Shown here: in pieces, positions 1 through 64,000 of the stretch | Layout: each line of letters opens with the position of its first letter | How positions within the stretch are numbered: position 1 is the stretch's first letter | Assembly: GCA_902729315.2 (NCBI GenBank) | Contig: LR746272.1 | Coordinates: 8,148,827 to 8,212,826 of the forward strand | Direction: 5' to 3' | From: Spirodela intermedia | Taxonomy: Eukaryota > Streptophyta > Magnoliopsida > Alismatales > Araceae | DNA: 64,000 nt | The notes under the pieces: generated by a model | What the model saw: only the letters and a program-made list of their open reading frames with translations | Databases searched by the model: none | Told to the model about the DNA's origin: nothing | Program-made: the position numbers and the translations under genes

Positions 1-2555
1 AGATTTCTTCGTCGACAAAGAGAGGCTCTACTCTCCAGCAACCTTCGAACCTCTTCATGAACCCGATATTGCCTTGTTTGAATCTGATCTGCAGAGGAGA
101 CATTGGATGATTTCAGGATCGAATGAGGGTATAAACTATAACGTATTTGACCTAAAATCACCGCTTCATAATGTTGTATTACTTCGCGTTCCAACCCCGG
201 AGGCTTTTTCGAAATAGTGAAGAAGATATTTTTACAAGAATTTAGAGGGGGAGCCAAAGGCAGTGTCCTCACCGTGTGATCTTTTCTGCTCTGATCGACA
301 AAAACATGAACTGAAATGGTCCCAGACCACCACAGGAACCTCCATAGTGCTGTTTGCTCCACCTCAACTACTTGCCTCGAGCCCTCGTCGATCAGAACCT
401 TTCTGGATACCACTTCCTGAAATGTCAGACGAAAACGAAAGTCAAAAATTGAATGTTTAACCAATATGCATTCATAGTTAAAAAAACATAGGACTAGACA
501 GAACTAACGTTGCAATCTTGACCAAAGGGACAAAATTCGACTGCCATATCAGAAAATTAATCCAAATAGCAAGGCGACATGAAAGAAGAAAACGAGATGC
601 ATGGATGAGAGCTACAAGAAAATAATGCTGAAAAAAACACGAAATTAGACAATCAGCTGGTCCCAGGGACATTAACAGAGCTTATTCTCCCAAAAGTATC
701 CATGGTCAAAAGTTCGTTAGGTCCGCAGTTTGCAAAATAATAGTTGAAATAATAAGCATAAGTTGGAGTATCTGAAACAATTACGATCACTGAATGCGCA
801 TATTCTATTCAAATTTTTCCGATAAATGTTTTTGAATAAAGAATTACAAAAGGGAAGAACACACGAGAAGTTTCTCAATAAAATGCCAGCTCTCTGAATG
901 ATATGAAATTGGAACAATCAATATGACAGGAAAGCATGGGGAAAACAAATTTCTGTTGTTTATCGAGCATAAGTGTAGGATGTAACTAATCAAATAACTT
1001 GATGTCATACATAAAAGTAATACGATGTTAAACACAGTCATAAAAGGAGAAAGATGCAATCAATAACTGCAGCCACCGGAGATTCCAACATTTCAATCAA
1101 CTAATCAAAAGCTATCCATCATTGATGAGTAAACGGATGGCATACGGGTGAAATGTTTCAGACTATTCTCGCAGACAGGTTTAAAGCTTAAATATTAAAC
1201 AAGAGAGATGGAGATCCAATGAGTACTTCAATTTGAGAACCAGTCACCTGATGCATCCATGAAGAACATGCAGACTCCTTGCATCCAAGTCTCGAGAAGT
1301 TAATAAATAGAAGCGTTTGAACTCTAGTGTTCTCAAGTGTTTTATCTTTCTATGAATGTCAAAATGCAGAAAAAATAGGTACAAACGAATGAAACTGCAG
1401 AGACTATACTAAAAAGCATAAGTACAGAATAAAAACCTGAATAAAATATAAATGACGGAATGAAGGGGCATTTTTCAATAATATTATACAACAAAAAACA
1501 CAACTAGATAGTTTTCACTTGAAAACGATGTACGGATAGGGTTTGTACTCGATGATGAGATCCAAACCTTGATGTTTTTGAATACCCTTCTATTATCAGG
1601 ATCAATAACAATGTTGTAGATAGCATCTGGTGGCAGGCCAACTTTAAACTTCACATTCAGGTTACAGAGAGAACCTTTTGGAACTGTAACCTGAAAACAA
1701 AACAATTCAACAATTTATGTTGCATACTCTTGAATCGAATCAGGATTTTTAGTTTACTCCGTGAAAGATAAGTAAAAGACAGAGCTCACCATTATCTATG
1801 ACTAAACCATAACATAAAACCTTATAAAACAGGAGGTGACTACAGCGATCTGGTATTCGATCCACGCATTGACATGAACTCTTGTCGAAAGGCTATGAAA
1901 TGACTTTAAAGTTGAAGGTTTCCTGAACGTTTTCGATTGACATCAGTTGCTTCTCAAATGTGATCACTGGATTGCAAAGGCACCTACGACAGACCCTGAG
2001 GGGCAACTGACAATCTAGGGTTATTTGATCTAAGCCTCTGCACAAATGAAGCATCCTCCATGGTTCACCGATAAAGTGACGAATGCAGACATAAAGCCAA
2101 ATGAGAGCAATGCGATCAAAGTAGTGGGGACGAACACATATGACATGGCATATGTTCAGGATTTATTCAGATATCTGGCACTCCAGGATTTAGGCCTTCC
2201 CGCATAAACAGACCTTCGTGATTATTAAGATAATATTTTACGCACAATCTTAGTAAATCTCATGGCTATTTGTCACCTTTATTTCAGGTGTTTCAGTATC
2301 CCACGTAGGATTTTCTCTCCAAGCTTGTAATTGCTTCTCTAGGCTGAGTTTCCACAAAGAGTCAGCTTCTCTTTCAATAAACAATGCCGAATTGCCATTG
2401 CCTCCCTCGTCATTTCTGAATGATCGCTTGAATTGCGTCTGAAAATCAAATATATCAGCAAATTTCTCACTGAATATAATTAGCCAGCCAGAAACTGGAG
2501 TGCTTTGAATTATAACCTTAAAACAGCTCTGAACCCTGTTGGAAAACTGCACCAT
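1..2555 (-). CDS. DUF220 / START-like (SRPBCC) family protein, 3'-truncated by window edge
   Basis: This minus-strand gene was assembled from splice sites and family resemblance. Coding exons in transcript order are: a tentative first exon 2517-2555 (13 codons, starting MVQFSNRVQ), 2277-2438 (54 codons), 1568-1690 (41 codons), 273-416 (48 codons) and 1-88 (runs off the left edge). All junctions are GT-AG and phase 0. Diagnostic stretches include [40 protein letters not shown] and [16 protein letters not shown]. These are hallmarks, as I know them, of the plant DUF220 family, which has a START/polyketide-cyclase-like lipid-binding fold. Ligand and function are unknown. The last four exons are well supported. 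The first exon is weak, because an in-frame ATG also exists at 2642 and the reading frame is open between them. The gene is transcribed away from the PWWP gene, so 2.6-4.8 kb holds both promoters. Confidence 0.82.
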
Positions 2556-3225
2556 AAAATTGAATGCCGGGCCAAGCGTTGGCGGTCCAATCCTCTTACC
2601 ACCAGATGTATCCAGGTCCCCTCTTTCTTTCTTTTGATCCATTAATGCCTGGGTTAATGAAAACTCGTCAGAATTCTGGTATGATAACTATTTGGCAACG
2701 TTACCGAATTGAGCAATCTAGACGTGATCAGGAACGTCAACAAATTTGAACCGATGAGAAGGTAGATTCTTTTCAGAAAAGAAAATTTTATTTTACTGTC
2801 TGATGACTCCATTATCTGGGACCGCCACTAACAATTTATTTTTCTTCGTGTGTCAGATTCCCCCAACAAAGAAAGAGGAAAAGAAGCCGAATCATGATTA
2901 AGTTATATGGACCTGCTTGATCTCTTATTTTTCTTCTTCGTTAAATTCGTACAAAGAGGGTAAAAAACAACAGAAAATGTACTCCATTGACAGAGCCTAA
3001 GAATGTGAGAACGAGTAGCAACGGTTGGCCAGTTTGCAAAATGAATGGTCTAGACTGCTGCCAAAAATCATCGCGTCTCTTTCCAAGTGAACTCATTCCC
3101 CAAGCCTACGGTGTGATTCTGAATCCTGAAGCCGCGTGGTCATACATCTTTGAGGCCAACGAAACTTCAGATAAGTCAGAAAAGGTAATTTTCAACGGAA
3201 CCAGAAGAACGGCCTAAATGGGACC

Positions 3226-3375
3226 GCGTTTAACTGAATACTGACTTGTTCGTTCCCTCCTGACAACCACAGCCGACGAGATCCAAGCTTAAACGGGGTA
3301 GCGTTTAACTGAACACTGATAAACAAAAACCACCTAGCTTCCTATTTACTACCTGTCCAAACCGACGAGTTCCAG
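3226..3375. repeat. degenerate short tandem duplication
   Basis: The string GCGTTTAACTGAA occurs at 3226 and again at 3301. The string CCGACGAG followed by A/T-TCCA occurs at 3273 and again at 3362. Pairs in the same order with offsets of 75 and 89 bases point to an old duplication of roughly 80 bp that has since gained an indel. No function is evident. Confidence 0.5.
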
Positions 3376-4667
3376 AGGCACAATCCTTCCACGAGGTATA
3401 ATGATTTCAGTATCAAGAAGAGAACGGCATATCGACAGATCATTCAGGTTTTTTGCAAATTACGTAATACTGGTTAATTATAATCGAGATATCATTCCAG
3501 GTAATGAGATTATCAGCGCCAACCTGTGAAATGCCTCCAAAAAATACCGATTAAACGAGAGAAGAGAGAAGAAGCAAGCCATTCTCCGCGTACGAGAACC
3601 AACTACTGTTACAACGCTACCTGGTCTTGGGAAGAACAAGTCCGCGAATACATGCTACAGGAGAGCGAGACACTCACCTAGAAATGCACGGATGCGAGCT
3701 CAACAAATGCCTGTTCAGAAAAAGGCAGAGAATTCACAGCCACCCCCGCCGTAGAGCGCCCTACTACAAGCCCAATCCACCGGGTACCTCGGGCGCAATA
3801 TGAGCTCCCGACAAAACCACAGTATTTAACGTGAATAAGAAAATGAATGGGAAGAAACGTCCGCCGGTGTCCGGCCTACTTTTATGGATTTTATGCTGGA
3901 AGTCATATTTTTCTCAAGTCCAGAAAACAGTCATATTGACAATTAAACCCCGATTTCCACGGTATCAGCGCGCGCGGCTTTTGTCAACCAGCCTTATCAC
4001 GTTCCGGAGAGACAGCGGGTCGTTAGCGGCCCCCCCTAGACCCACTTTTCTTCCGTCTGCCCCCCACGTGAGCGTATTAGTTAGTGTTGACCGTAGCGGA
4101 CGACAGGTCATCGGACCAAGACGGGCCTGTCAAGCCAGGAAGGCGTCATGGTCGAACCAGACAGACTACGAACCCGTGACCCTACGTGGGTTGGGAGATG
4201 GACACCACCGATTCCAGGGAGACAAGATGTAGCTACACGGATAAACATGAATTGATTATTCGATATTTCGATTTAATTCACAAGTATTTTATAATTTTAG
4301 GGTTAATAATATAAAAATAGAATTAATTATCATTCGTTATTAAAACTGACATTACTCTCTTTTGCACAAAGTATTATCAACGATTGTAATCGTGCTCGAA
4401 TGTCCGTATTTATTTGTCGAACCGTCTGCATGTTTTGACGAGGAATCGTGGGCTTCGAGGAGCAGTCGGGCCCATTATGGAGGAGCCTCCAGGCCCAGAT
4501 CGCGTGGGATTCAGTCCCACGTGGAAGGTAGCAAGTAGTTGTAATGCCAGCCGTCGATCAAGCTCATCCGTACTTGGAAGCATTTGTTACCCGCGACTTC
4601 AGCACCAGACAGTCGACCCCATTCAGCACACCGCGCTCCGTCCCTCGCACGAAGACCCCTCGCCCAG

Positions 4668-4672
<5 letters not shown>

Positions 4673-4703
<31 letters not shown>
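4673..4703 (+). repeat. (CT)n microsatellite in the PWWP gene leader
   Basis: About 15 uninterrupted CT units lie 130-160 bp upstream of the PWWP start codon, probably in the 5' UTR or core promoter. Pyrimidine (CT) tracts near transcription starts are common in plant promoters and bind BPC/GAGA-type factors when read as GA on the other strand. Any role here is inferred. Confidence 0.85.
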
Positions 4704-4706
<3 letters not shown>

Positions 4707-4832
4707 AACGGCAGGTAGATCGCTCCATCTTTTCACTCTGCTCCGTGTTATTCCCCTATTCTACCAGTTCCTCGTGGGTACGGCCAGGTGCTTCCGTTCT
4801 TTGTTCTCGTGCTTCGCAGAAGCTTCCAGCTA

Positions 4833-7073
4833 ATGGAATCCTCCGTGCCTTCGCCGGAGGACTCTGTCGGTGGCCGAGCCCTAGAGGAACCTACAAGAAA
4901 CCCTGCCCCACCATCCGCCGGCGTCGGGAGCCATGTAAAGGAGTCTAGGGTTTCCGGTCCCTCCGACGTGGTTCCCGAGGAAACTCTCGGCGGCGCTGCC
5001 GAGAACGGGGAGAGACCTGGTCCGGAGTTGCAGTCCCGCTCACACTATTCCGCGGAGGTTATCCACGAGGTAGAGTTGAGTTTGCGTCGGGGCAAGTCGG
5101 AGATGGTGGAAGCGGAGGGAGGTCCGACGAACGGCAAGATTGAGGACGACGGTGCACCGAAGAAAGGCGATGGAGGTGAAGGGGAGCTTCTTCTCGGTGT
5201 GGGACTTACAGATAACCAGTTCTTGGCGGGTGATTTCGTATGGGGGAAGATCAAACACCACCCCTGGTGGCCAGGCCAGGTGTATGACTCGTCCGATGCG
5301 TCGGAGTACGCTAAGAAGTTGCGCCGGAGGGACGAACAGTGTGTTCTGGTGGCATATTTCGGTGACAGGACGTTCGCCTGGTGTAAGCCGTCTCAGCTGA
5401 GGCTTTTCAGTGAGGGCTTCGAGGAGATGGCGCATCAGAGCATCTCCAAGAACTTCCTCGGCGCCCTGAAGGAAGCATTGGACGAGATCCAGGGGTCCTT
5501 AGAATCGGAGATCCTTGGCAACAGCCTCTCTGCTCGTCATGTTGTGAATGCCGGAATTAGGGAACGGGTGACTGGTCCAGAAGGTCGTGTGAAATGGCTG
5601 AGTATCGTCGATAAGATGCCTGCGGAGATGCTCGAGCGCCTTCACGAAGTAGCTTGCGATGTTTCCTGTGCGGATTTGCTGGAGATAACGGCGATCAAAT
5701 CTTGGTTTTCGGCCCTCGCTCGTTTGATGGGTTGGCGTATGGAGCATCCGGTGGAGCTTGAAGACGAGAAGGTTGTACATCGGGAGAGGGCTAATGTAAA
5801 TGGTGGTCCTCCGCTGGGAGTGTCGGCCATGGAATCTAGTGAAGAAGTGGAGCCAGGAAGACCTGCCGGGGGAGGCGGCGACGCTACCAAAAGGCGGGGT
5901 AGGGGGGGGAAGTTGTCTCATCGGAAGAAAGTGAGGAGTATGGCTGAGCTCATCGCCGAGACAGACATGGATGTGATCAAGTTGGAAGACGGCATTGACC
6001 GGGAGGAGAAGCCTGCTATCGTGAAAAAACTGGATTCCTTGGGCCGGCAACAGAGAAAGAAGAGCCAGGCGAAGTCTTCTGATTCTGAGAATGTCGACGT
6101 AGAGCGTGAAGAAGGCTCGGGTTCGGGCAGAAGGGAACGCAAGAGGAGCAGATATCTTTCACCTCCCTACACAACAATGAGGGGGCGGGCCCACCATAGT
6201 TCAGTCTTCCTGAAAGACGGAGAGGTAGATCATCCGAAGGAAGATATTGAGGCTTCTGAAACCGGGGACTCCGAAACTAGGATGGAGAATTCACACCCGA
6301 TTTTCTCGAAATGCAGTACTGAAGTCGCCCCGGATGATAAGATGGTTTCCACATTTGAAGGTGGCGGTGGTGCATCTGCTGAGGATATGCTGTTTGAACT
6401 CTGGTGTGCTGCGCTTGATTCTACGTGCGTGAAAGGTGATCTTTCTTCTTCGAGGTTCAGGATGTTCTTTGATAGATTCAGGGGATACTCCTACGCCAGT
6501 GTTTCAGATTATGGTGAGAGTGGCATAGAAGAGTTTAGATCTGAGCCGGACGATGGAAGGTGCAACTTCTATCTGGACGGTGAATCTGAGCCGAATGTAG
6601 ACTTTGAAGCTCCATATCGTTCTCCAGCCTCCTCTGGTTGTAAATCTACTCCCGAACGGAGGAAGAAACCCCTGTCCTGTGATACAGACGACAGCGGTGT
6701 TTCTAAATCCGAGGAGAAATCGATATCCGTTGCGCAGGGGACCTCCGGCTCTGAAAAAGTGATTATGCAGCCGAAGAGGAATGAGGAGGATGAGACTAAT
6801 GGGGACGACGAGGCGGCAATTCAACTGACATTAGGCAGCGGCCCGACAGTCTCCCCTACTGGTCAGAAGCCTCCCCTCCAGTTCATCAAGAAGAGCCTCG
6901 AGGGCATGATATCGGCTCTCCGGTCGTCTTTTCCCCTTCCAGGGAAGGCTACTAGGGACCCGTCCGACGGATTGGAGCCGGCGGCGAGGGAGAACCTGGT
7001 CTGCGAGATGAACGGCTTGCTGAAGAAGGTCGACGAGTTGATGGCGGGATCCACCGCCTCTGGCCCCGCTTGA
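4833..7073 (+). CDS. PWWP-domain nuclear protein (single exon)
   Basis: An uninterrupted frame encodes 746 residues from ATG 4833 (context agctaATGG) to TGA 7071-7073. The frame is open further upstream but has no earlier ATG near the leader. The PWWP domain spans about residues 130-200 and carries HPWWPGQVYD (143-152) after FVWGKIKH, which is an intact aromatic-cage-type core. PWWP domains bind DNA and methylated histone lysines. The rest is acidic and low-complexity with basic nuclear-localisation-like runs (KRRGRGGK, RKKVRS), and near residue 440 the motif KRSRYLSPPYT known from plant PWWP proteins of the PDP type. The C-terminus (about 665-740) looks helical. The gene lies 1.3 kb upstream of ATM in the same orientation, and Arabidopsis ATM carries an N-terminal PWWP domain, so this is probably the unfused counterpart. 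No intron is evident. Confidence 0.9.
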   Translation: MESSVPSPEDSVGGRALEEPTRNPAPPSAGVGSHVKESRVSGPSDVVPEETLGGAAENGERPGPELQSRSHYSAEVIHEVELSLRRGKSEMVEAEGGPTNGKIEDDGAPKKGDGGEGELLLGVGLTDNQFLAGDFVWGKIKHHPWWPGQVYDSSDASEYAKKLRRRDEQCVLVAYFGDRTFAWCKPSQLRLFSEGFEEMAHQSISKNFLGALKEALDEIQGSLESEILGNSLSARHVVNAGIRERVTGPEGRVKWLSIVDKMPAEMLERLHEVACDVSCADLLEITAIKSWFSALARLMGWRMEHPVELEDEKVVHRERANVNGGPPLGVSAMESSEEVEPGRPAGGGGDATKRRGRGGKLSHRKKVRSMAELIAETDMDVIKLEDGIDREEKPAIVKKLDSLGRQQRKKSQAKSSDSENVDVEREEGSGSGRRERKRSRYLSPPYTTMRGRAHHSSVFLKDGEVDHPKEDIEASETGDSETRMENSHPIFSKCSTEVAPDDKMVSTFEGGGGASAEDMLFELWCAALDSTCVKGDLSSSRFRMFFDRFRGYSYASVSDYGESGIEEFRSEPDDGRCNFYLDGESEPNVDFEAPYRSPASSGCKSTPERRKKPLSCDTDDSGVSKSEEKSISVAQGTSGSEKVIMQPKRNEEDETNGDDEAAIQLTLGSGPTVSPTGQKPPLQFIKKSLEGMISALRSSFPLPGKATRDPSDGLEPAARENLVCEMNGLLKKVDELMAGSTASGPA

Positions 7074-7810
7074 GCTGTCCTTGGTGCCTCTGCCTTGTTG
7101 TGGATAGATGCTCTGATCCAGAGTCCCCTGGTTCCTCCTCACCCACTTGTTTGTAATGCCGGCTTTAGATACTGGTTCAAATGTGCTGCACGTCCTATCT
7201 CCCGTGTGGATACGAGCCTGGGCGCTCTGATCTTGCTAGCTAACGCTGTGTTGGCGATGGCGTAGAGAGAGGCCCTGGAGGAAAATCGAAGAAGCCAACT
7301 AGAATGATTAGGAGTTAATGCCATCTATAAATGTGCTTCTGTTGGAAAAAAACCAGACCTCGTACTTGAAAGTCGGAAGTATTACAAGACAGAGGACAAG
7401 ATTTTGTGGGAGACGCGAGTGTTTTGACTCGTACTAAAACAAAATCAAAAGATTACTAAATTGTAGACCATGTGACAAGAAAACTAATCCAGGAAAAAAA
7501 GACACCTGTGAATCTACCTGTTTATCATATTTGACGAAGATTGAAGAGGGGAAGAGCAAGCTGCAACAATAGGTTTTTATTTACTTATTAATTTTATCAT
7601 CATGCCGAATGCGAAAAAGTTCGATGCACTTTGACCGCTGAAGTCTTAACCTGCTTACTCATATGCGTACACGCTCCACGTACGCACGCAGAACATTACA
7701 AATTATGAAGAGAACAATATTATTTAAGATGAAAAGGCGCTTTTATGCTAACATCCGTATGCTCTCGTAGGGTTCACCTTCCTTTGTTTCCTTCAAAAGT
7801 TGGGAAGAAG

Positions 7811-7849
<39 letters not shown>

Positions 7850-8141
7850 GCGTCTGCATTCCTGTAACCTATGAGTTATTTATTGGTCTAGACTTGTCAT
7901 CACATGTAAGAGGGTGCTGTACATTGTGAATATTCGCCATACATTTTTTACGGAGGTGAGGACTAGTGTTGGGGCGAGTTTGGGAAACCCCACGGATCAA
8001 ATCGATCGCAGGTAATTCGTCAAGACGACACGTAGACTTGATTCCGAGGGGGGCTATTTTTTCGCGTTTTGCACGTGTGAAAGAATCCGACTCGTGTGAG
8101 GTGGCAGTGCCCACCGCGAAGTCCCGCCTCACCGTAGACTG
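7074..8141. other. spacer between PWWP gene and ATM
   Basis: This stretch holds the PWWP 3' UTR and ATM upstream sequence. I see no conserved coding exon and no clear AATAAA polyadenylation signal. It contains a long GA microsatellite (7814-7846) and a G-box CACGTG at 8072-8077. The short distance, with no intervening gene, is compatible with occasional read-through from the PWWP gene into ATM. Confidence 0.6.
7814..7846 (+). repeat. (GA)n microsatellite upstream of ATM
   Basis: About 16 uninterrupted GA units lie roughly 525 bp upstream of the ATM start codon. GA tracts are bound by plant BPC/GAGA-binding proteins. It mirrors the CT tract in front of the PWWP gene. Confidence 0.85.
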
Positions 8142-8224
8142 TATAAATTCCCTGTACTCTCACTCTCTGACGCTATTTCTTCGGCTGCCGAGACCGTTTT
8201 CCGCGTACGAGGGCCGTTTCCCGC
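8072..8224 (+). promoter_or_regulatory. candidate ATM core promoter: G-box, TATA box, E2F site
   Basis: Visible in order are CACGTG at 8072-8077 (G-box), TATAAAT at 8142-8148, and TTTCCCGC at 8217-8224, which matches the E2F consensus TTTSSCGC exactly. With the TATA box at this position, transcription would start near 8170-8180, leaving a leader of about 190 nt and placing the E2F site just downstream of the start. E2F sites are typical of S-phase and DNA-repair genes. Promoter activity itself is inferred. Confidence 0.5.
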
Positions 8225-8370
8225 TCGTTTGTGTGACCTCCACCTCCTAGGGGAAACCTCTGCTCTCCCTTCTTCCCTTCTTTTACGCTTTCTCGATCTA
8301 GTTGCACGGGAAGGGGGCGCACCGAGGCTGGAGGCGCCTTGTCCCAGATCCTCGGCAGCGGAGAGGAAAC

Positions 8371-10562
8371 ATGGCGACATCGAGGGACGTGCAGGAGATC
8401 GTATCCAGGCTCTCCTCAAACAAGGCCAAAATACGTGAGGTAAAGCCGAAGAATGTATACTGCGGTCTTCATCGCCAGTCATGCTGATCATGTTTCATCA
8501 ATCGATCATTGTCCGCAGGAAGGAGCGAAGCTGCTTAACAGCTGGTTGGTAGGAGAGAGGTCCTTCAGTTTCTGCAGGTTGCTCGGCCAGAATACCTCCC
8601 GGATGAGACCGGATGATGTTCCTCACGGTGAGATCCATTTCATGACCCAATTATCGTGGTAGGGTAGGATCGTCTGAGACAGTTTCACTGCAACATATTC
8701 AACTATCTTATACTGCTGGTCTTCTTTGTGGCAGCTGAAACGTGGCCATATCTCGTCACTCTCCTAACGAAGTGCATTGCTTTGGAGAAAAATGCGAGTA
8801 AGAAGAGTCTGCCTAAGCTGATATGGGCAAAGATGCTTCGAATCGTCGTTCAGCATGCCGAGGATCCCAAATGTTCAGGTTGTTTGTTCACTAGCTCACG
8901 CTATAAGCCACACATCTCGGTTGGATCATCGGATGGATAAACAGGACGCGTAGGTTAATGAAGTAGGATTCTGCACAGTCGGTTCTTATATGAATAAAAA
9001 ATATCTTAAAATGGAATAGAAATGGTCTAATTAAGGAAGTGACTATTCATCCGCTTCATTGAACTAAGTTTTTAATTGATAACTCTTCCATCCCCTGAAG
9101 TCTATCAGGGAAAATTACAACATCACCTGATACTATAAAAGTACCTACACTTGTAATATCACTTGAAATTAATAGTGGTTATGCATCTGCTCACTGACAG
9201 GAAATACGGTGGTATACATCTTTTTTCAGGAAAGACATTGCATCTTCATTCTGTTATCAAGCTTCTTTTTAATCATACATGGGACATCATTAATGATGTT
9301 CCAAGCTTCCAACCAGAATATGGAATAATTCTCCGACATCTTCTATCTGTGAAGGAGTATCGCTATCAGATGAGAAAGCGAGTTTATAGCGGTAAGTTTT
9401 TAAATTACGATGCTGTTGCCATGAATCAATAATCAGTGATACATTTTCTGTACGTACCCCCATAAATTTATTTTCCTCGAATTGATTATCGTCGTCCATT
9501 GAAAAACAGGTCTAGTGCTCCTGTACATGAAGAAGATAGGAGCGCTGTTAATGGGGGAGAGTAAAATCCATTCGAGCACTAAAGAGGAAGCTTTCCGGTG
9601 CATTTTGACCCTCCATGCACTTCTAGAAAATCCACCGGGTGATTTTCCAGACAATATCAGGGCAGATGCTGTTAAGGGTTTTGTTGAAATTCTTTCGCAA
9701 ATAAGGTAGATTCTCTGCAATGCTTGATTTTCAAAAACTTGATTTGGTAACATACTAGAGCAAGACGTCCTCTGACCGTTTCCTCTCTTGAAACATTGTC
9801 AGGGAGGAGGGAAAGATTTCACGTAAACTCATGGCATGTGTCAATACATTCTTGCTCAAAGATGGCCCAAATTTAGGAAGCCAAGCTTTGGAAATTCACT
9901 CTTCCATTCATGATTTCATCTTCCGTTATTGGCTCCTTACCCACGATCGAGGGCTAAAGGTTCCCCATATTGATCAGACCATCTTTTATCTTACTTCGCA
10001 TAAAAGCTTCTCACATGAGTCCTTTTGTTGTAATTATAGAGTTCATTCATTCTTTACGCTAAGATCCAGTTAAAGCTAATCAGGAAAGGAGAAAGTGGAC
10101 TTCTCATAGAACAACTTCTTGACGTCATTGGGAAGGAATTGGATCTTTGTGGTGTTAGTGGTGGCCTGTCCTGGTGCGTCAAGAGTTTTCTGGCAGATGT
10201 TGAGGCATACAGCTATATAATAGTGGCATGTGGTTTCTGCTAATGTTATGTCTTTCAGGGGTGAGTCCACTAGAGATGACAAGGTAGGGTCGACAAATTC
10301 ACAACAAAGCTTGATGGAGCTGTCTGCCATCGTATTTTATCAGGTATTGGATTCGGAATATCTTAAAATGCCATTTTCCACGAAAGTGACATTCGTTGAG
10401 GTCTTCAAGATAGGATACTTGTATACTGCGACTATGAAATAGTTTTTTTGTCATCCAGGCCTGTATGAACAGTTTAAAGGTATCAGGTAATGATAAACGA
10501 CTGAAGAAACCGGATGCTATTGACCGTTTAAGAGATGGACTAATGAAGGGGAAATGGCTATG
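8371..10562 (+). CDS. ATM: ATM exons 1-9 (residues 1-386): TAN motif and start of HEAT solenoid
   Basis: Exons are 8371-8439, 8519-8627, 8735-8878, 9230-9391, 9510-9705, 9803-9959, 10040-10173, 10259-10343 and 10459-10562. ATG 8371 (gaaacATGG) is the first Met of the conserved TAN motif, which spans the exon 1/2 junction. The frame upstream of this ATG is open back to a stop at 8299-8301, so a longer N-terminus is possible only through upstream splicing. Typical plant ATM blocks seen are [20 protein letters not shown] in exon 6 and [13 protein letters not shown] in exon 9. The exons are compact, with introns mostly under 350 nt, unlike the rest of the gene. Confidence 0.92.
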
Positions 10563-13500
10563 GTGAGAATGGCTCTAGTTCATCAGTTTTTCTGCACTTG
10601 TATAAAAGATGAAGAGTCTCTAGTACTTGTTTCCCTTCTCACTGTTAATTGTTTATGGTCAGCTTCTTCATTGACTTTGGCTGAATCAGGGCTTTGAAGG
10701 GTGATTAGGCTGTTTTTTGGGGATGCATGAAGTTTTCTAGACGTCATTGACTGTTTTAGTGTTTGCCCCTTGTCTTTGGATGGTTGGTGTTCAACATAAA
10801 AATCCTGCTTTGTACGATTTGTTGAGTCGGTCATTCTTGGAATTACTTTTTTTCTGGGATTGCTTTTTTGAGTTTCTGATCGTTGAAGATATGAGAGTCC
10901 ACTGGATCATATGGTTTAAATTTTCCTAACATGAAGCGTTTTCTTATAAATGGTGTGTATGCCTGCATTATATATATCTATATATATATAGATTCAGTCA
11001 CACAAAAGTTAGTCGAACTATGACTTGATTTTTTTTCACATTTTGTTACATGATATTAAGTTTGCTGACCTTCTTGATATTATATCTTATAGGATTCCCT
11101 TTGGAATCCTCTGAGAAAACTCCCTCATTCACCAAGTCGGAAAGAGAACATTGAAAAGCAAGCAATGCATTTTACTGGTTGCACTGCATTCTTCTATAAT
11201 TTGAACCAGTTCTGATTTCTCATGTCTCTTTATCGATTCAGAATGAGATTGCTAATCTAGAAGGTCAAAATTAGTGCTCGTTTACATCTGCCGTTTAATA
11301 ATCCTAAGTGAAGGAGCAAGTAGAATAGAAATTACAAGTTTAACTTGATAACTTTTATTGATTCCTAATTTGAGACAATTTGAATTATTTCATTATTAAT
11401 GAAGAAGGGTCCTGACACAAGTGCTTTCCATAAAATTCACTTTCTCTCGTAAACATTGTCTTCTTTAAAGATAGTTATCATCTATTTCTAGGATGCGACC
11501 AGCATGAAAGCCATGTTCTTCTTAGTGCCCACTTTTCATTGATAGTCAATAATGATATCCAATTATTTCATTGTCATCTGAATCCTTTGGAGTCCATGTG
11601 TTGTGGTTACTTACCATTGTTTTTCACCCATGATGTGCACTTTGGAAATCTAATTCCACGGATGCTTTCATACAACAAGAAAGCAACAATACCGGTATGC
11701 AGGAGCACCCAAGAAAACGCAGCTTTGGGTTTTTTTGGGGGATGGTGTGTGGTCGCTGGAATCACTCCTATTGTAGAAACAGCAGCCAAAAACTACAAGA
11801 TTGTATAAAATATAAATGGAGACCACTAAAACTTCTCTTCTCATCTGACAAGGTTGTTGCGGAAAGTTATGAGAAATAAGCTAGAACGAAGTGTTTTCTC
11901 CTATCCTTGTTATTTTTTTCAGGTTCCATTGACTATCATCTTCCTCTATTCCTCTTGATCGGTTGGACACAAACAGTTAATTTATGCGCTAAAATTGTAA
12001 TTTTTTCCCCCCCTGTACATGCCCCAGAGAACAGATGATTAAAGAACTTTCACTAGTCACCATCAGTGAGTGTTGGGCAAATATCCTGCCCATTTTGGTA
12101 CCAATTTAACGATCAACCGTATCAAGAATAATCTCAATAGGACATTCATTATCACAAATATTTTGACCATATTTCTGTGTTGTGTTTTCAGGAGTGGTGC
12201 ATTTTGTTTTCTTATTCGCAACTATGGCTTCTGCATTGAAGAATATCTTCTAACTCACTTATTCAAAGGGTTGTGTGAAAGTTTTGAGAGGTTTGTAATG
12301 CTATATTTATGTCTTACAAGTTTTATGCTTAATAAATGATGGTTAGAACGGACATTAGATAAATTGACTGATTTGTACCAACCTTTTGCCCTTCCATCGG
12401 TGGTTACAGGGTTAGGAAACAGATAGAATTCAATGGTGCCTTTGCATTTGAAGCATTTAAAGCATTTGTAGGAAATTACTGTTGAGTTTTATTTGACAAT
12501 AAATATTTCAGCAATTAGTGATGTGGAAATAGTTGGATCTATTTATTTGTAGAAAACTTCGCAACAAGATCTCTATAAATTTTATTCCCACTTGACATGA
12601 TTGTAAGTAATTTATTATTCCTAGACAGCCAAATTGTGTAGCCAAAACATCAGAAGATGGTAGAATATTTTCGTTTAGCTCCTTTGATATTTTCACTTTT
12701 TTCGTCCAGACGCTTCCATGGTTTGGTTTTCTGTGGTTTAATGAATGGAGTTTAGGCTATTTCTGCCACCAAATTGAGTCATAGAAATATACACCTTTTT
12801 TTCCCCCATTTTGATGCCCAAAATGTGCCACCTTCCCACCTTTTTGGACATGGAAAGCGAGACTTCCTGCCTATGAAGTGGATGCAGATATGTTTCCTTC
12901 TTAATGGATAGTGTTTCATTATGACGAAGTGCTGTTATAATTAAATATCAATGGCTACTTGGAGCTTGCTTTCTATGATCCATAAAATCTGGATATTTCT
13001 GTTCGTTTATCTTGCGAGAAATGCATTTCACCGTATTGAATGTATTTCTGTGTTGGGACACTAACAGACTAGTATCTGTGCAGGATTTTGAGCGATTCAT
13101 ATGGCACACATTCATACGACGGGATTCTTTGGATCTTGCGGTCTGTTACTTGATGTTTTTTGTTATCACTACTTATAATTGTACCTTTAGTTTGGTGGTC
13201 TTCATTGGTAAAATACTTAATGAAAAATTCCAACATTTTGAAATCTAGTTTATTGGGTATAGTTTGCATTTCATGTTGATTGGTAGCAATTTCGTTCAAC
13301 TCTGTCTGTTCTATCAATTTTCATATAATGGCTTTGTTTTGTCTAATCTTTTTGTCTAGGAGCTTGCAGGAGCTCTGTTTTGTGCTTTCACATCCCCGGT
13401 TGATGAAAAGCTCCTCTCCAGCTGTAGATGAGGTAATGAATTGTTTTTTTATATCCTTTTATATCTTTTCCGAAGCCTAGATAAATGTACTCCTAAGTTA

Positions 13501-16500
13501 TTCTTTGATAGTTCTTTTGAATGCTATTTTGAAAAATAATGAAACTTTGTCTGTGGATAGAAATTTTGGTTTGATTAATTTTCTATGTTAGCTGGTTTTT
13601 GAAGAAAGGAAAAGCAGAGTGATGATTCACTTTTCTAATTCCTAAAACATTTATGCATGGAATGATGGAGGGAATTTTTCTGATGTTAGTAAGTGGCCAT
13701 GTAGAGTTCGAAAGTATAGGAAACTGACAATGGGATTCTAGATGTCCACAAGCATCTTGCTGTGTATCTTTAGGTGGATTCCTTTGACCCACATGATCGA
13801 TCCAGATTTAAGTCCATACAGAAGGATCATTCATTAATCCTGGGGAAGAAAGTTTTTGATGATCTGTGGTTTATGGAGTTTCTCAATGTATCCGGTTATG
13901 GTGGTATTTTCTCTCTTCAACATTCTTCAGTAAATCAGGTAAATCAGCCTTTCCTTTTTGTCAAGAAGCGTTCACACCATTTTTTAATGTTGAGAAAGAA
14001 AACAGAGAGAATAGGAGGCAAAACTTTGTCACGGAGGACAGAGGGAGGAACGGCAGAAACTGCCTCACTCATTTATTCACCTTTGATGTCCCTTAAATGG
14101 GGAACCCTACATACATATTCTCATAATACCCTTAGTCATTTTTAATATTACACTTAGACCTTCTAACAATTAAGCGCAGAGAAATCCTTGTTGGCTTAGT
14201 GAAATCTGCAGAGCTGTTAATGCTATTATAAACATGTAGAGTATTGGCTCTGTCTTTAAGAAAATTGTGTTAAAATTTTATTTGTAGACTAGGCAAGGAT
14301 TCTAAAGATGGTGCATGTACATGCAGACTGGGATTAGATTGTCTACCCAGGTAGATGTCATCTATATGGAAGATGATATTACCTGCCTTCTCTAGGGTTT
14401 ATGAGAAGAGGGGAATAATGGATTTCTCAGGGAAAGTTCTCTCCATCGTTTTGGAACAAGTTTGTGTTCTTTTAGCTTGTTATCATGCGTTTCATTTTAT
14501 TTTGACATCAAGGTTTTCGGTCTGAGACTTGTAATCTCCAACTTATGTAAATTGAGAAGGCATATCTAGATGATTTTTCTTGGACATGTTCATAATGACA
14601 TCTCCATAAAGCGTGGACATCCTGGAATTGACATTGGTCATGTGGAGCGGAGTAAGTAGTTTAACTTTCTGTAATTTTGGTGTGTTAACTAACATAGCAG
14701 ACGCTATCTTATAATAGATTGTAGCCGTCGTACAGAAGTTTTCTTAGAGTATAGTGATAATATGATCGTTCATACGTTTCTTTCTTTTCAAATTTAATGG
14801 CTTTGGCAACATTCACTTTCAAACAACAAAATATCTTTTTTTATGGTCGTAGAATTTTCCTACGGTTGATTTTTTTTGAGTGGTAATTTTGGGTTAAAAT
14901 TGGCCTTTTAACATGACCAGCAGCAACCTTATTTCATGATAAACTTTTTTCTCTTTTGTGGATAGCTCGAGGAGGATGCTTATCTCCCATCATCGGAATC
15001 TTATGCTATTTTGTAGTATGCATTTGGATCCTTCTTGCTAGGTTGATTTTTCCTTTTTCTTTTTGAGGTGTTCCAGGTTAGACAGGGTTGGCATACAGTA
15101 TGGAGCTCTTTAATGCATGGACTTCCAACATTCAGCAATGTGCCTCAAGTTGTATGTTCTCCTGTTTTCTTGTAAATATTCATTGAAAACTGTTTTAGTT
15201 CTTGACTTCTTGCCATAGCACTCGATTAGTTGCTGGTTTTCTTATCCAGGTGCACTGTTGTCCAAGATATCCCAGAAGCCAGTGCTTCTGGTTTCTACTC
15301 CCACCGGAACTGATGATCTTTTTCTGGCTTCTTTGTCACGTTCCATTGCATGTGAAAATCATGTTGGAATGATTTTTTTGGAAGCGAACTAATAATGCTA
15401 TCATGCATAAATGGGCTTCTCGACTTAATGGAAATTGGTTTTAAGTTAGATTCTTTTACTACACACAAGCATTTTTCAGTTTGTGTTTTAGGAAGATGAA
15501 CAGGTTGTAATTTTAATTGGGAATTGCCATTATCTTACCGTCACTTGATTTTTCAGAGGTGATTGAGCTGCTGTCTGAGCAGTCTTGCTTGTCATTACTA
15601 AATTCGTCTACCCATCGTATTTGTTGACTTCATGCATTCTTGGGCTATGTGACCATGATCTTTTTATTTGTAAAATTATCTCTATTATATTTCAGTCTGC
15701 TTTTTGATCATTCCTCCAGACTGCTGTCTGAGCAGTCTGGTAGATTTGGCATAGATAGGCAAGAAGTATCTTTATCTTTGCCTTGGGTTTTTGTTTGCTG
15801 TCACCTTGAACGTTTACCGTGAGACTATGCATTTGATGCCCATAGCTTTGTAGAGCAGGGAAAAGAAAATGAAAGTTTCTCAACCTTTTGTCTAAGATCA
15901 ATTATGTGGGGTACAGCACAAACAAACTTAATCACCTTGTTCCTTCCACGTTGTAAAGATGTCGTCGTGATATTGTCATAAATGAGTACACTGTTTGATT
16001 GCCTAAAATGAAAATTTCCAGAAAACAACCAGAAAGGATCATTCCCAGGACGTCGAGATAGTTGTTTCCATTTTCTCTTTCTTTTGCTTCTCTTCGTCTT
16101 CCTTCTCTCCCTTGTAATTTTTTTTTTCCAATGTGTTATTCATAAAACGAGAAAAGACTTACACATGTATACAATGAGCTCTTGAAAAGAGAGAACCCCC
16201 CTATACATGACCAAGAAGCATATGCTTGGGGATTGCGTGCAACTCTACGATCAGAAGTTTAAAAATGGAAGACTCGTTTCTCCTCCCATCACGAAATGTC
16301 CTAGCCCACTCTTGTACATCAATGAAGATATTTGCCATTTTTTATCCACTGTCTCAGCGGGTTGACAATGTGGTTATTATCACATCAAAATGGCTTAAAG
16401 GTTCTCATGTGAAGTGAGCCACACACTACGGGATTTCCCTTGGTGTTTCAATTCCAATAACACTTTCTCCTTGTCACATTCAGGTCAGTAGGAAGGTTGC

Positions 16501-19500
16501 TCTTAATTTAACCTAGCATGATTCTCGTTCTGATTTTGGATCCCACAGGTTTTCAGTGTTGTAAGGAGGTTAAATGAATCTTATAATCACCTCAGAAAGT
16601 AACTATATTTTTGAAGTGACGAAATATGATAATTTTTCTGTCATGGACTTTATTCTTTGTATTTTTTTTAAATTTTTTTTAGGTACGATGATAGATTTTT
16701 TAGACACCATATGGTTTTTATATGCAGGCTGATGCTGCTTTGATCCTTCTTGGCAGCATTGTTTCAGAGGTCAAGTTCAAGTTTCTAGTTCTTGTGTCAT
16801 GCACTTTTCTGTCGCTCTTGTTACAAATATCAAACAAATTTGAAGTGTTCAGATATTGTTGCTTTCCATTATTTCTCACAGGATCTCGTTAGTATGCCGA
16901 TTGTGCCTCAAGAGGTGTGGGAAGTTCAGCTATTTAAGCATACTCCATCTGTGTATGGCCCACTGAAATTTCAGACGACTCATTTTAGTGCCACTTTGTT
17001 TCTTTTAATTGATAGTTTTCCTCGTGTATTGGAGGCATTTTGTTTGTTGAATGGTGTATGCTCCTATTGGTGACTCCTGATTGATTTAATATATCTGGCA
17101 ACCATTTTAAGTTGCATGATTTGAATGTACAGTAATAGATTTCTTGGCAGTTTGTACTATTTTTTTTCAATATAACTTGTAACCATTTTAAGAGGCATGA
17201 TTTGAATGTGTAGTAATAAATCAATTGAGCCACAATTAAAATCAAGGGGAGCGAGTGGAGTGTGTCCAACTTTATTGCAGAAAAAGTTGTTTTTTTTTTT
17301 TGTAATAACAAAAATAGGACCATTCTTCCCCTCAAATGCAGGGTGACTTTTAGGCTTTGTCACTTTGACTGCGTAATTAGGTATATTGGCTTTAATACGA
17401 AAATTTATTGTGCCGTCCAATTTAAAATCGATTAGCTGAAGTGGGCTCATTTTTATAACTTAAAAATAATTAGTTTATCAAGTAAAAATGGGACCTTTTA
17501 AATTAAAGAATCATCTCACAAAACATCCTATTCTTGCATAGATAATATCCACTTTTCTGTCTATAACTGAGTTGGGTTGCTTTTGTAACGAGGTGGCCTG
17601 GATACCATCAATATGTGTCATGCTACTTCCTGTTTTACTATGGTCCAATAATCCGCCAACTTTCTCTAGTGGTAGACCGTGGGCCTGAGCAAAATATATG
17701 AGAAATGAAAATGGTTTTGGGTTGATCAAAATATGTAGACATCTTGATCAAATTTGTACTTATTGGTGACATCCATACACATTGGTGGCATCTGTACACA
17801 TCAGGCTTAAACAAGCTAAAATTTATCTAAGATTTTCAGAGAGAATTATTTGATCATTTACTTCACAGGATAGAACATTTTTTCAAAATTGTCTAAATGA
17901 AGAAAATTTGTCCAAATTGGTTGTTTTTGATCTGGGTACGTTCGCCTAAGCCAGCCAAGTTTATTTTTCGATTATTTGAGATGTGTAGAGTTTTTAAGTC
18001 TTAACTTAGATCGGCCAATCTGGATCTAGATAACCCAAGCTTGAGCGTATGAAATAAACGAACTTTTGACTTTTGGACAAATTTATTTTTTGGTTGTTAC
18101 TTTCAAGTAATAGATTCTTTTTTGCCACCATTTAAAATTCTCTTTTGGATGTGAGCGTATTAAATTTGAAAATAATGTACAAGTTTATTGAATTTGAGTT
18201 GATTTGAGTTCTTTCACATGACAGCAGTAATGTTTTTCGTAGTTCTGCTCGGCAATGTTCATTTTTTTTCTCTCAAGTATGCATTTATTCTCCTTTGTTT
18301 TTATTTTTTATTGTTGATCTGTTATGTGGAGGACGCACTGGTACTTGAATCATTTGACTGGCCATCTTGTTGGGCCATTCTAATATTCTGTATTCAGGCC
18401 CTAAAAATGGCAACAATTTGTAGTAGGTATGATTCAAGTAAAATCAGATATAATTCACTCGATTTGGTTAATTCAGATAAGCTGGGGATCATATGCTCAT
18501 CGTGAGTTATAATGATGTGAGTGAAAGAAGTAAACAAGATCGTAGACTATACATATGAAAGTATTGAAAAATTATCCTTGGGGCACTGATGTGAGCTCAT
18601 GACCGTTGGGCCCATTAAATGCAATGCTTGCCAAAAGAAGCAGCCATTGATGTATTCCAAGCAGTAAGAGGTGGAATAGATGAGTTATTATTGAGGCAGG
18701 CTATACGTTCCAGGGTTAAAATGATGCAGATGGCCCCTACCCTGGAATCTGCTCGCATTGTGTTGATGAAAATTCTTCAGTGAGGATCAAGGTATGATGG
18801 TTGTAAATTTTAGGGAATGTCGTCATATTGTCGGGATAATCACCCTCTGCAGCTCAGTAGTAAACCTGGCACACCCGAAAGTTATCAACGTGCTGATTGC
18901 CTGCATCGTTTGGAGATCTTGTAACATGGTAATACATTCGTAACAGTGTCCAGCTGAGTCAGGCACAGAAGCCAATTACTAGGTCCGAATGAGATTTAAT
19001 GGAGAACGAATGTGGTGATATGATGGAGAGTTAATGGCGGTATCATAGTGGAAGGGTTCGATATGTTGAGTTGGCTTACAGAGGTTTCATGAAGGAGGCT
19101 CATAAAGGTGGAAGACCCGGGCCGTAGGGAATGGTTACGGGTACCTGCTTGGGTTTCTGGGTTTAGAATGGTAGAAGGGAAGGGATGCTGGGTGGGGGCT
19201 ATGGATTATTATTACAAATTTTTGGGAGGTTAGGCTGTTGTGTGCGGCTCAAGGAGGCTACACATATGGATATCCTCTGAGGTTAGAAGGATGAAAGAGA
19301 TGGCTGCTGGGTGTGACTTAGGGAGGGTTTCTGGTGTTATAGGGAAGGGTTGGGCTTCTCAGTGTGATCTTCGGGAGGTTGTGGGCGAGAGAATTTCTGG
19401 GATCAGAAGGGGCTTCTGTTGTCAACCTGTCCAAAATTGAGTTGAAGTCAAGTGAACTTGGTCTATACCTGTCCTGAGTACGCTTCTCTACGCCAAGGAC

Positions 19501-22500
19501 TGCAGGCGATTCGAGTCCTTGGAGGGAAGAGTTATTATGAAATTACTACGTTCTGCCTAGAAACCAGACCTCCTTACAAATAGGTCATAAGGACAGTTGA
19601 CAATCCTGGTTTAAAACACAATTTCATTGGAATATGAACATAACTGTACTCACAACATAGGAAATCATTGAAAATTTCATCTTTTTGCTAACGTAAGCAC
19701 TGCTTGATATATGCTTTAGTTAATGCCTTTTTTGCCATCTGAGTTGAGTGAGTCACGTCTGAAATTCATATTATCAGTAAATTACTTAGGTAGTTGAGAT
19801 CATGAAACCTAGGCCCACGATGGGTTTAAATCCTCTGCTTTGTATGGATAGGACCATTGTTATAGGAAAGGCTTCTCATGAGTTCAAAGTAATGTTGTCT
19901 GTTTGTATGAAATTTGGGCGTCAACGTTCTTACCAGGATATTTTGGTTCGTATCAATGGTGGGTTATGTGCATAAATAGCCTTTTAGGATTGCATGCACA
20001 CATTTTCTTTCTTTTAAAACTTATAATGTCATTCTTCCATTTATCATTAATGTTGGTGTATTGATTATGCGTGTCATATTTTTTCTAGTACTCACTTGAG
20101 TTGTTTTTTTTTTTCTTTGTAACGGCATCCAGATGTGCTTTGTACTTCATTGCGTGCTATTTCTCAAAGAGTGGTGTTCAGGTGTGTATAACCTCCCTTC
20201 TGAACATGTCATCGTTGCATCCTTTGATTATTTATGTTACAATAATCTGTCATGCATCATTTGTATCCACTTGTATTTTAAATGCATTCATGTGTTTTTC
20301 ATTTGTGGTTGTATAATTTCTTGTAACCATTGCTGATGCGATCCTTTTTCTTTCTGATGTTTTGTTGTATAATGTTGAGCAAGTCCCTTTAATCACGGAT
20401 ACATACACTGAATTTTTAATTTTCTCATATTTATGTAGGGAAACCTTCATGATATTCTATATCTCAGGAAGTGTTTGCTCAAAGCATCAATGCAACTGGT
20501 TAATTCAAAGGTTCGCGTCTCAGACAGTGCATTAATTTTTAACCATATACGGTCATTGTCATCAATTTGTCCCATCAGGTTTCTGTTGGCCTTATCCAGT
20601 TGTCTTCTTTTTGTGATGTTTCTCTGTTCGTGATCGTCAATACATTTTAGTGGTTTTCTGTGGTATTTATGATAAAAAGACATCGGTTACATATCTGCAC
20701 TTGGGTGGGTCTCTGATGATTGTTTTACCTTCATTTGCTGTTGTGCCTGGTCCATTTCTTTGGTGGAACCGAGTAGGAGATGATGCTACCTTTTCTCTGC
20801 AGCCAACAAAATACAACTGATGAATGCTTGAATGCTTTTAGTTTCTCATATTACTTAAAAGAGTTTGTGTTGTAGCAAGTTATTCTACATCAATTACTGC
20901 ATCAATGGCCTCACAACTGAGCCAAGGCTACTTCTAACTATGGGTGTTTGAATTCACTGCTGATTTTTTTTTGGTTGAAATCAATTAATAATGAGGCGGA
21001 TGGAGACCTTATGTTCCAGTAACTAATGCAGCCATCTGTTCTTTTTTTATGATGACAAATTTGACTGTACTTTAATGAGAATCTTTCTGAATTCAAGCGT
21101 TTTCTCAAAGTCGTCATTTAATTAGCGTGGACCAAGAAATCATAAATTGAATCTGAACTTGTCCAGCCTGATCCCGATTCTATCACTTGATAGGGCCAGA
21201 TGGGGCAATTCTAACAAATCCTTGTAAAATTCCGGGAAAAAACATAAAGGAAAGGGTAGTGTTGGAAGATGAAAGGCAAACGAAGAAAGTGACATGCGGG
21301 AGAGATCTGGGAATATCAACTCATAAGATATAGACTTTGACTCGGTATCTGCAGCACTGTATAGCCTCAATAGCTGGACGTGGTAATGGGAGTTGGCACT
21401 GTAACAACAGGTGGTGCAACGTTGTGCCAATCATCTCTTACTTTGTTTCTTCTCTCTTGCATGTCCTTTTGATAACTCCGAGATCAAAGTAAGCAAGCTT
21501 TCACTCACTTAATCATCAGAGAACTTAAAATATCATGAAGAAATTGAAAGCTTATTCTACCATGGTATTAATGAATATAATACATCACAAAAGAATGCCC
21601 GTAGATTTCATTCAAGTTTTATTATCTCATAAATGACAGCTTTTTTCTGCAGAAACCGACGTTTTTCCCAGAAGGCTGACATGAATCGCTAAGTCTCAGT
21701 CCGTTTTTGTCGACTTGGATTCAATATGGCCAGTTTTCAAAACCATGTAATATAATGATTTTGTAAGGTGTAGACTGTGGTGTGTTCAAGTTATCAAAAA
21801 TAACAGGTCCAGTCGGACTGTCTTAGTGGCGACTTTGTGTATTCATTTTTGTGTAGATTGTGGCACATTTGATGGTGCGGCCTCCATCTTATTCACTTTT
21901 TTCCGTTTTATTTATTTACATTAATATTTGTGTCATTCCTTCTGTACAAAGTGGTGCCTTCCAGTTAAAAGGTTTGTTCTTGTTGAGGTACTTTTCTTAT
22001 CCGTATACCTTGTTCATGAATTATCTTCATCATTTTTTGTACAGGAATCTTTTTTCCTTAATAAGCAAATTGCTATGGTCTTGCCGGCTGCTATTTTTTC
22101 CCTTAGTGCTGGGTACTGTCCTTTCCTGCCCACATCCATGTGCCACATGCTCGTTGAAGAGTGGTCTAAGGTATTCTTTTGTCCGTTTGATTGTAAGTTT
22201 ACGATTGAGTTTCTGTCTAAGTTTAATGTTGGGGCCTTTGTTTAAATGTTGAATCAGAAAATCATGTTGTTTTTCGTTTGTTAAACTTGTGATATATTAA
22301 GGTGAAAGTATATTTTGTGTTTATCGCACTTTTCTGCAAAGATGATTTCGCAATTGTTTATGCATATTTACCTTGAAATCAGTTAATTTGTTCAATGAAA
22401 CCGTTTCAGTTTCAGGATCATAAGGAAATAGAAGGATTTCCGGAGTATTCTGTGGAAGTTCTTGCAAAAATCAACAATGAAACTGTTATTGAGGTGCTAC

Positions 22501-25500
22501 ATCAATCATTTGATTTTTTGTTGGCTTCATATTTATTGTGTTAATTTACAGATCTGTGTATGCTTTTGTTAGCTGCCAAAGCCAGAAAATTGCCAGAGTA
22601 TACGTCTTTCACGAGATTTAAGTGGGCAATTGATTCATGAAATGGGAGAGTACTTTCTTGCGATTACAGATTTCGATCAAGAAATGGAGAGGAAATCTTT
22701 ATCAGATATCTCCCTTTTTTGCTTGTTTTTATCTAATCTGATCTACAGTTTGAATTTGACTCGGTATGTCTCTTCTGTGTTTTTGGGTGAACCTATAATC
22801 TCTTTGTTTATTCTCCATACTAGTCTTCGTTTTATGTTTAATCAGTTTTCAACAATGTTTTGACAGTTTCATAATCGTTGTTACTGACCTCTTTGGACGC
22901 AACTTCTGATGAAATAAATAATTAAACCTGTGTTGGTGCGGCCTTACATCTGATTTATCTGTTTGATTGGTTATGTACTTGTCAATAACTGATAGTTGCT
23001 GTTTTTTAATAATGCAAGGCTTTGCTGATTTTGTTTTCTTCATGGAGCATGCATTATTTTTCCTGCAGATGAAGAAGAAAATCTTTGGTGGCACATGAAT
23101 TCCCCTGTTGCATTATTCTCTAGACTGCATACCAAAGTATAATTTTCTGTTGAAAGTAGATATTGCCAACATAGCCATTTCGTCATAGAAAAGAGCGAAA
23201 TTGCAAGGGTGTGCAGCATAAAATCTCAACCTTCTATGCATCATTTTGCTGGATCTACACCAACGAAGTATAGACCAAAGTAAAAAGTACAGACTCCCCA
23301 AAATTACGGACTCATCTCTGTACTGCTTACACTACGTGCATTCCACACTCTGATCTGATCAAATACCCAAGAAAGAATCGTAGTATCTGTCTTGCCCTCT
23401 CTTAAAATGAGTACTAATTAAATTGGTTATTTCTACGTTCAGGATTGAACCTGAGCATCTTCATGATTCTTTGGTGGCCTTCTAAGGAATCCTAATTTTA
23501 TTGTGCGGGCAATTATCTGATAAATACTAGATTATTTAGTTTTTATCTCTCGTGGATTCCATATAGTTGAGCACCGAACAATAAGCTCTATCATCTTATA
23601 CTATTGGATATCCTTCATCTAAAAAAAGAAACAGAATTAATCTGTTATAAGCTTTTAAAACGCGTTTTGCACTTTTTCCTAGCTCTGGAGAGGTATCTGG
23701 GGTGAATGGATGAGTTCTGGAGGTTGATTTCATTCTAGTTTATTAAAGCATCTTTAGCTGCCTGATAAAAATGTTGGTTAGGATGACTTGCCAAAATATG
23801 GATTGTAGGGTGAAGATTTAATTTCTTGAATTAATAATGTAATTACGAAGTTCTTTTAAATTTTGTGGTATGCACATTTTTGGTTTATGAGACCAGTTTC
23901 AATATGCTACTTTCTAGCTGTCTCTATGAGAATAAGTTGGGTCAGAGTCGCTTTTTAGCACTGTTCCTTTAAAGTACTATGTATACGCTTTATTTATTTT
24001 GCTTACCTTAATTCAGTTTTAGTCCGGATTTTGTGAAATATTGTGATGGACTTATATTTTTCATATTTTATGTCTCCTTTGGATTATTCTTTTCCAGTAG
24101 ATTTAATTTATTTAAATTGTGCAGGCTCAGGAATGAGAAATCATTACTATTCTCAAAGGTGCTGTCGTGTATCATTAGATTACTGCAGCTAATTATTTCC
24201 ACTGTTGAGGAAAAACACAAAGAACTTCACTTACGAGGCTCTTTGGGTGTTGCCTCTATCACAGAACTATCTGGATCTGCTTTGTCTTCTCTTTCTTGTC
24301 TTATTCAATGCCCACTGTTCTGTGTTCTTGGGGATGGAAGTGCAGTTCTTGGTGAATTTCATGAGAATATTCGTCAGTCAATTGAGAAGCTTCTGCTGGT
24401 TATAACGAATCTTCTTAAGGATTTCGCAACTTGTACGGCTGATGGTGATTTGAAGGGAGAAACCTCACAACATATTTGTTTAATTGCTGGCGACGGGATG
24501 AAAATTGTTGACATGGAATTAGATTTTGATGATGGCCCTAAAGATGTTGAGGATCTAGCGGTTAATGGGGATAGTGTTTCTGGTGTTTCCTTTTCTGTTC
24601 TGCAGTGGAAGTTGGATATGATTTCTTCTATTTCATCCTTCTTCACAGTTTTACCTGCTACCACGTGGGAAGTGATGCTTAATTTGTTGGAAAATGCATC
24701 TGATGCTAAGGTTGTTTATGCTTAGATATTTACTATATTGGTTTTCGGTTTTCATTTTTCCACTTTTGTGAGTGTTTTCTTTTATATTTTTAGGTTGCTG
24801 AATGTCTCATTTTTTATATCTGCAAGTGTTTTCCACTCTCCAAAGGGTCACTCTCTCCATTGGTAATGTAGAGGATCTATGTAATGCTATTTAGTGAATT
24901 CCTTTGAGGTTGCATGCCAGTTTTTGATTGATGTATATTGTTCCTTTTCTCTTAAGGTCATTTCGATGAACAAGATGATAGATTCAAGTGCAAGCCGTAG
25001 CATTTGCTTCGTTAACATCTTAACTGCTATTCATAGCTTACTGAGGTCAGTCTCCTCCAAGAACAGGAAAAACGATGGTCATCTTTGGCAGCCTAAGAGA
25101 CAGAATGTTTCAGAACAGGTAGCATGCTTGACAATATCAAGTTTGTTTCCTTATATCATTTTGAAAGCTTGTGCGTCATATGGTGTCAAGTATCTGCATT
25201 GGTACCAGTTTTACATACAGATTAGTGATCTTATCCTTGATAACTGTGCAGTTGTAATCTATTACTGTGGTAGTGATCTTAGAGAACATACATGGAAGTT
25301 CATTAGTAACTGCAGAATATAAAGTGAAAAAGACATAATTTTGCAATACAAAAGTGTTAAACATTTCACTACTGTAAAAATGTACAAACTTGATGAGGGG
25401 CTGAGTGATTGTTATCCTATAATTGTGTTATGGAAATCAGGATGGAATCAAGGGAATATTAGATGGGAATGTCATAATAGTAGAGGATAAAATATTTATG

Positions 25501-28500
25501 CTTCAGTTTTTTGTTTGCATATTTTAAGTATGACTGTTTTTCATTTTAAAAAATTAATATGCTAATATTTCAATAATAACTGTAGGCTCCAGTCAAAAGT
25601 TCAGCTGACTTCGAATTGCAGGACTTAGCCCTTCTTGGAGCCTTGGTACACAGAATTGGAGATACAGATGTTCTAGATTGGTCTGGCCGTGTTGAACTTA
25701 TTGAGTGCGTTTGTGGTTTCATTTTGCTTGACCCTTCTACTGGCCAGGTGATAAATTTTACAGGCCAAATTAATATTTCTAACGTCTATTTGATCTGGTT
25801 CTTTATTTTGTTGGTTGTACAAATTGTTGTGATTTCCTTCTCATAGGAAATGGTTCCTAGGCTACTGGCTTTGCTTCAAGATCCTGATTACAGAGTTAGG
25901 CTTTTCTTGGCAAGACGAATTGGAATCCTTTTCCAGACATGGGATGGGCATGAAGAATTGCTGCAAGATATATGGTATGCTCATTCTTTTTCTCGTATTT
26001 ATCAGCAACTGGTTTATTGATCAGCCAATATTATTTACGAGATACATTTCTTAATACATTTTCCAGGTGACCAGCATAAGTATTCGAACTCCTAGCTTCT
26101 TCAATCTTTAAATCTATACCTGTTAGTATGGATAAAGAATGTTGGGGTTGTCGCAGTTTGGTGGTTTTTATCTGTTCCATATAGTTTAACTTTTATGTCA
26201 AAGTTTATTAGTAATCTTGGTGCATTCTTCATTTGGTGGTTAATACTGTATTGATAAAACTGATTCATTCACACTTGAATATATATTTGAATATTTTCTA
26301 TGCTAAAAATGAAGAATGGAAGTTACGCAGAACAAGCTTTTTGCTATATTAGGCTTTCCTTCTATTTTTCCTTTCTTTCCTATTATTAGATGTATTTCCT
26401 TTTTCGTGTTTCTGTTATTAGACCTTTCCGTAACACTGGAAAGGTTTATTAGACGCCAATATAAATACTGGCGTACTGCCCTGAGAAGGGTTAAGTCAGT
26501 TTTTTCCAAATTCACAGGAGATCACTACTGTGCATACACATTGACCAGAAATTTCCCTCTTGTCAAGGAAACTTTTGTCTATTGTGGAAAGGAACCAAAG
26601 CCTATGTCATCCACATGCCAGCTTGTTAAATGGCAGTATTCCCAAAAACTGAAGGATATGATGCGCAACTTGGATTTATTGTGAAGTGAAACTTTTTATT
26701 GGTTTTGGAGGATACCTTGTGGTTACATTACAGCAAAGATAAATGGGAACAACATGTCACAATTCATCTGTATGATTGGGTAATAGCTGCCCAAAGATAG
26801 GACTGATAATTGCTAGTTGGTGTTAGAATGGTCCAACGTTCCCACATTTACGATTGATTAGCAGCTACTTTCTTAACTGTCATCTTGACTTCCAACCTCT
26901 ATTTACTGTACCGCTGACATGGCTGCTGAAAGTTGATTTAATCAAATGATGACCTGTTAGTCATGGACTCTCTAGGGAGAATGTAATTCCGTCCGAATCA
27001 ATTAACTCATGCCTTTCTTTGATGGATGATGAAATACTCGCCACCTGCAGCATTATCCATGTTCTCTACTTTTTAATTTCTCCTTTAGCTAAAGTTTGCT
27101 TTTGTTCAGGATACAGTAAGCTATCGTAGAGGCCTGTTTCTACGTAGGCCCGGGATTTGGCTTGCTCATTGACCAATGTCTTAAGGAACTCACCAATGAG
27201 TTGGTTTCCCGTTATGATAGCTTGTCGGTCTCATTGTATAGGTTCTACATGAAAGGGAAAAAAACTCTTTGAATCGTTGCATTGTTGCCACATGGTAATA
27301 AATTTTTTGGATTCATTTCTAACTTTGCTGGCGTTACACTTTTCACGATCCATGATGATATCTAGTCATCTGGCATGTTTTTGATATTCTCTGATTCGTA
27401 TCACATCCATAACCACTTTCAGATCTGATTCATGCAAAATCTGGAAAGAATGCCACTACAGTTGTCAGATAGCTGCTGAAGCTTAGTAAATCCGGAAGCA
27501 ACTAATATGAAATTTCAGTCTACAAGTATATGTGAATCTTGTCTGCGATAATCACAGTTTTTGTTCAATCTTTGGTTTCTGTGAACGATTCAAGGGTATT
27601 GGTGTGAAGGAGATGATGTTATGGTCATTATTGTTTGTTGGTTTTGTTTTAAAGGAAAATATGCATGCATTGGTGTCAGGTGTTAATGTCCACTGATCTG
27701 TCTCTTACATTTTTTTCTCTGGGTTAACTGTTGCTATCTTGAAGACCTTCAAAAAATTAAATAAGCACTTTCACTGATTAGCTTCTTGTTCTCAGTTCAA
27801 ATTTTGGTATCCTGTTAGTAATGGCTTCGAAAGATAAGCTTATTAAAGCTAGAGAGGTGTTGGCTGCTGGTTCTCAGTCTCCTATGCGCTTGGAAACAGC
27901 TCTCATAACTCTCGCCCACATTGCATTTCATAGTGACAAAGTGGAGTTGAAGGTAAATCAGTTTGGGTTCTCCGGTGTCATGTTCTCAAACAGCTTCTTT
28001 TTTATTGTTTTTTTGTATATTAAACGTCGCCAATAAATGGTTTTATAGGGACAGGTCGTACACCTAACTTTGTATGTTAGCTATCACTTTATTTTGATTT
28101 TGGCCATTATCTTAGTCTAAAGGTATGAATACGCAGATATTTGATAGAAAGCAACGGTTTGTATGTTTGATTATATAGGAGTTAAATGGTTAAATTCTCA
28201 TGTGCCATTTTTTTTTCCATGCAATATACTGCATCTGTTGCTGGGTTCCATCTTGTCAAGAGGAAAAATGACACAAACTAAACGCTTAGCTACGGGCACT
28301 GGTATCTATACCAGTGTCTACATGGACTACGTGGGCCGGATCGGCCCAAAAAGGCTAGACGGGCCAATCAGGTCCAGACGTAATGGAGTCCATAATCTAA
28401 CATATCTGATGATTTTATGTTCAGTTAATGGAAAAGATAAGTTGCCTATCTCAAGTCAGCCACGTGGCCATCATTATTATATTGATGTCTCAAGTTTTTC

Positions 28501-31500
28501 TTCTGGTTGCTTGTTATTCAATATGGAAACAACAGCAGTGCCTTAAACTAATGTCCATGGTTTCCTAGCATCGCTCAGAGTGAATGTAGTACAGCCATTC
28601 ACTGTAATTCTTCCTTGTGGACTGTATACATACGAAACTGGATTCAATTAATTCCTGTCTTCTGTTTGACATAATTATGGTTTTGGGATGAAGGTTTGGG
28701 TGTAGATTTGTGTCCTGTCATTATGTTTTTAATGGTCAAACCGGAATCTTTGTTATTTTCTTCTCCTGGTATATTGCACCGGTGGTAGGGAATTGATTGT
28801 CTGGAAGTCCTGCGTGAACCATGTGCACTTACCTTAAAAATCATTTTTTCACGTGAAGATCCAGTAGGTATTTCTTTGATGGTTGATAGTATAATCTAGC
28901 CACTTTTGCAAAATTCCATCCATGAAGATGAAAATGTGCTGATATTTATAGCTTTATTCTTTTGAAGATTATATAATTTTTTCCGTGATGAGCTGCTGTC
29001 TCATCTCCTGAATTTCTGTGGCAGCATTGATCTCATTATTTTCAGATACCATATTAGAATCGTTTGTTAATTATTTAAAAAATGCTGTGCAAGTTTTTTG
29101 AGACGAGCATTCTTTTCGTGGCTATTCTTCATGGTAATGCTGGCAAAGTTTGTCATTTTTTTAAGGATTCCTGCGGAAGTTGTGTTTCCCTTTCTACTAC
29201 AGTTATTTTAAGAATGCTGATTTCCTCTCTTCTCTTCTTGTCTATTATGGTAACTGGACAGGTTGTTTTCATGATATGTGCTATCGCTGCAATCAATCCA
29301 GGTCAAAGGTATGTGGGATTGTGTTCGATGGTTTTGGACTTTCAGTTTGCTTTGGGTATTTCATTCTATGTCGCGCCATTTTTTTAGGGATATGGTTTAT
29401 GCCTTGTTTGATAATCTATCAACACGGCTATGGTATAGCTCTAGGACTAAGGTACTGCTTCATAACTTTCTTACATTAGTTTTTCTTATCTACCTCAATA
29501 ATTCGGATTATTATTTCCTTACATTTGAATTAATTTGTGAAGCATATCCTTTTGTTACTTAGTTGGGAATACTTATTTTTTGTGAAGCATAGGAACGCTT
29601 TTGTTTGTTTCTGAAGGTGAATTAGGAAATTACTTTGTGCAGGATATGTTTACTTTTACACATTCATATATTCTTGGATTTTGAATTTTTTCATGGATCC
29701 AATTTGTTGGATTTCGCATCCGCATCTTTTTTTTTTGTTGGCCACATTTCTTGTTGGAGTATCATGTTTTTTCTCTCCTGTTCTTTATTTTTCTCGTTAT
29801 GGCTGAACTGGACCAGTCCAGACTGGTCCGGCTTATCCTCTGTATTAGGGAGCTGGTATAAGTACCAGCCCTGATGTAAAGCCTACCTTTGAGAACGTGA
29901 AATAGGGATAAGGGCTCTGGCTATTTTCTCCTTTCCCCTTCCCCGCACCATTGCTATTGGAGATAAGTGGAGAACGACATTTCTCCATCATAACTGCATA
30001 TCTGAGTTGTGTGATCCAATTTATATGACCCAGATTTCACTACTGAGTCTTCTTCACGTTGGAGTTGACCAATGTTTCACAGCCAATGTTTTTCATGGAA
30101 ATTGTACCACTATTTTGAAAAGGCTAAATCTGTGCTTGCTGTACATTGATAAGATGTAAAAGAACTTGAAGTGGGTTCAAATAACATAAAACTGATGGAT
30201 GGTCACCTCGCTCCTATTTAACCTGTTCAAGGTGCTTCATAATTCGGAGCTTTTGGTTGTTCTGACTTTACAACTAACTCGTTTGAGGTTCATGGAGCCT
30301 GTTTACAGATGGGATGGCCAGTTTTTGAAAATCATGCTTTAACTTAAAAGCAACTATGGCATTGGTTCTTTATTTGACAACACTGCATTCTTATATCTTG
30401 TTCTGTAATTACTTTTTTCTATCTGGAAAACTGTTCCACTTACCGTTTATTGTGCTCTATTACATCTTCTGTAAATCCTGAGTTTTATTTTGTTTTGTTT
30501 TTTGTAGTATTTTGAGGCGCTTCTTGGTCCACTCATTTATATTTGGATTACCTGTGAGTTAAGTTTAGTTTCTCTGGTGGAGGTAAACATTTTAACACGT
30601 TGAAATGTGACGTGTTGAATGCCATTTTCTCAGAAATAAATTATGCATTTTGATACTGTTTAATGTATACATTCTTCTGAATGTAAGCATGCTTCATCAT
30701 CTTTTAGTGGTTCAACTTCTTTGTTGATAAAGTTATGCTGGCTCTCTTCTTTTTGTCATGCAAACATACTTTCACTTACAGAACAAAATGAGCTTTCCTT
30801 GCTTTAAATCTTGTGTGGAAATCCTAATATTTGGTTGTTATCATCAGAGTTTGTTGGTAGATTTGACTCTAATTCATCAAAATGATTTTATTTATCATTA
30901 TCCAATGATGACATCATTGGAATATTTAATTCACACATGTGGTCGATCTTCGTGCTTAAAAGTTGAAGAAGTTGGGCTCTTCTTAGCTCGCTTTTGTCCA
31001 CTGTCTACACAGCATAACATTATCCTCTGTTTTGTCCTCGATAAAACAGTACCATCACATTCTGCTTTTTACTTCTCCACGTCACAAGATTATCACCAAA
31101 AGATGTCTAATATCCAGATGTTGATCTCCTATTAACTACTGGTCCTGAATGATCAGCATTTGTGTATGTCTCAAACAGCAATTCTTCATTTCTCTTAAAT
31201 AAAATCTTTTCCTAGTGACTCTTTGAGATATTGTAACACTTGGTGAATTGCCTACAGGACTTCTTTTGAATTGTGCATGAACTGGCTAATCACACTTATT
31301 GCATATGTTATATGTGTTCATGTATGAGACAGACAAATGATTCTTCCTACTAGGTGCTGATACAGCTCTATCTACTGTAGGGATTAGTGCGTGAGATCAT
31401 GATTGCTTTAAGAGTTGTTGTACTTCAGCCTTAAAGCTTTCTTTAGAGCCCTTTTAAAAAAGATTCCTTTTTACTCTTCTTTGAATACCACCCCAAAGAT

Positions 31501-34500
31501 TCCTTTCTTTGCGATTATTCTTTCCTCACTAATATCCACAATTACGTTTTTCAATTTTAATCTCATGAATCTTTCCTAAAAGGGTCAACATCCTCTATGC
31601 TGATCATGAATAAGAGCAAACAATACACACCCAAAGATGTTAGGCACAAGATTAGTTTTTAATGGAACATCTAAATAAAAGAATGACAGTATTTCTATGG
31701 GACTTTTTAATCCTATGGCCCTAGAGTGTAGATAATTTGTGAGGTGAGTAGCTGCTAAAGTTGAATCTCCCAAAAAAAAATTCATGTACATTGTTTTGAA
31801 AAAGAGCCCTCGTTACCTTGTGGAGATGACCATTTTTCCTTTCAATTACTCCATTTTGTTATGTTGCATTGGCACACGAAAATTCATGTAATATTCCTTC
31901 CTTTTGGAAATATGAGATTACTATTTGGTTGAAATAATCCCTAGCATTATGAGATCTAAATATTTTGATATCGACTCCAAATCGATTCTTAATGAAGGAA
32001 CAAAATTATGAAAGAATAACACTAACATATAATTTATTTTTTATCAAAAAAATCCAAGAGACCCATGTACAGTCGGCAATAAAGATAACAAACGATCTAG
32101 CACAAAATATTTGAGATGTACGATCCCAAATATTACTATGAATATGAAAAAGAAAGAATCATACTCTTTTCATTACTGATGGGAAATAATATACATTTAT
32201 GTTTTGGGAATTCGCATACATCATACTTAAAGTCTTCAACACTCAGGCTTTGAAAGAGGGATGATGGAGTTTTGGTTGTAAATGATGGATGGCCAGGTCA
32301 CTGATGATAAAGCTCAATGTTTTCCATGTTTGATCCATGGGGTTCAAAGGATAGGTTGCCCTTTGCAATGTTCGATTGACTTGATGCTTCAAGGTAGTAG
32401 AGTCCGTTCTGTTCTCTAGCATGTCCTATCTTCTTCCTTGATCCCTTGTCATAACACAATAGTTATCATAAAAAATCACTTTTACAGCAGAGATCTACAA
32501 ACAAGCTTTTAAATTAACACGAGGCTTGTAGACAATCTAGGAATCTGAAGGACATAGCTCAAGGTTAAGGAACGAGTAATGGAAACATTCCCTACACCAG
32601 TTACATTGATTAAGGACCCTTCAGCCGTGGTTATTTTCTTATTTCTTGGATAGGGAAAATATGTGGAAGAAAATTTTGTCGAATTGGTCACATGTTCGGT
32701 GGCTCTTACATCCATGATCAAAGAAGCAAAAAAGGAGTATTTGAGGCATTTAATCCAACAAAAGATGAAAATTCTCCTGAATGTGTTAATGGGCATGAGG
32801 CTATAGACGATTGCACCTTCTCGACCTCTTGGATGATATGTTCCGACTCATGTGGTGTTATTTTGACTCGACTGCATAACTGTTAAATGAGTGTGACCAC
32901 CTCTCCTGACTGCTCTCCCTTCTGTCCCCACTCCTGACTTTGAGGTCTCTCATGAAGCTTTTAGCATCACTCATAAGTGTGGCCTGCCTTCTTGCAGTAG
33001 ATGCACCATAAGGTATCCCTATGGTCACGGATTGGATTCTTTGATTGTGTTAGTAGAGGTGGTGGTCAAGTGACCTTGACTGCTCCTGTTGGATTACTGT
33101 CACCTCTAGCCACAAATGTTTTGTTGTCTATGCTTTGATATCACGGCATTAGACCTCTTCTACTCTATTCACGCCTAATCAGGGTTACCACCTCACTGAA
33201 AGATGGTTCTCTCTCTCAGCTGAGGATCTGGATTCTCACCTGATGAAACTCAGGACTGATCAACAAGAAGTTCTCGTAGAATGATTCTATCTTCAGGATA
33301 TCTCATCTTAATTGCCTTATATTGATCATTATCTTTCAATAATATATTAAAATGATTCACGTACTCCATTACAGTCTTATCCTAAATGTCTGGCTCTGGA
33401 ATGTCTGATAAATATTATCCTAAATGTCCTTAGCTATAGCGTCTTCTTCATCCTACAACCATGTCATACTAATTTGTATTACTTACTTCTATAGAGCTTG
33501 TATTACTAACCTTGAGTTATGTCTGGTATCACTTAATCTGGTTATTAGGACACTAGACCTATTATCCAGATTAGGTTATTAATAATCTGTATGTATTATT
33601 AACTTCTGGTATGATGACGCTCCATCCGTGTCATAATCCTAGAATCTTTTCCATCCCCAGCTCAAAGAGAGAATCTCCTAGCTTGGATAGTTGGTAATTT
33701 CCCATGTGAAGGTCTAGATGTAGAAGTCGTCCTAGACATATGTGAGCTGACATAAATTCCTGGTGCTCTTTCGCCTCCAATGCACAGGAGGAGAGGAATA
33801 AATATGCATGAACCAGGTGCTCGTGTCGCAACACCAGGAAATGAGAAGAGGCTTGACAGCCAGGAAGAAAAAGAGGCTCGACGTAAATGTGAAGAATACA
33901 TGATAAGGATGCCTAGTGGTGGAGATGTCCCAAGCTAGCAGAGGTCCCTGATCAAACCTTCAGCTCTGATACCATATTGAGTGCTGAAATTGTGAGCAGA
34001 GAAATCCTAAATCATGGATAAAATGCTTGGGTCTGGTATAAATACAAGACTAGTTTGACACTAGGCAATACAACTCTGGAAAAGAAAAAAAGACAATAAA
34101 GAAAGGAAATAAAATAAATAAATAAAGTAATAGGACTCATTCCAACAATGTTATTGGTTTTGTTATGTAAGTTCAAAGCTTCTTTTAAGATCTACAGAGT
34201 TTTTGGTATGTTTCCCCTTTTTTGAGACAAAAAAAGCATTTAGTGTTCTCAGATCAGCAGTATAAGGACCAGTATTCACCAGCCTATTTAAATGTTTTTA
34301 AAAGTGATAACTGAAAGCATCGTTCACATGCATTTAAAATGATTTTGTTTCTTCTCTCATTTCTCAGATGATGTATATTTATGCGATGTTGTCGTTCTGC
34401 AGTTATTTTCCAGATAATACTTATTGTTGCGTATATTTATCATTCAGGTTCGAGATCTCTTCATTGTGAAAGCAGAACCAAAGGCCTTTTTACAGTTCTG

Positions 34501-37500
34501 CTGCCCATGGCTTATCTCATTATTACTTATTAGGCAGGATTTGGCTAATCTTAATTTTATTTCTTCGGTACGTACAGGAATCTGTTTAGAAGCTCATGCA
34601 TCACTTAATCTGGTTATTTCTGCATGCATCTAGTGTTTGCTACGCTGTATTTGACCATTATATTCTTACTTGTGCCCTAGGATGCTGATTATGAGGAATA
34701 TCTTTTCAGTTGTGGTCAATATGTAGGTTACACCAGAGTAACTCCTATCTTTTACATTTAGGTGGGTTTTGGTAATTCTTAGTGTATTGCTCTTCCTTTA
34801 GGGGAAGGAATAATGTTATCTTAAAACTCTAAACGGTTTAGGCATTTACACTATTGAAATAATAAGATGTACTATGCCTATGGGTGAGTAGAGGCTTCGC
34901 TATTCCAGACCTTGGATTGCAGCATTTTCTGTTGTTAATTGAAGCACATGTTTATGTGCACATGCTCATAACCAGTTTTGGAAACCATGACTTTGGTAAA
35001 GCTCTATAATTATGCCGATTTAATTTTATAAACTATGAGAGTTTTGGCCATTACAATCTGTGATCTTTGTTTATTTCTTTTATTTTTGTTTGGTCTGTCA
35101 TTTGTATGATGTCTTTGCCATGTTATTTTGCTAAAACTTAGGTATTATTCACGACGTAATTTCTAATACCGTTTTTCGTGAATGATTATTTCCAAGACTG
35201 GTTGGGGCCTACTCTGCTGTCAAATGGACTGCAATGCCTGGACAAAGAGAATTCGCAAACACAATTTTTCATTTAGTGCCAAAACGGAAAATTGGAATTC
35301 AAATTCAGTCATTTACCGTACACCACAGTCCTGTGGATCAGAAATGACATAAAAGTAGAAAGTTGAAGGTTTTTTCATGAACAAGTGCAGCATCGTGAAG
35401 AATCTTATCAAGTTGATAGTTGGTAGCTTGTTTAGTTGTCATCTGAATGTTTTTTCTTGTCTAATTTTATGGATGCAGGTTGCTGGTCAGCCTTTAGCTG
35501 TTCTTTCGAAAAAGCATTTTGTTAAAGTTTTTTCTATCTGTATCGCATTACGATCTAGTGCAAATGCGGACAATGAAGCAGGAGAATTTGTATTGTCCAG
35601 TTCAATTTTGCACATTGCTGAGATTTCTGAGCATGAACGTGACGACCTTATAAAGAAACACATGGTCTGAATTTATTGTTTGTTTATATTTGCATTTTAC
35701 TTAAACAATATATTGATTTCTTTTTTCCTTTTATATAAAATATTAGATCATATATGCCATCTTTTTTGTTTGAAAACCTTTTTTTCTTTTGCATAAGGGC
35801 ATCTGTCAGGGTATTTTATTCGCTTGAGTTGTGTTCAACATCAGATTTTCCCGTATACCATTTTTTATTTCATGTTATTTGTTTTGGTGGGTAGTAAGAT
35901 GATAACGCGCTGTCTACCAAGTGTGTTAGTAATTCAATGCTATTACTTATTTCACTATCAGAATGAATAGCTGTCTAAATTCGCAGCTAGATTCTGAGCT
36001 GATTGTGATCACATCACTTCGATCAGTCTGTTCAGGGGAAATAATTTGATGTGGTACGTAAATAAGATGAGCTCAATTTGATAAAGTGAACATGGATATA
36101 ACCCTAAATATGCTATATGTGCAATGAAATAAGTTTGAGATCTTTATTGGCATCTCGTAAATGCTCGCTTGCATTATTCATATCATTTTATCCAATATCA
36201 TTCGTGCTCCTTGATTTCTACGTCATTTAACAGTGTTATATTCATGTTTTGCATGCTGTTCATGGTGAACTTGGGAACTTGCCAAGTTGGTGCATTACTT
36301 TGTAATCTGCTTAATATTCTCGTCCTTTTTGTGTATAGGTGTCAATTGTCAGCTGCCTTCTGTCGCTTACTTTCTGTGGATCAGACCCACCGATACCCTT
36401 TTTTTCCATGGAGACGATCGCATCTGGCATAAAAACAGTAGTTGATGGTTTCTTAGAGATGTATATATTTTTTATTGAAAGTTATCTTTTTTCCTCCGGT
36501 TTGATGTTGACTTCAAAAATTTATTATGTATTGGTCTGGAATACTGCAGAGATGATTCTAGTACGGCGGATGTGATTATTGATAAACTTAATGTCTTTCG
36601 TCCGGATAGGGTATTTAAGGTGATACTTATCGGCTAGTAGTATGACCTGTTGTTTGATCTGTCTGCTTGTACGTTCTTTTCTCAATTCCTTTTCAATATT
36701 TGCAGTTTCTTTTAGAGATTCATTACCAGATAACAAGTACTGCTCATCATCGACACAAGCGTCATGTGTTGTCTAGTGTTGAGGTTCTTATGAAAACAAT
36801 TGGACATAAAGCCACCGTTTCGAGCACTTCACTGTGAGATATTTCCTTGTACCTAAAAAATTGATGGTCTTATTTGATTTACTGCATCCTATAGAACAAT
36901 GACGATTCTTTATTCTGTCATTTATTTTCTTTTGGCTTAGTTTCAGTTTTCCTATTTTACATGGTGTTAGAGCCTATATGCTTTACATTGTCGTCATCCA
37001 GCTCATAGGGTTTATTGGAGCCATATGCTGTTTGTTTTTCTATAAACTGAAAGTAACCAGCTACTTTGGCATTCCTTTTGCCACCTTGGTGCGGCATCAA
37101 AAGTTCGTGGTCAATGGCTCAGTAACATGTTGTTTCAAAAGTTCCTTTAGCCTAAACACTTCTTGTTTGGCAAACCCCTTTATATTGTCAAGAAAAAAAT
37201 TGGATTAAGCATTCCTCCTATTGGAAATTGAAGAGAATGATATGCTTGGCATGACACTCCCGTTTAGGGTCTGTTGTCACACAATTTATCTGCTTAGTTG
37301 AAGGGTGGGAAATGGGTTTTATCTAACTGTACTTCAAATTAACTGAATCTTGGCCATGTAGATTATAGAGGGTTAGAGTATGTTTTGGCTTCAATCGTAT
37401 TTATTAACCTCCTTGTGTCCAACATCATGTTTCACTTGTTTTGTGGATGATCCTGAGATTTTGCAGATCACAAAATATCAATTTCATATTATAACATTGA

Positions 37501-40500
37501 TGTCGGCGACTTAACCACTGTGTATGACATTGTTGAAACCTATGGATCTTCAGAAGTCAAGTTGTTGATGATTGATATTCCTCTGTCTCTCTCATTCATT
37601 GCGTTCTGTCAATAGGTTATGAAGAAATGCTCAAATTTTGATGTCTTATGTTGCACCTTGTAAAAATCATTTTGGTGGATAGTTGGCTGATAGTGTCACA
37701 CAGGAAAATGTAAAGTTGAAAATACTGCTGTTGATTTGACCAACTTTGATCAAACAGTTGGTTCCAACTGATGCAACCAATTGTTTGATCAACATGGCAT
37801 CAGGCACCTCCTGCTTTACCTCCATGTAGAAAAAAGTGTGGATGAGAGCCCTATGGAAGATCTAGTCGTTAGAGCAATGATCTGCGTCCTATTTATATCT
37901 GTTTATTGCCAATGATCATTCTGTATCAATTCTGTCGGAGAAAATGTGAAATTTATTATTTCCTAACCTGTATCTTCTTTAATTTGTTTCAATCTGTGTT
38001 GGCAGTTACATCTTCAATTTAGTTGGGCAATTTATTACTGATCCTGCTTTGCAAGATCAGTGCTGTGATATCTTGTCCATGCTACTGTCAGCCTTTCAAA
38101 TTTCTTCTACAAAAGATGATGTGAATGTACTTGGTGAACAACTTCAGGTTTTCTTTTTGTGCCCTGATAGCTTCAGTTGACACTGTTTCTCTCATCTTAT
38201 TTGTAATTTTTGATTTTTTTGACTATGCAGTTTTTGGTCTCTAAATTGGTCATTTGCTGTACTCCTTATGAGACGAGAGAGGGTCCCAGTTCTCCATCAT
38301 CTAAGATTCTATCTTTGCTCCAACAGTTAACTGTGGATGCCGATAAGTCTCTTTATGACTACATCAGAGTATGAAAAAAATTCGTTTCTCTATTGTAGAT
38401 GTTTTGTCTCAGGTTTCTGAATTTTTCCATTAGCACAGACCCCATGAAGTTTAATGCCTTTGTTTCTATGATTCCAGGGACTGGAACCCTTTCCTGATCT
38501 TCCTTGTTTTGAGAGAATCAAAAGCTTCCATGATGAACTTTGTAGGGCTAACTGCCCTCGGGATCACTTTTTGAAAGTAAATGATCCTCCATTAGTTCCA
38601 GAGTGTTCATATTTTCTTATAGGTTTCAATCTTACTCCGATCTTATTGTTTCCCAGCTCGTGAAGAAAATTAGCTACCTTCCTCAGACACTTGTCGTTTG
38701 GAGGTAACCTCCATTCATGCTTACTACGTTTGTGCTTATGAATGTCTCTCTTTTTTCCTCAATATCAAAACACGGATTTGTGTCTTATTTTTCAGTCTCC
38801 GCACTTTGACCACAAATCTCCCAACAAGAAAGGGTGTCCAGCTTGAGGTGAACGCTATTGGCATATCTGAGGAACTCAATCTTTGGAATTCTGACCCTGA
38901 ACTAGTTTCTGGTGTCTGGGCTCTTCTTGGAATTTGCGGCTCTAGTGATGCCAAAGAAATCAAGTCTCTGGTTTCTGCTTTCATTTCTCAGGTTTGTTGT
39001 TTCGAGCATTCTCATAATGTTTGTTGTAGTGTGTGTATTCAACAGCGACTGGGAAAAAAAACTTTTCTGTACATAGTGAACTGCTATTCCTTCTTTGTAC
39101 CTTCTTAATTCATTGTTTGAGGTTCTTGTTTCATTAAAACTTTTCTGGTTATTAAAACTTTTCTGATTACTTCCTGAAATTATTTGACCATGTCCAGGTT
39201 GGTATTGGGGATCCTCATCGTATCGTCTTCCATCTGCCAGGAGATACAGCGCGAAATGAAACTTTTTCAAAATATGGCGGCAGTATTGTTAGCAATGAAA
39301 GCATTCTTAGTGATGTGGGTTTTTCGGAAGAAGTGTTGATTAGTCTTATTAGATTATTGAAGAAGTACTTCCTTGATGATGGTGTGACAGTGGTGGATTT
39401 GACTTCACGTACACTCCAGGTGAGTCAATTGAAATGAGATAGTCAAATCTGGTGAATGGTGTCAATGTCTTAATTTTGATGCGGCAAGGCCATTCGAGTA
39501 AGCTAAAAGCCACTTGAGATGGTCACACCAACATGTTTCATCTTTTTGAAAATTATTGTGCTGTCCAATTCAAAATGAGTCGCCGTTGAGTAGAGAAGGC
39601 CGTTCTGTATGATCACTAGATTTTTTTTTCTATGTCGGACTATACCATCAGATGGCTTCGTGATAAAGTTTGCATGACATAGTTGATATCTATTTACCAA
39701 GGTTACGAGTTGAATATCATCTTAAGTAATGGTTTTTTTTGCTAATACTGTCACTTATGAAAATCTCACACTCTTGCCATGCACATCAGGTATGTAAGGC
39801 TACTTGAATTTTTGCTTCTGTATGTTTGAACGGGGTACAAAGGCAATAAGAAGGATGAAAAAAAATAAAGCAATGCAAGATAATTATGAAAACTATCTGT
39901 TTATAGGTGATTTATCAGAGTATTTCACTAGTTTCTTTTGTATTGGCAGAGGTAAGGTCAGAAGTGTTTAGGCTAGATAGTCAATTTATTTTATTTTCCT
40001 CCCCTAACTTTGTAAATTTTGGCTGTGGATTGTATGCAATAGGAAGCAAATAACTCACTGTTAAACATTTCTGAACCTCACTAAGGTTTTGCTTAATCCA
40101 CCAGGGGATTCTTTCAACCGAGATGGGTCAGTGTGCTCTTTCTTCCTTCAATGGTTACGACAAGTCTTTAATTTCTGTATGTATACTATGACAGAAAAAA
40201 TATGTCATTTGTATTGTTTCTGTAATTCCTATATGTTTTTTCAGGATTAACCTCTTCACTTTCTTCTAGGTTCATTCAAAAGGTGTTAATTCTGAAGTTG
40301 TTGAGAAGTTGATATTTGATTCTAGAGAGAAGCCTACAGGTATTGGAATTATTCATTTGCAGACTCTCCCTCATGTTTCTAGTTTGAGATGAAAGTAATG
40401 TAAGATATAAAATGTTTGCAAAAACTAGCAAATAATGGGACAGAAATGGAACACTAGGAAAAATCCTAGGGTGGAAGATGTACATTTGAGAAGCAGGAGA

Positions 40501-43500
40501 AAACCGTTTCTCCTTAGACAGGATGGAGGGTACCATCAGTGATAGGAGGAAGCTCAGAACTCTAAAAGAACCTGTCGGACAGGAAGGAGGATACTTTTGG
40601 CTGTAGGAGGAAGCCTAGAACCCAAAGAGAGACTGTTGGAGGGGGGTGGCAACATCAGGCAGTAGTAGGAAGTCAACACCAAGAGATAATACTGAAACCT
40701 TTGTCTAGACGGTGGAGATTCCTTCCCACTCACCATTCGAACTAGGAGAGGAAGTAGAAGAGGCTTGATGCTTGAGCCACAAAGCATGTACAGGTCAACT
40801 ATAGTGGCTAGAGGTGGCAATAATTCGGCCACAAACATTGAGAGAGCACAGGTTGCTGAGATTGACCATAAGGATAGCTTATGATGCACTTACTGTTAGA
40901 AGCCACAACATACTCTTGAACGATGTTGGAAGCTCCATGGAAAACCTTTGAGTCGAGGAAAAGGACAGAAAAGAGAGCAGCCAAGGAACAATGGTCGAGC
41001 TCATGTCATGACAGTGCATCAGAATGAAGCAGCACCGAAGGAGTCAGGTGCTCTCAACCAAGAAGAGGTCAAGAGGGTAAGATCTTTCATTGGGAATCTT
41101 GACAATGAAATCTGTTCATTATGTAGAAATTGAGGGTTCGTACTGGAGGCATATACAGATGTTGATTATGCAGGGTCAGTGGTTGACAGGAGATCAACCT
41201 CTAGATATTGCAATCTCATGATGTGGAGAAGTAAGAAATAGATCGTGATAGTACAATCTAGTGCAGAGGCTGAATTCCAAGCAATCGTTCAAGGTCTATG
41301 TAAACTACTTTGGCTCAAGTTCATCTTAGAAGACTTGAAGATTAAGTGGGATGGCTAATGGGTCTGAAATTAGTATAGCTCACAACCCAGTGCAACATGA
41401 TCGAACAAAACATATCAAGATTTTCAGACACTTCAGAGAAAAGTTAGAGAACTGATTGATTTGTACATTTCACGTGTCTACACGTGGCCAACTTGCTGAT
41501 GTACTTAGGGATTTAGTCTAGTATTTCATAGTATTGTATCTAAATTGAGACTTGAGAATACCTATTCGCCAGCTTAAAGGGGAGTGTGGGAACGAACATA
41601 TATTTAGGAGTTAGTTTATGTTGGTCGGTTTCTAGTTGAGAGCAGTTTCCTATTTTGTTAGTTTCCTAGTTGGTCAGTTTCCTTAACCTAGTTAGTTTCC
41701 TTTTTTATGGCCAGGGTTATTGTATACAATTAGCAATTGTTCCATGATTTGAGGAGCAGAAGAGCTTTTTCCCCAACCGTTTGTTCCTGTATGGTTTGAA
41801 TTATGTTTGAAAGGAATTGATTTCTTATTGCCATTAGATGTCATTAGTACAGAAGACTAGGTTTGGGGACGACGTAGTTAAATGACTACCCTAATGATGA
41901 TAAAAAAGGATTGGGATTTTTCTAGGACCGTATTTTGCTTTGATATCATGTTAGCGAATACCAGAAAATGGAAGGAGAGAGGTGAAACACTGGGAAAAAT
42001 CTTAGAGCAGAAGAGGTATACTTTCAACCCTATGTCCAAAATTTCTCTTTTAACCCTATGTTTGACTACGATTTTCTCGTTTCATAAGCCTCTGTATAAA
42101 CCTCTGTATACATGGGCAGCCATAGAGAATTTTTCATAATCATGCCTGGTGTTGGCTGAATGGTGTAAATTTTTTTGTCTGAGCTTATATGTTGATTTAT
42201 GTTCTACCATCTTGCGTTTCATCCTTCATATGCTAGGATCAATGCACTGAAGCTGCGTTTCCCCTCTTTTAGATTGTATTTTTCACACACCAGACGCCTC
42301 ATGTTTTTTTTATTAGTATAATTATTCAAAGCGATATGAACTAGAATTTCTAATTTTATGATGATCCCCTCCCCCCCCTCCCACACACACACCGTAGAGG
42401 ATCTCTCGGCTACAGCTTTGTGGAGAACTCATTCAAAAAGCTATGAGATGTGGATTTGTTCGCTTGTTCACTCGCTCATTTGTTTTAGTGATGACGTAAT
42501 CTTAAGGTATGAAGTGCTTTGCTTCCTTAAACACCAACTTTCCACTGTTAGGTGTCAGTGAAACTGCACTGTTGTTAGACATTGGTAAATAGTCCTTTCA
42601 TTTTCCATGAGAATTTCAGGTTATGTCAGGACATTGTACTGTTGAAAGTGGAACTGGCAGAGCTTTTGCTTCCAAGTGTCTTGGTCAACATATCTGGGAG
42701 GAATGATTCTGTAGTTGATCTTTGTCAGATAATCTCAATGAAGGTTGTCAAATGCATCAATTATGTATCCATCTTCAGTGTCTTTCTTTGTTTTCGTTGG
42801 TATCATTTTCTGTATTTCTTTTGTCTCTTTGTTTGTGTTCCCCTGTAGCTTCATGGAACTGTCCTTTTAATATGGTCATAGATTTTTAAAGACAAGTTAT
42901 GCGGAACTGTTTGATCCTGATTGTAATTGTTTCAGCTAAGAGGGAACCTGATCCTGTTAATCATATGTTGCTGTTCTCTAAGCAAGGAGTTGGTGTGTTA
43001 AGAGATTGAGTGCTGAATTTATCCGTACAGTTGTGGTTACACTTTTTTTTATCGTTTCCTTTCTTTCACAATAATGGATTATAAAATGTTGACTTGTAGA
43101 ATCACACAGTGGTGTTTACTGAGTTAATTGTAATCGTAGTTTTTTTCAGACATGATATGCGAAGCTGTTTCATCCTGATTGTAATTGTTTCAGCTAAGAG
43201 GAACCTAATTGTAGTTTAAAGGGCAGTAAATAATAAATATTTGTTTTTTCCTTTTATGTTCCTAACCTCTAATATTCATTCATATTTTTTCACCGATTCT
43301 ATCTTTAGATTTGGAGTCACCATTTTTCCAGATTAATGAGCCAATTATTCTTTATCATCTGATCTGTTGCGTTTAATAATTTCGTGCCATTGCCATATTG
43401 ATGAGTTTGTGGAATATGCTTGACGACAAATGCTTCATTCATAAAATTCTAATTTCCTATTTCCTGCTTCATATTGGTGTTCGATTTCGATGTTAGGTTT

Positions 43501-46500
43501 TTTTCTAAAAAATTACTTTAATTACGAAAAGGTTTTTTTTTTTTCAGTTCCTTATTCTTTGATATAGTCAATTGTCATGGAAAATGTACTGTAACATATT
43601 TTGATCAGAACTGAGGAAAAGAAGTTAGCTGATCTCAGCCCCAACTGCCTGATCTGAGTTGGGAGTATTTGATTCCAGCCAATTTCGGGGATATTAGAGT
43701 GTTTCTGAACTTGATAAAATAAAGGAAACGAGTAGCAGACAGAAGAGTGGATAAAAGAAGCAGAGGTCTGTGTTTGTGGCTTGTGTAAAATTTTCAAGCG
43801 GTCGTCATAATCTTGTTCTAAACGTTCTTCAGTTTATTCAAATACATGATCATAGTAATATCTGATATGAGTCTGCCAATCTTTCTATCGAGAATGCTGA
43901 TTCTCATATGTATAAGTCTGATCCATGTGTAGAAAGAGGCATAAAGAAGGAAATAACTTTCGATTTTTTATGTGTTACAACTAGAGAGAGAGACAGAGAA
44001 GGAGAAGGAGAGAGATGACAGATATGGAAAGAGTACTTTGCCCTAATCTTGGAGTCTAGCATATATACTAGACTCTAAATGGGCTTGGGTGGACCAGTTC
44101 CGCCCAGATAGTTAGATGGATGGTCCAGCCTAGACATACGCACTCCAACAGCCCCCCTCAAGCTGGAGTGTATATATCATACACTCTTAGTTTATCGCAT
44201 AGAAATTCAACTCGGTGGCTATTCAGAGGCCTGATAAAAATATTGGCAAGTTGATCATTAAATTTAACATGCACAGTAGTGATGAGACGTGCCTGTAGCT
44301 TCTCTTTGACAGAATGACAACCAACTTCAATATGTTTCATCCTCTCATGAAATACATAATTAGAGATGATGTAGATTGCTGCTTGATTATCGCATTTGAG
44401 TTCCATAGGACTAGGATAAAGGAAATCAAATTCTTCAAGAAGATGATTGGTTTATATAAGTTCACATGTAATTTATGCCATTGTCCTATATTTTGATTCA
44501 GTACTTTGGACTGTAAGATGACCATTGTTCTTATACAATAATCTTTTGCTCAGATTTCTCTTGAGATATCTCAAAATCCGCATACCTACATCCAGATGTT
44601 TTGTGTGTGGTCATTCTATGAACTGACTCACTACACTAATAGCAAAAGAAATATCTGATTGGGTGATGGTTAAATAGTTCAGTATACTAACTTGACATCT
44701 ACCTCCCTGGATTCTCCAACATGGCTCTCTCATCAAGAGATAATTTCAAGTTAGAATCTATCAGAGTGGTAGTTGATTTTGTATTTGACATACCCATTTC
44801 CTCAAGGAGATCAAGGACATACTTTCATTGGTTGATCGCAATACCCTCCTTGGATCAAGCAATCTCAATTCCCAAAAAGTATTTAAGATTACCAAGGTCT
44901 TTAGTGGCAAAATGTCCTTGTAAGAATTCCTTGAGTTGCGAAATATCTTTGTGATCGTGTTAGGTGATAATAATGTCATTGACATAGATGATTAGTAAGA
45001 TACAACCAGAAAATGAATGTCTATAAAAGATTGCATGATCAATCCCACATCTTTGAAGATCAAACATAACTATATTACTACTGAAGTAGCTAAATTAGGC
45101 TTGTGAAAATTGGTTAAAATCATAGAGAGATTTTAGCGGATGATAAATCATACTAGACTCCCTTTGAGCAACAAACCCTAAAGATTCCTCTATATAAATC
45201 TCTTCTTATAAATCACCATGAACAAATGCATTCTTGATATTTAGTTGATGAAGAGGCCAAGAGAACCGTACAGCTAACTTTATTACGGGGAGAGAATGAA
45301 TCTAAATAATCCTCACCATGCACCTAGACCAACTTTAACATTGAAGACCCATTTGCACCTGACAACATATTTATGAGGCGGTCACACTAGGTACCATTTT
45401 ACTTGAGAGCAATCATCTCCTTCATAGTTGTATGCCACCCAAGAGGACCAAATGACTCTGAAACATTTTTAATAGGTACATCTAATAAGGTCAAGATAAA
45501 TGCAGAATTGGTTGAAGGCAAATGAGTACTAGAGGTGAAGGAAACAAAACCGTTTCATATTTCGTAAGGCAATGGGTATATCCAAGTTACTTGGGACAGA
45601 AATATTTTCAAGCTGACCTTCAGACATATTGGGGATTGGTTGTGGATGGAACACTTTATTAGCTGCCAAAGAAGTCTAGAGAGCTCTCTACCTTGTACAC
45701 TTCTGTAACACGGGGTTGACTAGCAGACTCAACATGACTATCAACTATATGAAGGTCAATATTAGAAAAAGAGCTAACATTGCCAGAAACACTGTGCCAT
45801 AAAGCAATGGGTTATAATAGTTATACCCTTTTTAAATGCAAGATTATCTTAAGAAAATTCACTTCATAGACTTAAGCCAAATTTATCTTGACCAACTTCT
45901 AATTTATAGACAAAATAGACACCCAAATATTTTAGGTGGAACACTATATAATGGCTCCCTTGGGTGAAAAATAGAGTAATAAATTTTATTCTCTAAAACG
46001 AAAGATGACATTTGGTTGATCAGATATGTTGGTAGTTAGTACAACATCTCCCCAAAATTTTATAGGAACGTGCATGTGTAGGAATGTATGAGTAGTTTCA
46101 GTGATAAGTCCATGTTTCCTCTCAACAACACCATTTTGCTGAGGGGCATGAGAACATGATGATTGACAAATTATCACATGATGGAGTAGATATTGTGAAA
46201 AGGAAGAGTTAAAAATATTCTTTTGCAGTGTCAAAATGTAGCACGTGGATGGTCTAGCCCAATTGATTTTTCATTTCAGCACAAAATGAGTAAAAGATAG
46301 AGAATACCTTATATATCTCCATTATGAGATATAATCATGTAACCTATGAGTGAACATCAATAAATATAACAAAGCATTTGAATCCAAATTTGATGTGACA
46401 TGATTAGCAACCGATACATTTTAATGAACCAAATCAAAGACACACATGACTAGAATGTTGGTGATTACTCAACTAACATGACTCACATTCTAATGGCTCT

Positions 46501-49500
46501 TGACCAATAAGATTGGGAGTCAATAACTTGAGATTCCCAAGAGACACATGACCCAATTAGTTATAAATTTGAAGTGGTGAAGCAGTGACACACGTGAAAT
46601 GAGAAGCTTTACCCAAATAGTATAGTAATCCATGCTCATATTCTTCGTCAATTGACCTCCATGTCTTAAGGTCCTGAATGAAACAAGAATTAGTATGACA
46701 ACTTGAAGAGCACAAGTTTACTAATAGAAATAAGGTTAAAAGGAAACTTAGGTATGTAAAGAACTAATTTGAGAGATAACTTAGGTGATGTGGACACAAT
46801 CCCCTAAGTAGTGATTATGTGCCTCTGGACTATGACTGATGATGGTAGAATTATGATATATTTCAACTCATCACCCATCACTGGGATATTGATTGTTGAC
46901 CTGTTGACCTGATCCATGATGTGCGGAGGCACCTCTGCTAGCCAATGATCGTTGATTGTTGATGGTGCGGGATGCCCAGACGTTTGTTGAGGAATTAGGG
47001 TTTGGCAGTGGCCCCAATCCCCCCTTCTGATTAGGGTTCCTCACTTGGACGATGACTTGAGTTGTCCAAGCAGAACCAGGAAGAAATGTTGGTCTGTGAG
47101 ACAGCTAGATGTCACAGGACTACACGAGATGATGTCAGGACAACCAAACTGAGGAGGTGGAGGAGGGGAAATGGGGATTCCGAAGCATTCGTCCTCTTTG
47201 AACAGTGAGAGACAATGCTGAAATGAGGGGATGATGGCAGAATGGCAAAAGATGGTGCCGGACATAGAGAGATGCCTAAAGGACGATCTGGGAGGCTTAG
47301 GACGGCTAGATGGAGTGGGATGCTGTCTAGGGCCCTGATGCTGTGTAGACATATATGCTCTAACATTATGGATATTAGCTGCCATATCAAATTTTGGGTT
47401 CTGTGATTCTTGGAGTTCGCCTTACCATCCACCCTTTTCTCGTCTGCAATTTCAATTATTAAGCTTGTATGATGATACTTCAATCTTCAGTCTCTCATGA
47501 ACTGTACTAAAATATTTTCTTCTGTGTTGAGATATTGGATAAATTTGACTGCGTTTTGTACTTGCCTGAAGATGGGTTTGTGATTTTCCTGTGCAATCCG
47601 TTTTCATTTTATCGTGCCTTCTTTATAGTGTAATAAGCTGATACGATTACAGTATTGAGTGTCATTTGACATAGTTCTAATTGGCCTTAAATATTTTTTA
47701 TTATATATATATAAATCGTTCTACTGGCAGGTCGAAGAAAACATATTTCTTGAATCCAACTATGCAATCAAATCTATCCAGATCTGGTTGAATGTGCTGA
47801 ACATTCTTCGATCATATGACAACACAGAAATGTCTCACTCATTTCAAAGAACCTCAAAGGTTGGCTTATTACGTCCTTAAGTTAGTATTAGTTGAACTTA
47901 TTTTCCTTCTATCAGAAGTTTCTTTTTCAACTTGTCTTTTTTATTGATTTCTCTAGCCAAGTATAATTTTGATTTCACCAACATATAGTAATGTGACTTG
48001 ACTGTACGGAGGATATAGAAAAAGTGTTCCATTGTTGGATCATTAGTTTTGGCCCGTGTCAGGGGCCGGTGCAGGGACTTGAACAAGCATGTACGGATCC
48101 TTAAAACTACGAGCAGCAATAATTTGATCTGAATATACAGTGGCTCCCGAAAAGTTCTTGGTGGAAACGTTTAGTAAACAACCCTAGCTATGGTTCATGA
48201 AAGAATCTTATCCATCCACTTTCATAGATGAATGGATCTCAAGGCTTACACATATGTAGTGCACCAAAATCTTGGCCACTTTTGAGTTTTTTTTTACTCT
48301 AAATTTATATTGATAGATAACTTGAGATGAAGCTAGTATGTAGGAGACATGTACTATGACACCAAGATCTAAGGTATAATTGGCACAATCCACTTGGAAG
48401 AATCACTTGGTGTAAAACTGGTTTCTTGGAGAGAGAAGCTGATATGGACCCTTTTGATCATATCTGTGAAGCGTTGCTACTGGATTAGACTTTAAAGTAC
48501 CTGAAGCTGTTTGCATCTACAATGGCGTTGTACCAAATATTGTTCTTAATTTTCCAAATTTATGTTAATGTGTTTCAAATAGAATGCTTAATTTGAGAAT
48601 ATGAAAATAATTCCACCATCAACCCTTTTCAGTTTGATGAATTTCTGTTTTTTTCTGAACATTCCGGCTGAATACACTTTTATTTCCTTGTTTTTTCTGC
48701 TTCCGTTCGTCTATCACTTATTCTTTCTAACTTCTGTTATGAGCTGTTTGCAGCATGGTAGACAAAGTGTTCCAAGGACCCGTTATACACCAGCGCTGCA
48801 TGTAGAGTTGTTATCAAATTCCTCGTGGAAGAAGGTAATATTTGAAAAATGTGTCGCCAGTAAGAACTGCTATTCATTTTTTAATAATTATCGTTGCTCC
48901 TTTCTTCAGTCTCGCCATCTTTTAAACTCTTGGTGGTGAAACTGTAATTCATGTCATTTTTTTTATTGTTCCCTGAAATTATATTGCTTTGAAAGTGCAT
49001 TGATGTTTCAGATTGATCATCTGCTGCTGGACTTTTAAATATAAGTTTTAGCACCGGATCAATCATAATCGTAGGTTTCGGTGTCAACATTGGGTTGTCA
49101 TTTATAATTCCTATAACTTGTGCTTTCTTGTAGTCTCAGCTTTTGAAGCTTCTCAATCCAAAAGGTTTGGCTGATATCCTAGTCTAGCTTGGTGGGCTTC
49201 GATTCCATAACTGATCTAGGTTGTTTTCGAAGGGGCATATTCTGTCTTTATTTTTTTTGGGCATAACTGGTGTGAGGGAAATTCCTTTTGGGTTAAGGTG
49301 ACGACAGTTCATATAGTCATGGTGGAGGAAAAATGAGTAGAAGAAGCTTTTGATTCTGTGAATCACATGATAATATGCGAATCCAATTCTTTTAAAAAAA
49401 CTGGTATTCCAAAGTGGAACAGAAGGGCAATAGAAGCACACATAGTGTTACCTGTTACTGCTCGTTTCAATGCAGAGGTACTAGTGACAACGATCAACTG

Positions 49501-52500
49501 GTTGTTTATTATTTGATTCAGTTATGTGTACTAATTTGTTCAAGGAAATTTGAATGAAGTTCTTGTGCAGTAATTCTCCTGGAGGACCGTGCTCTTCTAA
49601 AGAGAAGCTATTATTCATTCAAAGGTAGCTTTGTGTTAGAAACGTATTGGTGAAGCACTTGATCCATGCTAGTAAACTTTGCACGATCTTAAGGAAATAA
49701 GATGTCGAAGGAAATTGCCCTGTGCTGATAATCTCTATTGAGACAGACAAACTGCCTGGTCATATTCGGAGGAACTGGCTCTTACAAGCTACTGACCGAC
49801 CCAATTCAATTAGAGGTTAACATTTTATTGTTTTATTGGATCCAAAAAGGAGGTTTAATTCAAATGTTCCAGAGAACATTTTAACAAAGAAATCTCCCTA
49901 GCATTCAGCTTGTAGGTTGCAGGCCTACTGTAATAATGTTACTGTAGAGAAACATAGACACAGGGAGAATAACCTCTGTCACTGAGGACAGAGGGCAGAA
50001 CGGCAGACAACCGCCTCTCATTTCATTCACCTCTGGCATCCCTTATATAGGGAGGAACCCTAGACAACTGTCCCAAAATACCCTCGTTTTTTTGCAGTAT
50101 TTCCTAACGACTTAGAACTTCCAACAGTTACTTTGCTTAGTTGCCCTTTAAATTCTAAAATAGTGTATTAGCGATCAGAAGCCCCAGTGGACAGCAGCTG
50201 ATTTTAGTGGTCCACCTTCTATTCTGTTGTATCCAGTCCTGTCCCTAAATTTACTTCTAGCCTTTGTGGTCTTCTTCTCACAATGGTTTCTAATTGTCTG
50301 AGATGCATTTAACACGTTTCTGATGTTTGACCACTGGTTTCATGTAACAGTCAATTTTATTCCTTTTGTTATTGATGTTCTGATATCTTTTGCTTTGCTT
50401 GAAGGTATATTGGCTCTCCATTGACTATCTTGTGGTTGCCAAGGCTGCAATTGTGAGTACCATTATCTCCTTTTATAGGTTCATGATAGTTGAATGGAAA
50501 ACAAGGGAATCGCATGTCTCTGGAGTGTCAATGTTGATGATATTTCTGATTTTTATGTAGTACTTTTATTGAAGAAAAATGATTTTTTCGTGGTACCAAT
50601 GATTCATTTGTGCCAATATCGACATAAATGTGTTAACTATTTGTTTTGAGTTCCAGGTTATAAGTTTTCTTATTTTTTCTTAAAGTTATATTGAATACCA
50701 CTGGATAAGGGATTCCTTCTTATCCACAATAGTGGGCATAAGGGAACTTGAAGAGTTAAATGTTTACTGAAGAGAGGGTGAGAAGAGGTCTTAATAATGT
50801 AAAAGTTTCAAAAGAACAAGCTGGAAGAAATTATTAAGTTGAGGAGGTGTAATGAGATGCTTTCCTTGTCAGTTGCTTAGATGGAAAATGTCATCGGAGA
50901 AGAAGTAAACTGCAATGTGGATGGAGTAAACTTAGGCAACTGTAACTCCCCAATGTCAAAAAATAAAAACACCTTACCATGGAATTATCGAGAAACTTAG
51001 CTCAAAGTAAGGTACGGAATTCTATCAAAATTTTGAATTAAACTGCATCACTAATAAAGGAGACCAATTTAGTCGTGTAATTTTTTTTTATAGATTAGTA
51101 TAACTCAAAGGGTTAATTTTAACCAAGACATAGGGTCCATGTTGGTCCATGTTTTTCAGAATTTGAATATTCCTTCCGAGATCAGTGGGGAGACTTGGGT
51201 GTATGGGGAAAGAGGACATGAAGAAAGAGAGAGGAAGAAAGAAGAAAAAAAAGGTTGTCTCAGATGACACTATCCACCTGTCTGTCTTTCCCTATACTGT
51301 TTTCACTTGCCAAGTGTGCGCAAAACATTAATCTGATTGGATGGGGGTGATTAACGGTCAAGTAGATTTATGCAATATTTTCACATCTAAGAAATATACT
51401 TCTGAAATTGTAAAAAATATCTAAGTCCGCAACCTGATCAATTAGTATCTGAATAAGGATCAGATCTGCTTGATCCATAATCCCACGCTAATTCCAAAGT
51501 ACCTTGGCCAACTCATACACTCCGGACTACTCTCTGAAATGTCATTTTCAGTTAGACTATTGATTCATTATTAATTTTTTAATTGAACAATATTTTTATT
51601 TTAAAACTGTTTATGTATATTTCATTACTGATTTGCTTTTCATGAAACCTTGCTTGTAATATGTTAAATTAACCTTTCCTTAATATGTTTCAGCACTGTG
51701 GCTCGTACTTCACTGCAGTAATGTATGTAGAATACTGGTGTGAAGAGAATTTTAACTGTCTCACATTGGGGAGCCCAGACTTCTCGAATCTCGAATCGGT
51801 CAGCCTAAACCTTTAAGAGTTTCCATTTCAGAGGTCACATTTATTGGTCTGAATTCAGTCATTTTTTAGCAACTGAAGTCTACAATCATTTGTTCAGACT
51901 GATTTTATTTTTTTTTCTATACTACCATTTATCATCCCACTTCAATCATCCAACGAAATAACTGATATTTCTTGTTTTCAGCTTCCACCACATGTCGAGC
52001 TACTCATTTCGGCAGTCACTCAGATCAACGAACCTGATAGCTTATACGGCATAATCCAGACATATAAGGTTTGTCTGTTCCAGAACTAAAAAATATGGGG
52101 GTAATATTGGTTTCACTTGAATGTTGAAAAGCACCTTGTGGTTTGATCTTGAAGAGGACGCAGGAATCAAAAGAGAAAAGGACATCTGTTGTTGTGACTA
52201 TTAGGCTTTTATTTAGTATTTTTTATTGGATCGAAATATTACATTAGGTATGGCGCATTGTTTGTGGAGGCCGTATTCTTTTCTGTAAACTCTAATGCTC
52301 TTGAAAACTCTATAGCCAATTTCTTCACCTGTCATTCTTCACCTGAACGTAAAGACAATATTTTTCCTAAAGTTTCTATAAATCCAATTTCTGGCATTCT
52401 TCTTTGCCTAACATGTTACTGAAATTGGGTCGTATACTGATCTTTCATGGCCTCTGTTTAGTAATAATCATAAGTATCTTTCATCAGGGTTGTAATAGTT

Positions 52501-55500
52501 GAAAACTCCGACCTAAAATTATTATTTTTGTAGCTTAGTAAAAATCATGTTTTAGATATGTACGTCTTTTTATCGGGAATTTGAATGATTGATGTCCATG
52601 GAAATGCCAACATGAACATCAAGCATTATGTTCATGGTTTGATGATGTCAATGACTTCCTCCAATGTCACTCAATAAGCTTGTTACCAATTTCCCATTTA
52701 TTGTTCCCGAAACTTTGCATAAGCCAGATAGTCAGATTGGGGGGAACCATTTTTAGAATGCTAAATTCCTTGTCAGCTGGCAGCTTCTCAGCGAAAATTC
52801 TAAAAAATGTGGCTTGTGATGAGAAAAGATTATATGCAAGTTTGTAAAACCAAGCTGAGCTATATTTATATATTACGAAGAACCTGTGTAACTTATTACC
52901 ACATTACAATTGCCACCTCTCAATTGGCATGAGCCCAACATCTTAATTTATTTATTTATTATATTTCAAAAAGCCTCTGTTTTGTTGCCAGAAAAAAAAA
53001 GAAAGGAGGAAGACCTGACTTGGACCGAAATATTGTGCCTGTTAAAATTTCCGAACTATGTACCTGGTAGGGTCCCTTACTTCCTGTGACCAAGATCAGG
53101 CGAGAGACAGTGGAAAGAACGGAAAGAACAGTAGAAGCAAAGGATAACACAGAGTAACCGGGAGTAACCGGGCTCCACTGGAACCCTAGAACAGTTGGGG
53201 TAGTTCGAGAGGCCCCACTCTCCTGGACTTGACCAAAATAAGGTCTGTTCCCCCTCTCCGGGGGGGGTAGGCCTAATATTAAACCTTACAGGGTCATTTA
53301 CCCTCTTCACCCCTTCCAGCACTTGCGTTAATCGCTCCCATGCTAGAATCGTCACCCGCAGTCGGTAAAATGGGCTCTGGACCCATTTTCCTGTGTCTGG
53401 AATATGTTTGGCCCGTCGTGGGCCTAACAGTACCTTTCAGTGGAGCAGATTTTTTCTGGAGTTTTTTTTCCATCCAATGTGTTAGCATTTTACTGATGTT
53501 ATTTTCGATCAGGTGTCTTCTCAAATCATTACATACGAGCACGAGGGAAATTGGAGCAAAGCTTTGGAACATTATGACTTATTGATAAGGAAAGCCTCTG
53601 TAGGAAAAATTGGTGGTATGTCGAGGGACTATGAAGCAGTTTATGCCCAAGGACTTAATCATGTCTCTTCTTCCAGAGAAGTGAAAGAAACGGGAGTCTG
53701 GAAGTTACATAAAGGGCTCATGAGGTCGCTACAACAAATTGGATGTTCTCATCTTTTGGATGTATATTTCCAGGGTCTCACTAAACAAAACTGCTATTTT
53801 CAACATGACTTGGACTTCACTGAGTTACAGGTTTGCAGCTAGTTGAACCTGCCATCAATGTAAAAGTTTCTTCATTTTTACTTTTGAATCGTGCAAACGT
53901 TTATGAAAAAGATGGTGGTTTTCGCTGCAATCTTTTGGATGTATATTGTTTTAAATGGTCAATTCATTGCTTTTTTTAATCAGTTTGCTCTTCACTTGTA
54001 CCTCTTGTACAGTATGAAGCTGCTTGGAGGTCGGGTAATTGGGATTTTTCGTTACTTCATGTAGATCTTCCTCCTACACATTCTGGAAATGATTTACGGA
54101 ATAGTCATTTTAACGAGAAACTGCACAGGTTTATCTTTAAACTTCAACAACAATGTGTTCTATATTTAACGTTCTCAACTGATGCATGAGTAACTGCTTT
54201 TCTCGTGAATTAATGTGTTCCTATCATTGCTTTACGCGTATAGCATTTTCGCATCAATTATTTTGAAGTCTTTCAGTTTTTTGGGATGAAAATTAGTAAT
54301 GAAATCAGTTCTGTTAAATTGAAAAATTAGGAAATACATCCATGTTTGCTGGGCTAATCCCATCCTAACTGTCCAAAACTGTTCTGGAGACAAGGAATCC
54401 GCTCAAAATATCTCTACGCACGACCTTATCAGGCAACATCAAAATGTCAAACTAAGCACAAGCTTCGATATAGAAGCTGCATCCTTTTCTGAAGTATCAT
54501 GACCCAAAAGCTTCCTTGATTTTTCTACAACCACTGAAAGCCGTTGACTGCGTAGCGTAGGACAGAAGCTACATCTAGGCTCGGAGAAAGCACAGGATCA
54601 GATGCATGATTCTCCGAGAAATCGCTTATCACCATTTGCCTTTGTATTTAACAAGTTTAGGGCTAAAAAACTAGATATAAATCAACCAAGAATGTATATT
54701 GTAAATCAAAATGACTCCTTTGGTCCCACACTCTAATTAAAAGGTTTCACAAGAGCTGTCAGGCATCTCTCATTTTTATTTGACACCTAGATTAATTTTC
54801 TTCCCAAAAGACTAGTTTGGAACCATCTACTAAGTCGAATTTGTCTTGTCCATTAAGAATACCGTTGTCTTCTGTTACATTATTGTATTCCTCTTTTCTC
54901 TCACATCTGTAGGGTCGACTTTTCAATTTTATCAAATCATCTCTACTGTTTTAAATTTTTTTCATTCGTAAATTTCATCCATTGTTAATTTGTTGTCCTC
55001 GTCACTTGTTAAACAGTTGCCTGAGGGCTTTGCAAGATGGAGATTGCAATGAGTTTCACGCCAATCTTACTGATGCTAAGGAGGTATTTGTTTTCTTTAG
55101 TTGAACTGATCGATTTTATGCCATTCTCTTTATTGCTTTGTTTATTGATTTTTAGGAACTTGTTATTTCTATCTGCAATGCAAGTAAGGAGAGTACTGGA
55201 TATATCAATTCCACAATTGTGAAACTTCAGGTAGGAGAAGTTCACCTATGATCCCATCTTGCGAAAAGCACTGATCCATTAATACTTTGGTTATTATGCT
55301 TCTTGTGCAGATTTTAGACCATCTTGGTAGAGCGTGGGATTTACGTTGGAAGCCACATACATACAAATGCGGGGAATCGCAGACAGTAATCAAGAAGACA
55401 CTCTCTGAGCCCGTTATTCCTACCATAAGCCAGGTCTCATTTTTTTTCACGTTTTACCTGTACTGTAGTTAAAGTAGACTCTGTCGTCCCCTTAAATGTG

Positions 55501-58500
55501 GACTCGTCTCCGGAGGGTGTGGTGTGGGACGTCTTAACTCTGCAGAAATAGCAGGGTCCCGGTTTTCCTGTGGAGCATCATGCCAAGGCCATCTATCTAC
55601 ATACCCTTCTCCCTTCTCACGCTTGTATCATGTTTTTTGATTTCTCTATAGCTAGAATCGTACGTTAGAGAGAACAAACGAAAACAATGACTGTTGATGT
55701 GATCTTTACTCGAGCCCATAACAGTGAACGTTCTCTAGTCTACGATTCCAGAAGTTTCGTCCTTTTTAATCCTGCCCTTCATGTACCGAGCACCCCAGCC
55801 ACTGGGCTTACTTGTAGATTCTAACATTGTATTGATGTGGTAGCTGCCGTGTGCCATAAGAGACTGGCATCATGCTTGCTAGAGCACAGTACTCTAGTCA
55901 CCATTTTTTTTATGTGAATAAGAATTCTGTTACCTAGTGATAGTGGCTCTCCTTTTGTTTTTAGTGAGGATTCAAGTAATCTACCCAACCGAAACTAATC
56001 TAGAAACTGGAAAAACAATTTTCGTCAATACCCCGAATCTTCCTTAGTGTTTTAGCCAAAACCCTGAGTCTTTGCCTATACCATGCTTAACTTCATCTGT
56101 TTTTAACCGGTTCATATACCACACCTAGTCATGTGATTCCATCTACCATTGGTTTCAAGGTCAAGTCTAGGTGAAAAAGCACTATTGAATAATGATAAAA
56201 GAGAATACTTAGTTCATGTACAATCTCTTCTCTTCTTGGGCTTCTTTGGGCTCTTGTATAGATACATAACAATACCAGTTGAGATGTATCCTCTCCAATT
56301 CAACCAATTATCATTATTATAGACATATAAAAAAGGGTTTGGCCGCCTAGACAGAGAGGCTAGAAAGATGATTGTTTTTGTGACCTTAGCACCTTGGTGG
56401 CTTACATTTTTCCATCACAATCATCTTTTTTGAAGGCGTGTTCAATAACACTAGAACATGTAGTATTAGTGAATTGTAGATTTCCTAATCATGAAAATTT
56501 GGGTAAGAAACAAAGATACTGATAAAAAAACAAAGATTGCCAAAGAGATTACTGAAAATATGATGAAGCTAGGAGCATGCTTTACCTCAGATTATAGGTC
56601 TAAACATCCAACTTTTAGGAAAACATCCGAGAACTACTTTTGTTGGCATCAAAGAGCTAATCACCTACTGAATATCAAATAGGATTTCGAATTTCTTAGT
56701 TGAACAGTATATATATATATATATGTTTCCCTATTGGTAAAAAGGATCACCCATTATAACTTTAATTTTTAAAATTATTGTTATACATTATCGGAGATGG
56801 TAACAAAATGCTATTAGCTGTTCTTAAAAATTTGAATGCTTTTTTCACTATCCGTTTTCTGTTCTATATCTTATGTGGATGATTGTGCTAATAGATGATC
56901 GTCAGATTTTGTTAGTACCTCCATTAGAATGATGAAAGCGGTTAGTACCATTGAACATAAAGTATGTAAGTGAATTGTCTGGTTTTCCATTTATAAGAGT
57001 CACTCTAGTGTCCATTTTCTCAAACCTCACATCTGCATTGATGTCTCCATAACAAAGATGGTTGAGAGTATTGAGAGACATTCCTGGGCTTTCAAATATT
57101 GTCAGATTGGTTTTAGAATTCGCAAAATTCATTTCAGAATGATAAGAATTGCACTTTTCACGTATTAAAATTTATTGTCAACCTTCAAATTCATGCTTGA
57201 AGTATGCTTTGCAGCTGGAATGCATGAATGCAGGCTGGAAGCTGATACTCAAACAAACCCAGTTACATCTCAATTTGCTGGAACCTTTCATTGCATTCAG
57301 ACATGCCCTTCTACAAATTTTGCAATGCAAGGAATGCACTGCTGGGCATCTTTTAGAATCAGCTTCCACCCTTCGCAAGGTAATTATTGCAGAACGTGCT
57401 TATTTATTTATCAGAATTTTTAGTTCTAACTTATTTCTCTTTCTTGTTTCCAGGGATCTAGGTTTTCTTTAGCTGCTGCAGCTATGCATGAATTTAAGTT
57501 ACTCTTTGCAGAAGATGAAAAAGAACCAAGCTCGTACATTTTCCCCCTTGGGAGGGTATATTATTAACTATTATTTATTTAGAGACAAATTTCATTCCAT
57601 TTTCTTTTTAGTTACCTACTGTAGTGACGGAAACCCTAGGAGGATATGCAGTGGGAAAAATCTCTACTTATTCACATCATAGATGACTGTTTATACAAGG
57701 ACACGAAATAAGAAAACTATCTAAAAAAATTGGAAACTGACAAACTAAGAGCCGAACTCCTAACTATACGTTCGTTCCTATACTTTTGCATCTTGGGATC
57801 GTATTTTGAAGTGTAATCTGTCATATCTCGCGAGAGGAAAATGAAAGGATCGAAAGAGGTAACAGTTCAACTCCCCATATCTCACCGCGACCCAAAAAAA
57901 ACAATGTATATAGTCTCAATGCTCTGCATAAGTACATTATAAAATGTTCCTCTGGTCATAACTTCCATTGTGACACTCCTGTCTATCATATTAATGCAAC
58001 ATTTTACCCATTTTGAAGAATATGAGATCCGTTATTTTACTGCAGACCGCCCCAAGGGTATATATCTTCTGTTGTGTACCAAATATATCTGGTGAAAGAA
58101 AGGATAACAGGAAAACAGATGGCAACTAGTCCACATTTTAGATGAAAGTAATTGTTTTGAATAGAGAAAGTAACTGGTTGGGGGCCGTGGGAATCTTTTC
58201 ATGACAGGGATCACATTGGTAGGCATATTTCATTTTCTGCGCATCTATGATTCTGGTTTAACTGTTTGATTGTAAACTTGAGTTTTTTCTCATACGTGGA
58301 TATTGCCCTCTGATTTTGTTAGAGGTGCTTTTTCTTATGAACCTGCAGCTATGTACACACTTCTGTCGCAGTAACCTTAAAAGGTTTATGTATAAGCTTC
58401 ATCATGTGTGCCATATTGAATTTGAATGCCAAATACTTTGAACAATTATTTTGACATCCTTGTAAGAAATCCATTTTTCTGTTCCATGAAAGAACAAATC

Positions 58501-61500
58501 TTTATGTATTGGGTAGATCGAAGAGGCTAAAATTTTACGAGCTCAAGGTCAACATGAGATGGCCATCAACCTGGCAATATATATTCTTGAAAATTATCAG
58601 CTGGCAGAAGAAGCTTCAAATGTCAATCGTCTTGTTGGAAAATGGTTGGTGGAGAGTCGATCAAGCAGGTACATCACGAAAAGATGTTACCAAATGTTAT
58701 TCAACTTTCAATATCTCTCTTTGTTGGAGCTCTCATATTCCCTGTTTGACTGTAGTTCAAGAACCATCTTGGAAAAGTACCTGAAACATTCAGTGGAACT
58801 TGCTGAATTAAATAAGAATGTTGACGAGAAATCTATATCAAGACAATGTCAAACATACTTCCATCTTGCACACTATACAGATGCTTTATTTAAAAGCTAT
58901 GAAGCAAGGCTTACCTCTAGTGAATGGCAGGCAGCTCTGCGATTGAGGAAACACAAGGTAGCTTGTCAAGAGCTGATGTTCAATCAACTTTTTGCATGTG
59001 CCTGTGTTTATTGTTGTCACATGGAGTAGATAGTTTAGTGGTTTGCTACCCTCTGCAGACAAGAGAACTGGATGCGCTTATTAGAAGACTGAAGAGTTCG
59101 GCAAAGGTGGACATCTTTTACTGGGGATATATTTCATTTTTTGTTTCACACGAGAAGGTCATTCATAGGGATAAAGTCCGGACGCATCTTACCCCTCTGA
59201 TATCATCCTCATTTATACTGTTCGCCAGGGTGATAAGACTGACTACTCAGCAAAAATACAAGAGCTACAGAAACAGCTTACCATGGACAGGGAAGAAGCT
59301 GAAAAGTTGCAGGTAGGATATTATTTTGGACTTTGTCAAAGGATCTTCTTAGAATATTTTTTATTTTCGTAATGAAATGTCCAAAAAAATTAAGGTATGG
59401 TATGAGCGATAAAAAAAAGCTAGGAAATATCAAATTACCCTTAGTTTTGCGATTCTGAATTCTTTTCTAGCCCTCCATGTGATAACTAATTTATTTGTAT
59501 TTATTTTACCCATAAATTTGGTAATTAACCAGGATCTGTCAGTTCATCTATAGCCCAATCTGATCATTTGTGACTGCCTTTAGCCAGGAATTGCCGAGAT
59601 TCAGATTTTGGATCATGTAGCATCATTCCTGAAGTATTCATTGCCATTATAAAAGTACTTTGAATTGCTTCTAGGATTGGTTATCAAACTAGTAGCTCAT
59701 TATTGACTGACTAGAATTCCTTCGATCTATAGGATGACAGGGATAACTTCCTTAGCCTAGCACTGGATGGATATCAACGTTGTCTTTCCATAGGAGGCAA
59801 ATATGACATGCGGGTGGTATGTATATCTGATTCCTACCTGTGGATTATTTTCACACTCGAAGAGCTAACTAAGAGAAAATGGTAACGACTAACTAATGAT
59901 TTATTTTTATTTTTATATTATCCTGATTGAGTTCCTTCGGAGGTTTTCGTTTCCCAAGTTTTTCTCTTATTGAATCTTTTTTTTAATTTGGCAAAGCAAC
60001 TTCACCCGTCAGACCAAACTTTCACTGTTTTAAATTAAATAGAGTTCACACTATTTCACATCATTCAATTTATATGTTGGCCAAGTAGAAAAATGTGTGC
60101 ATTGCTATACATGAATGTGCAAAGATGTGACTGAATGATGGAAGTGAAATGGGGTGTTCCTGGAGCAGAGAATATAATATAGAACTTTAAAAGTCTATAT
60201 TATTAGTTAAATGTTTTCTGTTATTCAAAGATTCTGGATCAAGTACGATGGATCTCAAATAAAATACCTTCTCATAAATAAAATGTTATAATTGTCCCCA
60301 TCATCTAGAATTGATTACTCTTTCATGGCAAAACCTGCTAGATAGATTTTTGAGAAAATAATTAGTACTATTTCTTATTGTTGAAAGGGTTTACCTTGGA
60401 CAGAGAATATGATATGTAAAATTAATTATGATCATCCTCAATAGGGTGTTTTCTATACTTTCCAGATTCTGGGTCAAGAACTATGAACCTATTTTTTATA
60501 CTATCGTTGATGCTGCCTTTTAAATGAAACTTTGTTATCATCATTATACCTACATTAATAACTCTTTCATGACTAAAGCTACAAGATTTTTTGTGAAAAA
60601 AGAACTGTTGCATTAGTTTCACGTTAACATTACACAAATGTTTTCTCATTTGGGAAGGAAAAATGGCATTCTGCAGGTATTTCGACTTATTTCCCTCTGG
60701 TTCAACTTTCCTTCAAGACCAAATGTCGTTAAGAGCATGCTCCGTGCTGTTAACGAGGTAACATTGTGAACACATTTAATGAGCCTGTTACGAGTAAAAA
60801 TGCACTTTTTTGTGATTCACTAGGCTTGTTCCATAGAGTGTGAAATATTATATTGATGGATTTTCAGATTCAATCACACAAGTTCATACCACTGGTATAT
60901 CAAATCGCCTCAAGAATGGGTAGTTCAAAGGAAGGCAAGGGACCAGTTACGTTCCAGGTTGAAAGCTGGATGGATCACTTTAATTGTAAAATATTATTAA
61001 ATTTATTCTTTAATAACTTAGTTTTGCGTTTTCAGGCTGTTTTGGTCTCTCTTGTGAAGAAAATGGCCATTGACCATCCATACCATACTTTGTTTCAGGT
61101 ATTAAAGCCATTATCTTAGGCACTTCATGTTTTTCAGCTTTTCTATTATATGGTCTTCAATCATAGGTTATTATGTAAGTCCATAAGGGCAATACTTGTT
61201 TTCATCTAAAAATCAAGCTGGCATCTCTCCTTGCTTTGAACCTTGATCTAAAACTAATTGCACTTCGTCTTGGGCTCTTGTCACATTGTCTACACTATCG
61301 GGAACATTTTTTATTAACGTCCAATCTCAAAACTTGAACTAAAAGCATTTGTCAAAGACAAGATTAACTGTGCATTAACTTTTATAACTATTTTTTATGA
61401 GAAATAAATCATATTACTTCACTACGCAACAAATTTATTCATTCGTTGTCTTGATTAAAAGAAAATATTATATCATGGACGTGAAACTGCTCATTAAATT

Positions 61501-63092
61501 TTTCAATGCTGGTTCCTTACACTTGACTAGTATGAAAATGTAAGGAAGTTAGTATTTATAGTCTCAACATTTGCTAATAAGTCTATACGCCTTGTGCAAA
61601 ATTCTAACATATGGTTGAGAACTGGCAAACGTTACAAAGATATGACCCAGCGTGCTCTTAGTTGAATATAGAAGGAAAAATATGATGGTTTTCCTAAGAT
61701 ACTGTAGGGAAACTTGTGCCTTTGTCTCTGTTTTATGTACGCAGTGGAAAAGGTCATAGTGATAACAGTTTAGTGTCAAGATCTTCCGAAGCTTGGAGAA
61801 CGGAAATATGTTTCTATTTAACGTTTTTGTCTATCATGCACCCATTTAGTGAGAGGATTTGAAACGAACTGAATGATTGGACAGTTTGCAGTCTTTATCT
61901 TCTTTACCCTTTGGCTTTTATCTCCTCTTATTTACCCTCTGGATTCTCTACCACTTCACTGGTGCACCGAAAGTCTCTCCTTTCTGTAGCTTAATGTTTT
62001 GTATCCTATTCAGTATGAATGTTTTAGACCTGCTATGCCAAGAAAAAAACTATCATTTCGAAGGATATTGAATGGTATTGGTTGGGTGGATTACCAGCAA
62101 TGTTTGGCTGGATTGTGGTGACAAGGCTGATGGTAGTGATGAAGTTTCACTGCTGTGATAAGGAAATGATGAAGTGTCACAGATCACAGGATTTTTCGCT
62201 TATCAAAGATTCTGCATGCTTTAAGCCCGTTACAAGGGATTATTCCAGTTCGAAATTAGTTTCTCTATGCTTAAAGGATTTATTTAGTTGTTTGTGAAAC
62301 TTTGTCCAGCTTCTAGCATTAGCAAATGGCGACCGTGTTAAGGACAAGCAACGGAGTAGAAATTCCTTTATTGTTGATATGGACAAGAAACTGGCCGCAG
62401 AGAATCTCTTGAATGAGTTGTCCTCGTACCACGGACCCATAATAAGACAGGTATTTTCCATTGTTTTAAAACCATTCTCTCGTTCACTGTGTCATCGTTC
62501 TATACATTGCTTTGCAAAGAATTATAGTTTCTTCAATAGGTTAAATTCTCACGATAAATTTAATCAAAAAAAGTGGTTAGTTGGTCATAAAATTAGGAAG
62601 AATTATGGATTTTTTAAAACCTGTGTAATATGGTCTACTTCCACCACCATGCATGCGTAATATTGCATTCAAGCCGGGCTTAGTTCTACTTAGTCATTCT
62701 GTGGGAGGCATCAAGTTAAAAACAGTTTCCATCGATGGTGAATCATGCCTACTGAGCTTCGACAGTGAATGAGAGAATTTAATGATATTTTCTATATACA
62801 CTGAGGCTGTCTATAATGATGATTTGGTTCTTGCAGATGAAGCAGATGGTTGACATTTATATCAAGCTTGCAGAAGTAGAGACAAAAAAAGAGGTTTGTC
62901 GATTTCCTTGTATGGATGTGAATCCTCTTTATTGCCATATCTCTTGCCTTTTTGGTCACAATTTATTTTTTGTAACTTTCAGTAGGATTTCAAAATGACA
63001 ATAACTTAATGCAGTTCACTCTTTATCAACAGGAAACCAATAGACGGATCCCATTACCGAGGGAAATCCGAAGTGTTCGTCATCTTGAACTT
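8371..63092 (+). CDS. ATM: serine/threonine-protein kinase ATM, N-terminal and FAT part (68 exons, 3'-truncated)
   Basis: ATM is the apical PI3K-like kinase of the DNA double-strand-break response. It is recruited through the MRN complex and in plants acts on targets such as SOG1 and H2AX, also in meiosis. I traced 68 GT-AG exons that keep one frame for 8031 nt (2677 codons). Residues 11-29 ([19 protein letters not shown]) fit the Tel1/ATM N-terminal (TAN) motif. A long alpha-solenoid follows. From about residue 1920 the sequence is clearly ATM-like: [16 protein letters not shown], the FAT region, then [13 protein letters not shown] and [19 protein letters not shown], which align with equivalent human ATM motifs just before the kinase. 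The final exon ends at [14 protein letters not shown], where the kinase domain should begin within a few tens of residues, so kinase and FATC lie beyond the right edge. No frame break was found. Residue numbers may shift by two because of an ambiguous acceptor at exon 20. Confidence 0.93.
10563..12191 (+). other. ATM intron 9, no gene seen
   Basis: This 1.6-kb AT-rich intron contains a short imperfect TA dinucleotide tract at 10968-10990. I recognised no element or conserved exon. Short open frames here match no family I know. Confidence 0.7.
12192..22763 (+). CDS. ATM: ATM exons 10-21 (residues 387-752): HEAT solenoid
   Basis: Exons are 12192-12290, 13084-13140, 13360-13432, 13774-13938, 15077-15151, 16728-16769, 16882-16952, 20133-20181, 20439-20510, 22045-22170, 22416-22493 and 22573-22763. 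Frame fixes the less obvious ones. Exon 11 reads [14 protein letters not shown] in phase 1 and joins exon 12 at SLQEL. Exon 16 ends in GT, which is completed by the A opening exon 17 ([14 protein letters not shown]). Exon 18 has a weak donor (GTTCGC). Exon 20 has two in-frame acceptors 6 nt apart (start 22410 or 22416). Exons 11, 15 and 17 are under 60 nt and easily missed by automatic predictors. The region is helical-repeat scaffold with no catalytic motif. Confidence 0.85.
13988..14168 (-). mobile_element. solo LTR (copia-type family 1, copy A) in ATM intron 13
   Basis: This 181-bp block starts TGTTGAGAAAG and ends TTCTAACA on the plus strand. Read on the minus strand it is a TG...CA LTR. 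It is flanked by TTTAA (13983-13987) and ATTAA (14169-14173), a 4/5 match for a target-site duplication. It is clearly homologous to the block at 49943-50126, sharing for example GGAGGACAGAGGG/TGAGGACAGAGGG and the CATCCCTT/TGTCCCTT region. No internal retrotransposon sequence is next to it, so it is best read as a solo LTR. It begins only 50 nt after the exon 13 donor. Confidence 0.75.
15716..15740. repeat. 10-bp-stem hairpin, half of an 18-bp direct repeat
   Basis: Positions 15716-15725 and 15731-15740 are perfect inverted repeats around a 5-nt loop. The 18-mer CTGCTGTCTGAGCAGTCT at 15721-15738 also occurs exactly at 15568-15585, 153 bp upstream. Both lie in ATM intron 14. No function is known. 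Confidence 0.7.
16953..20132 (+). other. ATM intron 16 with an unclassified GC-richer insert
   Basis: This intron is 3.2 kb. Its first part is AT-rich and carries a local tandem duplication (17101-17140 and 17182-17220). From about 18590 to 19560 the composition shifts to higher GC, and there is a near-open coding-like stretch at about 18630-18780 on the plus strand. I could not assign that stretch to any family. A 9-bp inverted repeat with a 12-nt loop lies at 19493-19522. A decayed transposable element is the likeliest source. Confidence 0.45.
17101..17220. repeat. short tandem duplication in ATM intron 16
   Basis: Positions 17101-17140 and 17182-17220 share ACCATTTTAAG, GCATGATTTGAATGT and AGTAATA with only a few mismatches. 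The two units are 81 bases apart. This is an ordinary local intronic duplication. Confidence 0.75.
22764..24124 (+). other. ATM intron 21, no gene seen
   Basis: This 1.4-kb AT-rich intron contains no element I recognise. Open frames on either strand do not resemble ATM or transposon proteins. Confidence 0.65.
24125..27952 (+). CDS. ATM: ATM exons 22-27 (residues 753-1174): HEAT solenoid
   Basis: Exons are 24125-24710, 24794-24862, 24957-25118, 25586-25747, 25847-25974 and 27796-27952. Exon 22 is by far the largest exon in the window (586 nt). It encodes the block from [20 protein letters not shown] to LLENASDAK. Exon 26 carries [20 protein letters not shown], a typical HEAT-repeat sequence. 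Exon 26 ends in TG and exon 27 supplies T, making a Cys at the junction. All phases are consistent. The region has no catalytic residues and serves as scaffold for binding partners. Confidence 0.92.
25975..27795 (+). other. ATM intron 26 with a possible small inverted-repeat element
   Basis: This is a 1.8-kb intron. At 27118-27223 the ends AAGCTATCGTA and (reverse complement) AAGCTATCATA form near-perfect terminal inverted repeats of a 106-bp unit, which could be a decayed MITE. No target-site duplication is clear. The rest shows nothing I recognise. Confidence 0.4.
28297..28316. repeat. perfect 9-bp inverted repeat in ATM intron 27
   Basis: CACTGGTAT and ATACCAGTG face each other across 2 nt. 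The surrounding sequence (about 28270-28410) is GC-richer than the intron and resembles an LTR-type insert, but boundaries could not be set. Similar TATA-containing hairpins occur at 29852-29869 and 44052-44075. Confidence 0.6.
29262..36833 (+). CDS. ATM: ATM exons 28-35 (residues 1175-1444): HEAT solenoid
   Basis: Exons are 29262-29308, 29388-29451, 30508-30582, 34448-34567, 35479-35664, 36339-36460, 36550-36619 and 36706-36833. Recognisable plant ATM blocks are [40 protein letters not shown] and [18 protein letters not shown]. The exon 33/34 join gives FLEIDDSS, then [13 protein letters not shown], from a codon split AT/A. Exon 28 (47 nt) and exon 29 (64 nt) are small but restore frame exactly. 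Intron 30 between exons 30 and 31 is 3.9 kb long and houses a copia remnant. Confidence 0.9.
29810..29869. repeat. two adjacent perfect hairpins in ATM intron 29
   Basis: GGACCAGTC/GACTGGTCC (29810-29829, 2-nt loop) is followed by GCTGGTA/TACCAGC (29852-29869, loop TAAG). They sit in a GC-richer stretch that shares GGACCAGT with the LTR at 44.1 kb, so a decayed LTR is likely. Its limits are unclear. Confidence 0.55.
31440..34147 (-). mobile_element. degenerate Ty1/copia retrotransposon, 3'-truncated, in ATM intron 30
   Basis: Reading on the minus strand, a 5' LTR of about 170 bp (34147 down to 33978, starting TGTTGGAATGAG) is followed 3 bp on by TGGTATCAGAGC (33974-33963), a perfect initiator-tRNA-Met primer-binding site. 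Next come a gag zinc knuckle ([10 protein letters not shown], near 32980-33010), a protease-like region at 32509-32796 (catalytic D-S-G replaced by D-V-R), and integrase segments ([14 protein letters not shown] near 31840; then [10 protein letters not shown] and [12 protein letters not shown] at 31585-31791). Stop codons break the frames. Reverse transcriptase, RNase H and the 3' LTR were not found, so the copy is truncated and inactive. The lower boundary is approximate. Confidence 0.8.
33978..34147 (-). repeat. 5' LTR of the intron 30 copia remnant
   Basis: On the minus strand it begins TGTTGGAATG and ends in CA three bases before the primer-binding site. It holds a TATTTATA box-like string. 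The length of about 170 bp is short but usual for small plant copia families. Confidence 0.65.
38006..42743 (+). CDS. ATM: ATM exons 36-45 (residues 1445-1851): HEAT solenoid
   Basis: Exons are 38006-38147, 38231-38368, 38478-38576, 38657-38703, 38796-38991, 39198-39419, 40105-40176, 40270-40339, 42398-42506 and 42620-42743. Exon 41 (222 nt) encodes the block from [16 protein letters not shown] to [10 protein letters not shown]. Exons 44-45 read [20 protein letters not shown] and [20 protein letters not shown], matching plant ATM. Exon 39 is only 47 nt. Intron 43 (40340-42397) contains nested copia remnants. Its acceptor lies directly after a C/CA-rich tract (42367-42391). All junctions keep frame. 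Confidence 0.92.
40424..40500 (-). repeat. LTR fragment, direct-repeat partner of 41949-42030
   Basis: Positions about 40424-40500 and 41949-42030 share, in the same orientation, an AGCRAATA start, the core ACACTRGGAAAAATCYTAG, and the following GAAG...TAC...TT. This fits the two LTRs of one older minus-strand element into which the plus-strand copia fragment was inserted. Confidence 0.5.
40800..41900 (+). mobile_element. internally deleted Ty1/copia remnant in ATM intron 43
   Basis: On the plus strand a gag-type zinc knuckle (CTYC, one stop codon, [16 protein letters not shown]; about 40890-40950) runs into gag tail sequence to 41130. It is followed at once, near 41140, by the start of copia RNase H ([11 protein letters not shown], then [19 protein letters not shown], then [10 protein letters not shown], to about 41520). 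Protease, integrase and reverse transcriptase are missing. A purine-rich tract (AAAGGGGAG) then leads into an LTR starting TGTGGGAACGAAC at 41585. This gag-to-RNase H junction marks a large internal deletion. The upper limit of the LTR is uncertain. Confidence 0.75.
41937..42030 (-). mobile_element. 5' LTR end plus primer-binding-site remnant of an older minus-strand element
   Basis: GCTTTGATATCA at 41937-41948 is the reverse complement of a TGGTATCAGAGC-type primer-binding site with two mismatches. It directly abuts TGTTAGCG at 41949, a proper LTR terminus. The LTR continues to at least 42030, where similarity to 40424-40500 ends. Confidence 0.5.
42891..43207. repeat. dispersed direct repeat in ATM intron 45
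   Basis: About 58 bp at 42891-42950 recurs at 43149-43207. The copies share TCCTGATTGTAATTGTTTCA followed by GCTAAGAG and GGAACCT, and differ by a few substitutions. Both lie just downstream of exon 45. No terminal features of a transposon are visible. Confidence 0.75.
43971..44150 (-). repeat. 3' LTR of the intron 45 copia remnant
   Basis: On the minus strand the LTR starts TGTTGGAGTGCG at 44150, directly after the polypurine tract TTGAGGGGGGC (complement of 44151-44161). It contains a perfect 8-bp hairpin with a CATATATA loop (44052-44075), which may hold the LTR TATA box. The far end near 43971 (plus strand TGTGTTAC) is a guess from the TG terminus. Confidence 0.6.
44151..47400 (-). mobile_element. 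degenerate Ty1/copia retrotransposon body in ATM intron 45
   Basis: Minus-strand domains in order are a gag/spacer-like proline-rich stretch (about 47385-46900), integrase at 46234-45986 ([29 protein letters not shown]), and reverse transcriptase around 45000-44700. The catalytic YVDD reads YVND there, followed by [20 protein letters not shown] and three in-frame stops. RNase H comes next at 44406-44158 ([20 protein letters not shown]). A polypurine tract at 44161-44151 and an LTR follow. The copy is clearly dead. The 5' LTR and primer-binding site were not located. Confidence 0.85.
47731..54128 (+). CDS. ATM: ATM exons 46-52 (residues 1852-2145): end of solenoid, start of FAT region
   Basis: Exons are 47731-47859, 48754-48834, 50405-50452, 51694-51798, 51982-52068, 53513-53830 and 54013-54128. 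Exons 48-49 encode [20 protein letters not shown], the strongly conserved block at the entry to the FAT region. Exon 50 gives [13 protein letters not shown]. Exon 51 (318 nt) starts [20 protein letters not shown] and includes [20 protein letters not shown]. Exon 52 starts [13 protein letters not shown]. These blocks are found across plant ATM proteins. Introns here carry two solo LTRs (49943-50126 and 53065-53429). Confidence 0.93.
49943..50126 (-). mobile_element. solo LTR (copia-type family 1, copy B) in ATM intron 47
   Basis: This 184-bp block runs from TGTAGAGAAAC to CTTCCAACA on the plus strand; read on the minus strand it is TGTTGGAAG...TCTACA. It is flanked on both sides by GTTAC (49938-49942 and 50127-50131), a perfect 5-bp target-site duplication. 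It contains a palindromic TATA region (50039-50053). No internal element sequence adjoins it, so it is a solo LTR left by recombination. It is a relative of 13988-14168. Confidence 0.9.
50453..51693 (+). other. ATM intron 48, no gene seen
   Basis: This is a 1.2-kb AT-rich intron. I see no conserved coding sequence, and no transposon domain or paired repeat could be recognised. Confidence 0.6.
53065..53429. mobile_element. solo LTR (family 2) in ATM intron 50
   Basis: This 365-bp, GC-richer block starts TGGTAGGGTCCC and ends GGGCCTAACA, so its ends form short inverted repeats (TGNTAGG/CCTANCA). It is bracketed by GTACC at 53060-53064 and 53430-53434, a perfect 5-bp target-site duplication. 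No retrotransposon protein sequence lies inside. It ends 83 bp upstream of exon 51. Orientation could not be decided. Confidence 0.85.
55017..58957 (+). CDS. ATM: ATM exons 53-59 (residues 2146-2441): FAT domain
   Basis: Exons are 55017-55083, 55156-55230, 55311-55433, 57215-57379, 57454-57555, 58517-58668 and 58756-58957. Conserved FAT blocks include [40 protein letters not shown] and [20 protein letters not shown]. Exon 59 continues with [16 protein letters not shown] and [18 protein letters not shown]. Intron 58 (58669-58755) is only 87 nt and stays open in frame; an alternative acceptor at 58760-58761 would drop two residues. Alpha-helical TPR-like repeats of the FAT domain wrap the kinase in PIKK structures. 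Confidence 0.92.
55434..57214 (+). other. ATM intron 55, no gene assigned
   Basis: This 1.8-kb intron contains an AT dinucleotide run (56708-56724) and an open frame at 56491-56682 that I cannot match to a family. Parts near 56160-56470 have the look of a decayed LTR, but no ends or partner were found. Confidence 0.45.
57620..57782 (-). mobile_element. LTR fragment related to the 41585 LTR, in ATM intron 57
   Basis: On the minus strand the upper end reads TATAGGAACGAACGTATAGTT then AGGAGTT, closely matching TGTGGGAACGAACATATATTT then AGGAGTT at 41585 on the plus strand. The two also share TTAGTTT and GTCAGTTTCC/GGTCAGTTTCC segments. The lower end begins TGTAGTGACGG on the plus strand. It is therefore a short LTR of the same family in the opposite orientation. 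No target-site duplication could be recognised. Confidence 0.6.
59059..63092 (+). CDS. ATM: ATM exons 60-68 (residues 2442-2677): end of FAT domain, pre-kinase region
   Basis: Exons are 59059-59106, 59229-59312, 59733-59816, 60677-60757, 60868-60957, 61036-61098, 62310-62450, 62837-62893 and 63033-63092, all phase 0. Exon 62 reads [20 protein letters not shown]. Exons 63-66 give [34 protein letters not shown] and [20 protein letters not shown]. These correspond to the segment that precedes the kinase domain in human ATM. Exon 68 ([20 protein letters not shown]) ends in a GT donor at 63093, so the next exon and the PI3K-like catalytic loop are outside the window. Confidence 0.93.
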
Positions 63093-64000
63093 GTGAGACT
63101 AATTCTCTGTTGTACCTAAATAGTATAAATATTAATCTTCTTTTTTTCATTTCGAATTTGAGCTTTCAAGATCCCAGATTTTCTGTCCTTTCTGTACTAA
63201 TGTTATAATCAGCATTGATGTTTAATATCATGAACTTTTGACAATGTAGAAGTCATGTGTATACTTCTAACATAAACATTAGAGCTGTAGGATGGACCAA
63301 TTTCATTTTAGAACTAGACCACAGCGGTGATGATAGTTATACCTCGAGGAGGTGTCCACGTTCCATTTCATTGCACCTGTGCCATCTCTTAATGTACGAT
63401 AATATTATTATCTGTTCTATTTTCGTATAATCTGTAGTTTTTTTATGTCATGAAATGGAGCCGAAGGTGCATAGTTTCCGCCAAGATTTTAGTTTCTGAG
63501 GATCTATACGAACTATATTAAGACACATATTTGTTGATACTAAAAGCATCAAGAAATCTGTGTGAGTTCCATACATATGACCATTTTTTTGTTGATAGAT
63601 ATCCTGTACATCTTGATGTCAAATTTATGACTGGTTCCCATGGCTCAAGCATTAAGTGTTGTACCAAAGAATGGAGAAATTGGTGGTAATAGAAATATCT
63701 ACATAAATTGAAAAAAGTAGTTTATGTCCGGAAAAATTAAAGGCGATACGGTCAATAATTAAATTCGTCACATGCAAAGATGGATGGGGAAAGTGATTCT
63801 TATTCTGACTATAGATACGTGATACTTCGCAGAGAGAGAAAAGGTATTCTTTCCAACTGAGACGATGTATACCATTAATGTAGTTGCATGTGTATGTTCA
63901 GGAATCATTTTAAGATGGGGACCAGTTGATGCAGACATCATTTTTGCATATAAGCTATTTTTTCCTTCTTTCACATTATGAAATCTGTGAACAACCTAAA
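63093..64000 (+). other. ATM intron 68 (partial), no exon seen
   Basis: From the donor of exon 68 to the window edge there is about 0.9 kb of AT-rich sequence. I searched for the expected kinase-start block and did not find it here, so the intron continues past the right edge. Confidence 0.7.

What the first reader, a model, noticed from the sequence alone, without database searches (positions are those of the whole stretch)
4833..8439. Unfused PWWP gene sits directly upstream of ATM in the same orientation
The sequence shows a complete 746-codon PWWP gene followed 1.3 kb later by the first ATM exon. From memory, Arabidopsis ATM is recorded as about 3856 residues with an N-terminal PWWP domain, about 800 residues longer than animal and most other plant ATM proteins. 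The extra length fits this 746-residue protein. The locus may preserve the ancestral two-gene state, or the two may be expressed as one unit in which ATM is coupled to chromatin reading.
Basis: partly seen in the sequence, partly recalled or inferred. Interest (0 to 1): 0.75.

Follow-up and report, generated by a model that had tools for sequence, protein, structure and literature searches.

The report
PWWP gene beside ATM in duckweed
In a duckweed, the gene for a chromatin-reader-like PWWP protein sits just upstream of the DNA-damage kinase gene ATM as a separate gene, which suggests where the PWWP part of Arabidopsis ATM may have come from, although the two genes are not on the same piece of chromosome in most plants that could be checked.

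Summary
A single-exon 746-codon PWWP gene (4833-7073, +) is followed, 1,297 bp later and on the same strand, by the first ATM exon (8371-8439). The window is Spirodela intermedia or nearly so: 2,959 of 2,962 residues of that species' deposited ATM occur here in exact 6-mers. The PWWP gene is single-copy here apart from two distant paralogs and belongs to an angiosperm-wide orthologous group that is alike beyond the PWWP core. The two look like separate transcription units: different frames, 14-22 stops per frame between them, a candidate TATA box 229 bp before the ATM start, and a deposited ATM model that begins at its own ATG. Being unfused is the normal state: 120 of 120 listed ATM proteins lack PWWP, and a 2012 paper already calls the Arabidopsis PWWP-ATM combination lineage-specific. 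New here is the neighbour. Linkage is only partly shared: same contig in 3 of 16 comparable species (Magnolia, Tasmannia, Telopea), different contigs in 13, including all nine core eudicots. Best reading: an old linkage, often broken, that later supplied the PWWP part of Arabidopsis ATM. Direct alignment with Arabidopsis ATM could not be made; a joint expression unit is not supported.

The parts
4833..7073 (+). single-exon gene for a 746-residue PWWP-domain protein
   Evidence: open frame; PF00855 at residues 133-219; orthologs with similarity beyond the PWWP core; only two other, distant matches in the genome
5229..5489 (+). PWWP domain, residues 133-219; W145, W146, F176 invariant and H143 nearly invariant in the 43 aligned rows
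6129..6170 (+). conserved basic motif RRERKRSRYLSPPY, residues 433-446
   Evidence: consensus of 43 rows; position
6876..7043 (+). two C-terminal helices of the model (residues 682-698 and 716-737); the RRM-like domain that precedes them in 36 of 43 rows is missing here
7074..8370 (.). intergenic stretch, 1,297 bp, with stops in all three forward frames (15, 14, 22)
8142..8148 (+). TATAAAT, candidate TATA box of ATM, 229 bp before its ATG (a second TATAAAT lies at 7326)
   Evidence: pattern match only
8217..8224 (+). TTTCCCGC, E2F-like match before ATM
   Evidence: pattern match only; motif recalled
8371..8439 (+). ATM exon 1 with start codon
8519..8627 (+). ATM exon 2
8735..8878 (+). ATM exon 3
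9230..9391 (+). ATM exon 4
8371..64000 (+). ATM gene inside the window, through FAT exons; kinase and FATC exons lie beyond the window, to about 69,818
   Evidence: tblastn with P0087 in the window and in the adjoining stretch L004; domains of P0087

Best explanation
Two separate genes lie side by side in a duckweed: a chromatin-reader-like PWWP protein and the ATM kinase. Shown: both genes, their order, strand and spacing; the PWWP gene belongs to one angiosperm-wide orthologous group; unfused ATM is the rule among the proteins listed. Inferred: the neighbourhood is old (early angiosperms), was broken in many lineages (probably by loss of alternate copies after genome duplications and by rearrangement), and in the line to Arabidopsis the two neighbours became one reading frame, giving ATM its N-terminal PWWP. 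Also inferred: the PWWP protein binds methylated histone tails or DNA by its PWWP domain; in most orthologs an RRM-like domain adds a protein or RNA contact that the duckweed protein has lost.
For: Gene anatomy. Tree of 60 database proteins plus the window: a 46-row group (SH-aLRT 99, quick method) that broadly follows plant phylogeny, with the window beside Colocasia and two unnamed proteins. PWWP and ATM rows on a contig of identical length in Telopea, Tasmannia and Magnolia. Only 10 PWWP matches in the 136.5 Mb genome, a lower bound, so chance placement of one directly upstream of ATM on the same strand is roughly 1 in several thousand (my estimate; gene number about 20,000 recalled). A paper describes ATM with an N-terminal PWWP in two Arabidopsis species and in no other land plant it examined (PMC3457860).
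Against: PWWP and ATM rows lie on different contigs in 13 of 16 comparable species, including 9 of 9 core eudicots, the group to which Arabidopsis belongs. With chromosome numbers from memory, 3 of 16 is not significant overall (expected 1.19, P 0.11); only the 7 species outside core eudicots, a subset picked after seeing the data, give P 0.01. Same contig is not adjacency. Arabidopsis ATM was not retrieved, so the orthology of its PWWP is untested, and the search meant to find fused proteins found none.
Confidence: 0.5

Rival explanations
1. The adjacency arose by local rearrangement in the duckweed or arum line and has nothing to do with the Arabidopsis fusion, which took its PWWP from another gene.
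For: 13 of 16 comparable species have the two genes on different contigs, all nine core eudicots among them. The three shared contigs are not significant over all 16 (P 0.11).
Against: Same contig in two magnoliids and one member of the Proteales; few PWWP matches in the genome, so hitting the slot upstream of ATM by chance is unlikely.
Confidence: 0.27
2. The two genes are expressed as one unit (read-through or shared transcript), or their products act together, so that ATM is coupled to chromatin reading without fusion.
For: Close spacing, same strand; the Arabidopsis fusion would be a hint of a functional tie (inference).
Against: Candidate TATA box before ATM, stops in all frames, different frames. 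In other, unnamed plants nine ATM clusters from the lgn source have proteins of 3,008-3,043 aa on contigs of only 9,378-9,750 nt, the size of an unfused ATM mRNA. Different contigs in 13 of 16 species.
Confidence: 0.1
3. The Arabidopsis PWWP-ATM protein is an annotation merge of two neighbouring genes rather than a real fusion.
For: Arabis alpina, of the same family by recall, has a deposited ATM of 2,995 aa without PWWP (P0199). No fused protein turned up in a search made for it. The neighbour arrangement seen here is what would be merged.
Against: The combination was found in both A. thaliana and A. lyrata (PMC3457860), and a group worked with an N-terminal 300-residue ATM piece (PMC5338318, one passage). 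The search was limited to proteins of about 1,218-3,874 aa and did not return Arabidopsis ATM in any form.
Confidence: 0.13

Closest known systems
Arabidopsis thaliana and A. lyrata PWWP-ATM (PMC3457860, clade 1a)
   Same: A PWWP domain related to plant solo-PWWP proteins placed upstream of ATM
   Different: Here the two are separate genes 1.3 kb apart; there they are described as one protein
Plant solo-PWWP proteins (clade 1 of PMC3457860; some orthologs are named PWWP domain-containing protein 3 or 6)
   Same: One PWWP and no other Pfam domain
   Different: This member lacks the RRM-like domain present in 36 of 43 aligned rows; its placement in clade 1 itself was not tested
Plant ATM of about 3,000 residues (e.g. 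Spirodela intermedia P0087)
   Same: The downstream gene encodes this protein
   Different: Nothing seen; it has no PWWP

Membership tests
PWWP-domain protein family (PF00855) | PWWP domain above the curated cut-off | tested here: met
   70.8 bits against 25.6, residues 133-219
Angiosperm PWWP orthologous group | groups with the family in a tree and is alike beyond the core | tested here: met
   46-row group, SH-aLRT 99, on about 275 residues around the PWWP core; main match runs past residue 370 in 6 of 6 pairwise tests, with a second significant stretch in 5 of 6
Angiosperm PWWP orthologous group | RRM-like domain before the C-terminal helices | tested here: not met
   present in 36 of 43 aligned rows; absent in the window protein, P0001, P0003 and four others; modelled in Colocasia mostly above pLDDT 90; Pfam RRM_1 only below its cut-off in Elaeis and not in six others scanned
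ATM (downstream gene) | TAN region, TPR_ATM, FAT, PI3/PI4 kinase, FATC | tested here: met
   hmmscan of P0087, which this locus encodes; TAN matches below its cut-off; kinase and FATC lie outside the window
PWWP-ATM fusion protein | PWWP and ATM in one reading frame | tested here: not met
   separate frames, stops between; splicing not excluded without RNA data
PWWP-ATM fusion protein | this PWWP is orthologous to that of Arabidopsis ATM | not tested
   Arabidopsis ATM not seen among the listed rows
Conserved gene pair | adjacent in distant plants | tested here: inconclusive
   same contig in 3 of 16 species, different in 13; order along the contig unknown

The most novel reading that the evidence does not exclude
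PWWP and ATM have been neighbours since early angiosperms because their products work together: the PWWP protein reads chromatin for ATM in trans, and Arabidopsis hard-wired that tie by fusing the two genes.
Probability: 0.15. Interest if true: 0.7.

Novelty: new member of a known kind. Interest (0 to 1): 0.38.

Why it matters
PMC3457860 calls the Arabidopsis PWWP-ATM a lineage-specific gain and, in the parts read, names no source. A free-standing neighbour of a related family offers a simple source (fusion of neighbours) and names a candidate partner of ATM to test in plants that keep the genes apart. It also warns that several unfused PWWP proteins in databases bear the name ATM (for example P0005, P0049, P0071, P0209), probably by transfer from the Arabidopsis fusion.

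Tried and rejected
Direct test against Arabidopsis ATM: one search was designed to fetch fused proteins (query region: 200 residues of the Tarenaya PWWP protein); it scored 1,020 candidates of about 1,218-3,874 aa and returned 43, none with ATM domains in the Pfam column. Arabidopsis ATM itself did not appear, perhaps because its cluster representative is longer than the limit, so the miss says little.

Database names as evidence: rejected, because both this group and the longer PWWP paralog group carry the name ATM.

Structure model of the window protein: mean pLDDT 47.5, PWWP part only about 45-60; no histone-pocket claim rests on it. The Colocasia model is also poor overall (48.4), but its RRM-like part is mostly above 90; Foldseek's listed matches are mostly RRM or U1A entries, the best at E 0.011, none at or below 0.001.

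ATM copy number in this genome: not answered.

Bacterial promoter and terminator scan is not suited to a plant and was ignored. Pfam scan of eight other open frames, most on the minus strand: no family.

Papers: searches on plant PDP proteins, on the original Arabidopsis ATM gene paper (not in the listing) and on duckweed ATM gave nothing used. PMC1855986, PMC6747262 and PMC8604271 were seen in passages only and did not bear on the question.
Full report
What is there. On the + strand, 4833-7073 encodes 746 residues without introns. The stop-free frame of 784 codons far exceeds the longest stop-free stretch in 200 mononucleotide shuffles of the region, 265 codons. Pfam finds one domain, PWWP, at residues 133-219. 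After 1,297 bp comes ATM: exons 8371-8439, 8519-8627, 8735-8878, 9230-9391 and on. Matches to the ATM of Spirodela intermedia run through the window to 63,104 and end about 5.8 kb beyond the window. Of the 2,962 residues of that protein (P0087), 2,959 lie in exact 6-mers of the forward translations of window plus L004. The window contig is 13,401,826 bases, the contig of P0087 13,403,603. The genome has 136.5 Mb in 32 contigs.

The PWWP protein. A search returned 86 proteins at E up to 1e-10, among the 7,988 candidates that were scored; all those with an organism name are flowering plants. The nearest is an unnamed protein at 82% (P0001), then Colocasia at 44% over 90% of the length. No row named Spirodela intermedia appears, so the deposited proteins of that species seem to lack this gene or give it another length. 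In its own genome it has one identical hit, itself, and two distant ones at 36% and 42%; the PWWP profile gives ten matches, a lower bound. The distant one on C1 resembles another, longer PWWP group best. For a tree I used about 275 residues around the PWWP core of 60 of the 128 database proteins, plus the window; two more that I had chosen, P0079 and P0217, were left out because my motif search did not find their core. The window protein falls in a 46-row group (SH-aLRT 99, quick method) that runs from Amborella through magnoliids and monocots to eudicots, broadly like the plants themselves; the outgroup was not one side of a branch, so the root is unsure, and 21 of 58 inner branches are open. 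Similarity is not just the generic core: matches run past residue 370 in 6 of 6 pairs tried, with a second significant stretch in 5 of 6, and a basic motif ending in YLSPPY and a C-terminal pair of helices are shared. Between these, 36 of 43 aligned rows carry an RRM-like domain, modelled mostly above pLDDT 90 in Colocasia and matching RRMs in the PDB only weakly by E-value (best 0.011; the model is long and mostly disordered). Pfam sees it only below its cut-off, in one of seven proteins scanned. The window protein, P0001 and P0003 lack it, as do four others: a loss in the duckweed line, if the two unnamed relatives are duckweeds.

One unit or two? The PWWP frame and ATM frame differ, and the three frames between them hold 15, 14 and 22 stops. 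A TATAAAT lies 229 bp and an E2F-like match 154 bp before the ATM start; another TATAAAT lies at 7326. These are pattern matches. The deposited ATM model starts at the same ATG. In other, unnamed plants nine ATM clusters of the lgn source hold proteins of 3,008-3,043 aa on contigs of 9,378-9,750 nt; a gene with dozens of introns cannot fit there, so these are most likely assembled mRNAs with no room for a PWWP part. A spliced read-through product in Spirodela is not excluded without RNA data.

Fused or not elsewhere. Of 350 ATM-like proteins only the best 120 were listed; 120 of 120 have no PWWP domain in the Pfam column or by motif, and the longest has 3,367 aa. They include Arabis alpina, 2,995 aa. 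The other 230 were not seen. A search aimed at fused proteins returned none, but did not return Arabidopsis ATM either, so that test is void. The literature is clear on the principle: PMC3457860 (abstract, outline, passages, sections 8 and 9 read) finds PWWP in the ATM of two Arabidopsis species, says that no other land plant examined has it, and calls it co-opted in the Arabidopsis lineage. PMC5338318 (one passage) gives Arabidopsis ATM 3,845 residues with an N-terminal PWWP. In four searches (listings, plus the passages named) I saw no mention of a free PWWP gene beside ATM; the library lacks most subscription papers.

Is the neighbourhood shared? No plant genome other than this one could be read, so I compared the longest-contig lengths printed with PWWP rows and ATM rows of the same species. 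Sixteen species were comparable. Equal, hence same contig: Telopea, Tasmannia, Magnolia sinica. Different: Macadamia, Asparagus, Phalaenopsis, Dendrobium, Pterospermum, Reevesia, Quillaja, Lathyrus, Malus, Bidens, Tagetes, Linum perenne, Phaseolus coccineus. Fifteen of these have a PWWP row inside the 46-row group; Phaseolus was assigned by BLAST. Dropped before the count: Gossypium (rows from two species, chromosomes D04 and D09, so also against), Ensete (two assemblies), Elaeis (no contig for ATM), and Malania, Arctium and Typha angustifolia (PWWP rows of the other group; their contigs differ from those of ATM). Against chance with chromosome numbers from memory, 3 of 16 is weak (expected 1.19, P 0.11); among the seven species outside core eudicots it is 3 of 7 (expected 0.50, P 0.01), but that subset was chosen afterwards. 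The Phalaenopsis and Bidens rows are scaffolds, and some Malus and Linum clusters stand for several contigs of which only the longest is shown, so these are weak negatives. Same contig is linkage, not adjacency.

Reading. The simplest account that covers all of this is an old linkage, kept tight in this duckweed and at least as shared chromosome in two magnoliids and one Proteales, lost in many lineages, and turned into a fusion in the Arabidopsis line. Its weak point is that no core eudicot examined keeps the linkage, although Arabidopsis is one; either the copy beside ATM was kept only in some lines after genome triplication, or the Arabidopsis PWWP has another source. What the PWWP protein does is inferred: a chromatin-binding module, with the tryptophan and phenylalanine of the usual aromatic pocket kept and a histidine at the third place (pocket positions recalled from solved PWWP domains).

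Verdict. A correct and useful observation with a partly supported story. The fusion is already known; the free neighbour is a new and testable piece.

Noticed in passing
window 2642 to <1, - strand: Head-to-head with the PWWP gene lies a DUF220 (PF02713) gene; four exons were spliced by hand and hit the family at E 2.9e-17; it continues beyond the window start.
   Followed up: partly
window 6846-6860 (after residue 671): The RRM-like domain found in 36 of 43 aligned rows is missing at this point in the window protein, P0001 and P0003: a likely loss in the duckweed line.
   Followed up: yes
database rows P0005, P0008, P0049, P0071, P0209, P0229, P0231: Unfused PWWP proteins are named as ATM or as a non-specific serine/threonine kinase, although the Pfam column shows only PWWP; probably names carried over from the Arabidopsis fusion.
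   Followed up: no
P0215 (Magnolia), P0211 (Asimina): In these two magnoliids the PWWP lies at about residue 1105 and 930 after a long N-terminal part without any Pfam domain at E up to 0.01.
   Followed up: no
versus window 4833-7073: No Spirodela intermedia row among 86 hits although its ATM is deposited; the PWWP gene may be missing or mis-sized in that annotation.
   Followed up: no
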